From Affinundibacterium fentianense (GTDB lineage: Bacteria; Pseudomonadota; Gammaproteobacteria; Burkholderiales; Burkholderiaceae_D), in contig NZ_JAGSPJ010000001.1 in NCBI RefSeq assembly GCF_018139545.1, positions 186,001 through 250,000 on the forward strand: DNA of 64,000 nucleotides. Reading direction: 5' to 3'. A program made the position numbers and the translations under genes. Positions 1 to 64,000 of the stretch are shown piece by piece. Within the stretch, counting starts at the first letter, position 1, and each line of letters opens with the position of its first letter. The notes beneath the pieces are model-generated. The model made no database searches and was not told where the DNA came from. It worked only from the letters and a program-made list of their open reading frames with translations.

Positions 1-456
1 CATGGTGAAGTCGATTTTAGCGATATTCAAACCACTTTCTGCCACCGAGAGTCGGGCACGTCGTTTCCCGCCAAGCTCAATTGCCTGATTGAGTTGCCAC
101 GTAGTACTTCGATTTTCACTGCGAGCATCTTCCATCATCGCAACCAATTCTGGATTACGTAATAGGCCTGCTTGACGCAGGCTTGCCTCGGTCGCTGTTA
201 TCTCTCGCTTCGCAGCAGCAATATCCGGATGATATTGCTGGGCTAAACGTATCGCTTCTTGCAAACTTAAACGACTACCAACAGTTGTATTGATTACCTT
301 ATCTGTTGATAGTCTTGCTGCGAGCATTGGCGTACTCGCTTGATCTTTTGTATGCGTATTGGTCTGTAATGTCTGTGCCACAAGGTATGTGGGTAAAGAC
401 GCCAATAGTAACGCCGCGAGCCACGATAGCGTGGGCGGCAAAAGCAATTTCTGCAT
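1..456 (-). CDS. czcC: CzcC-like outer-membrane efflux protein (partial, N-terminal 152 residues)
   Basis: This is the N-terminal part of a TolC-family outer-membrane factor; the 3' end is cut by the left window edge. The ATG at 456 gives a signal peptide (hydrophobic segment about residues 11-27 ending near AQT), then LSLQEAIRLAQQYHPDIAAA and a later QLNQAIELGGKRRAR stretch. The IELGGKR motif is typical of CzcC/CnrC proteins of cation RND pumps. It follows cadA and the CzcI-like gene on the same strand, so CzcB and CzcA would be expected beyond the window. The family forms the outer-membrane channel of Co/Zn/Cd efflux. The reading frame is open to base 1. The metal preference cannot be fixed from this fragment. 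Confidence 0.82.
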   Translation of the reverse strand, partial: MQKLLLPPTLSWLAALLLASLPTYLVAQTLQTNTHTKDQASTPMLAARLSTDKVINTTVGSRLSLQEAIRLAQQYHPDIAAAKREITATEASLRQAGLLRNPELVAMMEDARSENRSTTWQLNQAIELGGKRRARLSVAESGLNIAKIDFTM

Positions 457-588
457 GGAATTCCCCTGAAATTATTCCCGAAATTATTCTAAAAACGAAG
501 CAATAGGAAAAATCCGGTCGTGAACTGTCAGCCTTTGAGTATCAGAAAAAAAGGAACTAATAAAGAGTGACAATCAATGGACGCCGGA

Positions 589-945
589 TTAGACGACGTA
601 CATCCACTTGGGACGTTCAGGCTCTGCCAAAAATGGCATGGGAGGTTGAGGAGAATTAAAGCGATCCGTATCTTGGAGTGCAGACAAATCCAAGGGATTT
701 ATCTGCAATTCGGCTGCCATGGAAGAACCGTGATGACATGTTGCGCAATCGGGATGCGACACAGATTTTTTACTACTGGTTTTATCCTTTTGATCCTCAT
801 GACCCGATGTTTGATGTTGATGAGGATGATGCCCAAAATGTTGGGTGGACTGATCAGTTTCATGTTGACAAAATGCACTTGCCGCCGTCCAACTAAGTTG
901 GAAGCTAAAGGCAATCACTAACATGACGATCCACTTTTTACACAT
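589..945 (-). CDS. czcI: CzcI-like small periplasmic protein of the Czc metal-efflux locus
   Basis: A 118-residue protein with an N-terminal signal peptide (about residues 1-24, cleavage near ASA) followed by FCQHE and a His-rich stretch (HFGHHPHQHQTSGH) and later a CATCHHG motif, all plausible metal ligands. CzcI proteins of Cupriavidus-type czc operons are small secreted proteins with an N-terminal CxHE motif just before czcC, and are thought to modulate efflux or regulation. The position here, between cadA and a CzcC-like gene on the same strand, matches that. There is a 53-base gap from cadA and 132 bases to czcC. The exact role is inferred; the family is short and poorly characterised. 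Confidence 0.72.
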   Translation of the reverse strand: MCKKWIVMLVIAFSFQLSWTAASAFCQHETDQSTQHFGHHPHQHQTSGHEDQKDKTSSKKSVSHPDCATCHHGSSMAAELQINPLDLSALQDTDRFNSPQPPMPFLAEPERPKWMYVV

Positions 946-997
946 AGCGCGAATTATATACCTGATCGGTTTCTCTAATGGATTACAAATTCGTTAT

Positions 998-3262
998 CTA
1001 GATGAATGATTTCACGGTAGACTTGGATGCAGCAGAAAATTTGAGCAAACGCAAACCATTAAAAATGACCAACAGGCTTGCTCCCATATCGGCAAAGACT
1101 GCCATCCAAAGGCTGGCCGAGCCAAACACGGCGAGTACCAAGAAAATCATTTTAATCCCCAGCGCTAAACTAATGTTTTGCTTCAGAATGCGGGAGGTAC
1201 GTTGACTCAATTGAATAAACTGAGGAATCTTACGCAGATCATCATCCATTAACGCGACATCGGCTGTTTCCAATGCGGTATCTGTTCCGGCAGCGCCCAT
1301 TGCAAATCCAATATGCGCTTTGGCCAACGCTGGCGCATCATTAATCCCGTCGCCAACCATTCCCACGCGACCATATTGCGCTATCTCTTGATGGATGGCC
1401 GCCAACTTACCTTCGGGCAATAAATCACCGCGCGCATCATCAATGCCAACATGTCGGGCAATTGCCTTCGCTGTGAGCGTATTGTCACCCGTCAGCATGA
1501 TGGTACGTACTCCCATGGCATGCAGTTCGGTAATGGCTTGACGACTGGTTTCACGAACCGTGTCAGCCACCGCAACCATGAGTAGTGGCGTTGTTTCATT
1601 ACAGAGAATTACCACCGTTTTTCCATCACTTTCGAAGGTGCGTAACGTGGCTTCGAGGCTAGTGTTGCAGATACCTAATTCTTCAACCAATCGGTGATTA
1701 CCTAAATAAAACCATTGATCGCCCATACGTGCTTTCACACCACGCCCCATCAAGGCTTCAAACTGAACTACTTCAGTGAGAGGTAAAGTGGGAAATTGCG
1801 TTTGCCAGTAGCGGCTGATAGCACCCGATACAGGATGATCTGAACGTATCGCCAAGCTTGCTGCCAGCTGCAAGTGCATATTGGCATCACCTTGAAGCAA
1901 AGAGATGTCGGTGACGCTTGGCTTACCCAAGGTAATAGTGCCAGTTTTGTCCAGTGCAAGGACTTTTAAATTACGTCCATCTTCCAGATAGACACCACCT
2001 TTGATCAAAATGCCTGCTTTAGCTGCTGCCGCTAAACCGCTGACGACAGTCACCGGTGTTGACACCACTAGCGCACAAGGACACGCAATCACTAATAACA
2101 CCAAGGCTTTGTAGACCCAGACTGACCATGGTAATGCGAAAAAGACAGGTGGCACTATCATGACCGCTAATGCCAATAAGAAGACCACAGGCGTATAAAC
2201 TTTAGCGAATTGATCGACGAAACGCTGGGTGGGCGCACGACTTGCTTGCGCTTCTTCAATGCGAACAATAATACGTGCTAATGCCGAATCAGCCTTTAGG
2301 GACGTAACGCGGTAAAGAAAGGAACCACTTTGATTGATCGTTCCAGCGAAAAGCTGATCGCCGATATTTTTTGCAACCGGAATACTTTCTCCTGTAATCG
2401 GAGCCTGATCAATCGCGGATGCTCCCTCAGTCAAGATACCATCCAGCGGAACCCGTTCTCCCGGCGCAACCCGTAGAATTGCACCAATTTGAATTTGGTC
2501 AGTTCCTACAGTGAGCCAAGAACCATCAACTTGCCTTACCGTCGCTTGTTCAGGTGCCATCGCCATCAATCCCCGAATCGCGTTGCGCGCACGGTCTAAA
2601 GACAAAGCTTCGATCATTTCTGACAGGCTGAACAACACCATGACCATTGCCGCCTCTGGCCATTGTCCTATGATGACAGCGCCTGTTACAGCAATTGCCA
2701 TCAGGGCGTTAATGTTTAAGTTGAAATTGGTGAGCGCGATCCATCCTTTTTTATAGGTGCCAATACCGCTTACCATGATGGCAAACAAGGATAAAACAAT
2801 CACTTCCCAACTTGATTCATTGCCACTTATCCAGGCGATCACCTCCGCAGCTACGGCACTGGCGATTCCCAAGCCCGCTAGCCACCACGATCTATTTGAA
2901 ATTGTAGGTGCATTGACATTTTGCTGGGATTGTTCGGTTGCATTAATCAGCTCGACTTGCATCCCGATATCTTGTAAAGCACTTTGAATCGACTTGTCGT
3001 CAACAAGATGATGCTTGACTGTGAGTTTGCGCTCTAACAAATTAAAATTAAGTTGCGCAATGTCTTTGATGGATGCCAGTTTTTGGCGTATCAAGGTTTC
3101 TTCCGTTGGACAGTCCATATTCTCGATGCGATACACCACAGTTGTGGTGCCAGCACTCGAAATAGTATCTGCTCCCGCAGAGATCACAGTTGTGGCGTTA
3201 GCGCAACCGCAGTCGGGCTTGTCGGTCGCGCAGGCAGATTGAGATTCGGTTGTAGATGACAT
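998..3262 (-). CDS. cadA: Heavy-metal translocating P1B-type ATPase (Cd/Zn/Pb type)
   Basis: An inner-membrane ATPase of 754 residues that exports divalent soft metals using ATP. Visible features are a Cys-containing N-terminus (CATDKPDCGC), an HMA-like domain with ENMDCPTEE near residue 50, the TGES actuator motif, the intramembrane CPC motif near residue 392 (ACPCALV), the phosphorylation motif DKTGT near 436, SDHP of the nucleotide domain and GDGINDAPAL. The CPC motif with this HMA form matches the Zn/Cd/Pb (CadA/ZntA/PbrA) branch rather than CopA. The start is the ATG at 3262, preceded by GGGAG about 6 bases upstream; an upstream TTG at 3274 is less likely. The promoter is MerR-type and divergent from cadR. 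The HMA metal site has one Cys in place of CxxC. Confidence 0.93.
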   Translation of the reverse strand: MSSTTESQSACATDKPDCGCANATTVISAGADTISSAGTTTVVYRIENMDCPTEETLIRQKLASIKDIAQLNFNLLERKLTVKHHLVDDKSIQSALQDIGMQVELINATEQSQQNVNAPTISNRSWWLAGLGIASAVAAEVIAWISGNESSWEVIVLSLFAIMVSGIGTYKKGWIALTNFNLNINALMAIAVTGAVIIGQWPEAAMVMVLFSLSEMIEALSLDRARNAIRGLMAMAPEQATVRQVDGSWLTVGTDQIQIGAILRVAPGERVPLDGILTEGASAIDQAPITGESIPVAKNIGDQLFAGTINQSGSFLYRVTSLKADSALARIIVRIEEAQASRAPTQRFVDQFAKVYTPVVFLLALAVMIVPPVFFALPWSVWVYKALVLLVIACPCALVVSTPVTVVSGLAAAAKAGILIKGGVYLEDGRNLKVLALDKTGTITLGKPSVTDISLLQGDANMHLQLAASLAIRSDHPVSGAISRYWQTQFPTLPLTEVVQFEALMGRGVKARMGDQWFYLGNHRLVEELGICNTSLEATLRTFESDGKTVVILCNETTPLLMVAVADTVRETSRQAITELHAMGVRTIMLTGDNTLTAKAIARHVGIDDARGDLLPEGKLAAIHQEIAQYGRVGMVGDGINDAPALAKAHIGFAMGAAGTDTALETADVALMDDDLRKIPQFIQLSQRTSRILKQNISLALGIKMIFLVLAVFGSASLWMAVFADMGASLLVIFNGLRLLKFSAASKSTVKSFI

Positions 3263-3288
3263 AAATGCTCCCAAAAGCGTATAGTGCT

Positions 3289-3319
3289 ATTAAAAACCCT
3301 GTAGTAGGTATAGGGTCAA
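3289..3319 (-). promoter_or_regulatory. MerR-family (CadR-type) promoter and operator for cadA
   Basis: Read on the minus strand there is a -35 TTGACC (3314-3319), a long 19-base spacer and a -10 TTTAAT (3289-3294). The spacer holds the interrupted inverted repeat ACCCTATA/TACAGGGT (3296-3316). The over-long spacer with a centred palindrome is the signature of MerR-family activation, where metal-bound regulator untwists the DNA. It lies between cadA and cadR and probably serves both. Confidence 0.85.
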
Positions 3320-3347
3320 GTAATATTTGTTGACGGGAGTAATTCAA

Positions 3348-3794
3348 ATGGAACTGAAAATTGGCGAACTTGCGAAACGTTCTGGCTGTCAGGTCGAGAC
3401 TATCCGTTTTTATGAGAAAGAAGGACTACTGCCTCCCGCTGTACGCTCGCAAGGGAATTATCGTTTGTATAGTGAGATGCATGCGGAGAGGCTACAATTT
3501 ATTCGTCATTGCCGATCGTTAGATATGACCTTGCATGAAATTCGCCAACTTTTGCAATATAAAGACGCCCCTCAAGAAACCTGTGTTGAGGTCAACTACC
3601 TATTGGATAAACATATTGAGCACGTTGCGCATCGCATTACCGAATTATTACAATTACAAAAGCAACTCACCCACCTACGGAGTCTTTGCGACAATCCAAC
3701 TCTTGGCAAAAATTGCGGGATTCTGCACAACCTTGCAACAACAGAAGGATTGCCGGGTAAGAACTTAGGTAGTCATCGTGGTGGCTGCCATTGA
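3348..3794 (+). CDS. cadR: MerR-family metal-responsive regulator CadR/PbrR
   Basis: A 148-residue MerR regulator. The N-terminal winged helix begins [20 protein letters not shown] and continues [10 protein letters not shown], the family hallmark. The dimerisation helix spans about residues 75-115. Candidate metal-binding residues are Cys near 79 (the conserved dimer-helix Cys, in ETCVEV), Cys near 118 (LCDNP) and the C-terminal Cys/His tail (HRGGCH), as in CadR/PbrR. The start is the ATG at 3348 with GGGAG 8 bases upstream; an in-frame start at 3327 would precede that site. It is divergent from cadA and is expected to activate it in response to Cd, Zn or Pb. Its last 22 bases overlap the 3' end of cusA on the other strand. 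Confidence 0.9.
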
Positions 3795-6700
3795 TGTGTA
3801 GACCCATCACGCGCTTTATTCAATTGTCTGCGACGTAGTAAAAGATAGACCGCAGGCACTACGAACATTGATAGCAATGGCGCCGTAATCATGCCGCCGA
3901 CCATGGGCGCTGCGATCCGCTGCATTACTTCAGAACCGGCACCGTCTCCCAACATAATAGGTACCAAACCTGCGATGATGACCGCGACGGTCATTGCCTT
4001 GGGACGTACCCGTAAAACGGCACCTTCACGAATCGCATCCAGTAAATCTAGCTCGCTGGTTTTTCCTGCTGCCAAACGGTCTTCCCAAGCGTGCTTTAAG
4101 TACAGCAACATGATCACGCCGAATTCCGCTGAGACACCCGCCAAGGCGATAAAACCGACACCGCTGGCGACGGAAAGATGATGCTCCACCGCCCATAAGA
4201 GCCAGATACCGCCAGCTAAAGCAAATGGTAAGGTACCCATGATTAAAACTGCTTCATCCACACGTTTGAAGGTCAGGTATAGCAACACAAAGATAATCAT
4301 GAGCGTGGCAGGTACCACGATTTTAAGTTTGGCTGTTGCCCGTTCCAGAAATTCAAATTGTCCAGACCAGGAAATCGAATAACCCGCTGGCAATTTAACT
4401 TCTTTAGCGACGGCCTTTTGCATGTCTTGTACGGCAGAACTCAGGTCACGATCACGGATATCGACATAGACCCAGCCTGATAAGCGCGCGTTTTCGCTTT
4501 TTAACATCGGTGGGCCATCGTTAATCCGAATGTCAGTCACGTCCCCCAAGCGAATCTGTGCACCGCGCTCCGTCAGTACCGATAATTGACGCAATTTTTC
4601 GACCGAATCGCGCACTTCACGCGGGTAACGCACATTGATCGGGAAGCGCTGTAAGCCCTCAACCGTTTCACCAATATTGTCGCCACCGATGGCCGCTGAT
4701 ACCACGCTTTGCACCTCGGCGATATTTAAGCCGTAGCGCGCTGCGACATCCCGATTGATATTGATATCGATATAGCGCCCACCGTTCAAGCGCTCAGCTA
4801 AAGCAGATGACACACCAGGTACTTGTTTAATGACGCGTCCAATATCACCAGTGATGCGATCAATTTCTTTCAAATCCACGCCCGCAACCTTGACGCCCAC
4901 CGGGCTCTTGATACCAGTAGCCAGCATATCGATACGGTTGCGGATCGGTGGTACCCAGATATTCGATAGCCCGGGTACTTTGACAGTGCGATCGAGTTCT
5001 TCAATCAACTTGTCGGTGGTCATGCCGGCGCGCCATTGGTCACGCGGCTTAAATTGGATCGTGGTTTCGAACATTTCCAATGGCGCAGGATCAGTCGCCG
5101 ATTCAGCACGACCAGCCTTGCCAAATACACTATGCACTTCCGGTACCGTTTTAATCAAACGGTCGGTTTGTTGCAATAGTTCAGTGACTTTGCCAGCACT
5201 TAAACCAGGTAGAGCTGACGGCATATACAGCAAATCGCCTTCATCGAGCGGTGGCATGAACTCGCCTCCTAGACGGGACATTGGCCAGATCGTCGCAAGC
5301 GCAATCAAACTAGCGATCAACAACGTCATCTTAGGGAAGCGTAAGACGCCTTCCAGCAGTGGACGATACAGTGCAATTAAGAAGCGATTCAGTGGGTTCT
5401 TTTGCTCATCCGGAATCTTGCCGCGTATCAAATAGCCCATCAATACAGGTATGAGTGTTACCGCCAGACCGGCTGCAGCTGCCATGGCATAAGTTTTAGT
5501 GAAAGCCAAAGGAGAAAATAAGCGTCCTTCTTGGGCTTCCAGCGTGAACACCGGAATGAAAGACAGCACGATGATCAACAACGAGAAAAACAATGCTGGC
5601 CCAACCTCGGCCGCAGCATCGCCGATCACGCGCCAATGCGCATCTCCCGTCAGTTCTTGTCCGGGATGCGTATGATTCCATGCCTCGATATGCTTATGGG
5701 CGTTTTCTATCATCACGACTGCCGCGTCGACCATGGCACCGACTGCGATGGCGATGCCGCCCAAGGACATGATGTTGGCATTCACGCCTTGGTAGTACAT
5801 GACGATAAAAGCAATCAGGATGCCGATAGGCAAAGTGACGATCGCCACCAACGCCGAGCGCAAATGAAACAGGAAGAGCGCACAAACAATGGCAACGACG
5901 ATGAACTCTTCGATCAGTTTGTGTTCCAGATTGCTGACAGCACGTTTGATTAAATGTGAACGGTCATAAGTAGGCACGATCTCAACACCAGCGGGTAAGC
6001 TCGTTTTAAGTTTTTCCAACTTGGATTTCACCGCGGCAATCGTCTCCAACGCATTTTTACCAGAACGCATGATGATCACACCACCAGCTACTTCGCCTTC
6101 GCCATTGAGTTCAGCAATACCGCGCCGCATTTCTGGCCCAATTTGAATTCGCGCCACATCACCCAGTTGCACTGACACACCTGCATCCGTGGTGCTCAAT
6201 GGGATCTTGCGAAAATCCTCCAGTGATTTAAGGTAGCCAGAGGCACGTACCATGTATTCGGCTTCACCCAATTCCAGTACCGAACCGCCAGTTTCCTGAT
6301 TGGCTTTTTGCACCGCTTCTATGATCTTGCTATGCGTGATGTTGTAGGCTCGCATCTTGTCCGGGTCGAGCTGAATCTGGTATTGGCGTACCATGCCACC
6401 AATACTAGCGACTTCAGAGACATTGGGAACCGCCTTCAATTCAAATTTAAGAAACCAATCCTGCAAGGCACGCAACTGCGACAGATCCATCTTGCCGCTG
6501 CGGTCGATCAAGGCGTATTCATAGACCCATCCAACACCGGTGGCGTCAGGACCTAAGGCGGTCTTGGCTTGCGGCGGCAGGCGGGATTGCACTTGATTCA
6601 GATATTCAAGCACGCGCGAACGTGCCCAATAGGGATCAGTGCCATCCTCAAACAAGATATAGACGAAGGAGTCACCGAAGAAAGAATAACCGCGCACCGT

Positions 6701-6940
6701 CTTGGCACCAGGTACTGAGAGCATGGTCGTCGTCAGTGGATAGGTAACCTGGTTCTCGACGATCTGCGGTGCCTGACCCGGATAACTGGTGCGGATAATC
6801 ACCTGAACATCGGACAGATCAGGAATCGCATCAAGCGGCGTGCGTGAAAATGCCCAGATCCCCCAAGCGCTCATCATCAACGTCGCCAACAATACCAGGA
6901 AGCGGTTGACGATAGCCCAACGAATTAGTTTAGCCATCAT
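3773..6940 (-). CDS. cusA: CusA-type copper/silver RND efflux transporter
   Basis: A 1055-residue inner-membrane proton-driven RND pump of the heavy-metal-efflux (HME) class. The N-terminus ([13 protein letters not shown], then [16 protein letters not shown]) is typical. Three methionine contexts matching the Cu/Ag sites of E. coli CusA are present: LLYMPS, PLEMFE and IDMLATG, which favours Cu(I)/Ag(I) over Zn/Co. The proton-relay Asp is in [13 protein letters not shown]. The gene starts at ATG 6940, overlapping the TGA of cusB (ATGA), so the two are translationally coupled. Its 3' end overlaps the convergent cadR by 22 bases. Length is normal for the family. Confidence 0.95.
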
Positions 6941-8541
6941 TTTTTCGCTCCTGCAGGTACGGAAGGCATTGACATATCGCTCATCGTTTCGCTTTTCGTT
7001 GTCTTAGCTGGCATGTCTTTCTTCGGCGTAGCAATCGTTGGCGCAATGGTGATGATTTGAAATACGCCTTCTTTGATTGCGCGTATTTCGAAGATGACGG
7101 TGTCGCCAATTTCAACATTTTTCGGCAAACCGCCAGCTGGCAATTTGAAGCCCATGGTCATCGATCCCCACTGCAAAGCAGGAATCGGTCCGTGCGAAAT
7201 CGTCATTGTCTCTTTATCGATTTTTTCGACCTTACCTTCGGCACGGTATGTTGCTCCCATAGTGCTGCTATTGTTGGGTGATGCCGACGTGTCACTCATG
7301 CGAGTTGCCGTTCCTTTCAGACTGGCTTCGGAATCGACAAGAAACTGACCAGAAACGACAACCTTTTGTCCTGCCTCCAGGCCTTTAATGATTTCGGTTT
7401 GCCCCTTGCTTTCCATACCGATCACAACATCAACCGGTAAGAACGTACCATTTTCTTGTGCAACCATCACAACGCTGCGCTTTCCCGTCGCTATCACCGC
7501 TTCGGTGGGTATCAACAAGCACTCCTTGCGCGCAAGCCCATCAAAATTAAGCGTAGCAAACATCCCCGGCACCAGTTGGCCGGAAGGGTTGGCCAGTTCG
7601 ATGCGTGCCTTTAGCGTACGGGTGACTGTATCGATTTGTGGGAGAATCGCGCCGACCTTGCCCTTGAAAACTGTACCCGGCAGTGAAGGCGTGCGCGCCT
7701 CGACAGTATTGCCGGTGCGTACTTGGGTAGACAAATTTTCTGGAATATCAGCATTAACCCAAATGGTCGCGTTGCCATTGATACGGAATAAGGATGCGCC
7801 GGTCATCACCGTCATGCCTTCCCGTACTGTGAGTTCAGAGATCACGCCATTAAGCGGCGCGGTAATCGTAAGACGCGAGTGAACTTTGCCGCTGGCTTCA
7901 ATCATGCGTATCTGATCATCGCTCATGCCCACCAGACGCATCCTTTGTTTAGCGCCGTCCAACAGGCCTTCCATGGCACCCACTTGCAGGCGTTTGGCAC
8001 TCAAATACTCTTCTTGAGCGGCAATCCAATCTGGCACATACAGTTCAGCCAGGGGCTGGCCTTTGCGCACCACATCGAATGGTGCTCGCACGTACAGTTT
8101 TTCTACAAAGACATTGCTACGTGCCTGCACCAGTGCCACATCGCGCTCGTTGTAAGCAATACTCCCCACCGCGACCACATTCGGTACCAGATTGCCTGTG
8201 GTGACTTCTGCCGTTCGTATCCCTAAATTCTGCTGAACACGCGAACTGATGCTGACCTTACCGTCATCGTCCTCGCCATTGGCATACACAGGTACCAATG
8301 GCATATCCATAAAAGGAGATTTGCCCGGCTGATCAAATTTTTGACCTGGTACCATCGGGTCATGCCAATACAGGACCTTCTTAACAGTACCTCCTGCTTT
8401 GGGTATTGGGGCAACTGCATCGCTTATCGGCGGTGTGATAGTCTTCATTCCTTGCCGTTTGCCAAGTTGATATGTCCCGTAGCCACTGACGAGGATGAGG
8501 ATAACAAGGCTAAGCATGAGGATATTTTTCTTGGTTTTCAT
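6937..8541 (-). CDS. cusB: CusB-type periplasmic adaptor with fused C-terminal CusF-like domain
   Basis: A 534-residue membrane-fusion protein linking CusA to CusC. After one N-terminal membrane anchor (about residues 6-22) there is a heavy-metal-binding segment ([23 protein letters not shown]), then barrel-sandwich/hairpin regions typical of HlyD-like adaptors. Residues of roughly 435-500 form a CusF-like domain ([22 protein letters not shown], then WGSMTMGF), supplying a periplasmic Cu/Ag chaperone on the same chain. The start is ATG 8541 with AAGGA upstream; an upstream in-frame start at 8619 would lie inside cusC. The start overlaps the cusC stop (ATGA) and the stop overlaps the cusA start. 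Confidence 0.93.
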
Positions 8542-9884
8542 TGGAATTCCTTGTTGAGGATTGAGGACAAATGTCCATCCTGTGTGTCGACTGGAAATAA
8601 GAACTGCAGTTGCGCCCACAAACGAGCGGTATCCGCTTGCAATTGCAGCGCCTGCAAACGCACATCTATCTCGTTGCGGCGCGTACTCAACACTTCAGCA
8701 AGATTGGATTTGCCACCCCGATAGGCAGTGATGACGGCTTCTGTGCGACTAATTGCAAGAGGGACTAATTGATTCTGAAAACGCGTCATACGTTCCCGAC
8801 CGCTTTGCCAGTCATAGATCATGCTGCGTATTTCCGCCACGCGGGCACGCCATATTTCGTCGCGCTCAGCCTTAGCCTGTTCGGCCATGGCGAGTTTGGA
8901 AGCGAGTTCGCGATCTTGTCGATTCTTTTGGTCCCACTGAAACGGTATCGATACGCCGACCGACACCATATTCGAATAGGCTGGGCCACGTTGTTGAAAT
9001 GTTGCCTCAATCGTCCAATCCGCTTTTTTGTTTGCTTGCGCAAGTTTTACATCCGTGTCGGCAATAGTCGCCTGCCATGTCAGCGCTGTAATTTGTGGGT
9101 GATGACTTAATTGCGTGTCGAGCCTTGCCATATCCAAGGGAATATTGTCGATGGCCGGTTGCCCAATCAGCGTCGCTTGTGCCGTTTCACCAATCCAACG
9201 TGCCAGCATGGCCTTGGCACTCAGGACGCGTCGCCCGATTTCACTAAAGCGGTCTTCTACTAACGCCAAGGCACTATGTGCGGCCAGAATATCCGCTTGG
9301 CTACCGCGTCCGGCGCGATAGGCTGCCTCGGCAGTCTTTATTTCCAGCTTCGCTTGATTGACTTGCTCCATCACCACTGCGAGCATTTGCTCAGCGTAAT
9401 AGCGTTCTAACCAGGCAAGCGCAGTATCGCGATAAATAGCGGCAATCGTGTTATCTTTTTCTGCCAAGGTTTTTTCTGTGTTGCGCTCATAGCGCTCGGC
9501 GCGCAGCTGACGTTTGTCAGCACGCGGTATTTCCTGCATGATACCGATGCGACGCATCGTCATAAAATCGCGCGTTAAACTGAATTGATCTTGCCCACTT
9601 AATGGTAAATTATCGATACCAACTTTTAAGACAGGATCAGGTAATTGACCTGCGGCTATGGCCATATCACGTGACGCTTTCACTGTCATATCTTGTGCGA
9701 CTACCTGGCGTGATCGTTTGACCGCAAGTTGCTGCGCTTCATATAAAGTCAGTGAACCATCGGCGGCGAGTGCGTTGAAAGATGCGAGGACTAATCCAAT
9801 GATCAAAATGGACGAACTAATTCGCTGAGCAATAGCAAAAGTATTGTGTCGCACTGCAGTCAGCGTGACGAAAATAGATGACAT
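8538..9884 (-). CDS. cusC: CusC-type outer-membrane efflux factor (TolC family)
   Basis: A 448-residue TolC-like outer-membrane channel subunit. It has an N-terminal signal peptide (hydrophobic stretch to about residue 40, ending near LAADGS), the SLTLYEAQQLAVKRS repeat start and a second outer-membrane-factor repeat in the C-terminal half (DTDVKLAQANKKAD, SVGVSIPF). No obvious lipobox Cys is seen, unlike E. coli CusC. The ATG at 9884 is chosen because GGAG lies about 8 bases upstream; the longer frame from 9902 would place that site inside the gene. First of three coupled genes cusC-cusB-cusA, joined by 4-base ATGA overlaps. Confidence 0.9.
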   Translation of the reverse strand: MSSIFVTLTAVRHNTFAIAQRISSSILIIGLVLASFNALAADGSLTLYEAQQLAVKRSRQVVAQDMTVKASRDMAIAAGQLPDPVLKVGIDNLPLSGQDQFSLTRDFMTMRRIGIMQEIPRADKRQLRAERYERNTEKTLAEKDNTIAAIYRDTALAWLERYYAEQMLAVVMEQVNQAKLEIKTAEAAYRAGRGSQADILAAHSALALVEDRFSEIGRRVLSAKAMLARWIGETAQATLIGQPAIDNIPLDMARLDTQLSHHPQITALTWQATIADTDVKLAQANKKADWTIEATFQQRGPAYSNMVSVGVSIPFQWDQKNRQDRELASKLAMAEQAKAERDEIWRARVAEIRSMIYDWQSGRERMTRFQNQLVPLAISRTEAVITAYRGGKSNLAEVLSTRRNEIDVRLQALQLQADTARLWAQLQFLFPVDTQDGHLSSILNKEFQ

Positions 9885-9964
9885 AAAATCTCCAGATAGC
9901 AATAGACAATATCGTGAGCAGTTAGTGATAACAGCTCAACAGTAAAGGACTAGGCAATCTGAAA

Positions 9965-10357
9965 TTAAATGCGGAAACAGCAGTTGAGGATAGTGATGGG
10001 CGGTGCGTTGGAGCGACTTGCGATGATCGATTCAGGCTTAGCGAAAGCTAAAAATCTATCATAATCATTGGCATTTAAAGCGAATATTAAAGCCGTCGCG
10101 ATAAAAGGATGAACATCAGGGAATGCAGGTTTATCTAAAGACTGTTTGCTTTGCGTATCTTGGGCGTGAGCTTGGCAAAGACCCGGTTGATTTTTATCCA
10201 TGCCTTCACAGTTTGGCATGTCGGAAGAATCGACGTCCATCGACATCGCCATCATTTCCGGCATACCGGGACAGACGTATGACGCCACAGCACACTGCAT
10301 AAACAGAATGCTAAATAGCGCAATACAAATGGTAAGGATGCGAAATCGACGATGCAT
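9965..10357 (-). CDS. Small secreted Cys/Met-rich protein at head of the cus operon
   Basis: A 130-residue protein of unknown function. It has a signal peptide (about residues 1-25, ending near AVAS) followed by a Met/Cys-rich stretch (CPGMPEMMAMSMDV, DMPNCEGMDK), suited to binding Cu(I)/Ag(I), and a C-terminal CC pair. It lies 80 bases before cusC on the same strand, behind a recognisable promoter, so it is probably co-transcribed with the pump. By analogy with other small periplasmic proteins in metal operons it may buffer, sense or deliver copper; that is inference. It resembles no family I can name with certainty. Confidence 0.75.
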   Translation of the reverse strand: MHRRFRILTICIALFSILFMQCAVASYVCPGMPEMMAMSMDVDSSDMPNCEGMDKNQPGLCQAHAQDTQSKQSLDKPAFPDVHPFIATALIFALNANDYDRFLAFAKPESIIASRSNAPPITILNCCFRI

Positions 10358-10387
10358 TTTCTTAACTTCTTAATAGACTCTTGGTGC

Positions 10388-10417
10388 AGAATAGGTGAAC
10401 CTAGCAGCACATGTCAA
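10388..10417 (-). promoter_or_regulatory. Sigma70-type promoter for the cus operon
   Basis: Minus-strand TTGACA (10412-10417) and TATTCT (10388-10393) are separated by 18 bases and lie about 30 bases before the ATG at 10357. The -35 is consensus. No clear CueR-type palindrome is visible in the spacer, so the regulator is not evident. Confidence 0.6.
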
Positions 10418-10437
10418 GTTACCATTTTGTAAGGATT

Positions 10438-10467
10438 CAAACTTAGTTTGGAGCGACATTTTGTCGC
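10438..10467. repeat. Two adjacent short palindromes in the cus/HAD divergent intergenic region
   Basis: CAAACT-T-AGTTTG (10438-10450) is followed two bases later by GCGACA-TTT-TGTCGC (10453-10467). Both have perfect 6-bp arms. There is no T-run, so a terminator is unlikely; operator sites or remnants of an insertion boundary are possible. Confidence 0.5.
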
Positions 10468-10538
10468 CTCACTGACGATGCCCGATAAAATGCTTAATAG
10501 ACGATTGACTGTTGCAACTAATTATGAAGATGTAAATA

Positions 10539-10985
10539 ATGATTTTGTTTCTTGATTTCGATGGCGTGCTGCATCCAGAGCCATGTTTTGATCGCACTCA
10601 GTTTTTTTGTTTTTTACCTAAACTGGAAATGGTACTCCACGATTTCCCTTCAGTAAAAATTGTGATAAGCAGTACCTGGCGAGAAAATCGCTCACTCCAT
10701 GAACTACGAGGCTTTTTTAGTGAAACAATCCGTCATCGAATTATTGGTACGACACCGCATTGGCGTGACTGCGCCGAATTACTGGAAGTGATCGGATTTC
10801 AACGTCAGACAGAAATTGAGGCCTGGCTACGGAACTCACCAGAACCGTGGGAGTCATGGATCGCGATTGATGACAAATCATACCTGTTCCGACCATTCAT
10901 ACCCAATTTAATCAAGACAGCATCAGCAATTGGATTTGATGAAGTCGCTGAAATGCGATTGCGTACGTTGTTATCGATTTCGTAG
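10539..10985 (+). CDS. HAD-superfamily phosphatase of the HAD_SAK type
   Basis: A 148-residue HAD hydrolase. The N-terminus MILFLDFDGVLHP is HAD motif I (nucleophile DxD), ISSTWR carries the motif II Ser, and IAIDDKS is the motif IV acidic pair. The small size and layout match the HAD domain described in 'Swiss Army Knife' RNA-repair proteins, but it occurs here as a free-standing protein; the family assignment is by pattern only. The family usually removes phosphate from small substrates or nucleic-acid ends. It is divergent from the cus operon and begins the accessory island. The ribosome site is weak (GAAG about 10 bases upstream). Confidence 0.75.
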   Translation: MILFLDFDGVLHPEPCFDRTQFFCFLPKLEMVLHDFPSVKIVISSTWRENRSLHELRGFFSETIRHRIIGTTPHWRDCAELLEVIGFQRQTEIEAWLRNSPEPWESWIAIDDKSYLFRPFIPNLIKTASAIGFDEVAEMRLRTLLSIS

Positions 10986-11049
10986 ATAAAACTGCGTGCT
11001 ATGGTTGACATCGATTTGAAGCCGGTGTCTTCAAGGGAATAGATGATTG

Positions 11050-11328
11050 CTATTTTTCAGAGACTTTTTTCTTACGATGATTTTGTTCAGCGATTGACTG
11101 AATGATAATTTCTAAGCCTTCATGTGGATCAGCATCGATGGCCTGGCAGTACTTGATGAATTCTACAAGTTCAATTTTCTTTCGATCTTGCTCCATCTTC
11201 CCGACGCTCGTGAAGTGAGCACCAATGATGGGGGCAATCTCACGCAATGTTAATGAAGACACCGAACGCCTCAGCTTCAGCCAAGCACGCAGTTTTTCAT
11301 AATGAGGTGAGTAGGAGGAAGTTTTCAT
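11050..11328 (-). CDS. XRE-family helix-turn-helix regulator
   Basis: A 92-residue Cro/C1-type DNA-binding protein. The segment SSLTLREIAPIIGAHFTSVG and following KMEQDRKKIELVEFIKYC is a typical HTH_XRE (helix 2-3 plus KxE and the helix-4 stretch). The reading frame extends upstream to 11466, but the ATG at 11328 fits the domain start; no good ribosome site precedes it, so a leaderless or weakly translated message is possible. It is divergent from the 174-residue protein/helicase pair, with palindromic sites in between, and probably represses that unit and itself. Confidence 0.8.
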   Translation of the reverse strand: MKTSSYSPHYEKLRAWLKLRRSVSSLTLREIAPIIGAHFTSVGKMEQDRKKIELVEFIKYCQAIDADPHEGLEIIIQSIAEQNHRKKKVSEK

Positions 11329-11374
11329 TGTAGCGATAGTAGATACGCGATACAATGTAGCGAAATTCGATACA
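11328..11374. promoter_or_regulatory. Probable XRE operator overlapping the helicase-unit promoter
   Basis: A near-palindrome TGTAGCGAAATTCGATACA lies at 11356-11374, and the same arms recur as TGTAGCGA (11329-11336) and CGATACA (11348-11354). On the plus strand a promoter TTGTAG (11328-11333), 17-base spacer, TACAAT (11351-11356) overlaps these arms. It sits between the divergent XRE regulator and the winged-helix/helicase genes, so regulator binding would block the promoter. The promoter and binding are inferred from sequence only. Confidence 0.6.
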
Positions 11375-11389
11375 AAACCTTGACGCAAA

Positions 11390-11914
11390 ATGAAGCAAAG
11401 AAAATTTAAAAAGGAAGTAATCGACACTTTTCGGTTATTGGCCGGCAAGACTTTTACAATAGGCAAAGCACTTGAGGTGTATTTAACGACACCGTCAAAA
11501 ATTCATTCCGAATCAAAATCTGCCAGGCAATTTGTTCATAGAAACATATTGAGGTTCTTATCGACAGGTGACATTGTTCAAGTAGCCTCTCAGGGACGTG
11601 CGCAACAATACAAAATGACGGATCAGTTTAGTGAGCGACTCACAAACGAAAATCAATCGTCTAACACAACAAAGAATGAACCTTTGGTGCAAAAGAATAC
11701 GCTCGGAAAAAATTTGACTGACCGTCTTAATCAACAAAAATTGATGTTACTCACTGCCATCGGCGAGGCCGAAGAGTACGACGCCATTTATAAAGAGCTA
11801 CCAGAAATTGGCGCGCAAATTCAAGAGCTTTATAACGAATCACGAGACAGATGCTCTAAATTATTAGGCAAAGTAAAAGCAATTGAAAACCTGATCGCAT
11901 TGAGTTCTCGATAA
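11390..11914 (+). CDS. Winged-helix/coiled-coil protein of unknown function, partner of the helicase
   Basis: A 174-residue protein with no family I recognise. The first 80 residues read like a winged helix (FTIGKALEVYL, RQFVHRNILRFLSTGDIVQV, then a short beta-hairpin QGRAQQYKMT), followed by a polar linker and a C-terminal predicted helix (about residues 108-170) with a heptad-like pattern, probably a coiled coil. It ends two bases before the helicase ATG, so the two are almost certainly translated together and may form a complex. Function could be DNA/RNA recognition for the helicase or regulation. Confidence 0.75.
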   Translation: MKQRKFKKEVIDTFRLLAGKTFTIGKALEVYLTTPSKIHSESKSARQFVHRNILRFLSTGDIVQVASQGRAQQYKMTDQFSERLTNENQSSNTTKNEPLVQKNTLGKNLTDRLNQQKLMLLTAIGEAEEYDAIYKELPEIGAQIQELYNESRDRCSKLLGKVKAIENLIALSSR

Positions 11915-11916
11915 TC

Positions 11917-13329
11917 ATGAAACTGAGAAAGTGGCAGTCAGCGTGCATTGAACTTGCATGGCGAAAATTCGCGACCAAAGAAAACCATTTCCTTTGCTTA
12001 GCAACGCCTGGGGCTGGAAAAACTGTCATGGCGTCAACACTAGCCAATAGACTCTTTCTAGAAAATAAAATAGATCTTGTTTTGTGTTTTTCTCCGTCGG
12101 TTACAGTGGCATCTGATTTTGAATCGGCACTGGCGACACATACCAATTTACGGATGGATGGACTTTTAGGCTCTAAAGGTCGCTCTTTAACCTATCAAGG
12201 AATGCTCCATCTCAATGCTTCGTTTTGGGCACTATTTGAGACCTATCGTATATTCGTCATTTTCGACGAAATCCACCATTGCGCGGGTGATGGGATAGAA
12301 AATGCGAATGCCTGGGGTCAGAAAATTATTGAAAATATTCAAGGGCATGCTGCCTATACATTGGCATTGACGGGAACTCCTTGGCGGTCAGATCAAATTC
12401 CCATTGCGCTTTCCCGTTACTGTCAAAATAACCGAATTCACTGCGACTATATTTATGGACTGATGCAGGCCGTCTCGGATAACGTCTGCAGAACACCCCA
12501 GATTACCTTGATCGATAACGACAACGTGACCGTTAAGCAAAATGGTGAGAGTTTTAAATATTCGTCGTTCGGACAATTACTCAAAGATTCCAAATGTTCT
12601 TACCAACAGCTAATCGAAAACGAGGAGCTGATCGCCTATCTGATAGGGAAATCGACGGGTAAGCTAAACACCATCAGAAAACAAATTCCTGATGCAGGTG
12701 GATTAATTGTTGCGGCATCGGTCGAACATGCAAATAAAATTGTCAGAATTTTAGAAGATCGCTTTAGCGAAAAAGCCTATGTGGCAACGTACCGGGTAGA
12801 AGATCCGCAGCAAACGATCAACGAGTTTAAGCATAATTCAGAAAAGTGGATTGTGGCTGTTGGCATGATCAGCGAAGGTACAAATATTCCAAGATTACGT
12901 GTGTGCTGTCATCTGACGCGGGTCAAAACTGAACTTCACTTTCGACAGGTACTCGGACGAATATTGCGAAGTAACGATGAAACAAAGAGTGATGCTTTTC
13001 TCTACATGCCAGCTGAACCAGATTTGATTGAATACGCAACGCGTGTGGCGCAAGAAATACCAGAGGGCTTGAGCGTAAAATTTGATTCGATGTCAAAAAC
13101 AAAGAATGAAGTAACGCAAAAATCTAATACAGAGAGAAACAAGTCATTCAATCAAGGACTTACCTTGGACTTAGGTCGAACATACGAGAAAGCGTCTATG
13201 TTGACTTCGGATATTTATGTCCCTCATGAGCGTTCAACACTGGCAAATACCTATGAGACTAGCATTAATATTTTTGGTAAATTCAAGCAAGAACTAATTG
13301 CAATGCGACTTGGACTTTCTATAAGATAG
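11917..13329 (+). CDS. SF2 DEAD/DEAH-like helicase (ResIII type)
   Basis: A 470-residue superfamily 2 helicase or translocase. Motif I is ATPGAGKT near residues 29-36, motif II is DEIH near 115, motif III is LTGTP and motif VI is RQVLGRILRS near 344; a GMISEGTNIP stretch resembles motif V. These point to an active ATPase of the type seen in restriction and defence proteins. No nuclease or methylase domain is visible in it. It follows the winged-helix protein by two bases and precedes the HAD-AbrB-phosphoesterase trio by 39 bases. The target nucleic acid is unknown. It is not one of the housekeeping helicases. Confidence 0.85.
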   Translation: MKLRKWQSACIELAWRKFATKENHFLCLATPGAGKTVMASTLANRLFLENKIDLVLCFSPSVTVASDFESALATHTNLRMDGLLGSKGRSLTYQGMLHLNASFWALFETYRIFVIFDEIHHCAGDGIENANAWGQKIIENIQGHAAYTLALTGTPWRSDQIPIALSRYCQNNRIHCDYIYGLMQAVSDNVCRTPQITLIDNDNVTVKQNGESFKYSSFGQLLKDSKCSYQQLIENEELIAYLIGKSTGKLNTIRKQIPDAGGLIVAASVEHANKIVRILEDRFSEKAYVATYRVEDPQQTINEFKHNSEKWIVAVGMISEGTNIPRLRVCCHLTRVKTELHFRQVLGRILRSNDETKSDAFLYMPAEPDLIEYATRVAQEIPEGLSVKFDSMSKTKNEVTQKSNTERNKSFNQGLTLDLGRTYEKASMLTSDIYVPHERSTLANTYETSINIFGKFKQELIAMRLGLSIR

Positions 13330-13368
13330 GGATAATAGAAAATTTACTGAAATCTTCAGACACGAACC

Positions 13369-13986
13369 ATGGTTAAACCGATTATTGCCTTGGACGCTGA
13401 CGGCGTATTACTGGACTATCACGTCGCTTATCGTAGCGCTTGGGAGAAAGCATTTAACCATTGTCCTGCATTAAAGGACCCAAACGCCTATTGGCCAATA
13501 GATCGCTGGGATGTACGTAAGTTAGAGGGCGATGAACTGGTACAGTTTCGATGTTTTTTTAACGAAGAATTTTGGAGAACTATCCCTGCAATCGATGGTG
13601 CAATAGACGCCTGCAATCAATTGCACGATGCAGGATTTGAACTAGTTTGTGTCAGCGCCATTGAGTCAAAATTCGAAAATGCACGATTAGAGAACTTGAT
13701 GAACCTTGGGTTTCCTATTCGTCGGGTCATTGCGACCAGCAATACGGCCAGTGCGACGAGCCCCAAAGCGGCTGCGCTAAGTTTGTTGAATCCAATCGTT
13801 TTTGTAGATGATTTTCTTCCCTATCATCGCGGTGTTTCTCCGACCATTCATCGCGCACTCATCACTCGGGAAACGAATGGCACACCTAATCTCGGCACCG
13901 AGCTCGACAATATCGATTCAAGCCACCAAGATCTACGCATGTTTAGCAATTGGTGGCTAGAAAATTCACCAAAACTGTCATCATGA
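13369..13986 (+). CDS. HAD-superfamily hydrolase
   Basis: A 205-residue HAD hydrolase with motif I ALDADGVLLD near residues 6-15, a motif II-like VSAIES, a Lys in TSPKAAAL and motif IV VFVDDFLPYH. A cap domain inserted after motif I is suggested by the Trp-rich stretch WPIDRWDVRK. The substrate cannot be told from sequence. Its stop codon overlaps the start of the AbrB-like gene (ATGA), placing it in one coupled operon with that gene and the phosphoesterase. Confidence 0.8.
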   Translation: MVKPIIALDADGVLLDYHVAYRSAWEKAFNHCPALKDPNAYWPIDRWDVRKLEGDELVQFRCFFNEEFWRTIPAIDGAIDACNQLHDAGFELVCVSAIESKFENARLENLMNLGFPIRRVIATSNTASATSPKAAALSLLNPIVFVDDFLPYHRGVSPTIHRALITRETNGTPNLGTELDNIDSSHQDLRMFSNWWLENSPKLSS

Positions 13987-14168
13987 ACTTAACGGACGAA
14001 TCATTAAGCAAGTGGGAAGTCACACTGATCGATGCTGGCGATGGAAGCGGCGATTGCTATGTCGAATTTCCCAAGGAATTACTAGAGAAACTCGATTGGC
14101 ATGAAGGGGATGTTATCAACGTCGATATCGTCGACGAGCAATTGCTTCTCGTAAAAGTATATGGTTGA
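13983..14168 (+). CDS. AbrB/MazE-like small DNA-binding-fold protein
   Basis: A 61-residue protein with the swapped-hairpin AbrB pattern: WEVTLIDAGDGSGDCYVEFP, then KELLEKLDWHEGDVINVDIV and a terminal hydrophobic strand. The LGW-x-EGD-like core (LDWHEGD) is characteristic. The start ATG 13983 overlaps the stop of the HAD gene; a longer frame from 13950 lies inside that gene and is less likely. It could be a transcription factor or an antitoxin-like partner. Its stop overlaps the phosphoesterase start by 8 bases, so the three genes are tightly coupled. Confidence 0.75.
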   Translation: MNLTDESLSKWEVTLIDAGDGSGDCYVEFPKELLEKLDWHEGDVINVDIVDEQLLLVKVYG

Positions 14169-14844
14169 ACTATTTTTTTGCGGGGATACCCACGGTGAGT
14201 TTCAGCATGTGATTGATGCAGTGAAATTGCATCGACCAGCCGCGATTATTTTCTTAGGCGACTTGCAAGCCAAGAGGCCATTAGAAGTCGAACTCCAAGA
14301 AATTATCTGCCTGACGGAAGTCTGGTTTATTCATGGGAATCTCGACACAGATTCTGATGTTGACTTTGACCATCTTTTTAGCTCAGGCCTTGCCGACCGA
14401 AATTTACATGGCTGCGTGGTCGACATTGGCGGGTATAGAATTGCCGGTCTTGGTGGCGTTTTTAGAGGTCAAGTGTGGCTGCCGCCCAATGCTCCCAAGT
14501 TCGATTCACAAGAAGATTACGCATACCATGGCGGTAAGGGAAACTTGTGGCGTGGAGGACTCACCAGAAAGCATCGCAGTACCATATTCCCGATTGACTA
14601 TGCATCATTAGCTAGTCAGAAAGCAGACATTCTCGTAACGCATGAGGCGCCTAGCTGCCATCCCCATGGATTCTCCGCTATCGACCAACTGGCACGCTCG
14701 ATGAACGTAGGTTGGAGTTTTCATGGTCATCATAATGACGACTACGATTACCAACAATCGCGAAAATCTCTCGGCTTTAGTGCTTATGGCGTTGGGTTAT
14801 ATAACATTGCAAAGTTTGAAGGTACTTTAACTCAATTATTTTAA
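14161..14844 (+). CDS. Calcineurin-like metallophosphoesterase
   Basis: A 227-residue phosphoesterase with a full set of metal-binding motifs: GDTHG near residues 8-12, LGDLQA, HGNLDTD (the GNxD/E motif), a single His in VTHEAP and GHHND near the C-terminus. Such enzymes cleave phosphomonoesters or phosphodiesters, including nucleotides and nucleic acids. The substrate is not evident. It is the last gene of the plus-strand cargo series and faces the tniQ gene, separated by 127 bases. Confidence 0.85.
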   Translation: MVELFFCGDTHGEFQHVIDAVKLHRPAAIIFLGDLQAKRPLEVELQEIICLTEVWFIHGNLDTDSDVDFDHLFSSGLADRNLHGCVVDIGGYRIAGLGGVFRGQVWLPPNAPKFDSQEDYAYHGGKGNLWRGGLTRKHRSTIFPIDYASLASQKADILVTHEAPSCHPHGFSAIDQLARSMNVGWSFHGHHNDDYDYQQSRKSLGFSAYGVGLYNIAKFEGTLTQLF

Positions 14845-14971
14845 AGTAAATCAAACACTCTTCATTTATGAATCTTTGCGGATTAAAGAGATCTGTATGT
14901 ACGAAGTTAAGCGCTGTTGTATCGCTAGAACTAAAATCACTTTCGAAACACGCGAGCCCGCAACGAAAATG

Positions 14972-16486
14972 CTATTTCTCTTCCCAGTCGGCGTGTGTCC
15001 ATTTGATCAAAAGCAATCCATCGTCCGTTTCTCTCAAACGCACGCACTTGCCAGGTTCGTCGCGCGTCGAGGGATGAACCCGGTTCTTTTCAATCATGTC
15101 GAGCCATCTGTTGATTTTGAATTGTGCCGAATCAATTTCGAAATCCGCGGTTGCGTTTAGCAAATCCTGCAAGGGCGACGTTTTCTTCCATTCACAGCAC
15201 GTCCAGGCCTGCGGATATGCACAAAGATACCCGTCAGCGTTGACATTTGCTTCTGAAGTGTATTCAATTAAATTGGCATCGTACATGACTTTCGACTCTT
15301 GAAAAAAACGGTAGGTTTCATCATTGGCTTTCCGCTTCGAAAGAACATTGTATTTATTTCCAAATTCCAGTTCCAGTTCTTCCAGCGCCACCTCATAGGG
15401 GCACAATAATCGCCAGTTCGACCGCCTGTCGGGATCGGTCTTAAGCCAATGATAACCCCAACCTGCTTTTTCCCTTCGCCAAGAGCAGCAACATTCTCCA
15501 TGCCTTCTTCTAATCTGATCCTGTACAGCACGGAGCTTTCCCATATACGGCGGGGGCTGATGAGAACGTATGGCAACATCTTTAAAGAATGCAAATATCA
15601 TCCAAAACGGTATGTTCGGCCTCAACCGACAGATCTCATCACGGACGCTACTTGGAAAATGGCGTGTCTCCAGATGGCATTTCTCACCTCTGGCTACGAA
15701 AAGTGACTCTATAAGCTCCGGCATCGATTCCAACTTTTGAAGTCGACCCATCAAATGGTTATATGAGCGCTCCCCGGTCTGATGAAAAAAATCGGAATTC
15801 CAAAATTCGCCACGAGAAAACTCTTTAGCGGCTTCGCTAGATTTTCGCGTCCAATCCAACAGCAGCCGAAGATAGACGTTTTCTCGTGCATTCGATATAA
15901 ACGGATCGATTTCCTCGCATCTTGGCCACGTTCGGCAACGCGATATCATCAATTTTTTGGTCGAACTCACCCTACTTGAAGCAATTGAAGCACTCACGTG
16001 TGTATATTGAGCCAACTCTAGCGATCGAAGATGAAATGGACAGCGCTTGAGCCAGGGTAGTTCATGAAGGTGACTGTGATACCCTGAATCAGCACATCGC
16101 GGGCAATAATGAACCCGGTCCGAATAGAGCTTTTCACCGTGGACGTGATAAGCGTCGAAGTCCCCAAGGTGAACGGAGGTATGGAAAATACTCTCTACTA
16201 TGTCGATATCTTCATTCAGCAGAGAAGCTATACGACACAGATCTTCCTTTGTAAGGCTGTACTCGTGGCCTACAGTGTAGCCAAAAAATTTCTGAAATTC
16301 CTTAAGATTTATGCAGTTGAGCGCGCAGAAATTGGCGGCCAGCGACAAAGGGGACTCGTAGTAGCGCAGTTTGCCAGGCCACCAATTCACTTCAGGTAAT
16401 AGTTCGATACAAGTCCGCTGTTCAACAAATCGCGGCCCGTAATTACCGCGTAGCTCCGGGATTGGTGGGTATTGCTCAAGTTCCAC
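14972..16486 (-). CDS. tniQ: TniQ/TnsD-like target-selection protein
   Basis: A 504-residue protein with the TniQ zinc-finger pattern: YCPRC near residue 133 followed by a His-rich segment and CPFHL. Short TniQ proteins (about 400 residues) belong to Tn5053-type elements; this one is about the length of TnsD of Tn7, which binds a specific chromosomal site, so sequence-directed insertion is possible. It is third in the order tniA-tniB-tniQ, starting 18 bases after tniB. The C-terminal half has no motif I recognise and would carry the target specificity. Confidence 0.85.
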   Translation of the reverse strand: MELEQYPPIPELRGNYGPRFVEQRTCIELLPEVNWWPGKLRYYESPLSLAANFCALNCINLKEFQKFFGYTVGHEYSLTKEDLCRIASLLNEDIDIVESIFHTSVHLGDFDAYHVHGEKLYSDRVHYCPRCADSGYHSHLHELPWLKRCPFHLRSLELAQYTHVSASIASSRVSSTKKLMISRCRTWPRCEEIDPFISNARENVYLRLLLDWTRKSSEAAKEFSRGEFWNSDFFHQTGERSYNHLMGRLQKLESMPELIESLFVARGEKCHLETRHFPSSVRDEICRLRPNIPFWMIFAFFKDVAIRSHQPPPYMGKLRAVQDQIRRRHGECCCSWRREKAGWGYHWLKTDPDRRSNWRLLCPYEVALEELELEFGNKYNVLSKRKANDETYRFFQESKVMYDANLIEYTSEANVNADGYLCAYPQAWTCCEWKKTSPLQDLLNATADFEIDSAQFKINRWLDMIEKNRVHPSTRDEPGKCVRLRETDDGLLLIKWTHADWEEK

Positions 16487-16504
16487 GCCTCCACCCCTTC
16501 TCGA

Positions 16505-17509
16505 TCAAGCGACTTGAGTGATGGCATCGATGTGCCCGGAAAATCCTGTTTCCCTAATGATATCTACCCAAGAATCATAATGAGTGACGTCTTCCCATTC
16601 TTGTCCTTCTGCGAGTCGCCATAATGCTTCCTCGATCGCCAAGGCGACATGTTTCATCGGAATTTCGACTTCGAGCGATCTTTTTTCATAAAAGAGCTTG
16701 AATTCAGATGGTAGCAAATCGTTCAACGCCCTCCAAAGGTCGTCGGTGCAATCCGCCAGACGGCGGCCTGCCAAAAATTGCGCTGGCGCAAAGTAATGAA
16801 GATAGGATTTGCCAGAGCCAGCAGGCCATTCTGATTCCTGGTCGTATCCTTCCAGGACAAACCTTAATTCTTCGATGCCTCGCAAACCATGGAAGGGTGA
16901 GTTTAAAACAAAAAATCGAGCAGCAATATGAGAATTTCCGGTTTTGGCCAGGTAGTCATGTTGGTAGCCGATTTGCTGCGTGCCGATCGAAAATACGCTA
17001 AGTCGGTAGCCATCTAAATCGAGAATGTTCTGTAGTCCCATTAGCCACTGCCATTCACGCAAAGTTACGTCCTGCGCTTCGTCGATCAGTATCACGATAT
17101 AGTTGCTATTCGACGCGTTTGCTAAAGAAACCATCCGATTTCGAAATAGCTCCCGCACCCCAGCACGTCTGCTCTTATGCTTCATCTCGTCGACAAACCG
17201 AAACTTCGACGCCAGCAATAGGTCTCTCCAGAAATCGACCTCGCTCACATGCATGTCATGTCTCCTTACCCAAATAACGAGTGGGATCGCGGCGTTGAAA
17301 CGTTCTTCAAGCGCGGAGCGCACATACCATTTGATACCTCGGGATTTGCCGAAGCGAGAGGGGCCGTGAATGTATCCGCCCGACTCCATTCGGTTTATCC
17401 AGTTTCCGATCGTTTCGATTAACTCGTTAATCGGCGGCGTATAAACCGCATACTCCTGAGTCGCAATGGGATGCTGAGGGCTGATATGGGAGGGGCGTAT
17501 TATTCGCAT
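16505..17509 (-). CDS. tniB: TniB/TnsC-like AAA+ ATPase of the transposon
   Basis: A 334-residue AAA+ regulator of transposition. The Walker A motif is GPSRFGKS near residues 49-56 and the Walker B is IVILIDEAQD near 138-147, followed by a region with the sensor-type SIGTQQ. TnsC/TniB proteins bridge the target-site protein and the transposase and impose target immunity. It begins 6 bases after the tniA stop and ends 18 bases before tniQ, so the three form an operon. Length is between those of TniB (about 300) and TnsC (about 550). Confidence 0.88.
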   Translation of the reverse strand: MRIIRPSHISPQHPIATQEYAVYTPPINELIETIGNWINRMESGGYIHGPSRFGKSRGIKWYVRSALEERFNAAIPLVIWVRRHDMHVSEVDFWRDLLLASKFRFVDEMKHKSRRAGVRELFRNRMVSLANASNSNYIVILIDEAQDVTLREWQWLMGLQNILDLDGYRLSVFSIGTQQIGYQHDYLAKTGNSHIAARFFVLNSPFHGLRGIEELRFVLEGYDQESEWPAGSGKSYLHYFAPAQFLAGRRLADCTDDLWRALNDLLPSEFKLFYEKRSLEVEIPMKHVALAIEEALWRLAEGQEWEDVTHYDSWVDIIRETGFSGHIDAITQVA

Positions 17510-17515
17510 GATTTT

Positions 17516-19519
17516 TTAGTTGTTGGCAGCCTTGCGCGGCGCGGGAAGTGTACGGCGGGACTCACGTGTTTTTGCGGGGCTAGGAGTCGCGTGATTTCGA
17601 ACACTATTCTCTTTGGCCCGCGTGGATTCTCGGGCCTGACGCTCGCTAGCTATTTCGATCATGGATCGTCCTACCATCGCTTCTGCTACGTCAATCAGGA
17701 TTCTTCGTGCCTCAAGATAAGCAGGATGTACCGGTAATTTTTTACCTTCTTGCCGCTCACAGTACCGGATGAATACTTCAATGGCATCCTGGCCTGCAGC
17801 GACTTTCAATTTCCCAGCGTTGATCCATGATGCAACGGCGTTCCTAACCTCAAGACTATGGGGTAACCGATTCCATGGGGAACTTACCTGCAAGATCCCC
17901 AAAGGTTGCCCGCTCTCCGAGGACGCCCGAACGACGCGCACGTCATCTTCAATATGATTGATGATCCAAATTTTCTTGCCGACGAGATCATGACGCTGAC
18001 CAAGAATGTCGCTAGTATACCTTCCATGTCCGAAGTACACGAAGGGACGTCGGCCTTGCTCATATCCTCCGTGGACGACACAGAGCTTTCGGAAACTAAC
18101 AATATCGCTTACAGAATTCGGATCAGCATAACGAAGCGATCGCTCCGGATAAGCCATACGAAATTCGAGATAGTCGAGCGGCGAGCGGCCGCCAAGACTT
18201 GAATGAGGGGTGACGTTGTAATTGGCAATCAAGACAGCAAGCAACTCCGCTGCATACTCAAGCTGGAACTGGCTGGTGAGCGCAACTTCGTCCGGGTCTC
18301 GCCCGCCTTTGTCCGAGGGTTTTCCGCCGGTCGTGTTCGATAGCCTTTGAAAGCCACGCTGCCCCAGTGTACGGAAGAAAGTCTCGATAAACGGACGGTC
18401 GTCTTTACTCCTTCTCACGGCGAAACTATTCTCGGGTTCAAGCAAGTCTGATCCGACAACATCTTTTAATACTTGTTTTACATGTTTGCAAGTTTCTGCC
18501 AAAGAGCCGTCAACGCTGGTTTCGTCCCAACAGACTCCGATGAATTTTTCTGAAGCAGCCGATGGCAGGTTCGCCTTCGGACGATAGGCATCATTTCCAA
18601 AGGTGATTTGTATCCGTTTGGATTTGGTTAGCGCCATTTTTAAAGCTCGAAGAACGTCGACCTTGGAGACTTCTTTGCGCATACTGAAGTGGTAGCCAAG
18701 CACAGCCCGCGACGTGACCTCAAGAATTACGACCACCCACAATCTATGGACGATTTTTTGAGCATATCCGCCGGTAGGCTGAGGAATCATTATGCTGAAG
18801 CGACCGTCAGTTTTGTGCGCGTCCATTTCCACACGCTGAAACAAGAAGTGGACTGGCCTGTCAGTGCCATCGCCCGTCAACATCTTCTTTTTGTTGTTAG
18901 GACCACCTACGACCAATGCTGCTGATTCAGGATTTTCGTCTAGAACGGATTTGATGAATCTGCTGACTGAGACGTATCCCATGTTTTTCGTATTGAAGGG
19001 CCACTTGCTTTCGGTTTCATAGCCGAGCGCGCGAAGTTCCCCAAGGAACCATTGCCAATGACCTTGCTTACTACGCCTGTTGACTGAGAGCTTATTTTGC
19101 GAGCCAGTGGACAGGATGCGTTTGACGAACTTCTCTCGTATGGCTGGATGCTGGTTTAACACCGTATTTAAGGCGCCGACCGCTCCCTGGCCGAACTTAT
19201 CGACGTTGATTTTGTGCTTACGCTGATATGAATTGATCCGCTCCCAAGGAACCAAGGCGCGCCATCCCCACACCTCCCCATCCCTGTGAACCAACAGACA
19301 GCGCTCCTTAATAAGTCGAATAGTCTGCGAGAGCCCTATACCCGCCTGCTTTTTGATTTCGCTCTCTGTCGCTCCGTCGAAGTACAGCATGATTGCTTTC
19401 TTTCGTGCAAAGTAGCCATCTTTAAGTGGGCCTTGTGGAAGTGCTCCTTCATCTGGGTATTTCCAGTCGAATACTCTGAGTTCTTCAGTGTTTAGCCGTC
19501 TGCTGTTTTTCGCGCGCAT
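17516..19519 (-). CDS. tniA: TniA/TnsB-like DDE transposase
   Basis: A 667-residue rve-type transposase. The N-terminal third contains helix-turn-helix-like DNA-binding segments; the catalytic core includes VEMDAHKTDG (first Asp near residue 230), CWDETSVDG (candidate second Asp near 330) and DDRPFIETFFRTLG (Glu near 376), then a Mu-like C-terminal beta-barrel region and a basic tail. Similar proteins cut the 3' ends and join them to target DNA. No TnsA-like endonuclease is nearby, so movement would be replicative/cointegrate-forming as in Tn5053 unless a resolvase or host step intervenes. No resolvase gene was seen. The gene is intact. Confidence 0.88.
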   Translation of the reverse strand: MRAKNSRRLNTEELRVFDWKYPDEGALPQGPLKDGYFARKKAIMLYFDGATESEIKKQAGIGLSQTIRLIKERCLLVHRDGEVWGWRALVPWERINSYQRKHKINVDKFGQGAVGALNTVLNQHPAIREKFVKRILSTGSQNKLSVNRRSKQGHWQWFLGELRALGYETESKWPFNTKNMGYVSVSRFIKSVLDENPESAALVVGGPNNKKKMLTGDGTDRPVHFLFQRVEMDAHKTDGRFSIMIPQPTGGYAQKIVHRLWVVVILEVTSRAVLGYHFSMRKEVSKVDVLRALKMALTKSKRIQITFGNDAYRPKANLPSAASEKFIGVCWDETSVDGSLAETCKHVKQVLKDVVGSDLLEPENSFAVRRSKDDRPFIETFFRTLGQRGFQRLSNTTGGKPSDKGGRDPDEVALTSQFQLEYAAELLAVLIANYNVTPHSSLGGRSPLDYLEFRMAYPERSLRYADPNSVSDIVSFRKLCVVHGGYEQGRRPFVYFGHGRYTSDILGQRHDLVGKKIWIINHIEDDVRVVRASSESGQPLGILQVSSPWNRLPHSLEVRNAVASWINAGKLKVAAGQDAIEVFIRYCERQEGKKLPVHPAYLEARRILIDVAEAMVGRSMIEIASERQARESTRAKENSVRNHATPSPAKTRESRRTLPAPRKAANN

Positions 19520-19560
19520 CGCTTTCCACCTCGGTTATGCCATCTGAAATTTTGACCAGT

Positions 19561-19640
19561 GGTGGTAAATATACATTATTATGTAAAGCGGTGAAAGACC
19601 CACACTTTTACGTAAATAACTCGAAATTAAAGGTGTAAAT
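19561..19640. repeat. Four GTAAA-containing motifs upstream of tniA, possible transposase binding sites
   Basis: The motif GTAAA recurs at 19565, 19583, 19612 and 19635 in the same orientation, twice inside a longer shared context (GGTGGTAAAT and AGGTGTAAAT). TnsB/TniA elements carry several direct transposase binding sites near each end, and this region is where the tniA-side end should be. The motif is short and the region AT-rich, so chance is not excluded. Nothing else coding is seen between 19520 and 19770. Confidence 0.35.
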
Positions 19641-19770
19641 GAACAAGCGCAATATCTAATAAAAACAATGACTTACAGGGCATCATTATTCACAAAATTA
19701 TGTTTTCACACGAAGATTTATCATATGCTGGATAGTCGCTGAGATGACTTGATTGGTTTGATGCTGTCTT

Positions 19771-20028
19771 CTATTTACCAAGTTGATCCGTCGTGACCAA
19801 ATTAGCGAAAATCGGGACACAAGTGAGCAAGCATGTAAGTGTCCAAAATGTAAACTGCAAGCCAACTGCACTAGATAAAAATCCAATCGCAGCTGGACCT
19901 GCGAAGATCCCAGCATAAGCAATTGTCGAAATGGCGGCAATCGATCCAATTCCAAAGCAAAGAAAAAGCAAACCAAGTACATGACCTGCTATGAAAACAG
20001 TAATCGGGTTGCGAGGCGACTTGCTGGG
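19771..20028 (-). pseudogene. MFS transporter C-terminal remnant
   Basis: The minus strand is open from 20028 to the stop at 19771 and encodes two or three hydrophobic segments with the run AYAGIFAGPAAIGFLSSAVG and a following TM stretch. The YAG-x-x-AGP-x-x-IGF pattern matches the second-last region of MFS permeases. A TAG at 20029-20031 and absence of the upstream transmembrane segments show the 5' part is missing, so this is a decayed gene fragment next to the transposon. Confidence 0.6.
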
Positions 20029-20209
20029 CTATCGGCAGATAACACTATTGTTTCCTTTTTGTTGATGAGCTAGGCGGTCGCAGCAGCGTTGGATGCGTTC
20101 GTGAAAATAAGTTATTTCTATTAAATTGTGCTGACCATCACATCAATGTTGTTCGGCTCCTCTTAATATTCCCCAATCTTAATTTAAATTGTGTTCGAGG
20201 AACCTTATC

Positions 20210-20317
20210 ATGTTGGCAGCTATTAAAGATTATAAAGAGTGGCGTAGTTACAAAGTACCAGTTGCTCAGGCAATTCGTCTTACGTGGCAAGGCAAACGGA
20301 CGACACGAGCTAAATCT
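20210..20317 (+). CDS. Small basic protein, 35 residues, unknown
   Basis: A short ORF, ATG 20210 to TAA 20317, preceded by GAGGAA 7 bases upstream, which is one of the best ribosome sites in this part of the window. The peptide (starts MLAAIKDYKEWRSYKVPVAQ) is rich in Lys/Arg and has no signal or membrane segment. An intrinsic terminator follows about 60 bases downstream, so it looks like a free-standing small transcript. I do not recognise a family. Confidence 0.5.
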
Positions 20318-20375
20318 TAATCATTCGATTTAATTCCCAACTTACACCGAAAAATCTGAATCGTTACGTCATATC

Positions 20376-20404
20376 GCCGCGTTTGTCTACGCGGCTTCTT
20401 TCTC
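20376..20404 (+). terminator. Intrinsic terminator after the 35-residue ORF
   Basis: GCCGCGT (20376-20382), 6-base loop, ACGCGGC (20389-20395), then TTCTTTCTC. A perfect 7-bp GC-rich stem with a T-rich tail. The rest of the stretch 20318-20640 holds only the probable promoter and leader of the ammonia-lyase gene; no other gene is seen. Confidence 0.75.
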
Positions 20405-20640
20405 AGAAATAAATTTTTTCGTGTTATTTTGCAAGTTGTCGCTAACCACCTCTTAATTTGGACGCGTTGTGCGATATGTATGCATTGTATGCGAAAGGAT
20501 TCCTGCGTACTCCCCCCTTCACTCTTCGAGTCATCCTAGTCTTTCACAACTTGATTGACCAGTAAATTGTATCCTTGTATGCCGTTGATGAAAACATGGA
20601 ATACAATCAGCTGGAGTTGGATTTTACAGATAAGGCTATG

Positions 20641-21612
20641 ATGAGTCACACATTTGCTATTCAATACGATGATATTGCATCCGCGCATCAGAGGATTGCA
20701 CAATTTGTTCACGCTACACCTGTTTTGACGTCGAGCTTAGCCGATCAGCAAACGGGTGCCCACCTCTACTTTAAATGTGAAAACTTTCAAGGGTCCGGCG
20801 CTTTTAAGTTTCGCGGAGCCTGCAATGCATTGTTGCAACTGACCGACTCACAAAAAGCTCGGGGTGTCGTCACTTTTTCTTCAGGAAATCATGCGCAAGC
20901 AATTGCTAAGGCGGCACATTTGTTCCATATTCGTGCTGTAATTGTGATGCCAAATGATGCGCCAGCAATGAAAGTCGCAGCGACTAAAGCTTACGGTGGC
21001 GAAGTCATATTTTACGATCGGTACTCTGAGAATCGTGAGGCAATTGGCCAACGTTTGGCAGACGAACAAGGGTTAAGTTTAATCCCTCCTTATGATCATC
21101 CCCATGTTATGGCGGGACAAGGGAGTAGCGTAAAAGAACTTATTGATGAAGTGGGAGCGCTCGATTATTTGTTTGTTCCACTCGGTGGAGGAGGGCTACT
21201 TTCAGGCTCGGCAGTCGCAGCAAAATACTTGTCGCCGACTTGCAAGGTGATAGGGGTCGAACCAGAAGCAGGCAATGATGGGCAACGTAGCTTCCAATCC
21301 GGAAAGATCGTTCATATTGAGACACCAAAAACGATCGCAGATGGCGCCCAGACGCAACATCTTGGACAGCACACTTTCCCAGTTATTCAGACATTTGTTG
21401 ACGATATTGTGACCGTAAGCGATCAACAGCTTGTTGAAACAATGCGTTTCTTTGCAAGCCGTATGAAAATTGTGGTCGAACCGACCGGTTGTTTGGGCGC
21501 AGCTTACGCGATGAGTGGGGAGCTGAACTTAAAGGAACGTAAAGTTGGGGTGCTAGTATCGGGCGGGAATATTGATTTGAATAAGTTCTCACAATTGATG
21601 CTTGATGCCTAA
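20641..21612 (+). CDS. PLP-dependent threonine/serine ammonia-lyase (or hydroxyaspartate ammonia-lyase/serine racemase type)
   Basis: A fold-type II PLP enzyme of about 323 residues. GAFKFRGA carries the Schiff-base Lys, FSSGNHAQAIA is the cofactor asparagine loop and PLGGGGLLSG the phosphate-binding glycine loop. There is no C-terminal ACT domain, so it is a short, probably unregulated catabolic-type enzyme. The set includes catabolic threonine dehydratase, serine racemase and threo-3-hydroxyaspartate ammonia-lyase, which cannot be separated safely here. The start at 20641 is supported by AAGG 5 bases upstream and family length; in-frame starts at 20596 and 20638 are alternatives. It stands alone. 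Confidence 0.85.
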   Translation: MSHTFAIQYDDIASAHQRIAQFVHATPVLTSSLADQQTGAHLYFKCENFQGSGAFKFRGACNALLQLTDSQKARGVVTFSSGNHAQAIAKAAHLFHIRAVIVMPNDAPAMKVAATKAYGGEVIFYDRYSENREAIGQRLADEQGLSLIPPYDHPHVMAGQGSSVKELIDEVGALDYLFVPLGGGGLLSGSAVAAKYLSPTCKVIGVEPEAGNDGQRSFQSGKIVHIETPKTIADGAQTQHLGQHTFPVIQTFVDDIVTVSDQQLVETMRFFASRMKIVVEPTGCLGAAYAMSGELNLKERKVGVLVSGGNIDLNKFSQLMLDA

Positions 21613-21821
21613 GTGCTGCATAAGCGGCGCATAAAATGTAGAAGACTATTTGTTTGAAATAAAAAGCTTGTGTAGTCCAATCGCACTGGGTAGTCTATCG
21701 CAACGGCTAGTTTAATTGCTTGGTGCTTGGCCGTAAAGTTGTCGCCCTTTTCCTATTGCTCTTTTCACCTAGTTTAGTAGACGTCGTTCAATCACCTGTT
21801 GCCACCTAAAGGATAATAGTC

Positions 21822-22280
21822 ATGCTCAAACTCAACGTTAATGCGCGCGAAAATACGTTTGATCTTAGCCCCGACACACCTGTTTTGTGGGCAATACGTG
21901 ATGGTTTGGGGCTCAGTGGAACCAAATATGGCTGCGGAGTCGCCCAATGTGGTGCATGTACTGTCCATTTGGATGGGCAACCGATTCGTTCTTGCGTTAC
22001 TCCGATCTCGGCAGTTTCTGGACGAAAAATTACGACAATCGAGGCTGCGCTCAATGACAAAGTTGGGAAAGCCGTGCTTGCTGCTTGGATTGCCCACGAC
22101 GTCGCGCAATGCGGCTATTGTCAGAGTGGACAAATAATGAGCGCAACAGCCTTGCTACAGTCGAATAAATCACCGAGCGATGCGGATATTGATGCAGCAA
22201 TGGCTGGAAATATTTGTCGCTGTGGAACTTATCAACGAATTCGAGCCGCGATCAAGGCTGCCGCAATTTCTTTGGTCTAA
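21822..22280 (+). CDS. iorA: Isoquinoline 1-oxidoreductase-type small subunit, 2x[2Fe-2S]
   Basis: A 152-residue electron-transfer subunit of a molybdenum hydroxylase. The plant-type ferredoxin cluster motif is CGVAQCGACTVHLDG with SC further on, and the second cluster motif is QCGYCQSGQ plus NICRCGTYQRI. This order and length match IorA and related aldehyde oxidase small subunits. AAGGA precedes the ATG. It lies 15 bases before the large-subunit gene, so the two form an operon. The physiological substrate (N-heterocycle or aldehyde) is unknown. Confidence 0.9.
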   Translation: MLKLNVNARENTFDLSPDTPVLWAIRDGLGLSGTKYGCGVAQCGACTVHLDGQPIRSCVTPISAVSGRKITTIEAALNDKVGKAVLAAWIAHDVAQCGYCQSGQIMSATALLQSNKSPSDADIDAAMAGNICRCGTYQRIRAAIKAAAISLV

Positions 22281-22295
22281 TGGGAGGTGCACATC

Positions 22296-24584
22296 ATGTA
22301 TAAGAATTCAAAAGCAATGTCTGTCACAACAGAACTGAATTTGCAAGCTTCTGCCCTTCCTTCCGGTATCGTTAATCGTTTTAAGCGAAGCGATAATGAC
22401 GGTGATCTCGATATGCCATCACGTCGCAACTTTCTGAAAATAAGCACGGCTGCTGGATTTGCGTTGGGCGTTTTCCCAGTGTTCGCAAACCAAAGTAAAT
22501 CCGAAAACAAAGCCCTTAAAGCGCATGAACAACCAATAGCTTTTTTACGAATTGCTTCTGACGGCATGGTGACTGTTACGATCAATCGGCTAGAGTTTGG
22601 GCAAGGTGTGAATACCGCCCTTCCGATGTTGCTCGCCGAAGAGTTGGATGCAGATTGGTCCAGGGTGAACATGGTGCATGGCAACGCCCATCCGGCTTAT
22701 GCCGACCCAATGTTTGGCATGCACATCACAGGAGGTTCTGGCTCGATTAAACATTCGTTTCTGCAATACCGTGAACTCGGTGCTCGGGCACGCGCGATGT
22801 TCATAGCTGCGGCAGCGAATCGATGGCAAGTCGATCCAACAAGCTTACGCACCGATCGTAGCAAAGTGATCGCTGCGGATGGACGTCTTCTTAGTTATGC
22901 AGAGCTGGTGGATGCCGCAATGAAATTAGAGGTGCCGACGCATGTCCAGCTTAAGAAACCAGCTGAATTTCGAATTATTGGACGCCCAATTGGACGTATC
23001 AACGCCAGAGACATCGCTATTGGCCAACAACAATATGGTATCGATGTGCGCCTGCCTGGAATGCTGACGGCTGTCATTGCTCATCCTCCTGTATTTGGAG
23101 CGAAGTTGACATCATATGATGATAGCGCAGCAAAAAAAATCCAAGGAGTACGTGCTATCTTGAAGATAGCTGTCGATCGAGGTGGTGAAGGATTGGCAAT
23201 TGTTGCAGACGGCTTTTGGCAAGCGAAGCAAGCGCGCGCCGCACTGCAAATCGAATGGGATTCCTCACACGTTGAAAAAGTAGATAGTAAAAGACAGCTT
23301 GAGCAATACCGCAAGTTATCAAAACAAGCGGGTAACCAGCATTTTAAGCAGGAAGACGCGGTGATTGCCAAGTTGGCCAATGCGCCAAAACGTATTCATG
23401 CTGAGTACTATTTCCCCTACTTAGCACATGCTCCAATGGAGCCCCTCAATTGTACAGTTCAACTCCATGCGAGCAGGAATCAAGCTGAACTTTGGGTTGG
23501 GACCCAAATGCCTGGGATAGAGACAATGGCAGCAGCTCAAGCATTGGGAATCACTGCCGATGCAGTCCAACTTCATGTGCAAATGGCCGGAGGCGGATTT
23601 GGTCGACGTGCAGTACCAACTTGTGACTACGTGACAGAATCGTGTCATGTGGCGAAGGCCGCCCAAGCAATTGGTATTCAAGCCCCGATTCGTACTATTT
23701 GGAGCCGTGAAGATGATATTCGTGGTGGTTACTATCGGCCCATGCATGTCCATCGAGCCGAGATCGGGTATGACGACAAAGCACAAATTCAAGCATGGGA
23801 CCATACCATTGTCGGTCAATCAATTGTGGCTGGAACCCCATTTGAAGGCTTTTTGATTAAAGATGGTATCGATAGCACAGCGATTGAAGGAATGCGTGAT
23901 CCCTACCCTATTCCCATGCGCTTGACGGTGCATCACCCGAAAGTCAATGTGCCCGTATTATGGTGGCGTAGTGTTGGTTCAACCCATACTGCTTATGTCA
24001 TGGAAACCTTGATTGATGAGATCGCGCGTAGCGTCAAAATTGATCCGGTTGCTTATCGTATGCAGCAGTTTGGTGATAGGCATCCGCGCCATTCAACAGC
24101 ATTGCAGTTGGCGGTTGAAAAATCGGGTTACAAAAAACGTCGACTACCAAAAGGCCATGCTTGGGGTGTCGCGGTACACGAATCATTTGAGACCGTCGTG
24201 GCGTATGTCGTTACAGCATCAGTCAAGGATGGTAAGGCTGTGATGCACACTGCTACCGCTGCTGTGCACTGTAATTTCGCAGTGAATCCCAAGACGATTG
24301 AAGCACAAATTCAGGGGGCTGCCTTGATGGGGTTGGGTATGTGCCTTGAGAATGCTGCGATCACCTTGAAAGACGGTGAAGTTCAACAAAATAATTTTGG
24401 GGAGTATGCGGTCGCTCGTATGACGGATATGCCACGCATGAGTGTCCATATTGTCCCTTCCGCTGAGCCACCTACTGGTATTGGAGAACCCGGTTTGCCA
24501 CCGATCGCGCCAGCATTCGCGAATGCGATAGCGCAAATTACTGGGAAAGTGCAGCGTAGTTTGCCATTTGATTTGACGACGTAA
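22296..24584 (+). CDS. iorB: Isoquinoline 1-oxidoreductase-type molybdopterin large subunit, Tat-exported
   Basis: A 763-residue molybdopterin-binding subunit. A twin-arginine motif SRRNFLKIS near residue 45 with a hydrophobic stretch suggests export with IorA carried along. Molybdenum-site regions are visible: FGQGVNTALPMLLAEELD, GGSGSIK, MEPLNC, QMAGGGFGRR and GIGEPGLPP near the C-terminus, which holds the catalytic Glu. GGGAGG 8 bases before ATG 22296 decides the start over a GTG at 22287. No cytochrome subunit or XdhC/CoxI-type maturation gene is adjacent. Substrate not known. Confidence 0.9.
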   Translation: MYKNSKAMSVTTELNLQASALPSGIVNRFKRSDNDGDLDMPSRRNFLKISTAAGFALGVFPVFANQSKSENKALKAHEQPIAFLRIASDGMVTVTINRLEFGQGVNTALPMLLAEELDADWSRVNMVHGNAHPAYADPMFGMHITGGSGSIKHSFLQYRELGARARAMFIAAAANRWQVDPTSLRTDRSKVIAADGRLLSYAELVDAAMKLEVPTHVQLKKPAEFRIIGRPIGRINARDIAIGQQQYGIDVRLPGMLTAVIAHPPVFGAKLTSYDDSAAKKIQGVRAILKIAVDRGGEGLAIVADGFWQAKQARAALQIEWDSSHVEKVDSKRQLEQYRKLSKQAGNQHFKQEDAVIAKLANAPKRIHAEYYFPYLAHAPMEPLNCTVQLHASRNQAELWVGTQMPGIETMAAAQALGITADAVQLHVQMAGGGFGRRAVPTCDYVTESCHVAKAAQAIGIQAPIRTIWSREDDIRGGYYRPMHVHRAEIGYDDKAQIQAWDHTIVGQSIVAGTPFEGFLIKDGIDSTAIEGMRDPYPIPMRLTVHHPKVNVPVLWWRSVGSTHTAYVMETLIDEIARSVKIDPVAYRMQQFGDRHPRHSTALQLAVEKSGYKKRRLPKGHAWGVAVHESFETVVAYVVTASVKDGKAVMHTATAAVHCNFAVNPKTIEAQIQGAALMGLGMCLENAAITLKDGEVQQNNFGEYAVARMTDMPRMSVHIVPSAEPPTGIGEPGLPPIAPAFANAIAQITGKVQRSLPFDLTT

Positions 24585-24597
24585 TTGTGCATTGCAT

Positions 24598-24629
24598 TGT
24601 GGGCTCTCGCATTTTGACGATAGCCCACA
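24598..24629. terminator. Hairpin between iorB and the convergent DUF4124-like gene
   Basis: TGTGGGCT (24598-24605) pairs with AGCCCACA (24622-24629), with inner TCG/CGA pairing. There is no T-run, so termination efficiency is uncertain, but the place between convergent genes fits a terminator. Confidence 0.45.
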
Positions 24630-24705
24630 TAGGCTGAGATATTTATGCTCGGGTATTTAAAAGACGACGATCATTTTTATCCAATACGTCGAATATATAA
24701 AAATC

Positions 24706-25131
24706 TTAATCGTCTCGACCAAGTTTTTTATGATGTGCTTGATAAAAGCGCATAAAAAATAGAATAAACAGCCCTGCCGTTCCAATTAAAGCAGCAATTA
24801 AAAAATATAGGACTGGGCGTTCGAGCGGTAAGTCGCTACTCATATAGATCTGACCAGGCTTGGTGATAAATTTTCCATCGGCACTGATCATGCCCCCATC
24901 CTCGCCCAATTTAGGACCAACTTCTTTTTGCGGGACAATCACTTTGGCGCGAATGGCTTGGCCAGTCGCGACAGGGAATTCATTACTGGCTGCCGCGAGA
25001 CCTTTTTTACTGCAAATTTCGCTAGAAAATGATTTCTTTCCCTGCGCATCAACACAGATGTATGCCTCTGCATGCACCACATTCGAGCTGATCAAAATAA
25101 GCAAAGAAATAATGAGTAATATTCTGGACAT
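24706..25131 (-). CDS. DUF4124-like secreted or membrane-anchored protein
   Basis: A 141-residue protein from ATG 25131. The signal peptide (about residues 1-22, ending VVHA) is followed by EAYICVDAQGKKSFSSEIC, the pattern of the DUF4124 domain found in many betaproteobacterial envelope proteins, and by a single transmembrane helix near residues 104-126 with a basic tail. So it is probably an inner-membrane protein with a periplasmic domain. Function unknown. A longer frame to 25188 exists but lacks a signal-like start. Ribosome site weak. The gene is convergent with iorB and stands alone. Confidence 0.65.
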   Translation of the reverse strand: MSRILLIISLLILISSNVVHAEAYICVDAQGKKSFSSEICSKKGLAAASNEFPVATGQAIRAKVIVPQKEVGPKLGEDGGMISADGKFITKPGQIYMSSDLPLERPVLYFLIAALIGTAGLFILFFMRFYQAHHKKLGRDD

Positions 25132-25276
25132 AGATACAACGTAATCCGTTTCTGTTTTTGGAGAATTTTTTTCAAGGCAGGACTGCATTCAAACGAATCA
25201 AACTGAATGTCATCTGCCGCAAAATGAGAGCAGCGCCGATGTTATCAGAGCAGACGACAATTAGGGAAAAAGTTTC

Positions 25277-25298
25277 GAATGACGAAACGATGTCATTC
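25277..25298. repeat. Hairpin-forming inverted repeat in the 25132-25461 intergenic region
   Basis: GAATGAC (25277-25283) and GTCATTC (25292-25298) flank an 8-base loop. The intergenic region of about 330 bases lies between divergent genes and otherwise holds only AT-rich promoter-like sequence (TATAGTATATTTT near 25412). The role of the hairpin is unknown. Confidence 0.35.
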
Positions 25299-25461
25299 CT
25301 CGTATCTTTTTAAGCGGTTACTTTCGCAAGAGAAATATTTTTAAAATGCGACAAAATTTAAATTCCCTCATTTTTTCCACCTAGGAGCGGCAGAAAAACA
25401 GAGAACTTATAGTATATTTTGCCCACAGCCATTTTTTGATGATAGTTGAACGACCAGCCTC

Positions 25462-26151
25462 ATGCAGATCACCATTTACGATAAAACTGACAAAGGTCGC
25501 GAGGAAATTGCGACACGCCAATGGCATTTGGCATCACGAATGCGTTCTTTACTTGTTTTGATTGATGGGAAAAAGACGGACGCTGACATCGTACAGAAAA
25601 TAAGTGGCTTAGGACTGGATTGGCAAAGCTTGCAGCATTTGCAAGATGATGGATTTATTCAGCGTGTTTCAATCGAGACGCATCAGGTCGATACATTACT
25701 TGATACGTCTTCGAATGATCTCGATCTAACAGATGACACTTCAAGAAATCGATCTGAACATCTTGCTTCAAATACCTTGGGTTCAATCGATGCTCTGGCT
25801 GAATCGCAAACTATCTTCGAGCCATCTGAAGACGCAGATTCGTCTTGGAATCAAGACATTGATGCTTTACTAGCGCGATTCGATGAAGATAAAACTGAAT
25901 CTCGTGTCGATATGATGAAGCGATACCTTGCAGAGTTGATCAAGGAAAATTTGGGGCTCAAAGGCTTTTTCTTGCAACGAAAACTACTAAAGGTACAGAC
26001 TCTCGACGACTTGCACGCCTTTCGCCAAGTTTATGTCGCAGCAATCCTGCATGCAAAAGGTAAGGACAAAGCCATCGAGTTACGTGACCAATTTGATATG
26101 CGTGTTTATGTCCGCTTTTCTTTGGATGATCCACAGTTCTTGGAAAACTGA
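25462..26151 (+). CDS. Conserved-looking protein of unknown function
   Basis: A 229-residue soluble protein with no signal or membrane segment. The N-terminal 75 residues look like a small helical or winged domain (LLVLIDGKKTDADIVQKISG, then LQHLQDDGFIQRV), resembling the N-terminal segments of some betaproteobacterial regulators. A central acidic, Ser/Thr-rich linker (about residues 75-130) precedes a helical C-terminal domain (RVDMMKRYLAELIKENLGLK). I do not recognise the family. It ends before a bidirectional terminator shared with ybiT. The coding frame is long and free of competing frames. Confidence 0.7.
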   Translation: MQITIYDKTDKGREEIATRQWHLASRMRSLLVLIDGKKTDADIVQKISGLGLDWQSLQHLQDDGFIQRVSIETHQVDTLLDTSSNDLDLTDDTSRNRSEHLASNTLGSIDALAESQTIFEPSEDADSSWNQDIDALLARFDEDKTESRVDMMKRYLAELIKENLGLKGFFLQRKLLKVQTLDDLHAFRQVYVAAILHAKGKDKAIELRDQFDMRVYVRFSLDDPQFLEN

Positions 26152-26196
26152 ACTTGAAAAACTGAATAACAGGTCCTTTGCGTCCGTTCACAGGAA

Positions 26197-26237
26197 CAAA
26201 AAAAACCGAATGTTGGGCTTCAACATTCGGTTTTTTT
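26197..26237. terminator. Bidirectional intrinsic terminator between the unknown gene and ybiT
   Basis: CCGAATGTTG (26206-26215), GGCTT loop, CAACATTCGG (26221-26230), flanked by an A-run on the left and TTTTTTT on the right. A perfect 10-bp stem that can end transcription from both convergent genes. Confidence 0.9.
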
Positions 26238-26300
26238 GTGGCATTCCTTTTCAACTTAAGAAGTGACTAAGTTGACGCTATCACCGCTTTCGTTGTTGGC

Positions 26301-27902
26301 TTATTCAATTCCTTGGCTAGTCAGATATTCTTCATAAGAACCTCGGAAATCGATGACTTTGCCGTCCTTGACTTCCAATACACGAGTCGCAAGTGAGGAC
26401 ACAAATTCCCTATCATGTGAAACGAAAATCAAAGTGCCTGCGTATTTTTCTAGCGCGATATTTAATGATTCAATTGATTCCATATCCATATGATTGGTCG
26501 GCTCATCCATGAGCAGAACATTGTGGCGACCAAGCATCAGTTTGCCATATGTCATTCTACCTTTTTCACCACCGGACAATACTTTAACGGATTTCTTTAC
26601 ATCGTCACCGCTGAAGAGCAAGCGTCCGAGGATGGAACGTACGGCTTGATCATCATCCCCTTCTTGCGTATACATTCCCATCCAGTCGGTCAAAGTCTTG
26701 TCGGTCGCAAAGTTCTCAGCTGGATCTTGGGGCATATAGCCGACGTTCGCATTTTCAGCCCATTTTACTGTGCCGCGATCGGCTGTTAATCCGCAAATCG
26801 TCTCTCCGCCGATGCAACGCAATAACGTCGTTTTACCCGCACCATTGGCACCAATAATCGCAATTTTTTCACCCGCTTCGACAGTGATATCGACACTGTC
26901 AAATAACTTGTGTTCGTACGCCTTGGACAAATGCTGTACTTCGACTGCAAGTCGGTGTAATTTCTTTTCACCATCAAAACGAATGAATGGATTTTGACGA
27001 CTAGACGGTTTAACGTCTTCAACTTTGATTTTTTCAATTTGTTTGGCACGTGAAGTTGCTTGGCGTGCCTTGGATTTGTTTGCTGAAAAACGGCGAACGA
27101 AGTCTTGTAATTCGAGGATCTTATCTTTAGCTTTGGCATTGTTCGCGAGTTGTTGCGCACGAGCTTGCGACGACGCTAACATATATTCATCGTAATTCCC
27201 TGGATAGATTTTAAGCGTGCCGTAGTCCATATCTGCCATGTGTGTGCAGACTTGATTCAAAAAGTGACGATCATGCGAGATGATAATCATCGTTGAATTG
27301 CGTTGATTCAAAATATCTTCCAACCAGCGAATCGTGTTAATGTCCAAGTTATTGGTTGGCTCATCAAGTAAGAGGATATCAGGGTTCGAAAACAGCGCTT
27401 GCGCTAGCAATACACGTAATTTCCAACCTGGAGCAACCGCGTTCATTAATCCTTGATGCTGATCGATAGGAATTCCAACCCCCAACAATAATTCACCCGC
27501 GCGCGCTTCTGCGGTATAGCCGTCATACTCTGCAAATTTGGCTTCTAAATCTGCCGCCTTCATATAGTCGTCATCAGTCGCCTCTGGGTTTGCGTAAATG
27601 GCATCGCGTTCAGCCATTGCCGCCCACATTTCGGTGTGACCCATCATGACGACATCTAAGACGCGCATGTCTTCATACGCAAATTGATCTTGGCGCAACT
27701 TACCTAAGCGCTCATTCTGATCGAGCATGACATTTCCAGAGGACGGGTCTAAATCACCGCCGAGTATTTTCATGAATGTCGATTTGCCGCAGCCATTGGC
27801 GCCGATTAAGCCGTAACGATTGCCTTCGCCAAATTTAACTGAGATGTTTTCAAACAGTGGCTTAGGGCCAAACTGCATGGTGATATTTGCTGTTGCTAAC
27901 AC
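26301..27902 (-). CDS. ybiT: ABC-F family ATPase YbiT
   Basis: A 533-residue cytosolic ABC-F protein with two ATPase domains: Walker [10 protein letters not shown] near residue 37 and GANGAGKTT near 353, with [11 protein letters not shown] and [11 protein letters not shown] Walker B/D-loop regions and an intervening linker. The overall sequence tracks E. coli YbiT closely ([18 protein letters not shown] at the N-terminus, SRQNPFIRF after the linker). ABC-F proteins act on ribosomes, easing stalled or difficult translation. No membrane domain is present. The start is GTG at 27902 with AAGG about 8 bases upstream. Transcribed alone. Confidence 0.93.
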
Positions 27903-28104
27903 GTTGAAACCTTTTGCGTGAATTTAAATTAACTCACCATTATAGCATCGTGCTAGGAAAGCTTAGATAAAGTACGCACAGATCAACTCGAATAATTAAG
28001 GTATCTAACGCACATTTTTAGTGGTGTCTTTATTAATACATTACTCGTATTGATGCGTACATAACTTGATCCACGACCTGATACCTTGATGGTACGGACG
28101 TCAA

Positions 28105-30144
28105 CTAGATAGTCCAAGTATTGCCTCGATGCCCAGTCTGGAATTGCCGGATAAGTCTGTCGACTTGGTCCCAAGTCATTTGTTCCGCGTAAAACATGGG
28201 CCCGCCACGATATGCAGGGAAACCATAGCCTTTAAGATAAACTAAATCAATGTCAGACGAGCGTGCCGCGATCTTATCGAGCAGTATTTTGCGACCTTCA
28301 TTGGCTAACGCTAGTACCAACCTTTGCACGATTTCTTCCGCTCCAATTTGTCGCTGAGGGATTCCAAGTGCATTGGCATGTTGCCGTATTATTTCTTCAA
28401 CGATAATCGAGGGATATGCGGTCCGATCACCCTCATGATAGTCATACCAACCAGCTCGACTTTTTTGGCCAAACCGCCCTTGTTCACACAGAATATCACC
28501 CAGTTTTGAGTAAATTAACTGTGGATTGGCAGCAAGTCTGCGTTTCCGAATAGCCCAACTGATGTCATTCCCTGCTAGATCGTTCATGCGAAATGGCCCC
28601 ATCGCGAATCCAAAAGCCTCCATCGCTTGATCGACTTGCTGCGGTGTGCACCCTTCTTCAAGGAGAAATGCAGCTTGCTTGGTGTATTGCTCCAACATTC
28701 GATTGCCGATAAAGCCGTCACAGACACCGGCAATAATGGCAATCTTTCGAATTCTTTTCGCAATCGCAGCACAACTTGCGAGTACTTCGGTCGACGTTTG
28801 CTGACCGCGAACAACTTCTAACAACTCCATCCTATTGGCAGGACTAAAAAAATGCAGTCCAACCACGTCATGAGGCCGCTTGGTGAAGCTAGCAATTTGA
28901 TTGAGGTCAAGTGTCGATGTGTTACTGGCCAAAATCGCCCCCGATTTTACATATCGGTCAAGGTGTTCAAATACTTCGCGTTTAATGGGCATTTCTTCAA
29001 ATACAGCCTCAATCACTAAATCGGCTTCCGAAATCGCCGTGTAATCTTGCACACCTTGTATTAACCCGATACGGTGTTCACATTCCAATTGGCTTAATTT
29101 TCCCTTCTTAAATGAAGCGAGATACGTTTCGCGTATACGATTTAAGCCATTTTCTAGCGAACTTATTTTTGAATCTAAGACTTGAACAGGAATGTTCGCA
29201 TTGGCAAAACACATTGCAATACCGGTCCCCATCGTTCCAGCGCCGACGACAGCAACCGCTGCAATCGCGCGGACTGTCTCGGTCGAATCTACGCCGGCAA
29301 TCTTGCTTGCCGCGCGTTCTGCCATAAAAATATGGCGCAAGGCCTTTGACTCTGGACTCGATAAGAGTGTTTGAAATGCAGCGCGTTCTGTTTTCAAGCC
29401 TTCTTCAAATGTTTGCTTCAACGCTGCTTCAAGAACGTCTAAGCAGGTGAAAGGCGCTGGGAAAAAGCGGGAAGATTTTTGAAGTTTCGTTCGATATTCA
29501 GAAAATAACAGAGGGTTAGTCAGTCCTATGACAGATCTATCCCGAACTCGGGGAACTGGACGTGTAGTTGAGGCAACGATAGCAAAGTTGATCGCTTCAC
29601 GCAGCAACTGGTCTGGATGTTCTATATACAAGTCGAAAAGTCCAGTCTGAGCGAGTTCACTTGAGGGCAAGGGGTGACCATTCACAATCATGTCAACACA
29701 TGTATCCATATTCAAAAGACGCGGCAGACGCTGCGTGCCTCCTGCTCCTGGTAATATGCCTAACTTCACCTCGGGAAGTGCAATAAGTGCTCCTTGTGTC
29801 GCCACCCGATAGTGGCAAGCCAATGCGAGTTCTAGCCCACCTCCCATACAAACGCCATTAATCGCCGCAATAATTGGTTTTTTATAGGTATCGAGTTGCT
29901 CTAATAGGTTAGGCAGAGAAGGTTCTGCAAATGTTTTGTCGGTGCCAAACTCTTTAATGTCAGCACCGCCTGAAAACGCCTTCCCTACCCCCGTTAAAAT
30001 AACTGCGTGAATGTTGGAGTCGAATTCGACGGTTCTTAAATGCGAGGAGATTTCAGATCGAGTTGCATGCCCTAGGCCGTTGACCGGCGGATTATTGAGG
30101 TAGATGATGGCAATGTGATCTTGAACTTCGATTGAAGCGCTCAT
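28105..30144 (-). CDS. fadJ: Bifunctional enoyl-CoA hydratase/3-hydroxyacyl-CoA dehydrogenase (FadJ-like)
   Basis: A 679-residue fused beta-oxidation enzyme. The N-terminal crotonase domain contains SGGADIKEF (oxyanion hole), GGGLELALAC and PEVKLGILPGAGGTQRLPRL with the two catalytic Glu contexts. The C-terminal half is a 3-hydroxyacyl-CoA dehydrogenase with GAGTMGTGIA (NAD-binding), GLHFFSPANRM (catalytic His) and DGFIGNRM. It is a little shorter than E. coli FadJ/FadB. No thiolase partner is adjacent; instead it lies downstream of a branched-chain-amino-acid-type ABC transporter on the same strand, 184 bases after livF, so the two may serve one catabolic pathway. Confidence 0.88.
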   Translation of the reverse strand: MSASIEVQDHIAIIYLNNPPVNGLGHATRSEISSHLRTVEFDSNIHAVILTGVGKAFSGGADIKEFGTDKTFAEPSLPNLLEQLDTYKKPIIAAINGVCMGGGLELALACHYRVATQGALIALPEVKLGILPGAGGTQRLPRLLNMDTCVDMIVNGHPLPSSELAQTGLFDLYIEHPDQLLREAINFAIVASTTRPVPRVRDRSVIGLTNPLLFSEYRTKLQKSSRFFPAPFTCLDVLEAALKQTFEEGLKTERAAFQTLLSSPESKALRHIFMAERAASKIAGVDSTETVRAIAAVAVVGAGTMGTGIAMCFANANIPVQVLDSKISSLENGLNRIRETYLASFKKGKLSQLECEHRIGLIQGVQDYTAISEADLVIEAVFEEMPIKREVFEHLDRYVKSGAILASNTSTLDLNQIASFTKRPHDVVGLHFFSPANRMELLEVVRGQQTSTEVLASCAAIAKRIRKIAIIAGVCDGFIGNRMLEQYTKQAAFLLEEGCTPQQVDQAMEAFGFAMGPFRMNDLAGNDISWAIRKRRLAANPQLIYSKLGDILCEQGRFGQKSRAGWYDYHEGDRTAYPSIIVEEIIRQHANALGIPQRQIGAEEIVQRLVLALANEGRKILLDKIAARSSDIDLVYLKGYGFPAYRGGPMFYAEQMTWDQVDRLIRQFQTGHRGNTWTI

Positions 30145-30328
30145 AATTTGTCTCTTATTTTTTTGTTGATCTGGTTTGACACTAGCCCCTACTTAGCAAT
30201 CCATCTAAGGTGGTTCGTTGCACAAGTCGAACTCCATTCAGATGATTCTATATTTCAGCTAGGCGAAAGCTTCAGTTTGCCGCCTTATTGTAAATTAAGG
30301 ATGGACATCTGGATCAAGAAAATTCGCT

Positions 30329-31072
30329 TCATACGCCCAGCCACGCTTGGCTTATTGCTGGCTGTGCTTGAAAGTCCGACAAATTGCCATTGAAGACGAA
30401 TTGACCCTGACCCAATACCAAAAACCGATCGGCTAATTGACTTGTGATCTGAAACTTTTGTTCGACTAATAAAATACTGACACCCTTGCTCTTGATCGTT
30501 TGTAAAAAGGCTTGTAGCTCTGCAATAATTTGCGGCGCTAAACCTTCGGTGGGTTCATCGACCAATAGTAAATCGGGATTGCCAAGCAAGCCGCGAGCCA
30601 AGGCTAACATTTGCTGCTCACCGCCAGAAAGTAGTCCCGCAAATTGATGACGACGCTCCCACAAAATGGGGAAAAATTCAAAAGCATCGTTGATTCTCCA
30701 TTTGAATCCTAGTCGCTTTTCAATAATTTGTTTTCCGCTGCTGATACCCGCCTTCATACCTAAAATCAAGTTTTGTTCGACCGTAAGCGTGGCAAAAATT
30801 TCCCGCGTCTCTGGAATATACGCAATCCCCGCTCGAGCCCGCTTGAAACTAGGTAGTTGATCAATTTGCGTTTGATTGAATGCAATTTGACCATGTGTGC
30901 TTACCATTCCCATAATCGCTTTGAGACAAGTGCTACGCCCCGACCCATTCCGCCCCATCAGTGCCAGTGTTTCTCCTGGAAAAATATCGAAATTGAGTCC
31001 GCGTAAAACCAAACTATTATTGTATCCAGCATGAAGATTGCGAACAGATAGAAGTGCCTCTTTGTGATTCAT
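30329..31072 (-). CDS. livF: LivF-type ABC transporter ATP-binding protein
   Basis: A 247-residue ATPase with Walker A GRNGSGRST near residue 40 (Arg in place of the usual Lys in GKS/GKT, worth noting), signature LSGGEQQ and Walker B LLLVDEPTEGL. The TEGLAPQII context is characteristic of LivF/UrtE-type branched-chain amino acid or amide transporters. Its ATG overlaps the livG stop (ATGA). Last ATPase of the livK-H-M-G-F operon. Confidence 0.88.
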   Translation of the reverse strand: MNHKEALLSVRNLHAGYNNSLVLRGLNFDIFPGETLALMGRNGSGRSTCLKAIMGMVSTHGQIAFNQTQIDQLPSFKRARAGIAYIPETREIFATLTVEQNLILGMKAGISSGKQIIEKRLGFKWRINDAFEFFPILWERRHQFAGLLSGGEQQMLALARGLLGNPDLLLVDEPTEGLAPQIIAELQAFLQTIKSKGVSILLVEQKFQITSQLADRFLVLGQGQFVFNGNLSDFQAQPAISQAWLGV

Positions 31073-31914
31073 TCGTCCCCCTCCAACCTTGCAGCACCAT
31101 TGCGACTGAGTTTGGCGTGGCTCGAAATTGGACTCAATTCAGTATCCTTCAAAAACAAATCGGGAGAAAGAAAAGCGGATTGAACCCGTGGATCTTTGCG
31201 GACTCGTTCGGGCGTGTCCCATGCGATGATTTGACCTTGATCCATCACCGCAATTTGATCGGCAAAGTTAAAAACCATTTGCATATCGTGTTCGATCACC
31301 ACCAAACTTTTGTCAGGGCCTAGCCAGTTGAGCAAATTGACGACAAGCCTTGTTTCATGCTGACCCATTCCCGCTGTTGGCTCATCGAGTAAGATGTACT
31401 GCGCATCACTGGCGATGCACATTCCGATCTCCAGGCAACGTTGTTCCACATAAGTTAAATGGACTGGGTAAACCTGTCTTTTCTCATGCAGCTTCAGTAG
31501 GTCCAAGATGTGTTCTGCATTCTCAATGACTTCTTTTCTGCCTGATAGTCGTCGCCAAAACGCATAGCCTTTCCCAGGATTTGTTGCATGCGTTCTTCTG
31601 GTGCGCCACATACTTGCACAGCATAGATTGTCGAATACGCTTAAACGCGGAAACAGTTGACTGGTTTGAAAACTTCGGCTCAAACCGAGGCGGCTAATTT
31701 GGTGGGCAGATTGTTCAGAAATGTCAATTTGATTCAAATAAATTCGACCTGATTGAAAGGGAATTTTGCCGGAAATGACATTGAATAAACTCGATTTTCC
31801 AGCGCCATTCGGGCCAATTAACGCTAACTTTTGACCTGGCGACAGCTCAAAATTAAGATTCTTAAGTATGGCACGACCACCAATTTGAAGACTCAAGTTT
31901 TGAATGCTTAACAT
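31069..31914 (-). CDS. livG: LivG-type ABC transporter ATP-binding protein
   Basis: A 281-residue ATPase. Walker A is GPNGAGKSS near residue 37, Walker B YILLDEPTAGMG near 170, and the switch His is in VVIEHDM. The usual LSGGQ signature is replaced by a divergent LTYVEQRCLEIG. The start ATG 31914 matches the family N-terminus (MLSIQNLSLQIGG) and overlaps the livM 3' end by 7 bases; a longer frame to 31962 lies within livM. Works with LivF on the LivHM permease. Substrate not known. Confidence 0.85.
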   Translation of the reverse strand: MLSIQNLSLQIGGRAILKNLNFELSPGQKLALIGPNGAGKSSLFNVISGKIPFQSGRIYLNQIDISEQSAHQISRLGLSRSFQTSQLFPRLSVFDNLCCASMWRTRRTHATNPGKGYAFWRRLSGRKEVIENAEHILDLLKLHEKRQVYPVHLTYVEQRCLEIGMCIASDAQYILLDEPTAGMGQHETRLVVNLLNWLGPDKSLVVIEHDMQMVFNFADQIAVMDQGQIIAWDTPERVRKDPRVQSAFLSPDLFLKDTELSPISSHAKLSRNGAARLEGDE

Positions 31915-33194
31915 TGTCGGATCTTTGTCTTGTTTAATCGGATTAATAGCCAGATCCCACACGCTGTGCTAATTGCTCCAAAAGTGGACGCTATGATGAA
32001 TTTAGACTCGCTGAAAGAACGAAATAGCGTGTCCAAATTGTTCGTCTCTATCGGATGACGCCAACGGTAGCTCAATTCAATTAAACATAGCAGTCCCACA
32101 ATGCTAAGAGTGAAGGCGCACATTTTAATTGCGAACCTTGTTAAATAGGCCTTGGTATTCTGCGTTGATCTCGCCTCCTCCCATGACGCCAGAGCGTGTT
32201 GGCATCTCCGGCCGATGCCAGCAAGCAAGCCCTCTGGCATCAAAATGACTGTGCAGATAAAGAGCAAGCCGAGATAAAACTGCCACGCGGGCGTGATTTC
32301 TGAAAGGTAAACTGACATCATGACTGCGAGAATCGCGCCAAAGATTGGTCCCCAAAAAAAATTCACACCACCAATATAGACAAATAATAGGATTGCTGCC
32401 GAACGCAAGGGGCTAAAAGCCTCCTCTGTCGCGATCTCAAAATGCAGTGCAGACAGGCCTCCCGCGAGGCCAGCAAAAAAAGAACTTAAACATATCATCA
32501 AAAATCGAACTACGCGGGGATCGTAGGATAGAAACGCCAATCGTTCGGGATTATCTCGTGCCGCTTTCGCAAGTAGTCCAAGTGGAGATCGCGTGAGAAA
32601 AAACATTGCGCCCGTTGAAAGTAGCGTCCACACCAGGATCAAATAGCTCACTTCTATTGTCGGACCAAAACTCAGGCACCATGATCGAGAGTCGGGTATG
32701 AAAAGTGATTGATGGACGCAGGTCACGCCTAGTCCTCGGTCACCACTAATACCCGCTTCTCCGCCAAAGATCTCGGGGAAAACGGGGGCGCCAACAAACA
32801 ATAATTCTCCGATTGCCATACTCAGCATGGAAAAAGTGAGACCCGATCTTTTGCTCGAAATGAGTGCGACTAATATTCCGAAAGATAAGCCAGCAAGACC
32901 TGAAACCAGTGGTAAACCTAGGGCAGTAAAAATACCATAGCTAGGACCAAACCGATTTAGCGTATGTATCGCAGCGAACGCGCCTAGCCCAGAAAAAACA
33001 GCGTGGCCAAAGGATAATAAGCCTGTTTGCCCTAGTAGCAGATTAAAAGAAAGCCCTAACACCATAGTGATGCATACTTGCGAAAGGAAATTTAGCGCGG
33101 CACTTGATGAAAGAAATATTGGAAACACGACGCTTGCGGCGATCAAACAAATCACAGTTTTAGTCGAACTCCATTTGATTGGCGAGCGAGGCAT
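31908..33194 (-). CDS. livM: LivM-type permease with C-terminal extension
   Basis: A 428-residue inner-membrane permease. The core has about eight to nine hydrophobic segments with the family pattern NLLLGQTGLLSFGHAVFSGLG (loop near residue 50) and the EAA-like region. It is about 90 residues longer than typical LivM (about 320-340): the extension adds two further hydrophobic segments near residues 350-370 and 395-415. Extended LivM proteins occur in betaproteobacteria; the extension's role is unclear. It follows livH by 14 bases. Confidence 0.85.
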   Translation of the reverse strand: MPRSPIKWSSTKTVICLIAASVVFPIFLSSSAALNFLSQVCITMVLGLSFNLLLGQTGLLSFGHAVFSGLGAFAAIHTLNRFGPSYGIFTALGLPLVSGLAGLSFGILVALISSKRSGLTFSMLSMAIGELLFVGAPVFPEIFGGEAGISGDRGLGVTCVHQSLFIPDSRSWCLSFGPTIEVSYLILVWTLLSTGAMFFLTRSPLGLLAKAARDNPERLAFLSYDPRVVRFLMICLSSFFAGLAGGLSALHFEIATEEAFSPLRSAAILLFVYIGGVNFFWGPIFGAILAVMMSVYLSEITPAWQFYLGLLFICTVILMPEGLLAGIGRRCQHALASWEEARSTQNTKAYLTRFAIKMCAFTLSIVGLLCLIELSYRWRHPIETNNLDTLFRSFSESKFIIASTFGAISTACGIWLLIRLNKTKIRQC

Positions 33195-33208
33195 CGGTTA
33201 GAGGTTCC

Positions 33209-34174
33209 CTAAAAATAGATTGTGCGTTGTGTTGAATGACTCTGTCTGTAAAACCCGTGCGGGCGCCACAGTAGAATCAGTAGCAACAATAAAATGGGCA
33301 ACATGGGTGCCACATCCGCAACTCGAATCAAAAGTATTCTGGAAGGCGCTTGCGTTTCGCGATTTGTCGAAATGTGTTGGACTAGGTCAAGTAATGATGC
33401 GTCCACTGTCACTGCAAAAGTTTGAAAAATTCCGATGCATAGAGAAGCGAAAAAAACACCTTTTAAAGTGCCAATCCCTCCCATAACAATAAGGACAAAT
33501 GCGATACTGCCCAAGCTGCTGGCCATATTTGGCTCAGTCACCATGAGACAGCCACCAAGAGTTCCCGCCAAACCGGCCAAGCCGCATCCAAAGCCAAAAA
33601 CCCACATAAAAATTGTTGGAACGTCATACCCAAGCGCAGCCAACATTTGCGGTTGACCTAATGCCGCCTGCATAATTAAACCTAGTTGTGTACGTCGAAT
33701 AACGATTAACATCGAGAGCAAGATGCCAAGCGCTAGCGCGACAATTAAGCCGCGAAACCAAGTAAATGGACTGTCATAGATTGTAAATAGACTTGCTTGT
33801 AAACTCTCTGGAATTCGATAGGGAAGCGCGACTCTTCCCCAGATGAGCTGCACGCACTCGAGAATTAAATAGGAAAGACCGAATGTAAATAGCAATTCCG
33901 CCAGTTGTCCTTGAGCGTGTACATGCCTGAGAGCGAAGCGTTCCACAAGGATTCCTAGGGTTGCGGTGAGCAAAGGTGCAAAGACGATACCCCAAGCAAA
34001 TCCGAAAGTTTGGGTCAAGCTATAACCTAGATATGCACCAAGCATGTAGAAACTGGCATGCGCAAAATTGAGGACGCCAAGAAAACTAAATGTTAGCGTC
34101 AATCCAGCGGACAACATAAAAAGCAAGAGTCCATAACTCAGTCCATTGCATAGATTAATGAGAAAGAATTCCAC
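33209..34174 (-). CDS. livH: LivH-type permease
   Basis: A 321-residue inner-membrane permease with the LivH/UrtB pattern FLGVLNFAHASFYMLGAYLG near residue 31 and eight or so hydrophobic segments. The start is GTG at 34174, supported by AAAGGA 8 bases upstream. It pairs with LivM to form the channel. It lies 111 bases after the substrate-binding protein gene. Confidence 0.88.
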   Translation of the reverse strand: MEFFLINLCNGLSYGLLLFMLSAGLTLTFSFLGVLNFAHASFYMLGAYLGYSLTQTFGFAWGIVFAPLLTATLGILVERFALRHVHAQGQLAELLFTFGLSYLILECVQLIWGRVALPYRIPESLQASLFTIYDSPFTWFRGLIVALALGILLSMLIVIRRTQLGLIMQAALGQPQMLAALGYDVPTIFMWVFGFGCGLAGLAGTLGGCLMVTEPNMASSLGSIAFVLIVMGGIGTLKGVFFASLCIGIFQTFAVTVDASLLDLVQHISTNRETQAPSRILLIRVADVAPMLPILLLLLILLWRPHGFYRQSHSTQRTIYF

Positions 34175-34285
34175 GCGTTTTGTCCTTTGTTTAGCGCTCT
34201 AGCAAGCTGAATTAGTTTATGCACTTATTCGTTCGAATTGAATACGAAAGGCAGGTCACAATTAACTCTAGGTTGCAATCTGGAT

Positions 34286-35569
34286 TCAGTTTGGTCTTTG
34301 CATTTGACATGTATTCGTTTGATTCGCTGCCTCAGACGTAAATCGCTGTAGTGTTTGCCATCCTAAGCCCGTATCCTCTTGGTCAAATTGAACATCCTTA
34401 CCATTGACTTTCGCCCAATTCGAAATATACAAAGACAATTGTATTTGGTGATCAGCGCGCCGTATCGTGGCAGGACTGCCAAAAAAATCAATCGTCATAT
34501 TTTCTAAGGTAAACGCGATACGAACCGGATCAATGGAATCTGTTTGGGCAGGCGCAATCAGTTTAATTGCTTTGCTTAAACTAGCCAACATGACATAAGT
34601 AGAGCTAGAAGAAAAATCATCTTTGTACTGTTCTTTATAAGCAGTTGCTAGTGCACTACCTATTTTAGAGGGGTTATTGGGGTGCCAATACCCCACTAAT
34701 TTTACTTTGTTGAGGCCAGCGTCACCCATCGCGGTAGGCACACCCGAAGAGCTAGCATAGTAAGTATAGAAATTTGCATCGAGCTTATGTTCTCTTGCTG
34801 ATTTAATCAAAAGAGATAAATCTGCTCCCCAATTTCCAGTGATAACCGTGTCTGCACCGGATGCCTTGATTTTGCTGATGTAAGGTGAGAAATCTTTGAC
34901 ATTTCCGATTGGGTGCAAGTCATCCCCGACGATCTTAATGTCCGGACGTTTGCGAGCCAAGTAAGCTTTCGCTGCACGCGAGACTTGCTGACCATGCGAA
35001 TAATTTTGACCAAACAAATACACATGTTTAACGGTCTTGTCATTTGCGAGAAAACTCGTCAGCACTTCCATTTTCATATCTGAGTTAGCATCAAACCGAA
35101 AATGCCAAAAACTACATTTGCTATTCGTCATTTCAGGATCGATTGAGCCATGATTGAGAAAAATGATTTCTTTCCCAGGATTGCGTTGATTATGTTTGTT
35201 TATTGCGTCAATCAATGCGAGTCCGACTGCCGATCCCGTGCCTTGGGTCACGAAGCGATAGCCTTTATCAGCGATCGTTTTAAGTAAGCTGAGACTTTCT
35301 TGTACCGCTGCCTTATTGTCAAAAGCGTCGAATACGATTTGATGATGCCCAGCCCAATTTTCTGCGTTGGCACGTTGTGCCAGAAACTTAAATGTATTGA
35401 GCGTATTGAGACCGACTGGGGCAAAAGGCCCAGAAAGAGGATCGATGACAGCAATTCGAATTACCTCGGAACGCACGGGAGCGGCGAAGGCAAAGAATAT
35501 GATCGACATTGCCAACATGGTGCAGCGTAAGTATGGCCTTATCAGAAATGTTGAATTATTCACACGCAT
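34286..35569 (-). CDS. livK: Periplasmic substrate-binding protein of the Liv-type transporter
   Basis: A 427-residue type-1 periplasmic binding protein (Peripla_BP_6). A signal peptide (about residues 15-34, ending near VRSE) is followed by IRIAVIDPLSGPFAPVG, the usual start of such proteins. Ligand-site regions such as FVTQGTGSAVG and FLNHGSIDP are visible. The ligand could be a branched-chain or other amino acid, amide or short organic acid; sequence alone does not say. First gene of livK-H-M-G-F. No good ribosome site at 35569; starts at 35518 or 35509 are possible. Confidence 0.85.
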   Translation of the reverse strand: MRVNNSTFLIRPYLRCTMLAMSIIFFAFAAPVRSEVIRIAVIDPLSGPFAPVGLNTLNTFKFLAQRANAENWAGHHQIVFDAFDNKAAVQESLSLLKTIADKGYRFVTQGTGSAVGLALIDAINKHNQRNPGKEIIFLNHGSIDPEMTNSKCSFWHFRFDANSDMKMEVLTSFLANDKTVKHVYLFGQNYSHGQQVSRAAKAYLARKRPDIKIVGDDLHPIGNVKDFSPYISKIKASGADTVITGNWGADLSLLIKSAREHKLDANFYTYYASSSGVPTAMGDAGLNKVKLVGYWHPNNPSKIGSALATAYKEQYKDDFSSSSTYVMLASLSKAIKLIAPAQTDSIDPVRIAFTLENMTIDFFGSPATIRRADHQIQLSLYISNWAKVNGKDVQFDQEDTGLGWQTLQRFTSEAANQTNTCQMQRPN

Positions 35570-35731
35570 GAGACAAGTAAAAAATAGAGAAGTAATATTG
35601 ACCGCGAAGAATGTTCAGGTCGCAATATGAGGTAGTCTGACTTAATTTTTTTCCGTGAATTCGGCGTTGCGGGTTGTATGGCAACGGAGGAAATTTGATT
35701 TCCTGCTTCATTTCTGTCGTCGATCTCAGCA

Positions 35732-35765
35732 GTTTACAGAGCAAAAGCTTGTTTGCGCTGTAAAC
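35732..35765 (-). repeat. Long imperfect hairpin between rlmJ and livK
   Basis: Arms GTTTACAG (35732-35739) / CTGTAAAC (35758-35765) and, after one mismatch, GCAAA (35741-35745) / TTTGC (35752-35756) around a 6-base loop. There is no T-run on either strand. It lies after rlmJ and before livK, both on the minus strand, so it could process or attenuate read-through. Confidence 0.55.
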
Positions 35766-35789
35766 CGTCTAAGACCATCCCGCGAACCA

Positions 35790-36902
35790 TTAGCGAGTGC
35801 GCGATTTTGCCAGATTTGCAGGTCGAGCAGTGCGCTTTCCTTGTCCTAAATCCCGACTAGGTGCCGTTCCGTTTCGCACACTTTGTCGATTCGGATGATT
35901 GTTGTTTGTTCGCAAGCTTCCGCTCGCCCCCCCCTCACGCCCACTAGCGTTGGTCGCGTTACGTACGGTTTGAGTCCGGTCTGAGTTCCGAACAGGGCTC
36001 TTTACCCGAACAATCTCGGTGTCTCCACTCGTAATCTCATAGCGGGCGCCAGTATCTTTGCCTAAAACACGTGTCAAGTACGGCATCACTTCGCGGAGAG
36101 TGGCTTCCAAGGTCCATGGTGGATTAATAATAAACATTCCGCTACTGTGCAAGCCAAAACCATCCGGTGATGGACCACTAATACTCAGTGTCACGTTTAG
36201 CCAGCCATTGACGGGGATGCGTTTTAGGCGTTCTGGCAATTGCTTCGATTCAATGCGAGACAAAACTGGGTACCAGACTGCGTACGTGCCAGTTGGAAAT
36301 CTCACCAGTGCATCCTCCAAACATGCGCGTACCTTGCGATAATCATCTTTGACTTCATAGGGAGGGTCAATTAGAACCAGACCTCGACGAGAAGGCGGAG
36401 GTAAGATCGCTTTGAGGCCTTCGAATCCATCTCCGGCATTAATCATAATGCGTTTGCCACGAACGATCTGACGTTCGCCTTGTTCCGCTTTGTGGGCTTC
36501 CAGTTTGCGGAAATTTTCACTTAAAATCTTAATTTCACTGGGATGCAATTCAAATAAACGCAAACGATCTTGCGATCGCATTACTTCATTCGCACAATAC
36601 GGTGACCCTGGGTAGTAGCGCATTTTACCGCTTGGATTCATCGCTTTGACGAGGTTCAAGTAGGCTTGTAATGCAGCGGGTATGTCTTCCCTATCCCAAA
36701 GTGGTCCAATTCCTGTCTCAAATTCTGCATTCTTGGTCGCATAGCCGGTGTCCAATGAATATAAACCTGCACCGGAATGTGTATCAACATAGGTGTATGC
36801 TGTTTCTTTTTGTCCGAGATAATTCAGCAACTCAATTAAGACAAAGTGTTTGAGAACGTCAGCATGATTGCCAGCGTGAAAACCATGGCGATAGCTCAGC
36901 AT
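35790..36902 (-). CDS. rlmJ: 23S rRNA (adenine2030-N6)-methyltransferase RlmJ with long basic tail
   Basis: A 370-residue methyltransferase. The N-terminus MLSYRHGFHAGNHADVLKH and the catalytic LIDPPYE motif (N6-adenine methyltransferase type, D/NPPY) near residue 176 identify RlmJ, which methylates A2030 of 23S rRNA. E. coli RlmJ is about 280 residues; here about 75 extra residues (from roughly 295) form a low-complexity Arg/Asn/Ser/Gly-rich tail (e.g. TNASGREGGASGSLR), suggestive of RNA contact. AGGAA lies 9 bases before the ATG. A hairpin (36928-36952) sits in the leader. Confidence 0.93.
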   Translation of the reverse strand: MLSYRHGFHAGNHADVLKHFVLIELLNYLGQKETAYTYVDTHSGAGLYSLDTGYATKNAEFETGIGPLWDREDIPAALQAYLNLVKAMNPSGKMRYYPGSPYCANEVMRSQDRLRLFELHPSEIKILSENFRKLEAHKAEQGERQIVRGKRIMINAGDGFEGLKAILPPPSRRGLVLIDPPYEVKDDYRKVRACLEDALVRFPTGTYAVWYPVLSRIESKQLPERLKRIPVNGWLNVTLSISGPSPDGFGLHSSGMFIINPPWTLEATLREVMPYLTRVLGKDTGARYEITSGDTEIVRVKSPVRNSDRTQTVRNATNASGREGGASGSLRTNNNHPNRQSVRNGTAPSRDLGQGKRTARPANLAKSRTR

Positions 36903-36927
36903 AGTGGGAATTCCTGAAAAGATTGAC

Positions 36928-36952
36928 GCTAACTCAGTTCTATTGAGTTAGC
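36928..36952 (-). repeat. Perfect hairpin in the leader of rlmJ
   Basis: GCTAACTCA (36928-36936) and TGAGTTAGC (36944-36952) form a 9-bp stem with a 7-base loop, 26 bases before the rlmJ ATG on the minus strand, followed after 7 bases by TTTT. It may end transcription of the upstream GNAT gene or act in the rlmJ leader. Confidence 0.5.
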
Positions 36953-37086
36953 ATTGGAGGTGCGATATAGAACGAATTTTACTCTGTTTGCGCGCTAAAT
37001 GCTTGATTTAATGAAGATTTGTTCGGAGCACTTAAGGCAGCGCAATTAATCTCTTGTTCAATACTTATGTTGTTCAAGGGTGTCGA

Positions 37087-37611
37087 CTAAGTGCCATCCA
37101 CCCTTTTGCCGAAAATGATCAGGTCACGCTCGATGCCATCAAGAGTCGCGACTCTCGGCATATTCGCCCAGATTTGGAAATCGAATGAAGCAAATAAATT
37201 CATACTTGGGACGTTGTGACCAAAAATAAAGCCAAGTAGCGTATGGACTTTAATTTGTGGAGCAAACTGTATGGCTTGTTCTAATAAGTACCGCCCTAGG
37301 CCTTGGCGGCGCGTCGACTCATGAAGGTAGATCGATAGCTCTGCCGTTCCTGAATACGCAGGGCGTCCATAGAAATTGGAAAACGAAAGCCATCCGAGAA
37401 TTTTTCCATTCTCACCCTCCACCACCCATAGTGGTCGTGTTTCAGGTGCATGATCGTGAAACCAGTTTAATCGGGATTCCACTGAAATTTCCTCGGTATC
37501 TGCAGTCACCATTCTCGACGCAATCGTCGAGTTATAAATCGCGACAATTTGCTCAAGGTCATCGAGGCGTGCAATACGGTGGGAAAAGTTGTAAACGGCT
37601 GGACGAGACAT
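37087..37611 (-). CDS. GNAT-family N-acetyltransferase (phosphinothricin acetyltransferase-like)
   Basis: A 174-residue acetyltransferase. Acetyl-CoA-binding motif A is RRQGLGRYLLEQAI near residues 103-116. The N-terminus ARLDDLEQIVAIYNSTI and the WVVEGENGKILGWLSFSNF strand follow the Pat/Bar-like (PAT) subgroup, which acetylates phosphinothricin, methionine sulfoximine or similar amino acids; the natural substrate is often unknown. It is transcribed alone, between rlmJ and the pilZ terminator. Confidence 0.82.
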   Translation of the reverse strand: MSRPAVYNFSHRIARLDDLEQIVAIYNSTIASRMVTADTEEISVESRLNWFHDHAPETRPLWVVEGENGKILGWLSFSNFYGRPAYSGTAELSIYLHESTRRQGLGRYLLEQAIQFAPQIKVHTLLGFIFGHNVPSMNLFASFDFQIWANMPRVATLDGIERDLIIFGKRVDGT

Positions 37612-37635
37612 AATGGAATAAACTTAAATTTCAAT

Positions 37636-37675
37636 AAAAGAAAAGCGCTGAACATAAACCGAGTTGTCAGCGCTT
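37636..37675 (-). terminator. Intrinsic terminator of the mltG-tmk-holB-pilZ operon
   Basis: On the minus strand AAGCGCTG (37668-37675 region) pairs with CAGCGCTT (37643-37650 region), with an inner ACA/TGT pairing, and is followed by TTTCTTTTATTG. It lies 21 bases after the pilZ stop. Confidence 0.8.
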
Positions 37676-37696
37676 ATTGAGATCAACAATACGAAA

Positions 37697-38086
37697 CTAC
37701 AGTGTGTGGGTTGCTCGCGAGGAGCGGATGGTAGCCCCGAGCACTTCTTCAACACGAGTTTTGACACGTATACCACTTTCGTCTTGTGGGAAATGAACCC
37801 CAATTCCTTGTGACTTGTTGTTCCCTGCTCCCGCTGGTGTGACCCAGGCGACTTTTCCAGCGATAGGATATTTACTCGGATCATCTAGTAAAGTCAGAAT
37901 GACATAAATTTCTTCGCCAAGTTTGTAGGATTTGTTGGTCGGAACAAAAATGCCGCCATTTTTTAAAAACGGCATGTAGGCAGAAAATAATGCTGATTTC
38001 TCTTTGATTGCTAGAGAGAGCACGGATGGTCTGCTCGGCGATGGCATATTGAGGGGAATGCCAGGATCTTGTGGTAACTCAGCCAT
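37697..38086 (-). CDS. pilZ: PilZ-domain protein (type IV pilus assembly PilZ type)
   Basis: A 129-residue protein with a PilZ fold: FKNG-type GGIFVPTNKSYKLGEE, then the strands KVAWVTPAG and GIGVHF near residues 82-102. It lacks the N-terminal RxxxR motif for cyclic-di-GMP, as does the pilus-assembly PilZ that acts with PilB/FimX. Its place directly after holB in the mltG-tmk-holB-pilZ order is conserved in many beta- and gammaproteobacteria. AGGA precedes the ATG by 9 bases. Soluble, cytosolic. Confidence 0.85.
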   Translation of the reverse strand: MAELPQDPGIPLNMPSPSRPSVLSLAIKEKSALFSAYMPFLKNGGIFVPTNKSYKLGEEIYVILTLLDDPSKYPIAGKVAWVTPAGAGNNKSQGIGVHFPQDESGIRVKTRVEEVLGATIRSSRATHTL

Positions 38087-38129
38087 AATAGTGTCCTATT
38101 GGTACAACGTTTGATGCGTCGCGTTTCGC

Positions 38130-39179
38130 TTAGATTGAATTAAACGCAGAAGAATATTCTAACAGCATATCCTCCAAAAATAGTTTTCCTGATAATGGGT
38201 GACTAGCAATTGCTTGCCTATCCTGAACATTTTTAATCAATTGCATCAATTTATCCACATCGATACGACCTGCCAATTGAGCAATCGGGGTTTGCTGTTG
38301 CGGAAAATAACGAATTTGGCCCGTTTGCTTGAAAGAGAATACATCATACAGCCAGCGTTGCATCCAAGATACGGTGCGCGGCATATCCAGCTTTTGCATT
38401 TTGTCCGCTATTTTCAGACTGCTATCTATGTCTGGTTTTGCCAGCATTCGCAACAACTCATCGAGTTCTTTGAGATCCTCTGATTGAGCCAATGTTTGTG
38501 CGAGCAATGGCGCGCCTCCTTGCTGTGCAAGATACACTTCCGCATCTTTGACCCCTTGTGCTTGTAGCCATTGCAAGCTTTGGATTTTGCTCGGCATGCT
38601 CAATGCAATTTTGTGACATCGCGATAAGATCGTTGGCAAGAGCCGATCAATTTTATGTGCCACCAAAATAAATACGGTGTTTGGATTGGGCTCCTCTAGT
38701 GACTTCAGTAAGGCATTTGCTGCTGGCACATTCAACGCTTCAGCGGGATACATCACAACAACTCGTGTACCTTGGCGATGGGTCGAGATGTTCATGAAAT
38801 TAGCCAATGCACGTATTTGGTCGATCACAATTTCTTTCGAAGGCGCCTTAGTCGATTTACTTGCTTTCTTTTCTGAGTTTTCGGAGTTCTCTTCGGCTTC
38901 CGAATTGGCTGTATCTTCCTCGTCCAAAAGCCCAGGGCGCACACGTCGATAATCAGGATGACTATACTGGTCGAACCAATTGCAAGATAGGCACTTGGCA
39001 CAAGCGTGACCATCTTGAGAAGGCGATTCACATAAAAGTGATTTGGCTAAATGCTCTGCAAAATGTGCTTTGCCGATACCTTCGGGCCCGAACAACAAAA
39101 ACGCATGCGGCATCCGAGCGCGCATTGCCATAATGTTTTGCCACGAATCCTGTTGCCAGGCAAATAGAGGATTGCTCAT
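38130..39179 (-). CDS. holB: DNA polymerase III subunit delta'
   Basis: A 349-residue clamp-loader subunit. GPEGIGKAHFAEHL is the degenerate P-loop region near residue 31, and CAKCLSCNWF holds Cys residues of the zinc-binding module. An Asp/Glu/Ser/Lys-rich insertion (about residues 93-120) is not usual for the family. The start is ATG 39179, matching the family N-terminus (MSNPLFAWQQ); the frame extends upstream to 39290 inside tmk, which is less likely. It is 10 bases after tmk. Confidence 0.9.
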   Translation of the reverse strand: MSNPLFAWQQDSWQNIMAMRARMPHAFLLFGPEGIGKAHFAEHLAKSLLCESPSQDGHACAKCLSCNWFDQYSHPDYRRVRPGLLDEEDTANSEAEENSENSEKKASKSTKAPSKEIVIDQIRALANFMNISTHRQGTRVVVMYPAEALNVPAANALLKSLEEPNPNTVFILVAHKIDRLLPTILSRCHKIALSMPSKIQSLQWLQAQGVKDAEVYLAQQGGAPLLAQTLAQSEDLKELDELLRMLAKPDIDSSLKIADKMQKLDMPRTVSWMQRWLYDVFSFKQTGQIRYFPQQQTPIAQLAGRIDVDKLMQLIKNVQDRQAIASHPLSGKLFLEDMLLEYSSAFNSI

Positions 39180-39189
39180 GATGATAGAT

Positions 39190-39849
39190 TTAGCGTTTTG
39201 ATGGACTTGTCGAAGGAGTCTCGACAAAAAACGAGTCGATAATCTCGCGAAGTTCCGTTTGGATTGCTTCGATACTGCGAGTTGAATCAATCAATCGGAA
39301 GCGCTGCGGAAATTCGCGTGCCCTCCTTAAATACTCGTTTCGTGTCGCATTAAAAAATTCACTCTTTTCTTGTTCGAACTTATCCAAGGTTCGTGTGGCA
39401 TCGAGACGTGCTCGAGCAACATCAATTGGAACATCGAATAGCAGCGTTAAGTCAGGTTGCAAGTTTGGATGAACCCACTGCTCAAGTTGATTCAGTTTAT
39501 TGATCGACAGTTTTCGCCCGCCCCCTTGGTACGCAAAGCTCGCATCAGTAAAACGGTCTGAAATCACCCAATTGCCAGCATCCAACGCTGGTTGTATGAC
39601 TTGCGCAATATGCTCGCGACGCGAGGCAAACATTAACAATGCCTCCGTTTCTAGGTGCATACTTTCTTGCAGTAAGAGCTTTCGCAAGGTCTCCCCAAGT
39701 GGCGTACCTCCAGGCTCTCTCGTCGCCACGGGCTTGATGCCGCGTTGCTCCAAAAGATTTTGCACAAAGCCGATATGAGTGGACTTTCCGGCACCATCGA
39801 TACCTTCAAATGTAATAAAAATGCCAGTTTGCCGTTTTGCTTGATTCAT
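39190..39849 (-). CDS. tmk: Thymidylate kinase
   Basis: A 219-residue dTMP kinase. The P-loop [12 protein letters not shown] near residue 13, the DRF motif ([16 protein letters not shown]) near residue 105 and the [10 protein letters not shown] stretch are diagnostic. It phosphorylates dTMP to dTDP for DNA synthesis. It lies between mltG and holB in an operon on the minus strand. Length and motifs are normal. Confidence 0.95.
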
Positions 39850-39937
39850 ATTTTTGCTCGGGTAGTGTCATTGTTCGAGTTAATCGAAACGATAGTAAGT
39901 TCTTATTTTTGAAGAGGCTACTTTGCCCCAATTATCC

Positions 39938-40933
39938 TTATCGTTGGTATTTATTGACTGCACGATTATGTTCGTTCAAATTCTCTGAAAATTGACTGGT
40001 TCCATTCCCTCGCGCGACAAAATAGTAAGCATTGCTTGGTTCTGGATTGAGTGCCGCTTTAATGGCATCTTTACCCGGCAGCGCAATCGGCGTAGGAGGC
40101 AATCCAGCGCGGGTATACGTATTGTATGCCGTGTCCGTCGTCAGATCGCGCTTGCGGATGTTTCCTTGAAATTTATCACCCATTCCGTAGATGACGGTGG
40201 GGTCGGTTTGCAAAAGCATCCCGGCCCGCAAACGATTCACAAACACACTTGCAATCATCCCACGCTCTGCTGCTTGACCAGTTTCTTTTTCGATAATGGA
40301 CGCCATAATTAGGGCTTGATAGACATCTTTGTAAGGCAATCCTTGTAAGCGTTTACCCCATTCTTCGTTCAATTGGTTAAGCATCGCTTGATGTGCTTGC
40401 TGATACACTTGAACATCACTGCTATTTTTGGCGAAGAGATACGTATCGGGGAAAAATAGTCCTTCGGGATGGGTATAGTGCGACCCAATTCGTTGCAATA
40501 ATTCGGTATCACTGAGTCCAATTGTATCGTGTCGAATGGACGGATGGGCGTCGATTGCGGCACGCATTTGTTTGAAATTCCAGCCCTCGATAATACTCAG
40601 ATTGGTCAAACTGAATTTTCCATCGACGATTTTCTTTAATATTTGCGCGGGTGTTTCTTGTGAAATCGCTTCGAAAGAACCTGCTTTGAGGCTGGTCGCC
40701 TTTCCGCTCACACGCGCTAAGATTTCGAATAAATACGGATGTAGCGGAACGCCGGCGTCTACCAATTGTCGCGCGGCGCTTCGGATGTTGCTCCCGGGTT
40801 TAATAGTAAATTCTGTCGCCTTATCAAGCGTGATCGGTGTGTCGCTCCAAGTTTTAAAAGTCCAAATGCCGATGCCGCCGACAATCAACACGAAAAGAAC
40901 AAGGAAAAGAAGAATTTTTTTTAGAAAAGCCAT
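39938..40933 (-). CDS. mltG: Endolytic murein transglycosylase MltG
   Basis: A 331-residue inner-membrane protein with one N-terminal transmembrane helix (about residues 5-25) and a periplasmic YceG-like domain. The catalytic Glu is in ASIIEKETG near residue 218, with QTDPTVIYGMG and TRAGLPPTPIALPG further on. It cleaves nascent peptidoglycan strands. Head of the operon that continues with tmk, holB and pilZ; divergent from ygfZ. Confidence 0.93.
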   Translation of the reverse strand: MAFLKKILLFLVLFVLIVGGIGIWTFKTWSDTPITLDKATEFTIKPGSNIRSAARQLVDAGVPLHPYLFEILARVSGKATSLKAGSFEAISQETPAQILKKIVDGKFSLTNLSIIEGWNFKQMRAAIDAHPSIRHDTIGLSDTELLQRIGSHYTHPEGLFFPDTYLFAKNSSDVQVYQQAHQAMLNQLNEEWGKRLQGLPYKDVYQALIMASIIEKETGQAAERGMIASVFVNRLRAGMLLQTDPTVIYGMGDKFQGNIRKRDLTTDTAYNTYTRAGLPPTPIALPGKDAIKAALNPEPSNAYYFVARGNGTSQFSENLNEHNRAVNKYQR

Positions 40934-41035
40934 ATCAACAAGAAGATCAATTTACTGCGATAATCACGAAAAATTGTCGCCATTGTAAAGCGAAGCATTC
41001 CGCATTGGCAGAAAAACTGGAAAAATGGGTTAAAC

Positions 41036-42055
41036 ATGCAGACGAATTTGCGTTTTTTGGACAACGTCAAGATTTTGGACGTGGCAGACATCGATCCAAG
41101 TCGATTGAGCGAAGGCTATATTTGTGAATTAAATGATTTAAGTCTCGTCGCAGCGAGTGGCGAAGACGCTGCGACTTTTCTACACAGTCAATTGAGTAAC
41201 GATGTTGCGCATATTAATGAAGCGCAATCGCGCTATGCTGCGTATTGCTCTCCGAAAGGGAGAATGTTGGCCAGTTTACTCTACTGGAAGAAAGGTAACG
41301 ATATCCTTATGCAGTGCTCAGCGAGTTTGCAGCCAGCGTTTCAAAAGCGGCTCCAAATGTTCGTTATGCGCGCTAAAGTGAAATTGGAAGATATCAGTGC
41401 ACAATATGTTCAGGTCGGTCTAAGTGGGCGCCAAGCTGAGGAATTCTTGATCGAGCAGTTTGCAAGTCTGCCGCAAGAAATTAATCAAACAATCAGCGCG
41501 GAAGCAGGAACATTGATACGACTTCATGATGCCTTTGACCTGAAAAGGTATCAATGGATAGTTCGGCGTGAACGATTTCAGGAAGTAGGCAAAGCGGTGT
41601 CGACGCGGATGATGTGTGTCAGCAATCAGGTATGGCGACTTGGAAATATTTTGGCTGGCGTGCCGCAGGTAATTGAATCAAGCAAAGAACAATTTGTCCC
41701 GCAAATGATCAATTTTGAATTGATAGGCGGAGTGAACTTTAAAAAGGGCTGCTATCCTGGACAAGAAATTGTCGCGCGGAGTCAATATCTAGGTAAACTC
41801 AAACGTCGGATGGCGATCGCCAAGATTATGGCAGACGAGGTCAACACTGGGATGGAGGTCTATTCGGACAACGATCCAAGTCAGCCATGCGGAATGATTG
41901 TCAATGCTGAGCGAGACTTTGATGGCAGTTTTTCTTGTCTTGTCGAAATTAAGCTAGTTGACCAAGAGGAAGGCAAAGTTCACTTGCATAGTGCAACTGG
42001 TAGCGTGTTACATTTCTTGCCACTACCTTATGCGTATCTCGATATTACAGAGTAA
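41036..42055 (+). CDS. ygfZ: Folate-binding protein YgfZ
   Basis: A 339-residue GCV_T-fold protein that uses folate to help maintain iron-sulfur enzymes such as MiaB. The signature KGCYPGQEIVAR near residue 239 contains the conserved reactive Cys. It is divergent from mltG, the normal arrangement, and followed 20 bases later by a DUF4936 gene. Confidence 0.93.
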   Translation: MQTNLRFLDNVKILDVADIDPSRLSEGYICELNDLSLVAASGEDAATFLHSQLSNDVAHINEAQSRYAAYCSPKGRMLASLLYWKKGNDILMQCSASLQPAFQKRLQMFVMRAKVKLEDISAQYVQVGLSGRQAEEFLIEQFASLPQEINQTISAEAGTLIRLHDAFDLKRYQWIVRRERFQEVGKAVSTRMMCVSNQVWRLGNILAGVPQVIESSKEQFVPQMINFELIGGVNFKKGCYPGQEIVARSQYLGKLKRRMAIAKIMADEVNTGMEVYSDNDPSQPCGMIVNAERDFDGSFSCLVEIKLVDQEEGKVHLHSATGSVLHFLPLPYAYLDITE

Positions 42056-42075
42056 CGAACAGACTGGAGTGTAGA

Positions 42076-42381
42076 ATGGATTGCTATATATACTACAAAG
42101 CACCCGAAGCATCATCTCGTCAGGTACAAGTTTGTGTGCAGCGTCTGTTTCGCTATTTGCTTGATCATCATGCTGTGATGAATAATGCGCCATTACAAAT
42201 GCCGATATTGCAACGACGCCCAGAATCCGAACATGGTGTACAGACGTGGATGGAAGTGTACCGAAATATCCCGGAAAATTTCGCGCACTTGGCGCAAGAC
42301 GCAGCGATTGCCAGCGGCATTATTGAATTCTTGGTCGGCGATCGCCGACTTGAATATTTTATCGATGCCGACGGTAACTAA
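42076..42381 (+). CDS. DUF4936 family protein
   Basis: A 101-residue protein of unknown function, apparently of the DUF4936 family found after ygfZ in many Burkholderiales. It starts MDCYIYYKAPEAS, contains LQRRPESEHGVQTWMEVY and has no signal or membrane segment. It lies 20 bases after ygfZ, so is co-transcribed. The role is not known. Confidence 0.8.
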   Translation: MDCYIYYKAPEASSRQVQVCVQRLFRYLLDHHAVMNNAPLQMPILQRRPESEHGVQTWMEVYRNIPENFAHLAQDAAIASGIIEFLVGDRRLEYFIDADGN

Positions 42382-42431
42382 ACATGGCTTAGTCTCGCTA
42401 CTCTTAGCATCATTTTATTAATCTTCAACTT

Positions 42432-42477
42432 AATTGAATTGCTGCGCTCATCGCGTTTTCCGGATGCCAATTCAATT
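42432..42477. repeat. Inverted repeat downstream of the DUF4936 gene
   Basis: AATTGAATTG (42432-42441) and CAATTCAATT (42468-42477) are perfectly complementary 10-base arms with a 26-base loop. No T-run follows. It lies between the DUF4936 gene and a methyltransferase gene and may be a weak terminator or a binding site. Confidence 0.4.
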
Positions 42478-42529
42478 TGCATAATAAACTACATGTGAGT
42501 GTAAAAGACACTCGCCCAACTCCCTACTT

Positions 42530-43324
42530 ATGATTAGAGATTTCTATAACAACAGTGTCGAACAAGAATGGACCAGATTAGATAATCGTTGGCTCGAATT
42601 TGAAACCAGCTACTTTTATATCAAAAATCACCTGACTCCCGAATCGAATATTTTGGATATTGGTGGTGGGCCGGGGAAATATGCTTTTCGCCTCGCCGCT
42701 GAGGGGCATAAAGTCTTTCTGGGAGACCTGTCAGAGAATAGTATTGCTTTTGCAAACGACTATCAAATAAAAACAGGAATTCAGTTGGCCGGCACGCAAC
42801 AACTGGATGTTTGCGATCTCCGCACTTTCGAAGAAAATACATTTGATACGGTGATTTGTTTTGGCCCTTTCTACCATATTCAAGATGAAGCGCAACGTGA
42901 GCTGGCTTTAAAGGAATTGCATCGGGTCACAAAACCAGGCGGCACAATTTTGGTAGCATTTATTACGCACTATGCACCAATCTATGATTTTGTGAAGGGA
43001 AAACCAGAAGCAATTCTAAGTAAAAAAGAGCAAATGAAATATTGGTATAGCACTGGTACCTATAATCCAACCCAGAACAACAAGGGTTTTCCCACTGCTT
43101 TTTTTGCGCGGCCTCAGGATGTGCCAAGTTTCTTTTCGAATGAGCTATTCAATCCACTCTATATGTTTGGTTGCGAAGGCATACTCAATCAAAGTGAGCA
43201 GCACTTATTGGCTCAACCGGAGCAAATTAGAAATGCATGGTTTCAACTCAGCTTAGAATTTGCTAAAACAGCGATCAGCATCAATAGCTCTGAGCATATT
43301 GTGTTTGTCGTCAAGAAGCGTTGA
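42530..43324 (+). CDS. Class I SAM-dependent methyltransferase
   Basis: A 264-residue methyltransferase. Motif I is ILDIGGGPGKYAFRLA near residue 42, and the post-I Asp is in VFLGDLSENSI; DTVICFGPFYHI is motif II/IV. The family includes ubiquinone-like and small-molecule methyltransferases; substrate unknown. It stands alone and ends before a bidirectional terminator shared with hom. Confidence 0.85.
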   Translation: MIRDFYNNSVEQEWTRLDNRWLEFETSYFYIKNHLTPESNILDIGGGPGKYAFRLAAEGHKVFLGDLSENSIAFANDYQIKTGIQLAGTQQLDVCDLRTFEENTFDTVICFGPFYHIQDEAQRELALKELHRVTKPGGTILVAFITHYAPIYDFVKGKPEAILSKKEQMKYWYSTGTYNPTQNNKGFPTAFFARPQDVPSFFSNELFNPLYMFGCEGILNQSEQHLLAQPEQIRNAWFQLSLEFAKTAISINSSEHIVFVVKKR

Positions 43325-43352
43325 TGTCGACACTTGACGTTGTGAAAATGAT

Positions 43353-43383
43353 AAAGCGGAGGAGAGAAGCTCTCCTCCGCTTT
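43353..43383. terminator. Bidirectional intrinsic terminator between methyltransferase and hom
   Basis: A perfect 14-bp stem: arms 43353-43366 (AAAGCGGAGGAGAG) and 43370-43383 with a 3-base loop. The stem ends in an A-run on one side and TTT on the other, suiting both convergent genes. Confidence 0.85.
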
Positions 43384-43413
43384 GATTGAATCAAACAATC
43401 TTTGGATCGTCAA

Positions 43414-44724
43414 TTAACTGAGTTCTTCTAGCCGAAGTTTAGTCACAGTTCCTGTTACTGATGCCAAAGCCTCAATTCTCGCGATTGCCGCGTCGATATT
43501 TTTTTCTTGCGTTTGATGGGTCAGCATAATGATATCTGTGCGCGATTCACCTTCTGCAGGTTCCTTTTGTAGCATTGCATCGATAGAGATAGAAAATTCG
43601 GCCAAAATCTTGGTGACATCTGCCAACACACCAGGCTTGTCTTCAACGCGCATGCGTAAGTAATAGCTGGTAAAAACTTCAGACATTGGCAAGACATTCA
43701 CATCGCTCAGTGCATTTGGTTGAAAGGCCAAATAGGGCACGCGATGTTCGGGGTCCGCGCTGGCCAATCGGGTGATGTCCACCACGTCAGCAATGACTGA
43801 TGATGCGGTTGGCTCCGAACCAGCACCTTTTCCATAATAGAGCGTCGCGCCCACTGCATCACCTTGTACCAATACTGCGTTCATCGCTCCTTCCACGTTG
43901 GCAATTAAACGTTTTTCTGGAATCAAAGTGGGATGTACACGCAGCTCGATACCCGCTTCGTTTCGTTTTGTAATACCGAGCAATTTAATCCGATAACCGA
44001 GTTGCTCCGCATATTCGATATCGGTTGCTTCTAACTTGGTGATACCTTCAATATAGGCTTTGTCAAATTGCGTTGGAATCCCGAACGCGATTGAGGCCAT
44101 GATCGTCAACTTATGTGCAGCGTCGATTCCTTCAATATCAAAGGTCGGATCAGCTTCAGCGTAACCAAGTGCTTGCGCTTGCTTTAACGCAGTTGCAAAA
44201 TCGAGACCTTTATCGCGCATTTCGGATAAGATGAAATTGGTCGTTCCATTGATAATGCCAGCAATCCATTGGATGCGATTCGCTGTTAAACCTTCGCGTA
44301 AGGCTTTAATGATTGGAATGCCGCCCGCCACCGCTGCCTCGAATGCCACCATGACGCCTTTGTCTTGTGCCGCTTTAAAGACTTCATTTCCGTGTTTTGC
44401 AATTAATGCCTTATTCGCAGTGACGACGTGTTTGCCGTTGGCGATTGCTTTAAGCACTAAATCTTTAGCAATTTCATTCCCACCAATGAGTTCAACCACG
44501 ATGTCAATTTCTGGGTGATCAACCACCAAGTTGCCATCGCTGACGATCTCAACTTCGCCCTTGACGATGTCTTTTGCGCGCTCGGTATTGCGCACTGCCA
44601 CCATCGTAATTTCAATCGCACGGCCAGCACGACGCATAATTTCTTCTTGATTGCGCTTGAGAACGTTGAAGGTGCCAGAGCCGACTGTGCCTAATCCTAA
44701 TAGGCCTACTTTGATGGGTTTCAT
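43414..44724 (-). CDS. hom: Homoserine dehydrogenase
   Basis: A 436-residue NAD(P)-dependent enzyme of threonine and methionine synthesis. N-terminal GLLGLGTVGSGTFNVL is the nucleotide-binding site, AGIINGTTNFIL near residue 160 and YAEADPTFDIEGIDAAHKL are catalytic-domain signatures, and the C-terminus carries an ACT domain (YYLRMRVEDKPGVLADVT) for feedback control. It follows the alaA-type aminotransferase by 33 bases, an arrangement common in Burkholderiales. Confidence 0.95.
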   Translation of the reverse strand: MKPIKVGLLGLGTVGSGTFNVLKRNQEEIMRRAGRAIEITMVAVRNTERAKDIVKGEVEIVSDGNLVVDHPEIDIVVELIGGNEIAKDLVLKAIANGKHVVTANKALIAKHGNEVFKAAQDKGVMVAFEAAVAGGIPIIKALREGLTANRIQWIAGIINGTTNFILSEMRDKGLDFATALKQAQALGYAEADPTFDIEGIDAAHKLTIMASIAFGIPTQFDKAYIEGITKLEATDIEYAEQLGYRIKLLGITKRNEAGIELRVHPTLIPEKRLIANVEGAMNAVLVQGDAVGATLYYGKGAGSEPTASSVIADVVDITRLASADPEHRVPYLAFQPNALSDVNVLPMSEVFTSYYLRMRVEDKPGVLADVTKILAEFSISIDAMLQKEPAEGESRTDIIMLTHQTQEKNIDAAIARIEALASVTGTVTKLRLEELS

Positions 44725-44757
44725 AGATATCTAATTTAATTGAAAAAAGTTTACAAA

Positions 44758-46014
44758 TTACTTATTAAGCTGTTTGACTGCAAATTCACCAGTACCATGG
44801 CGGCGGCGATAACCTTCAAGGAAACGCGCTATCCGTCCTATTGCATCGGTCAAATCGTCCGAGTTTGGTAGAAAAACCACGCGGAAGTGATCCGGTGCGA
44901 TCCAATTAAAGCCAGTGCCCTGCACTAATAAAACACGTTGTTCGACTAACAGATCCTGAATGAAGGCTTGATCATCTTCAATGGGATATATCGTTGGATC
45001 GAGCTTAGGAAACATATACAGTGCTGCTTTCGGTTTCACGCATGAGACTCCGGGTATCGCAGTTAATAGCTTGTGTGCCAAGTCACGTTGTTTACGTAGT
45101 CGGCCACCTGGTCCAACTAGATCCTTGATGCTTTGGTAGCCACCTAACGCCGTTTGGATAGCAAATTGACCTGGAGCATTGGAGCACAAGCGCATCGACG
45201 CCAGCATATTTAAGCCTTCGATGTAATCTTTGGCATGTCTCTTTTCGCCTGAAATAACCAACCAACCAGCGCGATAACCGCAAGCGCGATAATTTTTCGA
45301 TATACCATTTAAGGTTAGAAACAAGACATCATCCGCGAGCGAAGCGATGGATGTATGCTCTGCTTCATCGTACAAAGTTTTGTCGTATATTTCATCAGCA
45401 AACACAATGAGTTGTTTTTCACGGGCGATGTTGACGATTTGCTGCAATACGGAAACGGGATATAAAGCGCCAGTCGGATTATTCGGATTGATGACCACAA
45501 TCGCTTTCGTATTTGGCGTAATTTTGTTTTTAATATCCTCTATATCGGGCATCCAGTCCGCACTTTCATCGCAGATGTAATGAACTGGCTTCCCGCCTGA
45601 AAGACTCACGGCGGCAGTCCATAAAGGATAGTCAGGCGCTGGCACTAGTACTTCGTCTGCGGGATTTAATAATGCATTCATCCCCATCACAATGAGTTCG
45701 GATGCGCCATTTCCGATGTAGATGTCTTCCATCGTAACGCCCTGAATCTTCTTCTCTTGGGTGTAATGCATAATTGCTTTACGCGGCGCGAACATGCCTT
45801 TTGAGTCCGTATAGCCCGCAGCACTTTGCATATTCAAAATCATATCCTGGACGATTTCATCCGGTGGTCCGAAGTTAAACACCGCGAGATTGCCGATGTT
45901 CAATTTAATGATTTTTTGACCCTCCTCTTCCATCTGCTTGGCTTTTTCCAAGACAGGGCCGCGAATGTCATAGCAAACGTCTGCAAGTTTTTGTGATTTC
46001 TGAATGGGGCGCAC
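44758..46014 (-). CDS. alaA: Alanine-type (AlaA/AlaC) PLP-dependent aminotransferase
   Basis: A fold-type I aminotransferase of about 418 residues. The PLP Lys is in NGISKNYRACGYRAGW, with ADEIYDK and NPNNPTGALYP as further hallmarks; closest in pattern to E. coli AlaA, which makes alanine from pyruvate. The GTG at 46014 matches the family start (RPIQKSQKLADVCYD); the frame runs to ATG 46107 and the extra 31 residues are unconserved in character. In the substrate-loop region the usual NPAPF is replaced by NLAVF. Upstream of hom in one operon. Confidence 0.88.
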   Translation of the reverse strand: MRPIQKSQKLADVCYDIRGPVLEKAKQMEEEGQKIIKLNIGNLAVFNFGPPDEIVQDMILNMQSAAGYTDSKGMFAPRKAIMHYTQEKKIQGVTMEDIYIGNGASELIVMGMNALLNPADEVLVPAPDYPLWTAAVSLSGGKPVHYICDESADWMPDIEDIKNKITPNTKAIVVINPNNPTGALYPVSVLQQIVNIAREKQLIVFADEIYDKTLYDEAEHTSIASLADDVLFLTLNGISKNYRACGYRAGWLVISGEKRHAKDYIEGLNMLASMRLCSNAPGQFAIQTALGGYQSIKDLVGPGGRLRKQRDLAHKLLTAIPGVSCVKPKAALYMFPKLDPTIYPIEDDQAFIQDLLVEQRVLLVQGTGFNWIAPDHFRVVFLPNSDDLTDAIGRIARFLEGYRRRHGTGEFAVKQLNK

Positions 46015-46343
46015 GAGACTGCTTTCAAAAAGGGAAATATAAAATGCTGCACTGCCGAATGATCCATTCTGCCCAATGCGACTTATTTTATCAATCTGTT
46101 TTACCAAATTATTTAAGGGTTTTTTGTATTTCAGGATGTTTTACTCTTGATTTTTCGATTAACAGCACAATTTAATCGATTAAATATCGCAATTCTCCGC
46201 AGGAAATCCGCATTGCTTGACGATCGCGCAGACACCAACAAACTCGGTGATCGAGCGACCACATAAAATTCGATCTCAATTGTGGGACGATCCGAAAAAT
46301 TTTAGCGTTCGTAATTTGATCGCCTCATTACCTTACCGTCGCC

Positions 46344-48347
46344 ATGCTGAAATATCTTCTCGAATCCATTGTCGAAGACAAAAAAAATTCCAATCAACTT
46401 AGCCTATTAGCTCAGCTGTTTGCGGCACTAAGGCCGACATCCGGCGATACAAGTTCTCAACTCCCTGCTCTCATTGCGGTGTTGCAAGAAAATCCTGGTC
46501 TAGCGGCAGGCTTACGTGATTCTATTTTGCAGTTGTTTGGCGAACGGCATGCGGTTCTATTACTCGCCACATCGGGGATTTACCCCGCGACCGGCGTGCT
46601 TTCTGAGTCTCTACGTCGTTTCTCCCATAAGTTATTGCCAGAAACCGACGAAGGTACACAGCTAAAAGATGCACTCAGGGAAATTCTGCACGCGAATGAT
46701 GCAAAGTGGCTGGTCGAAACCGATGTGCGTGACTGGCAGCAAATTATTCATCTTCTCGACTTCTGTGCGATTTCACGGCATGAGAATAAGACTTCATTGT
46801 TTGCGGATACGCTGGAAGCCCTGCGTGTTGTCGCACATCGCATAGCCGCAGCCGGCTTGGAACCAGAAATGCTGCGAATTGATCCTTCTTTGGAGAATCA
46901 TGGTTCGCCATTTTCTGGCGTATGCCAAGAAGCACTGGATCTCGCCAAATCGATTGAAATGCAATTTGGTTCGAAAACATATCATGTCGAGACATTAAAG
47001 ATGGATATCGCTCAGATCGAGGTGTTGGTTGAGCAAGCACGAGCTACGATTGCGAAGATTCGCAAACGCGCACAACAACAGGGTGCGAGTTTTCAACTCA
47101 CCTTTCATTTGCGACGTTTGCTGCAACATCTCGACAGATTGTCAACGCTGGGTAAGTTAGTTGCAAGCATCGCGCAGCGCGAGCAAAGTCAATGCGAAGC
47201 ACAGATCGCACAACTTTGGAAAGACCTTGCCGTCGCCGAATGCCAACAAAATAATCTACGTCAATTTTGGAGGCAAAATGCTGAGTTGGTAGCTCTGCGG
47301 GTCACAGAAAATGCGGGTCGCAGCGGTGAACATTACATCACTGAAACTCGTCGCGACTACTTTGCAATGTTAAGAGCTGCCGCGGGAGGTGGTCTGGCGG
47401 TCGCGTTAGTGGCCGCGATCAAAATCAATATTGCAAGTCGTGGATTGGCTCCGCTCGCAGAAGTTCTTGCAAATTGCCTCAATTATGGACTTGGTTTCGT
47501 GTTGATTCATTTGTTGCATTTTGCGGTGGCGACAAAGCAGCCGGCAATGACAGCGAACGCCATTGCCGCAGCAATTGGTGAAATTCAAGATAATCCGCGA
47601 GAACGCCGTCGCGATCTTGAGCCCCTTGTGGATCTTATCGCTCGCACAATTCGAACCCAGCTCGCTGCGATTGTTGGCAATATTGGCTTGGCGATCCCGG
47701 TCGCAATGTTGATTGCGTATTGCGTGCTACAAATGAGTGGATCGCACTTCATTAATCCTGACAAAGCGAAGCACTTGTTGCAGGACATCGATATTTTAAA
47801 ACCGAGTACACTTGTTTTCGGCGGAGTTGCAGGTATTTGCCTTTTTTTGGCGGGCTTGATAGCTGGATATTATGATAACTTGTGCAGCTATAGCCGCATT
47901 CCCGAGCGTCTATTTCGCTTGAAATGGGCACAACGTTGGTTTGGTGTTCCCAGATGGCAGCGATGCTGCGATTACATTCGTAACAATCTTGGCGTCCTCG
48001 CAGGAAACTTCTTTTTAGGCTTTTTACTCGGTGGCGCCAGTGGTTTGGGGGCATTATTGGGACTACCACTTGATGTGCGTCATACCACTTTATCGTCGGC
48101 CATGTGGGGTTATTCCTTATTCGCATTAGACTTCCACTTGTCATGGCAGTTGATAGTCACCACTGCGTTAGGTTTTCTTGGGATTGGTATGATGAACTTA
48201 GCGGTCAGTTTTTATTTGGCGCTATCGGTGGCTTTGCGCGCGCGCAATGTGGATTTCACGCAGCGTATCCATTTATTAAATGCGATTGCCCGCCGCTTTC
48301 TTCGCGCACCAAGGGACTTCTTACTCCCCCCTAAGGCTGGAAAGTGA
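46344..48347 (+). CDS. Gcr-family membrane protein annotated as 'site-specific recombinase'
   Basis: A 667-residue protein with a mostly helical cytosolic N-terminal half and several hydrophobic segments in the C-terminal half (around residues 345-370, 455-475, 490-515, 555-580, 610-640). The sequence pattern matches the pfam 'site-specific recombinase' (Gcr) family of betaproteobacteria and Neisseria. It has no recognisable integrase or resolvase catalytic motif and a membrane role is more likely; the family name is historical. Divergent from alaA, with a 329-base intergenic region (46015-46343) in which I see only promoter-like AT-rich sequence. Confidence 0.8.
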   Translation: MLKYLLESIVEDKKNSNQLSLLAQLFAALRPTSGDTSSQLPALIAVLQENPGLAAGLRDSILQLFGERHAVLLLATSGIYPATGVLSESLRRFSHKLLPETDEGTQLKDALREILHANDAKWLVETDVRDWQQIIHLLDFCAISRHENKTSLFADTLEALRVVAHRIAAAGLEPEMLRIDPSLENHGSPFSGVCQEALDLAKSIEMQFGSKTYHVETLKMDIAQIEVLVEQARATIAKIRKRAQQQGASFQLTFHLRRLLQHLDRLSTLGKLVASIAQREQSQCEAQIAQLWKDLAVAECQQNNLRQFWRQNAELVALRVTENAGRSGEHYITETRRDYFAMLRAAAGGGLAVALVAAIKINIASRGLAPLAEVLANCLNYGLGFVLIHLLHFAVATKQPAMTANAIAAAIGEIQDNPRERRRDLEPLVDLIARTIRTQLAAIVGNIGLAIPVAMLIAYCVLQMSGSHFINPDKAKHLLQDIDILKPSTLVFGGVAGICLFLAGLIAGYYDNLCSYSRIPERLFRLKWAQRWFGVPRWQRCCDYIRNNLGVLAGNFFLGFLLGGASGLGALLGLPLDVRHTTLSSAMWGYSLFALDFHLSWQLIVTTALGFLGIGMMNLAVSFYLALSVALRARNVDFTQRIHLLNAIARRFLRAPRDFLLPPKAGK

Positions 48348-48383
48348 ATCCTTGACTAGATTCACAGCGAAGCGGTAATTGTT

Positions 48384-48412
48384 TTGAGCATCTAGCAGAA
48401 AAAAGCTACAAT
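48384..48412 (+). promoter_or_regulatory. Sigma70-type promoter for the Mth938-like/arn operon
   Basis: TTGAGC (48384-48389), 17-base spacer and TACAAT (48407-48412), about 70 bases before the first gene. No PmrA box is evident nearby, so expression may be constitutive. Confidence 0.6.
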
Positions 48413-48483
48413 GCGCCAGCTTTTCCCTCGCTAATCTCTAGCTAATTCGGGATTGATTTTACAAAAAGACAAACCAACTTGCT

Positions 48484-48861
48484 ATGAAGCTTCACGCCAC
48501 CAATACACAACAATATCAAACAGTGACCGCCTATGATGATGAAGGCGTGGAATTCAACCTTATACGATATGAATACAGTTTAATCGTTTTGCCTGAGGTT
48601 GCGCCAATCGTGTTGTCAGTTTCAAATTTTGAATCGCTACAAGCTGAGCATTTTCGAGAAATTGCTGCAAGCAACCCGGATGTTGTTATCTTGGGAACTG
48701 GAAAAAAGCAGCGTTTTGTCCATCCAAAGCTAATTGCCGACCTGAGCGCACAGCACAAAGGCGTCGAGTGTATGGACAATCAAGCTGCATGCAGAACATA
48801 CAATATTTTGATGACTGAGGGACGGAAAGTCGCGTTGGCCCTAATTTTGGAGAAAACATGA
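48484..48861 (+). CDS. Mth938-like domain (DUF498) protein
   Basis: A 125-residue protein of the Mth938/NDUFAF3-like fold (DUF498). The pattern PDVVILGTGKKQRFVHPKLI near residue 63 is diagnostic. Function in bacteria is not established; the eukaryotic relative assists complex I assembly. Its stop overlaps the arnT start (ATGA), so it is the head gene of the arn operon here, and the two are translationally coupled. Confidence 0.85.
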   Translation: MKLHATNTQQYQTVTAYDDEGVEFNLIRYEYSLIVLPEVAPIVLSVSNFESLQAEHFREIAASNPDVVILGTGKKQRFVHPKLIADLSAQHKGVECMDNQAACRTYNILMTEGRKVALALILEKT

Positions 48862-50573
48862 ATTCGACTTTTTTGAAATCTCCCTACGATAGCCCGAAAA
48901 CTTTGTGGGCGATCCTAATCGGTTTCTTGCTCGTCTGGTTTTATATGCTGGGTGCACGTACTTTAGTGCCTACTGACGAGGGACGGTATGCTGAAATGGC
49001 CCGCGAAATGGTCGCCACGGGCGATTGGATCACTTTGCGGCTGAACGGTATTAAGTATTTTGAAAAGCCGCCGCTCCAAAATTGGATGAATGCTCTCACC
49101 TTTAGCTTATTTGGATTGGGTGATTGGCAAGCCCGTTTGTGGACAGGGATGTGTGGCTTGATTGGCATACTTGCAGCAAGCTACACGGCATTCAAATTGT
49201 TTGGTCAACGCATTGCAATCAACACCGCTTTAGTCCTTGGTTCAAGCTTTTATTGGGCAGCGATGGGTCATATCAATACCTTAGATATGGGTCTTTCGGC
49301 TATGATGACGTTGGCTTTGTGCGGGCTCTTATTGGGGCAGCGTGACGGAGCGAGTCCTAAGGAGCAACGCAACGGCATGTTATTGTGCTGGGCTGGGATG
49401 GCCTTAGCGACCATGTCTAAGGGCTTAATTGGTTTTGTTTTGCCAGGTGCGGTGCTGGTGCTCTATACGATTTGGACACGTGATTTTGGTCTCTGGCTTA
49501 GATTGCATATGGTCAAAGGACTTGTCCTGTTTTTTGCGATCACAGTCCCATGGTTTATCCTCGTTTGGCAGGCAAATCCTGAACACCCGCATTTCTTCTT
49601 TATCCACGAACATTTTCAACGATTTACGAGTACTGTTCACAAACGGGGTGGTGCTTGGTATTACTTTTTCCCATTATTGATAATCGGTGTGGTACCTTGG
49701 CTCGGGCTACTATTGCAAAGTCTTTATGCAAGTGTTCGTAAGGAAGAGCAGCGTTTTCAATCCAAAAAAATGCTGCTGCTTTGGTCTGTATTCATCTTCT
49801 TTTTCTTTAGTATTTCAGGATCTAAACTTCCTTCCTATATCTTGCCGATTTTCCCCGCATTGGCAATCTTAATTGCATGCCAGATAGAGAAGTTGTCCTT
49901 CAATAGCCTGCGTTTAAATGCCGGTATATTGGGATTAATCGGGATCATCGCTTTACTCTTCACGTCTAAAATCGCGGGTCTGGCGAAAAGTGACTACGAG
50001 ATTCCGTTTTATGCAGCAATGATTCCTTGGGCCTATGCCGCTGCGACAATCGCGCTTGTAGGGGGGCTTCTTGGATTTATATTCGTAAGTAAAAACAGGG
50101 ATTTGTCGATACTCTCCGTCGCAATTGGTGCTTACCTCGGCGGCCAAGTTGTGTTTATTGGACACGATCAATGGGGAAAATATAGTGCGGGCGTCTATCA
50201 TTTGGCAGCGATTGAAGCCGAACTAAAGTCGGATACGCCAATCTTTGCGGTCGGCCGCTACGAGCAATCTTTGCCTTTCTATTTGCGCCGAACAACAATC
50301 TTAGTAGAGCATCCAGATGAAATGCAATTTGGTGTTGGTATTCAGCCCGATTTATGGATTCCTAAACGAACTGATTTTTTTATAAAGTGGCGTGATCTGC
50401 ATAAGGAAGGAAAAAGAGCTGTTGCATTTCTCAATCATGAAGTTTATCAATCCATGCTTGATAACGGTCTTCCGATGAAAGTCATCGGTGAAGATCCAAA
50501 ACGGGTGATTGTGGCAATTCCACAGCAATCGGCTCTCATGGAGACGAAAGCAGATCAACCAACAACTCACTGA
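48858..50573 (+). CDS. arnT: Lipid A 4-amino-4-deoxy-L-arabinose transferase ArnT (GT39/PMT family)
   Basis: A 571-residue inner-membrane glycosyltransferase with an N-terminal LVPTDEGRYAEMAREM motif (DEGRYA, acceptor or catalytic Asp) and FEKPPLQNWM, followed by about ten hydrophobic segments and a periplasmic C-terminal domain. It moves L-Ara4N from undecaprenyl phosphate to lipid A, lowering the negative charge and giving polymyxin resistance. Identity is supported by the adjacent arnB, arnC, arnA-part and arnD genes. Starts inside the Mth938-like stop. Confidence 0.88.
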   Translation: MNSTFLKSPYDSPKTLWAILIGFLLVWFYMLGARTLVPTDEGRYAEMAREMVATGDWITLRLNGIKYFEKPPLQNWMNALTFSLFGLGDWQARLWTGMCGLIGILAASYTAFKLFGQRIAINTALVLGSSFYWAAMGHINTLDMGLSAMMTLALCGLLLGQRDGASPKEQRNGMLLCWAGMALATMSKGLIGFVLPGAVLVLYTIWTRDFGLWLRLHMVKGLVLFFAITVPWFILVWQANPEHPHFFFIHEHFQRFTSTVHKRGGAWYYFFPLLIIGVVPWLGLLLQSLYASVRKEEQRFQSKKMLLLWSVFIFFFFSISGSKLPSYILPIFPALAILIACQIEKLSFNSLRLNAGILGLIGIIALLFTSKIAGLAKSDYEIPFYAAMIPWAYAAATIALVGGLLGFIFVSKNRDLSILSVAIGAYLGGQVVFIGHDQWGKYSAGVYHLAAIEAELKSDTPIFAVGRYEQSLPFYLRRTTILVEHPDEMQFGVGIQPDLWIPKRTDFFIKWRDLHKEGKRAVAFLNHEVYQSMLDNGLPMKVIGEDPKRVIVAIPQQSALMETKADQPTTH

Positions 50574-50613
50574 TAATTCACTGACGATTAACTGATTTTT
50601 TAAGATAAAAGAC

Positions 50614-51741
50614 ATGACGACTAGCCAAGCATTTTTGCCGTTCACGAAACCGACGATTGATGAAGAGACGATCAGTGCTGTTGCTGAAGTATTGCGCTCA
50701 GGATGGTTAACCAGCGGTCCCAACGTAAAAGCTTTAGAAACCTTGTTGTCTGAATATTTTGGTGGTCGCCCAGTCCGCACATTCAATTCTGGCACCTGCA
50801 CGATGGAAATCGCTTTGCGAATTGCGGGAATTGGCCCCGGTGATGAAGTGATTACGACCCCGAATTCTTGGGTCGCCACTGCTAACGTCATTATAGAAGT
50901 AGGTGCAACTCCGGTTTTTGTTGACATCGATCCGAAGACACATAATATCGACTTGAACCGTGTGGAGGCCGCAATTACTGACCGAACACGGGCAATTATT
51001 CCTGTTCACATGTGCGGTTTGCCCTGTGACATGGACCAACTATATGCGATCGCAGAGAAGTATAGTTTGCGAGTTGTCGAAGATGCTGCTCAAGCAATAG
51101 GTTCAACTTGGCGAGGACGTCGCATCGGGAGCTTTGGTGACTTTGCCTCTTTCAGTTTTCAAGTCAATAAGAATGTGATGACAGCAGAAGGTGGATGTCT
51201 CGTTTTGAATAATGACGAAGAAGCACGTCTGGCAGAAAAATATCGCTTGCAAGGGGTTTCTCGCTCTGGCTTGGATGGTATTGATGTAGATGTTCTAGGT
51301 GGTAAATACAATATGACAGATATTGCAGCCGCGATCGGTCTAGGTCAAATGAGACGGCTCGAAGAATTCAATACAAAACGACACCAGCTCGCGCAACATT
51401 ACTTTGAATGCTTTGGCTCGCAATTCGAAGAGCAAACTGGCGCTGAGTTACCGGTAGCCGACTTTACCGACTCCAATTGGCATATGTTTCATATCGTTCT
51501 ACCAGAGCGTGTTGTTCGCGCCAATTTTATGCAGCAAATGTTAGATCTAGGCATAGGTTTAGGTTACCACTATCGTGCGATTCACCTGTTTACTTTATAT
51601 CGTGAACGCGGTTTCACCGATGGCATGTTTCCAATCGCCGAACGTATTGGCAAGCAAATTGTGACCTTGCCTTTGTTTCCTGCGATGAATGAAAGTGATG
51701 TCGAACGGGTAGTGTCTGCTGTAAAATCTTGCCTACAATAA
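50614..51741 (+). CDS. arnB: UDP-4-amino-4-deoxy-L-arabinose-oxoglutarate aminotransferase ArnB (DegT/DnrJ family)
   Basis: A 375-residue PLP aminotransferase of the DegT/DnrJ/EryC1 family. FNSGTCTMEIAL is the sugar/PLP-contact loop, VVEDAAQAIGS the cofactor Asp region and FQVNKNVMTAEGG the Lys region near residue 188. It converts UDP-4-keto-pentose to UDP-L-Ara4N. It stands between arnT (40 bases) and arnC (20 bases). Confidence 0.9.
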   Translation: MTTSQAFLPFTKPTIDEETISAVAEVLRSGWLTSGPNVKALETLLSEYFGGRPVRTFNSGTCTMEIALRIAGIGPGDEVITTPNSWVATANVIIEVGATPVFVDIDPKTHNIDLNRVEAAITDRTRAIIPVHMCGLPCDMDQLYAIAEKYSLRVVEDAAQAIGSTWRGRRIGSFGDFASFSFQVNKNVMTAEGGCLVLNNDEEARLAEKYRLQGVSRSGLDGIDVDVLGGKYNMTDIAAAIGLGQMRRLEEFNTKRHQLAQHYFECFGSQFEEQTGAELPVADFTDSNWHMFHIVLPERVVRANFMQQMLDLGIGLGYHYRAIHLFTLYRERGFTDGMFPIAERIGKQIVTLPLFPAMNESDVERVVSAVKSCLQ

Positions 51742-51761
51742 TTTCTCAGCAGAAAAATACA

Positions 51762-52718
51762 ATGCATCCTGAACTTTCCGTCGTCATCCCTGTTTACAAT
51801 GAAGAAGCGGGACTCGCCAAACTCTATGCTCGGTTATATCCCGCACTTGATAAATTGGCCGAACGTGGCATTCGATATGAAGTGGTTTTTGTCAATGACG
51901 GAAGTCGCGATCGATCGGCCGAAATTCTTTCGGATCAGTATCGCGCTCGGCCTGACGTAACCCGTGTGGTTCTATTTAATGGAAACTACGGCCAGCATAT
52001 GGCGATTTTGGCTGGTTTCCAGGCGACTCGTGGTGATATCGTGGTCACACTGGACGCTGATCTTCAAAATCCTCCTGAAGAAATAGGCGCTTTGGTCGAC
52101 AAGATGCGTGAAGGTTATGACTACGTCGGCTCAATTCGCCGCAAACGCCAAGACGCTGCATGGCGTACCTACTTATCCAAGGCAATGAATCGTATCCGCG
52201 AAAAAATCACCCGAATCAAAATTACCGATCAGGGCAATATGTTGCGAGCATACGGACGCAATGTCATTAATTTGATCAATCAGTGTCGCGAAGTAAATAC
52301 CTTTGTGCCTGCTTTGGCCTATACTTTTGCAAGAAAACCAACGGAAATTGTGGTTGAACACGAAGAGCGTACGGCAGGAGAATCAAAGTATTCGTTCTAC
52401 AGCTTGATTCGCCTCAATTTTGACTTGATGACCGGTTTCTCGATTATGCCTTTGCAATTATTTTCGATGCTGGGCATGGTCTTATCGGGCTTATCTGGGG
52501 CCTTGGTTGTGCTTTTGTTAATTCGGCGTTTTTTCTTGGGCGCTGAGGCTGAGGGGCTCTTTACATTGTTTGCCATTGCATTTTTTATGATGGGGGTAAT
52601 TCTGTTTGGAATTGGCCTATTGGGTGAATATGTCGGCCGCATTTACCAACAAGTTCAAGGGCGACCTCGATTTGTAATTCAAACAATTCTCGAGGAAAAA
52701 CCTGAGGATGCTGCCTAA
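51762..52718 (+). CDS. arnC: Undecaprenyl-phosphate Ara4FN transferase ArnC (GT2)
   Basis: A 318-residue GT2 glycosyltransferase. ELSVVIPVYNEEAGL opens the nucleotide-binding domain; LDADLQNPPEEI holds the DxD-type Asp pair; two C-terminal transmembrane segments (about 230-255 and 268-290) place it at the inner membrane. It loads Ara4-formyl-N on undecaprenyl phosphate. ATG 51762 is chosen over an upstream TTG at 51729 on family alignment. Its stop lies just before the formyltransferase start. Confidence 0.88.
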   Translation: MHPELSVVIPVYNEEAGLAKLYARLYPALDKLAERGIRYEVVFVNDGSRDRSAEILSDQYRARPDVTRVVLFNGNYGQHMAILAGFQATRGDIVVTLDADLQNPPEEIGALVDKMREGYDYVGSIRRKRQDAAWRTYLSKAMNRIREKITRIKITDQGNMLRAYGRNVINLINQCREVNTFVPALAYTFARKPTEIVVEHEERTAGESKYSFYSLIRLNFDLMTGFSIMPLQLFSMLGMVLSGLSGALVVLLLIRRFFLGAEAEGLFTLFAIAFFMMGVILFGIGLLGEYVGRIYQQVQGRPRFVIQTILEEKPEDAA

Positions 52719-52719
52719 C

Positions 52720-53667
52720 ATGAACGTTTCGATGACAGGTCAAAACACAAATTTAGGTCAAACAGCTGTTGTCTTTGCATATCACAGCGTGGGTGTGCGA
52801 AGCATTAAAACCTTGTTGGCGCGTGGCATTCACATACAACTTGTAGTAAGTCACGACGACAATCCAAATGAGACCATCTGGTTTGAGTCCGTTGCCGCCT
52901 TATGTCTTGAGTACGGAATTCCCCGTATCGCACCCGACAATCCGAACACTGCCGAAACGATTGACCAAATTAAAGCGATCAATCCCGACTTCATCTTTAG
53001 TTTCTATTACCGGAATATGCTTTCGGAAGAGGTGCTCTGTCTGGCAAAAAATGGTGCCTATAATTTGCACGGTTCTTTATTGCCCAAATATCGTGGGCGC
53101 GTCCCAGTGAATTGGGCAGTATTACACGGGGAAACTGAAACTGGAGTGACTTTGCACGAGATGACGGCTAAGCCTGATGCGGGAGCAATCATCGCACAGA
53201 CTGCCGTCCCTATCTTGCCAGATGACACGGCTTTCGAGGTTTTTGGTAAGTTGACTGTGGCAGCTGAACAGACTTTGTGGAATGCCCTTCCTGCATTAAT
53301 CGCTGGAAATGCCAAGCGATTAGAAAATAATTTGGCATTAGGTAGCTATTTTAGCGGTCGCAAGCCAGAAGATGGTCGAATAGACTGGAGCCGAACCGCA
53401 CAGGAAGTCTACAACTTACATCGTGCCGTTGCCCCGCCCTATCCTGGCGCATTCACCGATGTGAATGGTCAACGTTTTGTGATAGAAAAGGCAAGGTTAA
53501 TCAATCCTTTCACCACAAAAATTCCTGCGCATTTGCCGCAAGGCATATCTGTAGTGGATAATGTTACCTTTGGGGTTTGTGGCGATGGCAACGCGATTCA
53601 AATTTTGGCCTTGCAACTTGATGGCCGGACATTAGATAGTGCGTCGCTCTCAACTTTATTTGCTTGA
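52720..53667 (+). CDS. UDP-Ara4N formyltransferase (ArnA N-terminal half as separate gene)
   Basis: A protein of about 315 residues with the formyl-transferase domain of ArnA. HGSLLPKYRGRVPVNWAVLHG carries the catalytic His, with the Asn just before it (YNLHGS), and KPDAGAIIAQ the catalytic Asp. It uses 10-formyl-THF to formylate UDP-L-Ara4N. In enterobacteria this domain is fused to the UDP-glucuronate decarboxylase; here it is a gene of its own. ATGs at 52708 (overlapping the arnC stop) and 52732 are alternatives; GAGG near 52705 supports 52720. Confidence 0.87.
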   Translation: MNVSMTGQNTNLGQTAVVFAYHSVGVRSIKTLLARGIHIQLVVSHDDNPNETIWFESVAALCLEYGIPRIAPDNPNTAETIDQIKAINPDFIFSFYYRNMLSEEVLCLAKNGAYNLHGSLLPKYRGRVPVNWAVLHGETETGVTLHEMTAKPDAGAIIAQTAVPILPDDTAFEVFGKLTVAAEQTLWNALPALIAGNAKRLENNLALGSYFSGRKPEDGRIDWSRTAQEVYNLHRAVAPPYPGAFTDVNGQRFVIEKARLINPFTTKIPAHLPQGISVVDNVTFGVCGDGNAIQILALQLDGRTLDSASLSTLFA

Positions 53668-53760
53668 GTCATTGCGCTTAAATTCCCTCGCCTACCACTC
53701 TGTCTGCCATGACGAGTGGTGCCGCTCCTAACCGTTTTTTTACATTTCAGAGAAATTATT

Positions 53761-54801
53761 ATGAAAAAAGTCCTCATCCTTGGCGTGAATGGTTTTATTG
53801 GTCATCACCTCTCTAAACGTATTCTAGAAACGACGGATTGGGAAGTGTATGGAATGGATATGCAAACGGAGCGATTAGGTGATTTGATCAATCATCCACG
53901 TATGCATTTTTTTGAAGGCGACATCACCATCAACAAGGAATGGGTGGAATACCATGTCAAAAAATGTGATGTGATTTTGCCCTTGGTCGCAATCGCCACG
54001 CCATCTACCTACGTTAAACAACCGTTGCGCGTTTTTGAACTTGATTTCGAAGCTAACCTCCCAATCGTACGTTCAGCAGCAAAGTACGGCAAACACTTGG
54101 TATTCCCATCGACATCTGAAGTGTATGGCATGTGCCATGATGAAGAATTCGATCCAGAGAACTCTGAACTAATCTGTGGCCCAATCAATAAACCACGCTG
54201 GATTTATTCCTGCGCAAAGCAATTGATGGACCGTGTTATTTGGGGTTACGGGATGGAAGGTCTGAATTTCACTTTGTTCCGCCCTTTCAATTGGATTGGC
54301 GCTGGTTTGGATTCAATTCATACTCCTAAAGAAGGCTCCTCGCGCGTTGTGACGCAATTTTTCGGCCATATTGTTCGCGGTGAAAATATTTCTTTAGTCG
54401 ATGGCGGCGCGCAAAAACGTGCATTCACTTACATTGATGACGGAATTGATGCTTTGGTTCGGATTATTGCCAATAAAGATGGCGTGGCGTCCGGAAAAAT
54501 CTACAATATTGGTAATCCTAGTAACAATCACTCCATTCGAGAGCTCGCGACGATGATGTTGGAATTGGCCTCCGAATATCCAGAATATGCCGAGTCCGCT
54601 AAGAAAGTGCAGTTAACTGAAACTACTTCGACTGCATATTATGGTGGTGGTTATCAAGACGTGAAGAACCGCGTGCCAAAAATTACCAATACCTGTGAAG
54701 AATTGGGATGGGCACCGACCACCACAATGGCAGAGTCAATGCGCCACATTTTTGACGCTTATCGTAGCCAAGTTGCGCAGGCACGCGCTTTAATGGATTA
54801 A
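53761..54801 (+). CDS. UDP-glucuronate decarboxylase (ArnA C-terminal half as separate gene)
   Basis: A 346-residue short-chain dehydrogenase/reductase-fold enzyme. GVNGFIGHHLSKRI is the NAD site, PSTSEVYGMCHDEEFDPEN the substrate loop and WIYSCAKQLMDRVIWGYG the Tyr-xxx-Lys catalytic pair, matching the decarboxylase half of ArnA that oxidises UDP-GlcA to UDP-4-keto-pentose. Starts at ATG 53761. It lies 93 bases after the formyltransferase gene and is followed by a strong terminator before arnD. Confidence 0.88.
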   Translation: MKKVLILGVNGFIGHHLSKRILETTDWEVYGMDMQTERLGDLINHPRMHFFEGDITINKEWVEYHVKKCDVILPLVAIATPSTYVKQPLRVFELDFEANLPIVRSAAKYGKHLVFPSTSEVYGMCHDEEFDPENSELICGPINKPRWIYSCAKQLMDRVIWGYGMEGLNFTLFRPFNWIGAGLDSIHTPKEGSSRVVTQFFGHIVRGENISLVDGGAQKRAFTYIDDGIDALVRIIANKDGVASGKIYNIGNPSNNHSIRELATMMLELASEYPEYAESAKKVQLTETTSTAYYGGGYQDVKNRVPKITNTCEELGWAPTTTMAESMRHIFDAYRSQVAQARALMD

Positions 54802-54852
54802 ACAGAAAGCCCAGTATGTTTCATCTTGTAGGATGAAATTGGTCAAAATTTC

Positions 54853-54898
54853 CGTCAGAATTTGCTGAAATTAGCAGATTCTGACGATTTGTTTTTAA
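54853..54898 (+). terminator. Strong intrinsic terminator inside the arn cluster, before arnD
   Basis: Arms 54853-54866 and 54873-54886 give a 14-bp stem (one U-G pair) with 6-base loop, followed by ATTTGTTTTTAAG. A second hairpin TTTCATC/GATGAAA lies at 54819-54838. It should separate arnD and bcp from upstream transcription or attenuate it. Confidence 0.8.
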
Positions 54899-54924
54899 GT
54901 TCATAGTTTTCATAGTCATTATTG

Positions 54925-55869
54925 ATGCCCACGATCGTACTCAAGATTGATGTGGACACCTATCGAGGCACTCGCGAAGGCGTGCCGAATTTGGTGCGCA
55001 TCCTGAAACAACATCAAGCCAATGCCACATTTTTGTTTTCCTTAGGAAAGGATCACACTGGATGGGCATTGCGACGTGCATTTCGTCCAGGTTTTTTTAA
55101 AAAAGTTTCTCGTACTTCGGTATTAGAGCATTACGGACCGAAAACCTTGATGTATGGTGTTTTCCTTCCTGCACCTGATATCGGCCGAGAATGTGTTGAA
55201 GAAATGCGGGCGACTAAACGTGCAGGATTTGAGTGTGGAATCCACTGCTGGGATCACGTCGTGTGGCAAGATAATGTCAGGCGTCGCGGTGAAACTTGGA
55301 CAAAAAAGCAAATGATGGCGGCTTATGACCGCTTCCAAGAAATTTTTGGTGCACCTCCTAAAACGTATGGTGCAGCTGGCTGGCAAATGAATCAGCATGC
55401 TTTTGCCCAGCTTGATCAGCTGGGTATTCAGTATTCTTCCGATACCCGTGCAGTACTAAAAGCTGACGGCTCCCTTTGCAATCCAGCAGCGGGGCCCTAT
55501 CGCTTAAGTCATGATGGTAACCTATTCGATTGCGTGCAATTGCCGACAACCTTGCCAACGCTTGATGAACTTTTGGGCGTAGAAATAAATGGGCAAATTG
55601 TGACCGAGTCAACTATTGCGTCCACGATCCTCGGCCTGACAGCTGAACCGAGAAATCATGTTTTTACCATGCATGCGGAACTTGAAGGACAAAAACTCGC
55701 CCCCATATTGATTGAATTGCTCAACGGTTGGAGCGAACAGGGTTATCAATGTGTCTCAATGGGGCAGTATTTTGCCAATATTCGAGATCAAGAGCTGCCG
55801 GTTTACCCGTTGACATGGGCTGAGCTCCCTGGACGCTCCGGAGAATTGCTTGCGCTTGAAGCGAATTAA
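54925..55869 (+). CDS. arnD: Polysaccharide deacetylase-type deformylase ArnD
   Basis: A 314-residue NodB-fold enzyme that removes the formyl group from undecaprenyl-phosphate-Ara4FN. LKIDVDTYRGT near residue 6 supplies metal/catalytic Asp residues, IHCWDHVVWQ the metal His pair, and the close match of AAGWQMNQHAF and FTMHAELEG regions is ArnD-like rather than generic. Starts at ATG 54925 behind the terminator, without a clear ribosome site. Followed by bcp. Confidence 0.9.
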   Translation: MPTIVLKIDVDTYRGTREGVPNLVRILKQHQANATFLFSLGKDHTGWALRRAFRPGFFKKVSRTSVLEHYGPKTLMYGVFLPAPDIGRECVEEMRATKRAGFECGIHCWDHVVWQDNVRRRGETWTKKQMMAAYDRFQEIFGAPPKTYGAAGWQMNQHAFAQLDQLGIQYSSDTRAVLKADGSLCNPAAGPYRLSHDGNLFDCVQLPTTLPTLDELLGVEINGQIVTESTIASTILGLTAEPRNHVFTMHAELEGQKLAPILIELLNGWSEQGYQCVSMGQYFANIRDQELPVYPLTWAELPGRSGELLALEAN

Positions 55870-55912
55870 TTTATCAAGCTTCTCCCCCCATCTTTATTTT
55901 CAGGAGAAATTT

Positions 55913-56413
55913 GTGTCAGAAAATCTCAATAGTGGCAATCACGACAGTTTAAGTGCTGTTGGTTGTGAGGTTCCGCAATTTTCCGCTGTCATGACAGGCG
56001 TGGAAGAATTTCATCTTAATCGTTACATCGGTAAGAAAATCATTCTCTATTTCTACCCAAAAGATAATACCCCTGGTTGTACGACAGAGAGCATTGCATT
56101 CCGCGACATTCACTCCGAACTGATCGCAAATAATGCGGTGATTTTTGGGATTAGCCGTGATAGCTTGCGGTCCCACGAGGGTTTCAAGAACAAATTGGGC
56201 CTCCCATTTGAGCTGATCTCTGACCCTGATGAAACGCTTTGCCTGATGTTTAATGTGATGAAAATGAAAAACATGTATGGTAAACAAGTACGTGGAATTG
56301 AACGTAGCACATTTATCATTGACGAGTCAGGTAAATTAGTGAAAGAATGGAGAGGCGTGAAAGTTGCTGAACATGCTCAAGCAGTATTAGATTTCGTGAG
56401 TAACCAAACCTAA
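55913..56413 (+). CDS. bcp: Peroxiredoxin Bcp (thiol peroxidase)
   Basis: A 166-residue peroxiredoxin reducing peroxides with thioredoxin. The peroxidatic Cys is in YPKDNTPGCTTES; the nearby resolving Cys seen in E. coli Bcp (GCTxxxC) is absent, so it is a 1-Cys type or uses an outside Cys. The GTG at 55913 has AGGAGA 5 bases upstream and gives the normal start; the frame runs upstream into arnD. An intrinsic terminator follows. Confidence 0.88.
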   Translation: MSENLNSGNHDSLSAVGCEVPQFSAVMTGVEEFHLNRYIGKKIILYFYPKDNTPGCTTESIAFRDIHSELIANNAVIFGISRDSLRSHEGFKNKLGLPFELISDPDETLCLMFNVMKMKNMYGKQVRGIERSTFIIDESGKLVKEWRGVKVAEHAQAVLDFVSNQT

Positions 56414-56441
56414 TTTGAATACCATTCGGAACCAATTGAAG

Positions 56442-56495
56442 GCCGTTTCGGAAGACAAAAGTGTCTTCTCAAGCGGCTTTTGTTTTTTCTTTTTT
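56442..56495 (+). terminator. Intrinsic terminator after bcp
   Basis: GCCG...GAAGACA (56451-56457), loop AAAG, TGTCTTC (56462-56468)...CGGC, then TTTTGTTTTTTCTTTTTTT. Strong T-run. Separates bcp from phoH. Confidence 0.8.
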
Positions 56496-56517
56496 TACTT
56501 TTTTTTAAGAGGTTCTA

Positions 56518-58245
56518 ATGCCCTTACCTAAAATGCCGACCAAACCAGCGGCCCTGCTTGCTCCGAAAGACTATCCTAAAGCAGATAAAGGAAAATTAAA
56601 GCCCACAACCCAAGCTGCGACGCGCAATGTCGTTGCGCCGAACAAAGTTCAAAAAGATACACCGCATGTAGTTACGAAGTCGAAATCGACTTCAACGACA
56701 TCGTCGACCTTGTTAAAAGAAAGGAAATCGACAGCGACCTCATCGCCGATGCAAGAGACGATTTCAAATAAAGTCACGGCGCACAAATCAAAAAATAACC
56801 CCGCAAAATCCCCAGTCAGTAAAGCTGCCGATAAGAAAGGCATTACGAAGTTATTCGTGTTGGATACGAACGTACTTATGCATGATCCAACATCGCTATT
56901 CCGCTTTGAGGAACACGATGTGTACTTGCCTATGATTACCTTGGAAGAGCTTGATGATCATAAAAAAGGAATGTCTGAAGTCGCTCGGAACGCCCGCCAG
57001 ATTTCACGCAATCTCGATGCATTGGTGAGTGGCATCAACAGTGAAGATATCGAACTCGGCATTTCTCTTGCGAAACTTGGAAATAAAGATGCGAGAGGCC
57101 GTTTATTTTTTCAAACGAAACTTCAAGGTGGAACTTTACCGCAAGGCCTCCCTCAGGGTAAGGCCGACAATCAAATTCTTGGGGTCGTTCGCGCCTTAGA
57201 GCAAGAGTTTCCAGGCAGGGCAATTGTATTGGTATCGAAAGATATCAACATGCGCATCAAGGCTCGCGCAATGGGATTACCTGCTGAAGATTATTTCAAT
57301 GATCATGTGCTTGAGGATTCTGATTTACTTTATACAGGAATCGTGCAATTACCTGCTGATTTTTGGAGTAAACATGGCAAAGGTATTGAAACTTGGCAAG
57401 AAAATAAAGCAGGTTTAAGTACGACCTTCTACCGTATCACCGGTCCATTAATTCCGAGTTTGCTGGTGAATCAATTTGTGTACTTGGAGCCAAATAACGG
57501 AGAAGCCTCATTTTACGGGCAGGTGCGGCAGATCAACGGGAAGACAGCTGTTCTACAAACACTCCGTGATTATGGTCATTCTAAGCATAGCGTGTGGGGC
57601 GTGACTTCGCGCAATCGGGAGCAAAATTTTGCGTTGAATCTTCTGATGGATCCGGATTGCGATTTCGTCACTTTGCTTGGGCAGGCCGGGACGGGCAAAA
57701 CTCTTTTAGCGCTTGCTGCAGGCTTAGCTCAGGTACTCGAAACCAAAACCTATAATGAAATTATTGTGACGAGGGTGACTGTACCAGTGGGCGAAGACAT
57801 CGGTTTCTTGCCGGGCACGGAGGAAGAGAAAATGTCGCCTTGGATGGGTGCGTTTGATGATAATCTCGAAGTGCTCAATAAATCTGATGGCGATGCGGGA
57901 GATTGGGGACGGGCGGCAACTCAGGATCTGATTCGCTCTAAAATTAAGATCAAGTCCTTGAATTTTATGCGTGGCCGAACCTTCGTCAATAAATTCTTGA
58001 TTATTGATGAGGCACAAAATTTGACACCAAAACAAGTCAAAACTCTAGTTACGCGTGCTGGTCCTGGAACTAAAATCATCTGCCTTGGAAATATTGCACA
58101 GATTGATACGCCTTACTTAACCGAAGGCTCAAGTGGTCTGACCTATGTGGTGGATCGTTTCAAGGGCTGGGCGCATAGTGGACATGTTACTTTGGCTAGA
58201 GGCGAACGTTCTCGCCTTGCTGATCACGCGAGCGAAATACTCTAA
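56518..58245 (+). CDS. phoH: PIN-PhoH fusion protein (PhoH2 type)
   Basis: A 575-residue protein: a low-complexity, Lys/Ser/Thr-rich N-terminal region (residues 1-110), a PIN-domain ribonuclease (FVLDTNVLMHDP with later acidic residues near residue 118 onward) and a PhoH P-loop ATPase (GQAGTGKTLLALAAGL near 390, Walker B IIDEAQNLTPKQ). PhoH2 fusions are thought to unwind and cleave RNA. AAGAGG precedes the ATG. A terminator follows. The N-terminal tail is longer than usual. Confidence 0.9.
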   Translation: MPLPKMPTKPAALLAPKDYPKADKGKLKPTTQAATRNVVAPNKVQKDTPHVVTKSKSTSTTSSTLLKERKSTATSSPMQETISNKVTAHKSKNNPAKSPVSKAADKKGITKLFVLDTNVLMHDPTSLFRFEEHDVYLPMITLEELDDHKKGMSEVARNARQISRNLDALVSGINSEDIELGISLAKLGNKDARGRLFFQTKLQGGTLPQGLPQGKADNQILGVVRALEQEFPGRAIVLVSKDINMRIKARAMGLPAEDYFNDHVLEDSDLLYTGIVQLPADFWSKHGKGIETWQENKAGLSTTFYRITGPLIPSLLVNQFVYLEPNNGEASFYGQVRQINGKTAVLQTLRDYGHSKHSVWGVTSRNREQNFALNLLMDPDCDFVTLLGQAGTGKTLLALAAGLAQVLETKTYNEIIVTRVTVPVGEDIGFLPGTEEEKMSPWMGAFDDNLEVLNKSDGDAGDWGRAATQDLIRSKIKIKSLNFMRGRTFVNKFLIIDEAQNLTPKQVKTLVTRAGPGTKIICLGNIAQIDTPYLTEGSSGLTYVVDRFKGWAHSGHVTLARGERSRLADHASEIL

Positions 58246-58280
58246 AATTCGCGATTCTAGGTCTAATCCCAAACAACAGA

Positions 58281-58315
58281 AAAGCGCAAATCTGTCGTGA
58301 TTTGCGCTTTTTTTT
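58281..58315 (+). terminator. Intrinsic terminator after phoH
   Basis: AAAGCGCAAATC (58281-58292) pairs with GATTTGCGCTTT (58299-58310) across a 6-base loop, followed by TTTTT. Perfect 12-bp stem. Confidence 0.9.
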
Positions 58316-58487
58316 ATCCGAAAAGACTTCATTGTTGAAAATAAACTTTACAATGAAGTTTGAAAGTGAAGGCAGCTTTAGACCAATTGTCACCTATTCA
58401 ATTTTGAGTGGCAATGAGTACTAAATTAATCAAATTGAGCAAATCAACGCAATACATTTTCTTAAATAGACAAAACTTGATTTGACT

Positions 58488-60749
58488 ATGGATAACCTCA
58501 GCTCCGATGACGCTTTGTTTTTCGTTGAAGACGATACCAACGATGCGAAAACAATCCCCGCTAGCGAGCTAGGCGAGTGCTGGAATATTCTCATCATTGA
58601 CGATGATCCTGACGTCCATTCAGCGACGATGTTTGCACTACATGGCATCAAAATTCAGCATCGCCCCCTACACTTCTTACACGCCTATTCCACTGCCGAA
58701 GCACGACAAATTCTGATACATAGCCAGGATATCGCGGTGATATTGTTGGACGTTGTGATGGAGAAAGACGATACAGGCTTGCAATTAGTTGCGTACATCC
58801 GCGATACCTTGGGATTGGCGGATGTACGCATTATTTTGCGTACTGGGCAAGCAGGATATGCACCCGAAATGGATGCAATTCGCGACTATGATATCAACGA
58901 CTATAAAAATAAAACAGAACTCACCCAAGCCAAATTATTCACCGCGGTGACTTCGGCGGTCAGGTCCTACGAGCAAATCAAAATTATTTCTTCCAGTAAG
59001 CAAGGTTTAGAAGTCATTATAGGTGCTAGTGGCTTGTTAATGACAACCAATAACTTGAATGAGTTCACTCAGTTATTGCTTGAATATGTCTTTGAGATTC
59101 TAGGAGAGGCGCCGCCAGCATTTGTTTGCACAGCCAATTTCACCCATACACCGAGTACACACAATGTTGATTTTGCACCAGGATTACGTGTCATCGCATG
59201 CAGTGACCATTACGAAACATGGCGCGAGAAACCCTTTGTGTTAGTTGCGGAAAAATTAGAGCAGCACTTAGTTCAAGTCGCTCAATTCGAGCAGCGGCAT
59301 CTCTTCGAAACCCATCATACCGTCTTATATCTCAGCAATCTCGCGGGCGCCACTCTGGCGATCTATATCAAAAAAGGATTGCTCGATCATCCTGAGAAAA
59401 TCCGTTTGTTGCAAACCTTCAGTAGTAATGCATCGGTCTGCCTCGATAATGTAATGCTCAACTCTAAAATGCACAATTTAGCATTTTATGATCCATTGAC
59501 AGGCCTAAACAATCGTTTGCAATTGCTGCAGAACATTCACCAAACTCTAAATAGCGTACAAAAAAGTGATAGTACTTTAGCTCTCATAGATATCGATCAT
59601 TTTGCTGAAACCAATGATGCACTTGGCCATCAATTTGGTGATTATCTTTTGCGCGCAGTGGGTATGCGTTTAAGTAGCCATTTTGCCGATAATTGCAAAA
59701 TTGCCCGTATTGGTAATGATATTTTTGCACTATTGGGCCACGAAATTATCGTTTCTCCTGGTGTCATTTTAAGTCTATTTAGTCGACCATTTTTCGTTGA
59801 CCAGCAACGGGTTCAATTAACGGCTACCTTGGGCTTAGTTAAATTTTCTGACTATGAATTGACGGCAGCAGATGCCTTGAAGGATGCCAATATTGCCTTA
59901 AAGCGTGCCAAACTACACCAACGTTCAGGCTATTCCTATTTTACGCGCGATATGGGAGTCGAAATTCGAGAACGTGTGCGCATGATGCATGCGTTACGTG
60001 CTGCGTTTGAAGGCGAACGTCTATTTGTCGTGTTTCAACCCCAAATTCATATGCAGAGTGGCCGCGCAACTGGCGCAGAAGTCTTGCTGCGTTGGAAGAC
60101 GGAAGATGGTAGTTTGATTCCACCAGATAAGTTCATCCCTATTGCTGAATACTCTGGCTTGATAGTTAACATTGGTGAATGGGTATTACGTACTGCATGT
60201 TTCGAACTACTGCAGATTCAAAAAATAGGATTACATGATTTTCGAATGGCAGTGAATGTCTCACAAGCTCAATTTAGTCATCCCAATTTTTTACGAAGCA
60301 TCGAGCGCGCTTTGAGTGACACGCGAGTCAGACCCGACTGCATCGAATTAGAAATTACTGAATCAATGGCAATGACGGATCCAGAAATGTTAATTGCAAC
60401 ACTGGATCAAATCAAAGCACTGGGTGTTCGCGTATCGATCGATGATTTCGGCACGGGATTTTCATCCCTTAGTCACTTGCAAAAGTTAAAGGTTGATAAA
60501 TTGAAAATCGATCGAGCATTTGTCAACGAGATTGTTGGTCATTCGGATAGTGGTGGCATTGCAAAAATGATTGTGCAATTGAGTCAAAGTCTCAATCTTG
60601 AAGTAATTGCTGAGGGCGTGGAAAATCTTGAGCAAGCACAAGCTTTACTATCGTATGGATGTGAACAAGCGCAAGGTTTTTACTACGCAAAGCCAATGCC
60701 GAAACAAGAACTGCTTCTGTGGCTTCAGTCTCAATCACATTCGCACTAA
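58488..60749 (+). CDS. Response-regulator type cyclic-di-GMP protein: REC-DUF3369-GGDEF-EAL
   Basis: A 753-residue signalling protein. The receiver domain (about residues 35-155) has ILIIDDDPDV and the phospho-acceptor Asp in AVILLDVVMEKDD; then a DUF3369-like segment (about 165-320); a GGDEF domain (about 345-495) whose active-site loop reads RIGNDIFALLG, so likely without cyclase activity; and an EAL domain (about 505-750) with AEVLLRW, ELEITES and DDFGTGFSSL motifs that look intact. So it is probably a phosphodiesterase lowering c-di-GMP when phosphorylated. The cognate kinase is not adjacent. Confidence 0.88.
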   Translation: MDNLSSDDALFFVEDDTNDAKTIPASELGECWNILIIDDDPDVHSATMFALHGIKIQHRPLHFLHAYSTAEARQILIHSQDIAVILLDVVMEKDDTGLQLVAYIRDTLGLADVRIILRTGQAGYAPEMDAIRDYDINDYKNKTELTQAKLFTAVTSAVRSYEQIKIISSSKQGLEVIIGASGLLMTTNNLNEFTQLLLEYVFEILGEAPPAFVCTANFTHTPSTHNVDFAPGLRVIACSDHYETWREKPFVLVAEKLEQHLVQVAQFEQRHLFETHHTVLYLSNLAGATLAIYIKKGLLDHPEKIRLLQTFSSNASVCLDNVMLNSKMHNLAFYDPLTGLNNRLQLLQNIHQTLNSVQKSDSTLALIDIDHFAETNDALGHQFGDYLLRAVGMRLSSHFADNCKIARIGNDIFALLGHEIIVSPGVILSLFSRPFFVDQQRVQLTATLGLVKFSDYELTAADALKDANIALKRAKLHQRSGYSYFTRDMGVEIRERVRMMHALRAAFEGERLFVVFQPQIHMQSGRATGAEVLLRWKTEDGSLIPPDKFIPIAEYSGLIVNIGEWVLRTACFELLQIQKIGLHDFRMAVNVSQAQFSHPNFLRSIERALSDTRVRPDCIELEITESMAMTDPEMLIATLDQIKALGVRVSIDDFGTGFSSLSHLQKLKVDKLKIDRAFVNEIVGHSDSGGIAKMIVQLSQSLNLEVIAEGVENLEQAQALLSYGCEQAQGFYYAKPMPKQELLLWLQSQSHSH

Positions 60750-61360
60750 ACTGCGTCTTCTAGGCCTTGAAAACAAACTCGCAGCATATTTTCAACGATT
60801 TCATCCGTGCTCATTTTGCTAAATTTCTGCAAATAATCAACAGCGGGATCACAGCTTCGCGCATAGTAACTAAACAGAATGACATCAGGGCTCAACGTTC
60901 GGCTGAGGTCCCCCGCTTTCTGTGCTGCGATGACTAATTTTTCCAATTTGCTGTTGAGCTTGATGACACGACCGACATAAGTTAGATTGCGCATCAACAT
61001 TTCTCTTACAGCATTGCTGGTTGATGGTAAGAAAGGCAACCCCCCATCAAGCCTAACCCGCAACGCCCACTCTAGCAAGGCGGACAATTTTTCCTTGGCG
61101 CTGTACTCACTTGGAAAACTCTCAAGTTGCAGGCTAGCACCATCGAGCAGACGTATCATCGCCGCCCCCACAAGATCTTCTTTTGACTTGAAGTGCTTAT
61201 ACAAGCTTGGTTTGGAGATGCCAATTAGATTTGCCACATCATCCATCGTCATAAGGTCAAAGCCCTTACTTGCAAGGATGCTTGTCGTGGCATCAAGAAT
61301 GGCATCCTCGCGCAATCGGAATGCCTGATCTTTAAAATTAAGTTTGCTAAATATACTCAT
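60746..61360 (-). CDS. TetR-family transcriptional regulator
   Basis: A 204-residue regulator with the TetR N-terminal HTH: ILDATTSILASKGFDLMTMDDVANLIGISKPSLYKHFKS around residues 21-60 in essence. The C-terminal ligand domain is generic. It is divergent from the FAD oxidoreductase operon and two palindromic sites lie in the intergenic region, one overlapping its own ATG, so it probably controls both. Overlaps the REC-EAL gene's 3' end by 4 bases, convergently. Confidence 0.9.
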   Translation of the reverse strand: MSIFSKLNFKDQAFRLREDAILDATTSILASKGFDLMTMDDVANLIGISKPSLYKHFKSKEDLVGAAMIRLLDGASLQLESFPSEYSAKEKLSALLEWALRVRLDGGLPFLPSTSNAVREMLMRNLTYVGRVIKLNSKLEKLVIAAQKAGDLSRTLSPDVILFSYYARSCDPAVDYLQKFSKMSTDEIVENMLRVCFQGLEDAV

Positions 61361-61385
61361 GAGTATTAATATCTACTAATCAGTA
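61353..61385. promoter_or_regulatory. Pair of probable TetR operators
   Basis: TACTCATGAGTA (61354-61365, core of the perfect 14-bp palindrome ATACTCATGAGTAT) and TACTAATCAGTA (61374-61385) share TACTNATNAGTA and lie exactly 20 bases apart, two helical turns. The first covers the regulator start codon. An 11-base direct repeat AGTATTAATAT is at 61362 and 61402. Confidence 0.65.
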
Positions 61386-61491
61386 GCGTTTTTTTCTAAA
61401 CAGTATTAATATTAACACCGAAGTAGAAATTCAACAAATAAAACCAGTTTATTCGTGAATTGGTGATCTTGATTACATACAAAGGATAGGC

Positions 61492-62787
61492 ATGTCAGAG
61501 TCACGTCAAAAAATTGCAGTAATTGGTGCGGGTATCTCCGGTTTGGCGAGCGCCTACTTTTTACAGCGCCAACACGATGTGACTTTATATGAGGCGAATA
61601 CCTATTTGGGTGGGCACACTAATACGGTTGAGATTATTGTTGACGGCAAGACTCTCGTTGTCGACACAGGATTTCTGGTTTTTAATGATAAGACTTACCC
61701 AAACTTAATTACCTTGTTTGCCGAATTAGGTATCGATAGTTATGGCACTGATATGTCTTTCGGGGTATCTCTCAATAATGGTGCACTAGAATGGGCCGGT
61801 ACCAATCTCGATACCGTTTTTGCACAAAGAAAAAATATTTTCTCCCCATCATTCTTGGGAATGATTAAAGACATTTTGCGGTTTAATCGCGACGCTGAGA
61901 GTAATCTGCGATTGAGTATCGAATCAGGCATTAGTTTAGGACAATTGCTGGTCGATCAAAAATACAATGCCGCTTTTGCTAATCACTATTTGATACCGAT
62001 GGCAGCTGCTATCTGGTCAAGTTCGCCAAAGGACATTTTGGATTTTCCAGCACGAACGTTTTTACGATTTTGTATCAATCACGCCTTACTCCAAGTAAAT
62101 GATCGCCCTCAATGGCGTACCGTACAAAATGGCGCGCGTAGTTATGTCAAAAAAATCGCCGCAACTTTACAGGATATTCGTCTCAACAGTCCGGTGACTT
62201 CGGTGAAGCGTGATCAGCAAGGTGTGCTGGTAACAAGCAATGGTAAGAGCGAAGTATTTGATCAAGTTATTTTCGCGACCCATGCGCCAGACACGCTGCG
62301 TATGTTAACTGATCCAAGTCAAACGGAATTGGCATTGTTATCGAAAGTACGCTACCAGCCAAACACTGCTTATCTCCATACCGACATCACTTTGCTGCCC
62401 CGAAATAAAAAGGTTTGGAGCGCTTGGAATTACATTGGAACAAGCGCAGACGCTAGTTCGACAACAGGTGCGACCCAATCAGTATGTGTGAGCTACCTAC
62501 TCAATCAATTACAACGTCTCGACACAGAAACCCCTGTGATTGTGACCTTAAATCCTATTCATAAGCCACAGCCAGAGTCGGTGTATGCCCAATTTGAATA
62601 CGATCATCCCGTGTTTGATCAAAGTGCGATCGACAGCCAAACCAATTTATCCAGTATCCAAGGTGCAAACAATACTTGGTTTGCGGGTGCTTGGACCGGC
62701 TATGGTTTTCACGAAGACGGCTTGAAATCTGCATTACGTGTGGTGAAGCAATTTGATTTGAGTCCTGCTTGGGCTCGCATCGATTAA
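61492..62787 (+). CDS. NAD(P)/FAD-dependent amine-oxidase-like protein of the cfa cluster
   Basis: A 431-residue flavoprotein with the N-terminal dinucleotide-binding motif IAVIGAGISGLASAYFL and LGGHTNT, typical of the FAD oxidoreductase that precedes DUF1365 and cfa genes in many proteobacteria (sometimes linked to ECF sigma/anti-sigma oxidative-stress regulons). The exact reaction is not established. AAAGGATAGGC precedes the ATG. First gene of a plus-strand operon, and target of the TetR candidate. Confidence 0.85.
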   Translation: MSESRQKIAVIGAGISGLASAYFLQRQHDVTLYEANTYLGGHTNTVEIIVDGKTLVVDTGFLVFNDKTYPNLITLFAELGIDSYGTDMSFGVSLNNGALEWAGTNLDTVFAQRKNIFSPSFLGMIKDILRFNRDAESNLRLSIESGISLGQLLVDQKYNAAFANHYLIPMAAAIWSSSPKDILDFPARTFLRFCINHALLQVNDRPQWRTVQNGARSYVKKIAATLQDIRLNSPVTSVKRDQQGVLVTSNGKSEVFDQVIFATHAPDTLRMLTDPSQTELALLSKVRYQPNTAYLHTDITLLPRNKKVWSAWNYIGTSADASSTTGATQSVCVSYLLNQLQRLDTETPVIVTLNPIHKPQPESVYAQFEYDHPVFDQSAIDSQTNLSSIQGANNTWFAGAWTGYGFHEDGLKSALRVVKQFDLSPAWARID

Positions 62788-62837
62788 TCGAGAATGAAAC
62801 AACCGTTACGCAAACATAAAGAGAACGAAGATAAACA

Positions 62838-63638
62838 ATGGCATCGACACTAGTCAACGCTTTAGTAATGCACCAACGACTACGACCGGTCAAGCATCGT
62901 TTCGTCTATCCAGTTTTTATGCTAAAGCTAGATATTGATGCACTAAGCCAATCGTCGAAAGACCTTCCAAACAGCGCAATGTTTGGTATCAATTGTTGGC
63001 GTCCGATTTCGATTCATACGAAAGATTATGGTCCACGTGATGGCTCTAGTTTGAAGCAGTGGATACAAAAGGTTCTCAGTTCGCATCAGGTTCAAGAGAT
63101 AGAAAAAATTGAGTTGCTGAGTTTTCCAAGAGTATTTGGTTATGCCTTTAATCCGATAAGCATTTGGTATTGCTACGACAAGCAAACTCAACTTCGTGCT
63201 GTATTGGCTGAGGTGAATAACACTTTTGGCGAGCATCACTTTTATTTATTGAGAGCCACCGAACATGAAGTGATCGAGAAGGACACCGAATTAATGAGTA
63301 CGAAAATGATGCATGTTTCTCCATTTTGTGAGGTTAAAGGGCATTATCAATTTAAGTTCTCCGAAACTACGAATAGATTCAAAGTCAATATCGATTATTA
63401 CGATGGCCAAGCTACATTGCTGCAAACTGCCATCATCGGAAAAACGCAGCAACTGACATCCGGTAACTTATTAAAGGCACTTTGCAAGCAACCTCTACTA
63501 ACCTTTGGCGTGTTCTACCGGATTCATTGGCACGCGCTGATTCTGTGGTTGAAAAAAGTCCCATTTCACCGTCAGGTACACTTCACCAATCAACAGATTT
63601 CGACTGGCAAAACAATAAAACAGGAGCAGATTAAATGA
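62838..63638 (+). CDS. DUF1365 family protein
   Basis: A 266-residue protein with the DUF1365 pattern: ALVMHQRLRPVKHRFVYPVFML near the N-terminus and FPRVFGYAFNPISIWYCYD near residue 95. Function is unknown but it is regularly encoded beside the FAD oxidoreductase and cyclopropane-fatty-acid synthase genes, suggesting lipid modification. Its TGA overlaps the next ATG. Confidence 0.85.
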   Translation: MASTLVNALVMHQRLRPVKHRFVYPVFMLKLDIDALSQSSKDLPNSAMFGINCWRPISIHTKDYGPRDGSSLKQWIQKVLSSHQVQEIEKIELLSFPRVFGYAFNPISIWYCYDKQTQLRAVLAEVNNTFGEHHFYLLRATEHEVIEKDTELMSTKMMHVSPFCEVKGHYQFKFSETTNRFKVNIDYYDGQATLLQTAIIGKTQQLTSGNLLKALCKQPLLTFGVFYRIHWHALILWLKKVPFHRQVHFTNQQISTGKTIKQEQIK

Positions 63639-64000
63639 GTTCAATTCAAACGACATCAAGTGACATGACGAACGATCCGAATGCGATGAAGACATCTGCT
63701 ATACCGACAAGTGCGCAATTGTTTATTCGCATGCTCAACAAAATCAAGCATGGCAATCTCCATCTCGTTACACCAAATGGGGATGTAATGAAATTTGGGG
63801 ATCAGCAACTATCCCAGTCGGTCATTTTAACGATTCACGATTGGCAAGCTTGTCGAAAAATTTTGCAAGGTGGCGACATTGGATTCGCCGAATGTTATGA
63901 AGCCGGATGGATTAGCACGAGTGATTTAACTGCCCTACTTCGCTTGGCAATTCAAAATGAGAATGCCTTGGACAAGGCAATTTTCGGCGGCAAGTTAATG
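63635..64000 (+). CDS. cfa: Cyclopropane-fatty-acyl-phospholipid synthase family protein (partial, N-terminal)
   Basis: The first 122 residues of a protein running off the right edge. The N-terminal region (AQLFIRMLNKIKHGNLHLVT, then DIGFAECYEAGWISTSDLTALLRLA) matches the non-catalytic N-terminal domain of Cfa-like SAM-dependent methyltransferases. The position after the FAD oxidoreductase and DUF1365 genes supports this. The start overlaps the DUF1365 stop (ATGA). The SAM domain lies outside the window. Confidence 0.8.
   Translation, partial: MSSIQTTSSDMTNDPNAMKTSAIPTSAQLFIRMLNKIKHGNLHLVTPNGDVMKFGDQQLSQSVILTIHDWQACRKILQGGDIGFAECYEAGWISTSDLTALLRLAIQNENALDKAIFGGKLM

Follow-up and report, generated by a model that had tools for sequence, protein, structure and literature searches.

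An XRE–winged-helix–helicase gene triad carried by a Tni-type element of Affinundibacterium fentianense and found beside unrelated mobility genes

The core of the cargo described here is a triad of genes for an XRE-type regulator, a winged-helix protein (WH) and a RadD-like SF2 helicase (HEL), rather than a seven-gene system. This triad lies outside the two libraries that were searched, sits next to mobility genes from several kinds of unrelated element and is often near known defence systems, and its carriers include conjugative plasmids of enterobacteria and pseudomonads. We suggest that the triad may serve mobile DNA as an as yet uncharacterised kit for defence or maintenance. The window analysed was a 64-kb stretch of A. 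fentianense, an Undibacterium genome (GCF_018139545.1, contig NZ_JAGSPJ010000001.1, positions 186,001–250,000, forward strand).

Transposition genes, ends and other cargo of the element

A sequence-only reading of positions 10539–19519 had proposed a Tn7/Tn5053-like element with tniA-tniB-tniQ on the minus strand, and our analysis bore out both points. The open reading frames lie as described, with TniA at 17516–19519, TniB at 16505–17509 and TniQ at 14972–16486. TniB, an AAA ATPase (Pfam AAA_22, 5.8e-8), and TniQ (PADLOC TniQ, 2.4e-6) were recognised by profile. TniA had no Pfam or NCBIfam family match and was assigned by a weak PHROG transposase match (1.6e-6) and by tblastn homologues in 66 plasmid records, 42 of them with at least 80% cover; profile and tblastn matches place tniA, tniB and tniQ together in one cluster. 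Inverted arrays of transposase sites are present at both ends. Judged from these sequence features, the host element is a transposon of the Tni (Tn5053) type, about 38 kb long, and positions 10539–19519 are its right-hand quarter, on the tniQ side.

Both ends were placed from inverted clusters of transposase-site-like repeats, with a site model whose training set consisted of other elements alone. The part of the element within the window spans 1–19710, and the left end probably lies outside the window at about −18.26 kb (about 167.7 kb on the contig). The left-end site cluster scored 61.0, whereas the best of 60 random sequences reached 35.1; the right end scored 37.5. At the right end (19572–19710), transposase-site-like repeats lie at 19572 and 19601 and a degenerate third near 19691; the exact end is an estimate. 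Because the inferred ends at about −18.2 and +19.7 kb enclose the cargo, the cargo would be part of the element, as had been claimed; ends that exclude it were not found. A search for a left end by simple repeats within positions 10539–19519 gave nothing, the sites being about 29 kb further left. In the comparison with relatives, homologues of core genes were found outside both ends, but an exact empty site was not, as the relatives carry variable DNA between the flanks. No 5-bp target-site duplication was recognised at the inferred ends, whose exact positions are uncertain, and one 7-bp match was judged to be due to chance. A short open reading frame just beyond the right end (19771–19971, MFS-like by our reading of its letters) had no match in six relatives searched.

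Two TnsA queries found no match at E ≤ 0.1 anywhere in the element, which encodes a tyrosine recombinase with a divergent KfrA_N protein, as in a TnpS/TnpT-like pair. This transposon without tnsA probably moves replicatively, and the TnpS/TnpT-like pair would be its candidate resolvase for cointegrates. A metal-efflux block occupies 998–10357, all on the minus strand except its regulator. It consists of a heavy-metal P-type ATPase (998–3274), a CadR/PbrR-type regulator (3327–3794, plus strand) and a CusA/CzcA-type RND protein (3773–6940), each above its curated NCBIfam cut-off, followed by an efflux adaptor (6937–8619) and a TolC-like protein (8538–9902), both by NCBIfam, and a small open reading frame without a family match (9965–10357). 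The left part of the element, outside positions 10539–19519, carries a 6A-MBL anti-phage system (NCBIfam: cap2_3, 531 bits against a cut-off of 320; MBL component, 351 against 220).

The XRE–WH–HEL triad and its neighbouring genes

A run of plus-strand genes had been described as facing the tni genes. This was correct for the helicase, the two HAD hydrolases, the winged-helix protein, the AbrB-like protein and the metallophosphoesterase (MPE), but not for the XRE gene (11050–11349), which is on the minus strand and divergent from WH; its homologue is likewise on the minus strand in our tallies of neighbour clusters. The gene is called XRE on the strength of weak matches (PADLOC, 0.0026–0.0038; PHROG, 0.0036) and of annotated homologues that are described as helix-turn-helix regulators. 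Between XRE and WH is a near-palindrome (11356–11374), a candidate operator that is the sole match of its pattern in the window and occurs with identical letters in loci L009 and L078. We rejected it as a general operator, since only 2 of 26 loci have this palindrome. In most loci that have this XRE cluster the palindrome is a different one, and that motif was picked from the same loci. There are four interchangeable XRE clusters, one of which has its own conserved palindrome.

WH (11390–11914, plus strand) is a 174-residue protein without a Pfam match, and was aligned with 63 homologues. An AlphaFold2 model (mean pLDDT 86.4), compared by Foldseek, predicted a winged helix followed by a C-terminal helical hairpin. 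In view of this model, and as there was no BFVD match at E ≤ 0.001, we discarded the ideas that WH is a nuclease or a known viral protein. HEL (11917–13329, plus strand; Pfam ResIII/Helicase_C) has helicase residues that are invariant across 62 aligned sequences. Its nearest solved structure, both by sequence and by fold, is RadD, although it scored only 52.2 bits against the NCBIfam RadD model (cut-off 720). A phage origin of HEL was rejected, as only 1 of 50,697 phage records matched at E ≤ 1e-20. No nuclease domain was found in the cassette.

A HAD_SAK_2 phosphatase gene (10539–10985, Pfam 2.2e-28) precedes the triad. Downstream of HEL are genes for an NT5C-like HAD hydrolase (13369–13986, Pfam 5.9e-7), a small AbrB/MazE-like protein (13983–14168; NCBIfam 4.3e-4 and Pfam 7.1e-5, both below curated cut-offs) and MPE (14161–14844, Pfam Metallophos 1e-8), all on the plus strand. 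As the gaps in the run WH-HEL-HAD-AbrB-MPE are 2, 39, −4 and −8 bp, these five genes look like one operon.

Distribution of the triad

XRE, WH and HEL are all present in 72 of 80 helicase loci, and the distance between WH and HEL is at most 150 bp in 71 of 74. HEL itself is accessory (4 of 43 genus genomes and 2 of 294 family genomes), and a core chromosomal locus, which would have spoken against the earlier reading, was rejected for the cargo. The mobility genes next to the triad belong to Tn7/Tni elements, I-F3 CASTs, SE/GInt-like operons, the gamma-mobile-trio and Tn3/TnpST-like elements; the SE/GInt-like label of plasmid neighbours was given by comparing a four-gene layout and gene sizes with published descriptions.

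A mobility gene was found in 29 of the 80 loci, and the nearest was within 3 kb of the triad in 25 of these, where 17.2 were expected (9 of 5000 shuffles in which the mobility genes were moved reached the observed number). Removal of three near-duplicates left 22 of 26 (14.6 expected, 7 of 5000 shuffles), and removal of the four Undibacterium loci as well left 18 of 22 (12.0 expected, 31 of 5000). An alternative test in which the triad was moved at random inflated the result, because HEL is mid-locus by design. The triad is thus somewhat closer to mobility genes than chance would have it. Type I restriction-modification genes, present in 16 loci, were within 3 kb in 12 (10.2 expected, 1237 of 5000 shuffles), which is not beyond chance. 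Defence genes flank 10 of 26 annotated copies of the triad, seven of them clear from annotation, a count that has no matched control.

Possible functions of the cassette

Our preferred explanation, to which we assign a probability of about 45%, is that XRE–WH–HEL is an XRE-switched, helicase-based anti-invader cassette that rides on mobile elements. HEL would be a RadD-like, ATP-driven motor acting on invader DNA, and WH may bind DNA through its winged helix and, in a complex with HEL, direct it onto the invading molecule. The XRE protein would hold the divergent promoters low and so permit establishment in a new host. Control proteins of restriction-modification systems play a comparable role. 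In Undibacterium, both HADs, MPE and the AbrB-like protein would have joined the cassette as extra genes. Gene content, the recurring triad, intact helicase motifs, site clusters at the ends and closeness to mobility genes were seen directly. For the defence reading we count the recurrence of the triad, the intact HEL motifs and RadD-like fold, the WH model, the exchangeable XRE clusters with their palindrome, the defence genes near copies, 6A-MBL in the same element, its two ends and the lack of a TnsA match. Against it are the lack of a library model for WH-HEL as defence, the lack of a nuclease domain, the chance-level nearness of restriction-modification genes and the closeness to mobility genes, which fits a helper role equally well. 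The earlier suggestion of a defence or repair module is partly supported: defence fits part of the context, and a role in repair keeps some room because RadD, the nearest fold to HEL, is a repair protein.

Also possible, with appreciably lower probability, is that WH-HEL helps its carrier in mobility or maintenance, for instance through restart or repair of DNA at intermediates of transposition and recombination, or through retention of the element in the cell. The excess of nearby mobility genes and the RadD fold favour this idea, as do the position of the triad between tnsC and tniQ in two I-F3 CAST loci (L167 and L169, whose record annotations list tnsABC, tniQ and type I-F cas genes together) and beside tni/tns genes in five Undibacterium elements. 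A precedent is offered by toxin-antitoxin pairs, which the available part of PMC7157771 argues to belong to Tn3-family transposition modules. However, the queries used recovered no mobility gene in 51 of the 80 loci, and the mobility modules often come without the triad: it was within 4 kb in 13 of 50 IntB-like plasmid records and present in 2 of 60 GmtY records among the matches listed and 2 of 7 TnsB records. A separate and doubtful reading is that XRE–WH–HEL is a general add-on taken up by DDE transposons, CRISPR-guided transposons, tyrosine-recombinase islands and Tn3 elements beside their own recombination genes, where it would protect, restart or exclude DNA that is being transferred, with an exchangeable XRE/operator switch setting the timing; we lowered its probability slightly because the fairer mobility test was weaker and type I restriction-modification genes were at chance.

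It is improbable that all seven genes form a single system for defence or nucleic-acid repair, where ends that the helicase generates or uncovers would be processed by the phosphatases and the phosphoesterase. The operon-like spacing speaks for such a system, and the same seven genes recur in the same order beside a different transposon in another locus (G003/L011); a metallophosphoesterase also follows HEL in L056. Yet L078 lacks AbrB and MPE, the remaining triads lack the HAD/AbrB/MPE set, and both HAD (26 of 294 family genomes) and MPE (11 of 294) occur mostly without HEL, so that the one module originally proposed gives way to the triad. We give still less weight to the idea that the cassette is a passenger that serves neither defence nor mobility and has spread between elements through recombination. 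Diverged copies within one genome, such as the four Colwellia demingiae loci (L025, L037, L054 and L082), and the occurrence of damaged copies would suit it, whereas the invariant helicase residues and the conserved palindrome indicate selection. An anti-invader cassette would represent a compact type of defence without a recognised nuclease, and a mobility helper would be an unrecognised partner common to transposons and islands.

Relation to described systems

PADLOC 2.0.0 and NCBIfam 20 contain no specific model for the WH-HEL pair. HEL shares only its helicase region with the PbeA models, and WH gave scattered weak PADLOC matches (no family matched more than 2 of 64 members) and none in NCBIfam. 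We recognised no paper describing XRE–WH–HEL as a unit in the open-licence PMC literature; the SE and GInt papers do not use the word 'helicase' in their main text, and the Tn7-cargo paper uses it once, for Gabija. The element resembles Tn5053/Tn402-type (Tni) and other Tn7-like elements, as covered in the available portion of PMC8649781, in its tniA-tniB-tniQ genes, the repeat clusters at both ends, the lack of a tnsA match, the presence of a tyrosine recombinase and the defence and metal-resistance cargo. It differs in that its TniA is at most 65% identical to available described ones (family search), in that no target-site duplication was found and in that none of the papers compared treats the core of its cargo as a unit. 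Unlike the repair helicase RadD of E. coli, HEL is shorter, is paired with WH and XRE and resides on mobile elements. The toxin-antitoxin pairs of Tn3-family modules are similar as accessory modules beside recombination genes (PMC7157771, in the part available), but no toxin or antitoxin was recognised in WH-HEL.

The COG names hipB and ssl2 we take to be an XRE-type regulator and an SF2 helicase. Both COGs are among the most enriched cargo of Shewanella I-F3 CASTs in the accessible part of PMC12452197, which in that part names COGs and mentions neither a unit nor WH nor other element types. With the triad present in two CAST loci here, that cargo may consist of the same genes as our XRE and HEL.

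Conservation of an XRE-WH-HEL unit within a composite gene set

ORF calls and profile matches recovered the genes that the sequence-only reading had placed at 10539–19519 of the window, in a genome of 4,232,143 bases. On the plus strand these encode a HAD_SAK_2 phosphatase, a winged-helix protein (WH), a RadD-like SF2 helicase (HEL), an NT5C-like HAD, an AbrB/MazE-like protein and a metallophosphoesterase (MPE). The XRE regulator, which had been assigned to the same strand, is instead a minus-strand gene that diverges from WH. Because the gaps along WH-HEL-HAD-AbrB-MPE are 2, 39, −4 and −8 bp, respectively, these five genes are suggested to form a single operon.

The proposal that all seven genes constitute one module was not supported. 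The identical order recurs in locus L011 of the same-genus genome G003, where it adjoins a different transposon, whereas AbrB and MPE are absent from the set in L078, and the HAD, MPE and helicase profiles matched 26, 11 and 2 of the 294 genomes sampled from the family. Moreover, HAD_SAK_2-, AbrB- and MPE-like genes are grouped in a stretch from another genus (L196, G079:C8) from which the XRE-WH-HEL triad is absent; the G079 genome is not among the helicase-profile matches in the sampled family. The seven-gene set is composite. L196 also contains two further ORFs that look, by reading, like an exonuclease and a second phosphoesterase.

Our search pattern matched 197 stretches, 167 of which encode a HEL relative, and the best 80 of these 167 were retained; HEL is thus present in all 80 by construction. 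WH accompanies it in 75 of these loci, an XRE ORF does so in 74, and 72 contain both; in 71 of 74 loci WH ends no more than 150 bp from HEL. The XRE ORFs fall into four clusters, while WH and HEL are retained. The helicase residues of HEL are invariant across 62 sequences, and damaged copies occur among the helicase loci. RadD was the solved structure closest to HEL by both sequence (1.8e-10) and fold (2.5e-14, TM-scores 0.41–0.52); HEL scores below the RadD family cut-off. The predicted WH structure comprises a winged helix and a helical hairpin, with low whole-chain TM-scores against PadR-type structures (0.34–0.40) and scores of 0.65–0.70 against winged-helix-only structures. HEL is interrupted by one in-frame stop in L005, and its ORF is split or cut in L180 and L186. 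In two Microbulbifer loci (L056 and L058) an extra gene follows HEL, that of L056 being a metallophosphoesterase by Pfam.

A 21-bp palindrome sits between XRE and WH, upstream of HEL. With up to 3 mismatches allowed, 22 of the 27 loci carrying XRE cluster 3 contain it, as against none of 47 loci carrying any of the other three clusters and 1 of the 6 to which no cluster was assigned; it had been chosen from the very loci in which it was counted. It was found nowhere else in the 1,317,870 positions of the loci scanned. The Undibacterium copies (the window, L009 and L078) have a different near-palindrome between XRE and WH, and the closest match to the common palindrome in the window has 7 mismatches.

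Mobility and defence genes near the triad

Queries for Tni/Tns, SE/GInt-like recombinases, Gmt, tyrosine recombinase, Tn3 transposase and one further integrase cluster recognised mobility genes in 29 of the best 80 loci. The nearest was within 3 kb in 25 of these 29, compared with 17.2 expected when mobility genes were shifted randomly (9 of 5000 shuffles); an earlier control, more generous to the association, gave an expectation of 13.2. As classified by these queries, the neighbours belong to unrelated kinds. The triad occurs with Tni modules, without a TnsA match in its own element and L078 (the L008 stretch is too short to judge), Tn7-like modules with TnsA (L009, L011, L026 and L085), SE/GInt-like recombinases (e.g. 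L010, L015 and L034), GmtXYZ (L072), and either tyrosine recombinases, with or without a KfrA-like partner, or Tn3 transposase. In two Vibrio plasmids (L167 and L169) it lies within type I-F3 CASTs, flanked by tnsC and tniQ; a hybrid histidine kinase gene is also located between these genes in L167. Among annotated plasmid copies, eight regions place the triad by integrase operons of SE/GInt-like layout, with an IS intervening in two, and the triad also lies next to gmtY/gmtX.

Mobility modules without the triad are many. The triad was within 4 kb in at least 13 of 50 IntB-like plasmid records, several of them near-identical, and about 15.5 kb away in four Alteromonas records. It accompanied 2 of the 60 GmtY records among the matches listed (60 of 135) and 2 of 7 TnsB records.

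We consider it most likely that the triad is defence cargo of mobile elements, in which an exchangeable XRE repressor would control WH and HEL, and WH would guide the RadD-like motor onto foreign DNA. A close rival is that the triad acts for its carrier instead, in recombination, repair or stability. Clear defence genes (CBASS/TIR, R-M and anti-phage PLD/DUF1156) flank 7 of 26 annotated non-phage regions selected by likeness to HEL, and 3 further regions have defence genes by our own reading of the annotation. Sixteen of the best 80 loci contain type I R-M genes, in every case within 3.4 kb; 12 of the 16 are within 3 kb versus a shuffled expectation of 10.2, which does not exceed chance. According to a 2025 survey (PMC12452197), hipB and ssl2 rank with the most strongly enriched genes in Shewanella CASTs. 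These may correspond to XRE and HEL; if so, part of the association had been noted already, though neither as a unit nor across element types.

Extent and other cargo of the Tni element

Upstream of tniA, the right end carries transposase-site-like repeats at 19572 and 19601 and a third, degenerate one at about 19691. We trained a site model on 13 sites from four other elements (L078, G212, G138 and G143), each lying upstream of tniA and none taken from this genome. Its top three matches over 104 kb were at −18188, −18165 and −18145, to the left of the window and in the orientation opposite to the right end. This cluster scored 61.0, as against 37.5 at the right end and 34.2 for another cluster in the region; the maximum among 60 random first-order Markov sequences was 35.1. 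An additional repeat at −18264 may be the terminal site. Inverted site clusters at both ends thus put the length of the element at about 38 kb.

Homologues of the core gene immediately to the left of the element occur in G006, G007 and G011; those of the dehydratase gene to its right occur there too, and also in G003, G024 and L078. In G007 and G011, where both flanks are present, other DNA lies between them, 3.2 kb and about 8.5 kb long, respectively. Since no target-site duplication was recognised at the inferred ends, their placement is supported by repeats and synteny rather than an exact empty site.

To the left of the window, the element encodes a patatin, an E1/E2/JAB fusion and an MBL-fold protein (−15967 to −11474; L122:4033-8526 of contig G000:C45), the latter two exceeding the cut-off of the NCBIfam '6A-MBL' anti-phage models (3.5e-159 and 6e-105). 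Next come genes for a KfrA_N protein and, divergent from it, a tyrosine recombinase (−11206 to −9056; L122:8794-10944), arranged like the TnpT/TnpS resolution pair of PMC7157771, and after them metal-efflux genes. Tyrosine recombinases of this family also flank the triad in L013, L014, L027, L030, L035 and L058. Neither of two TnsA queries had a match at E≤0.1 in the element region. A resolvase in an element lacking tnsA would fit the replicative transposition pathway argued in PMC8649781. Just beyond the inferred right end, a short minus-strand ORF (19771–19971) resembles, by reading, part of an MFS transporter and is possibly a gene remnant.
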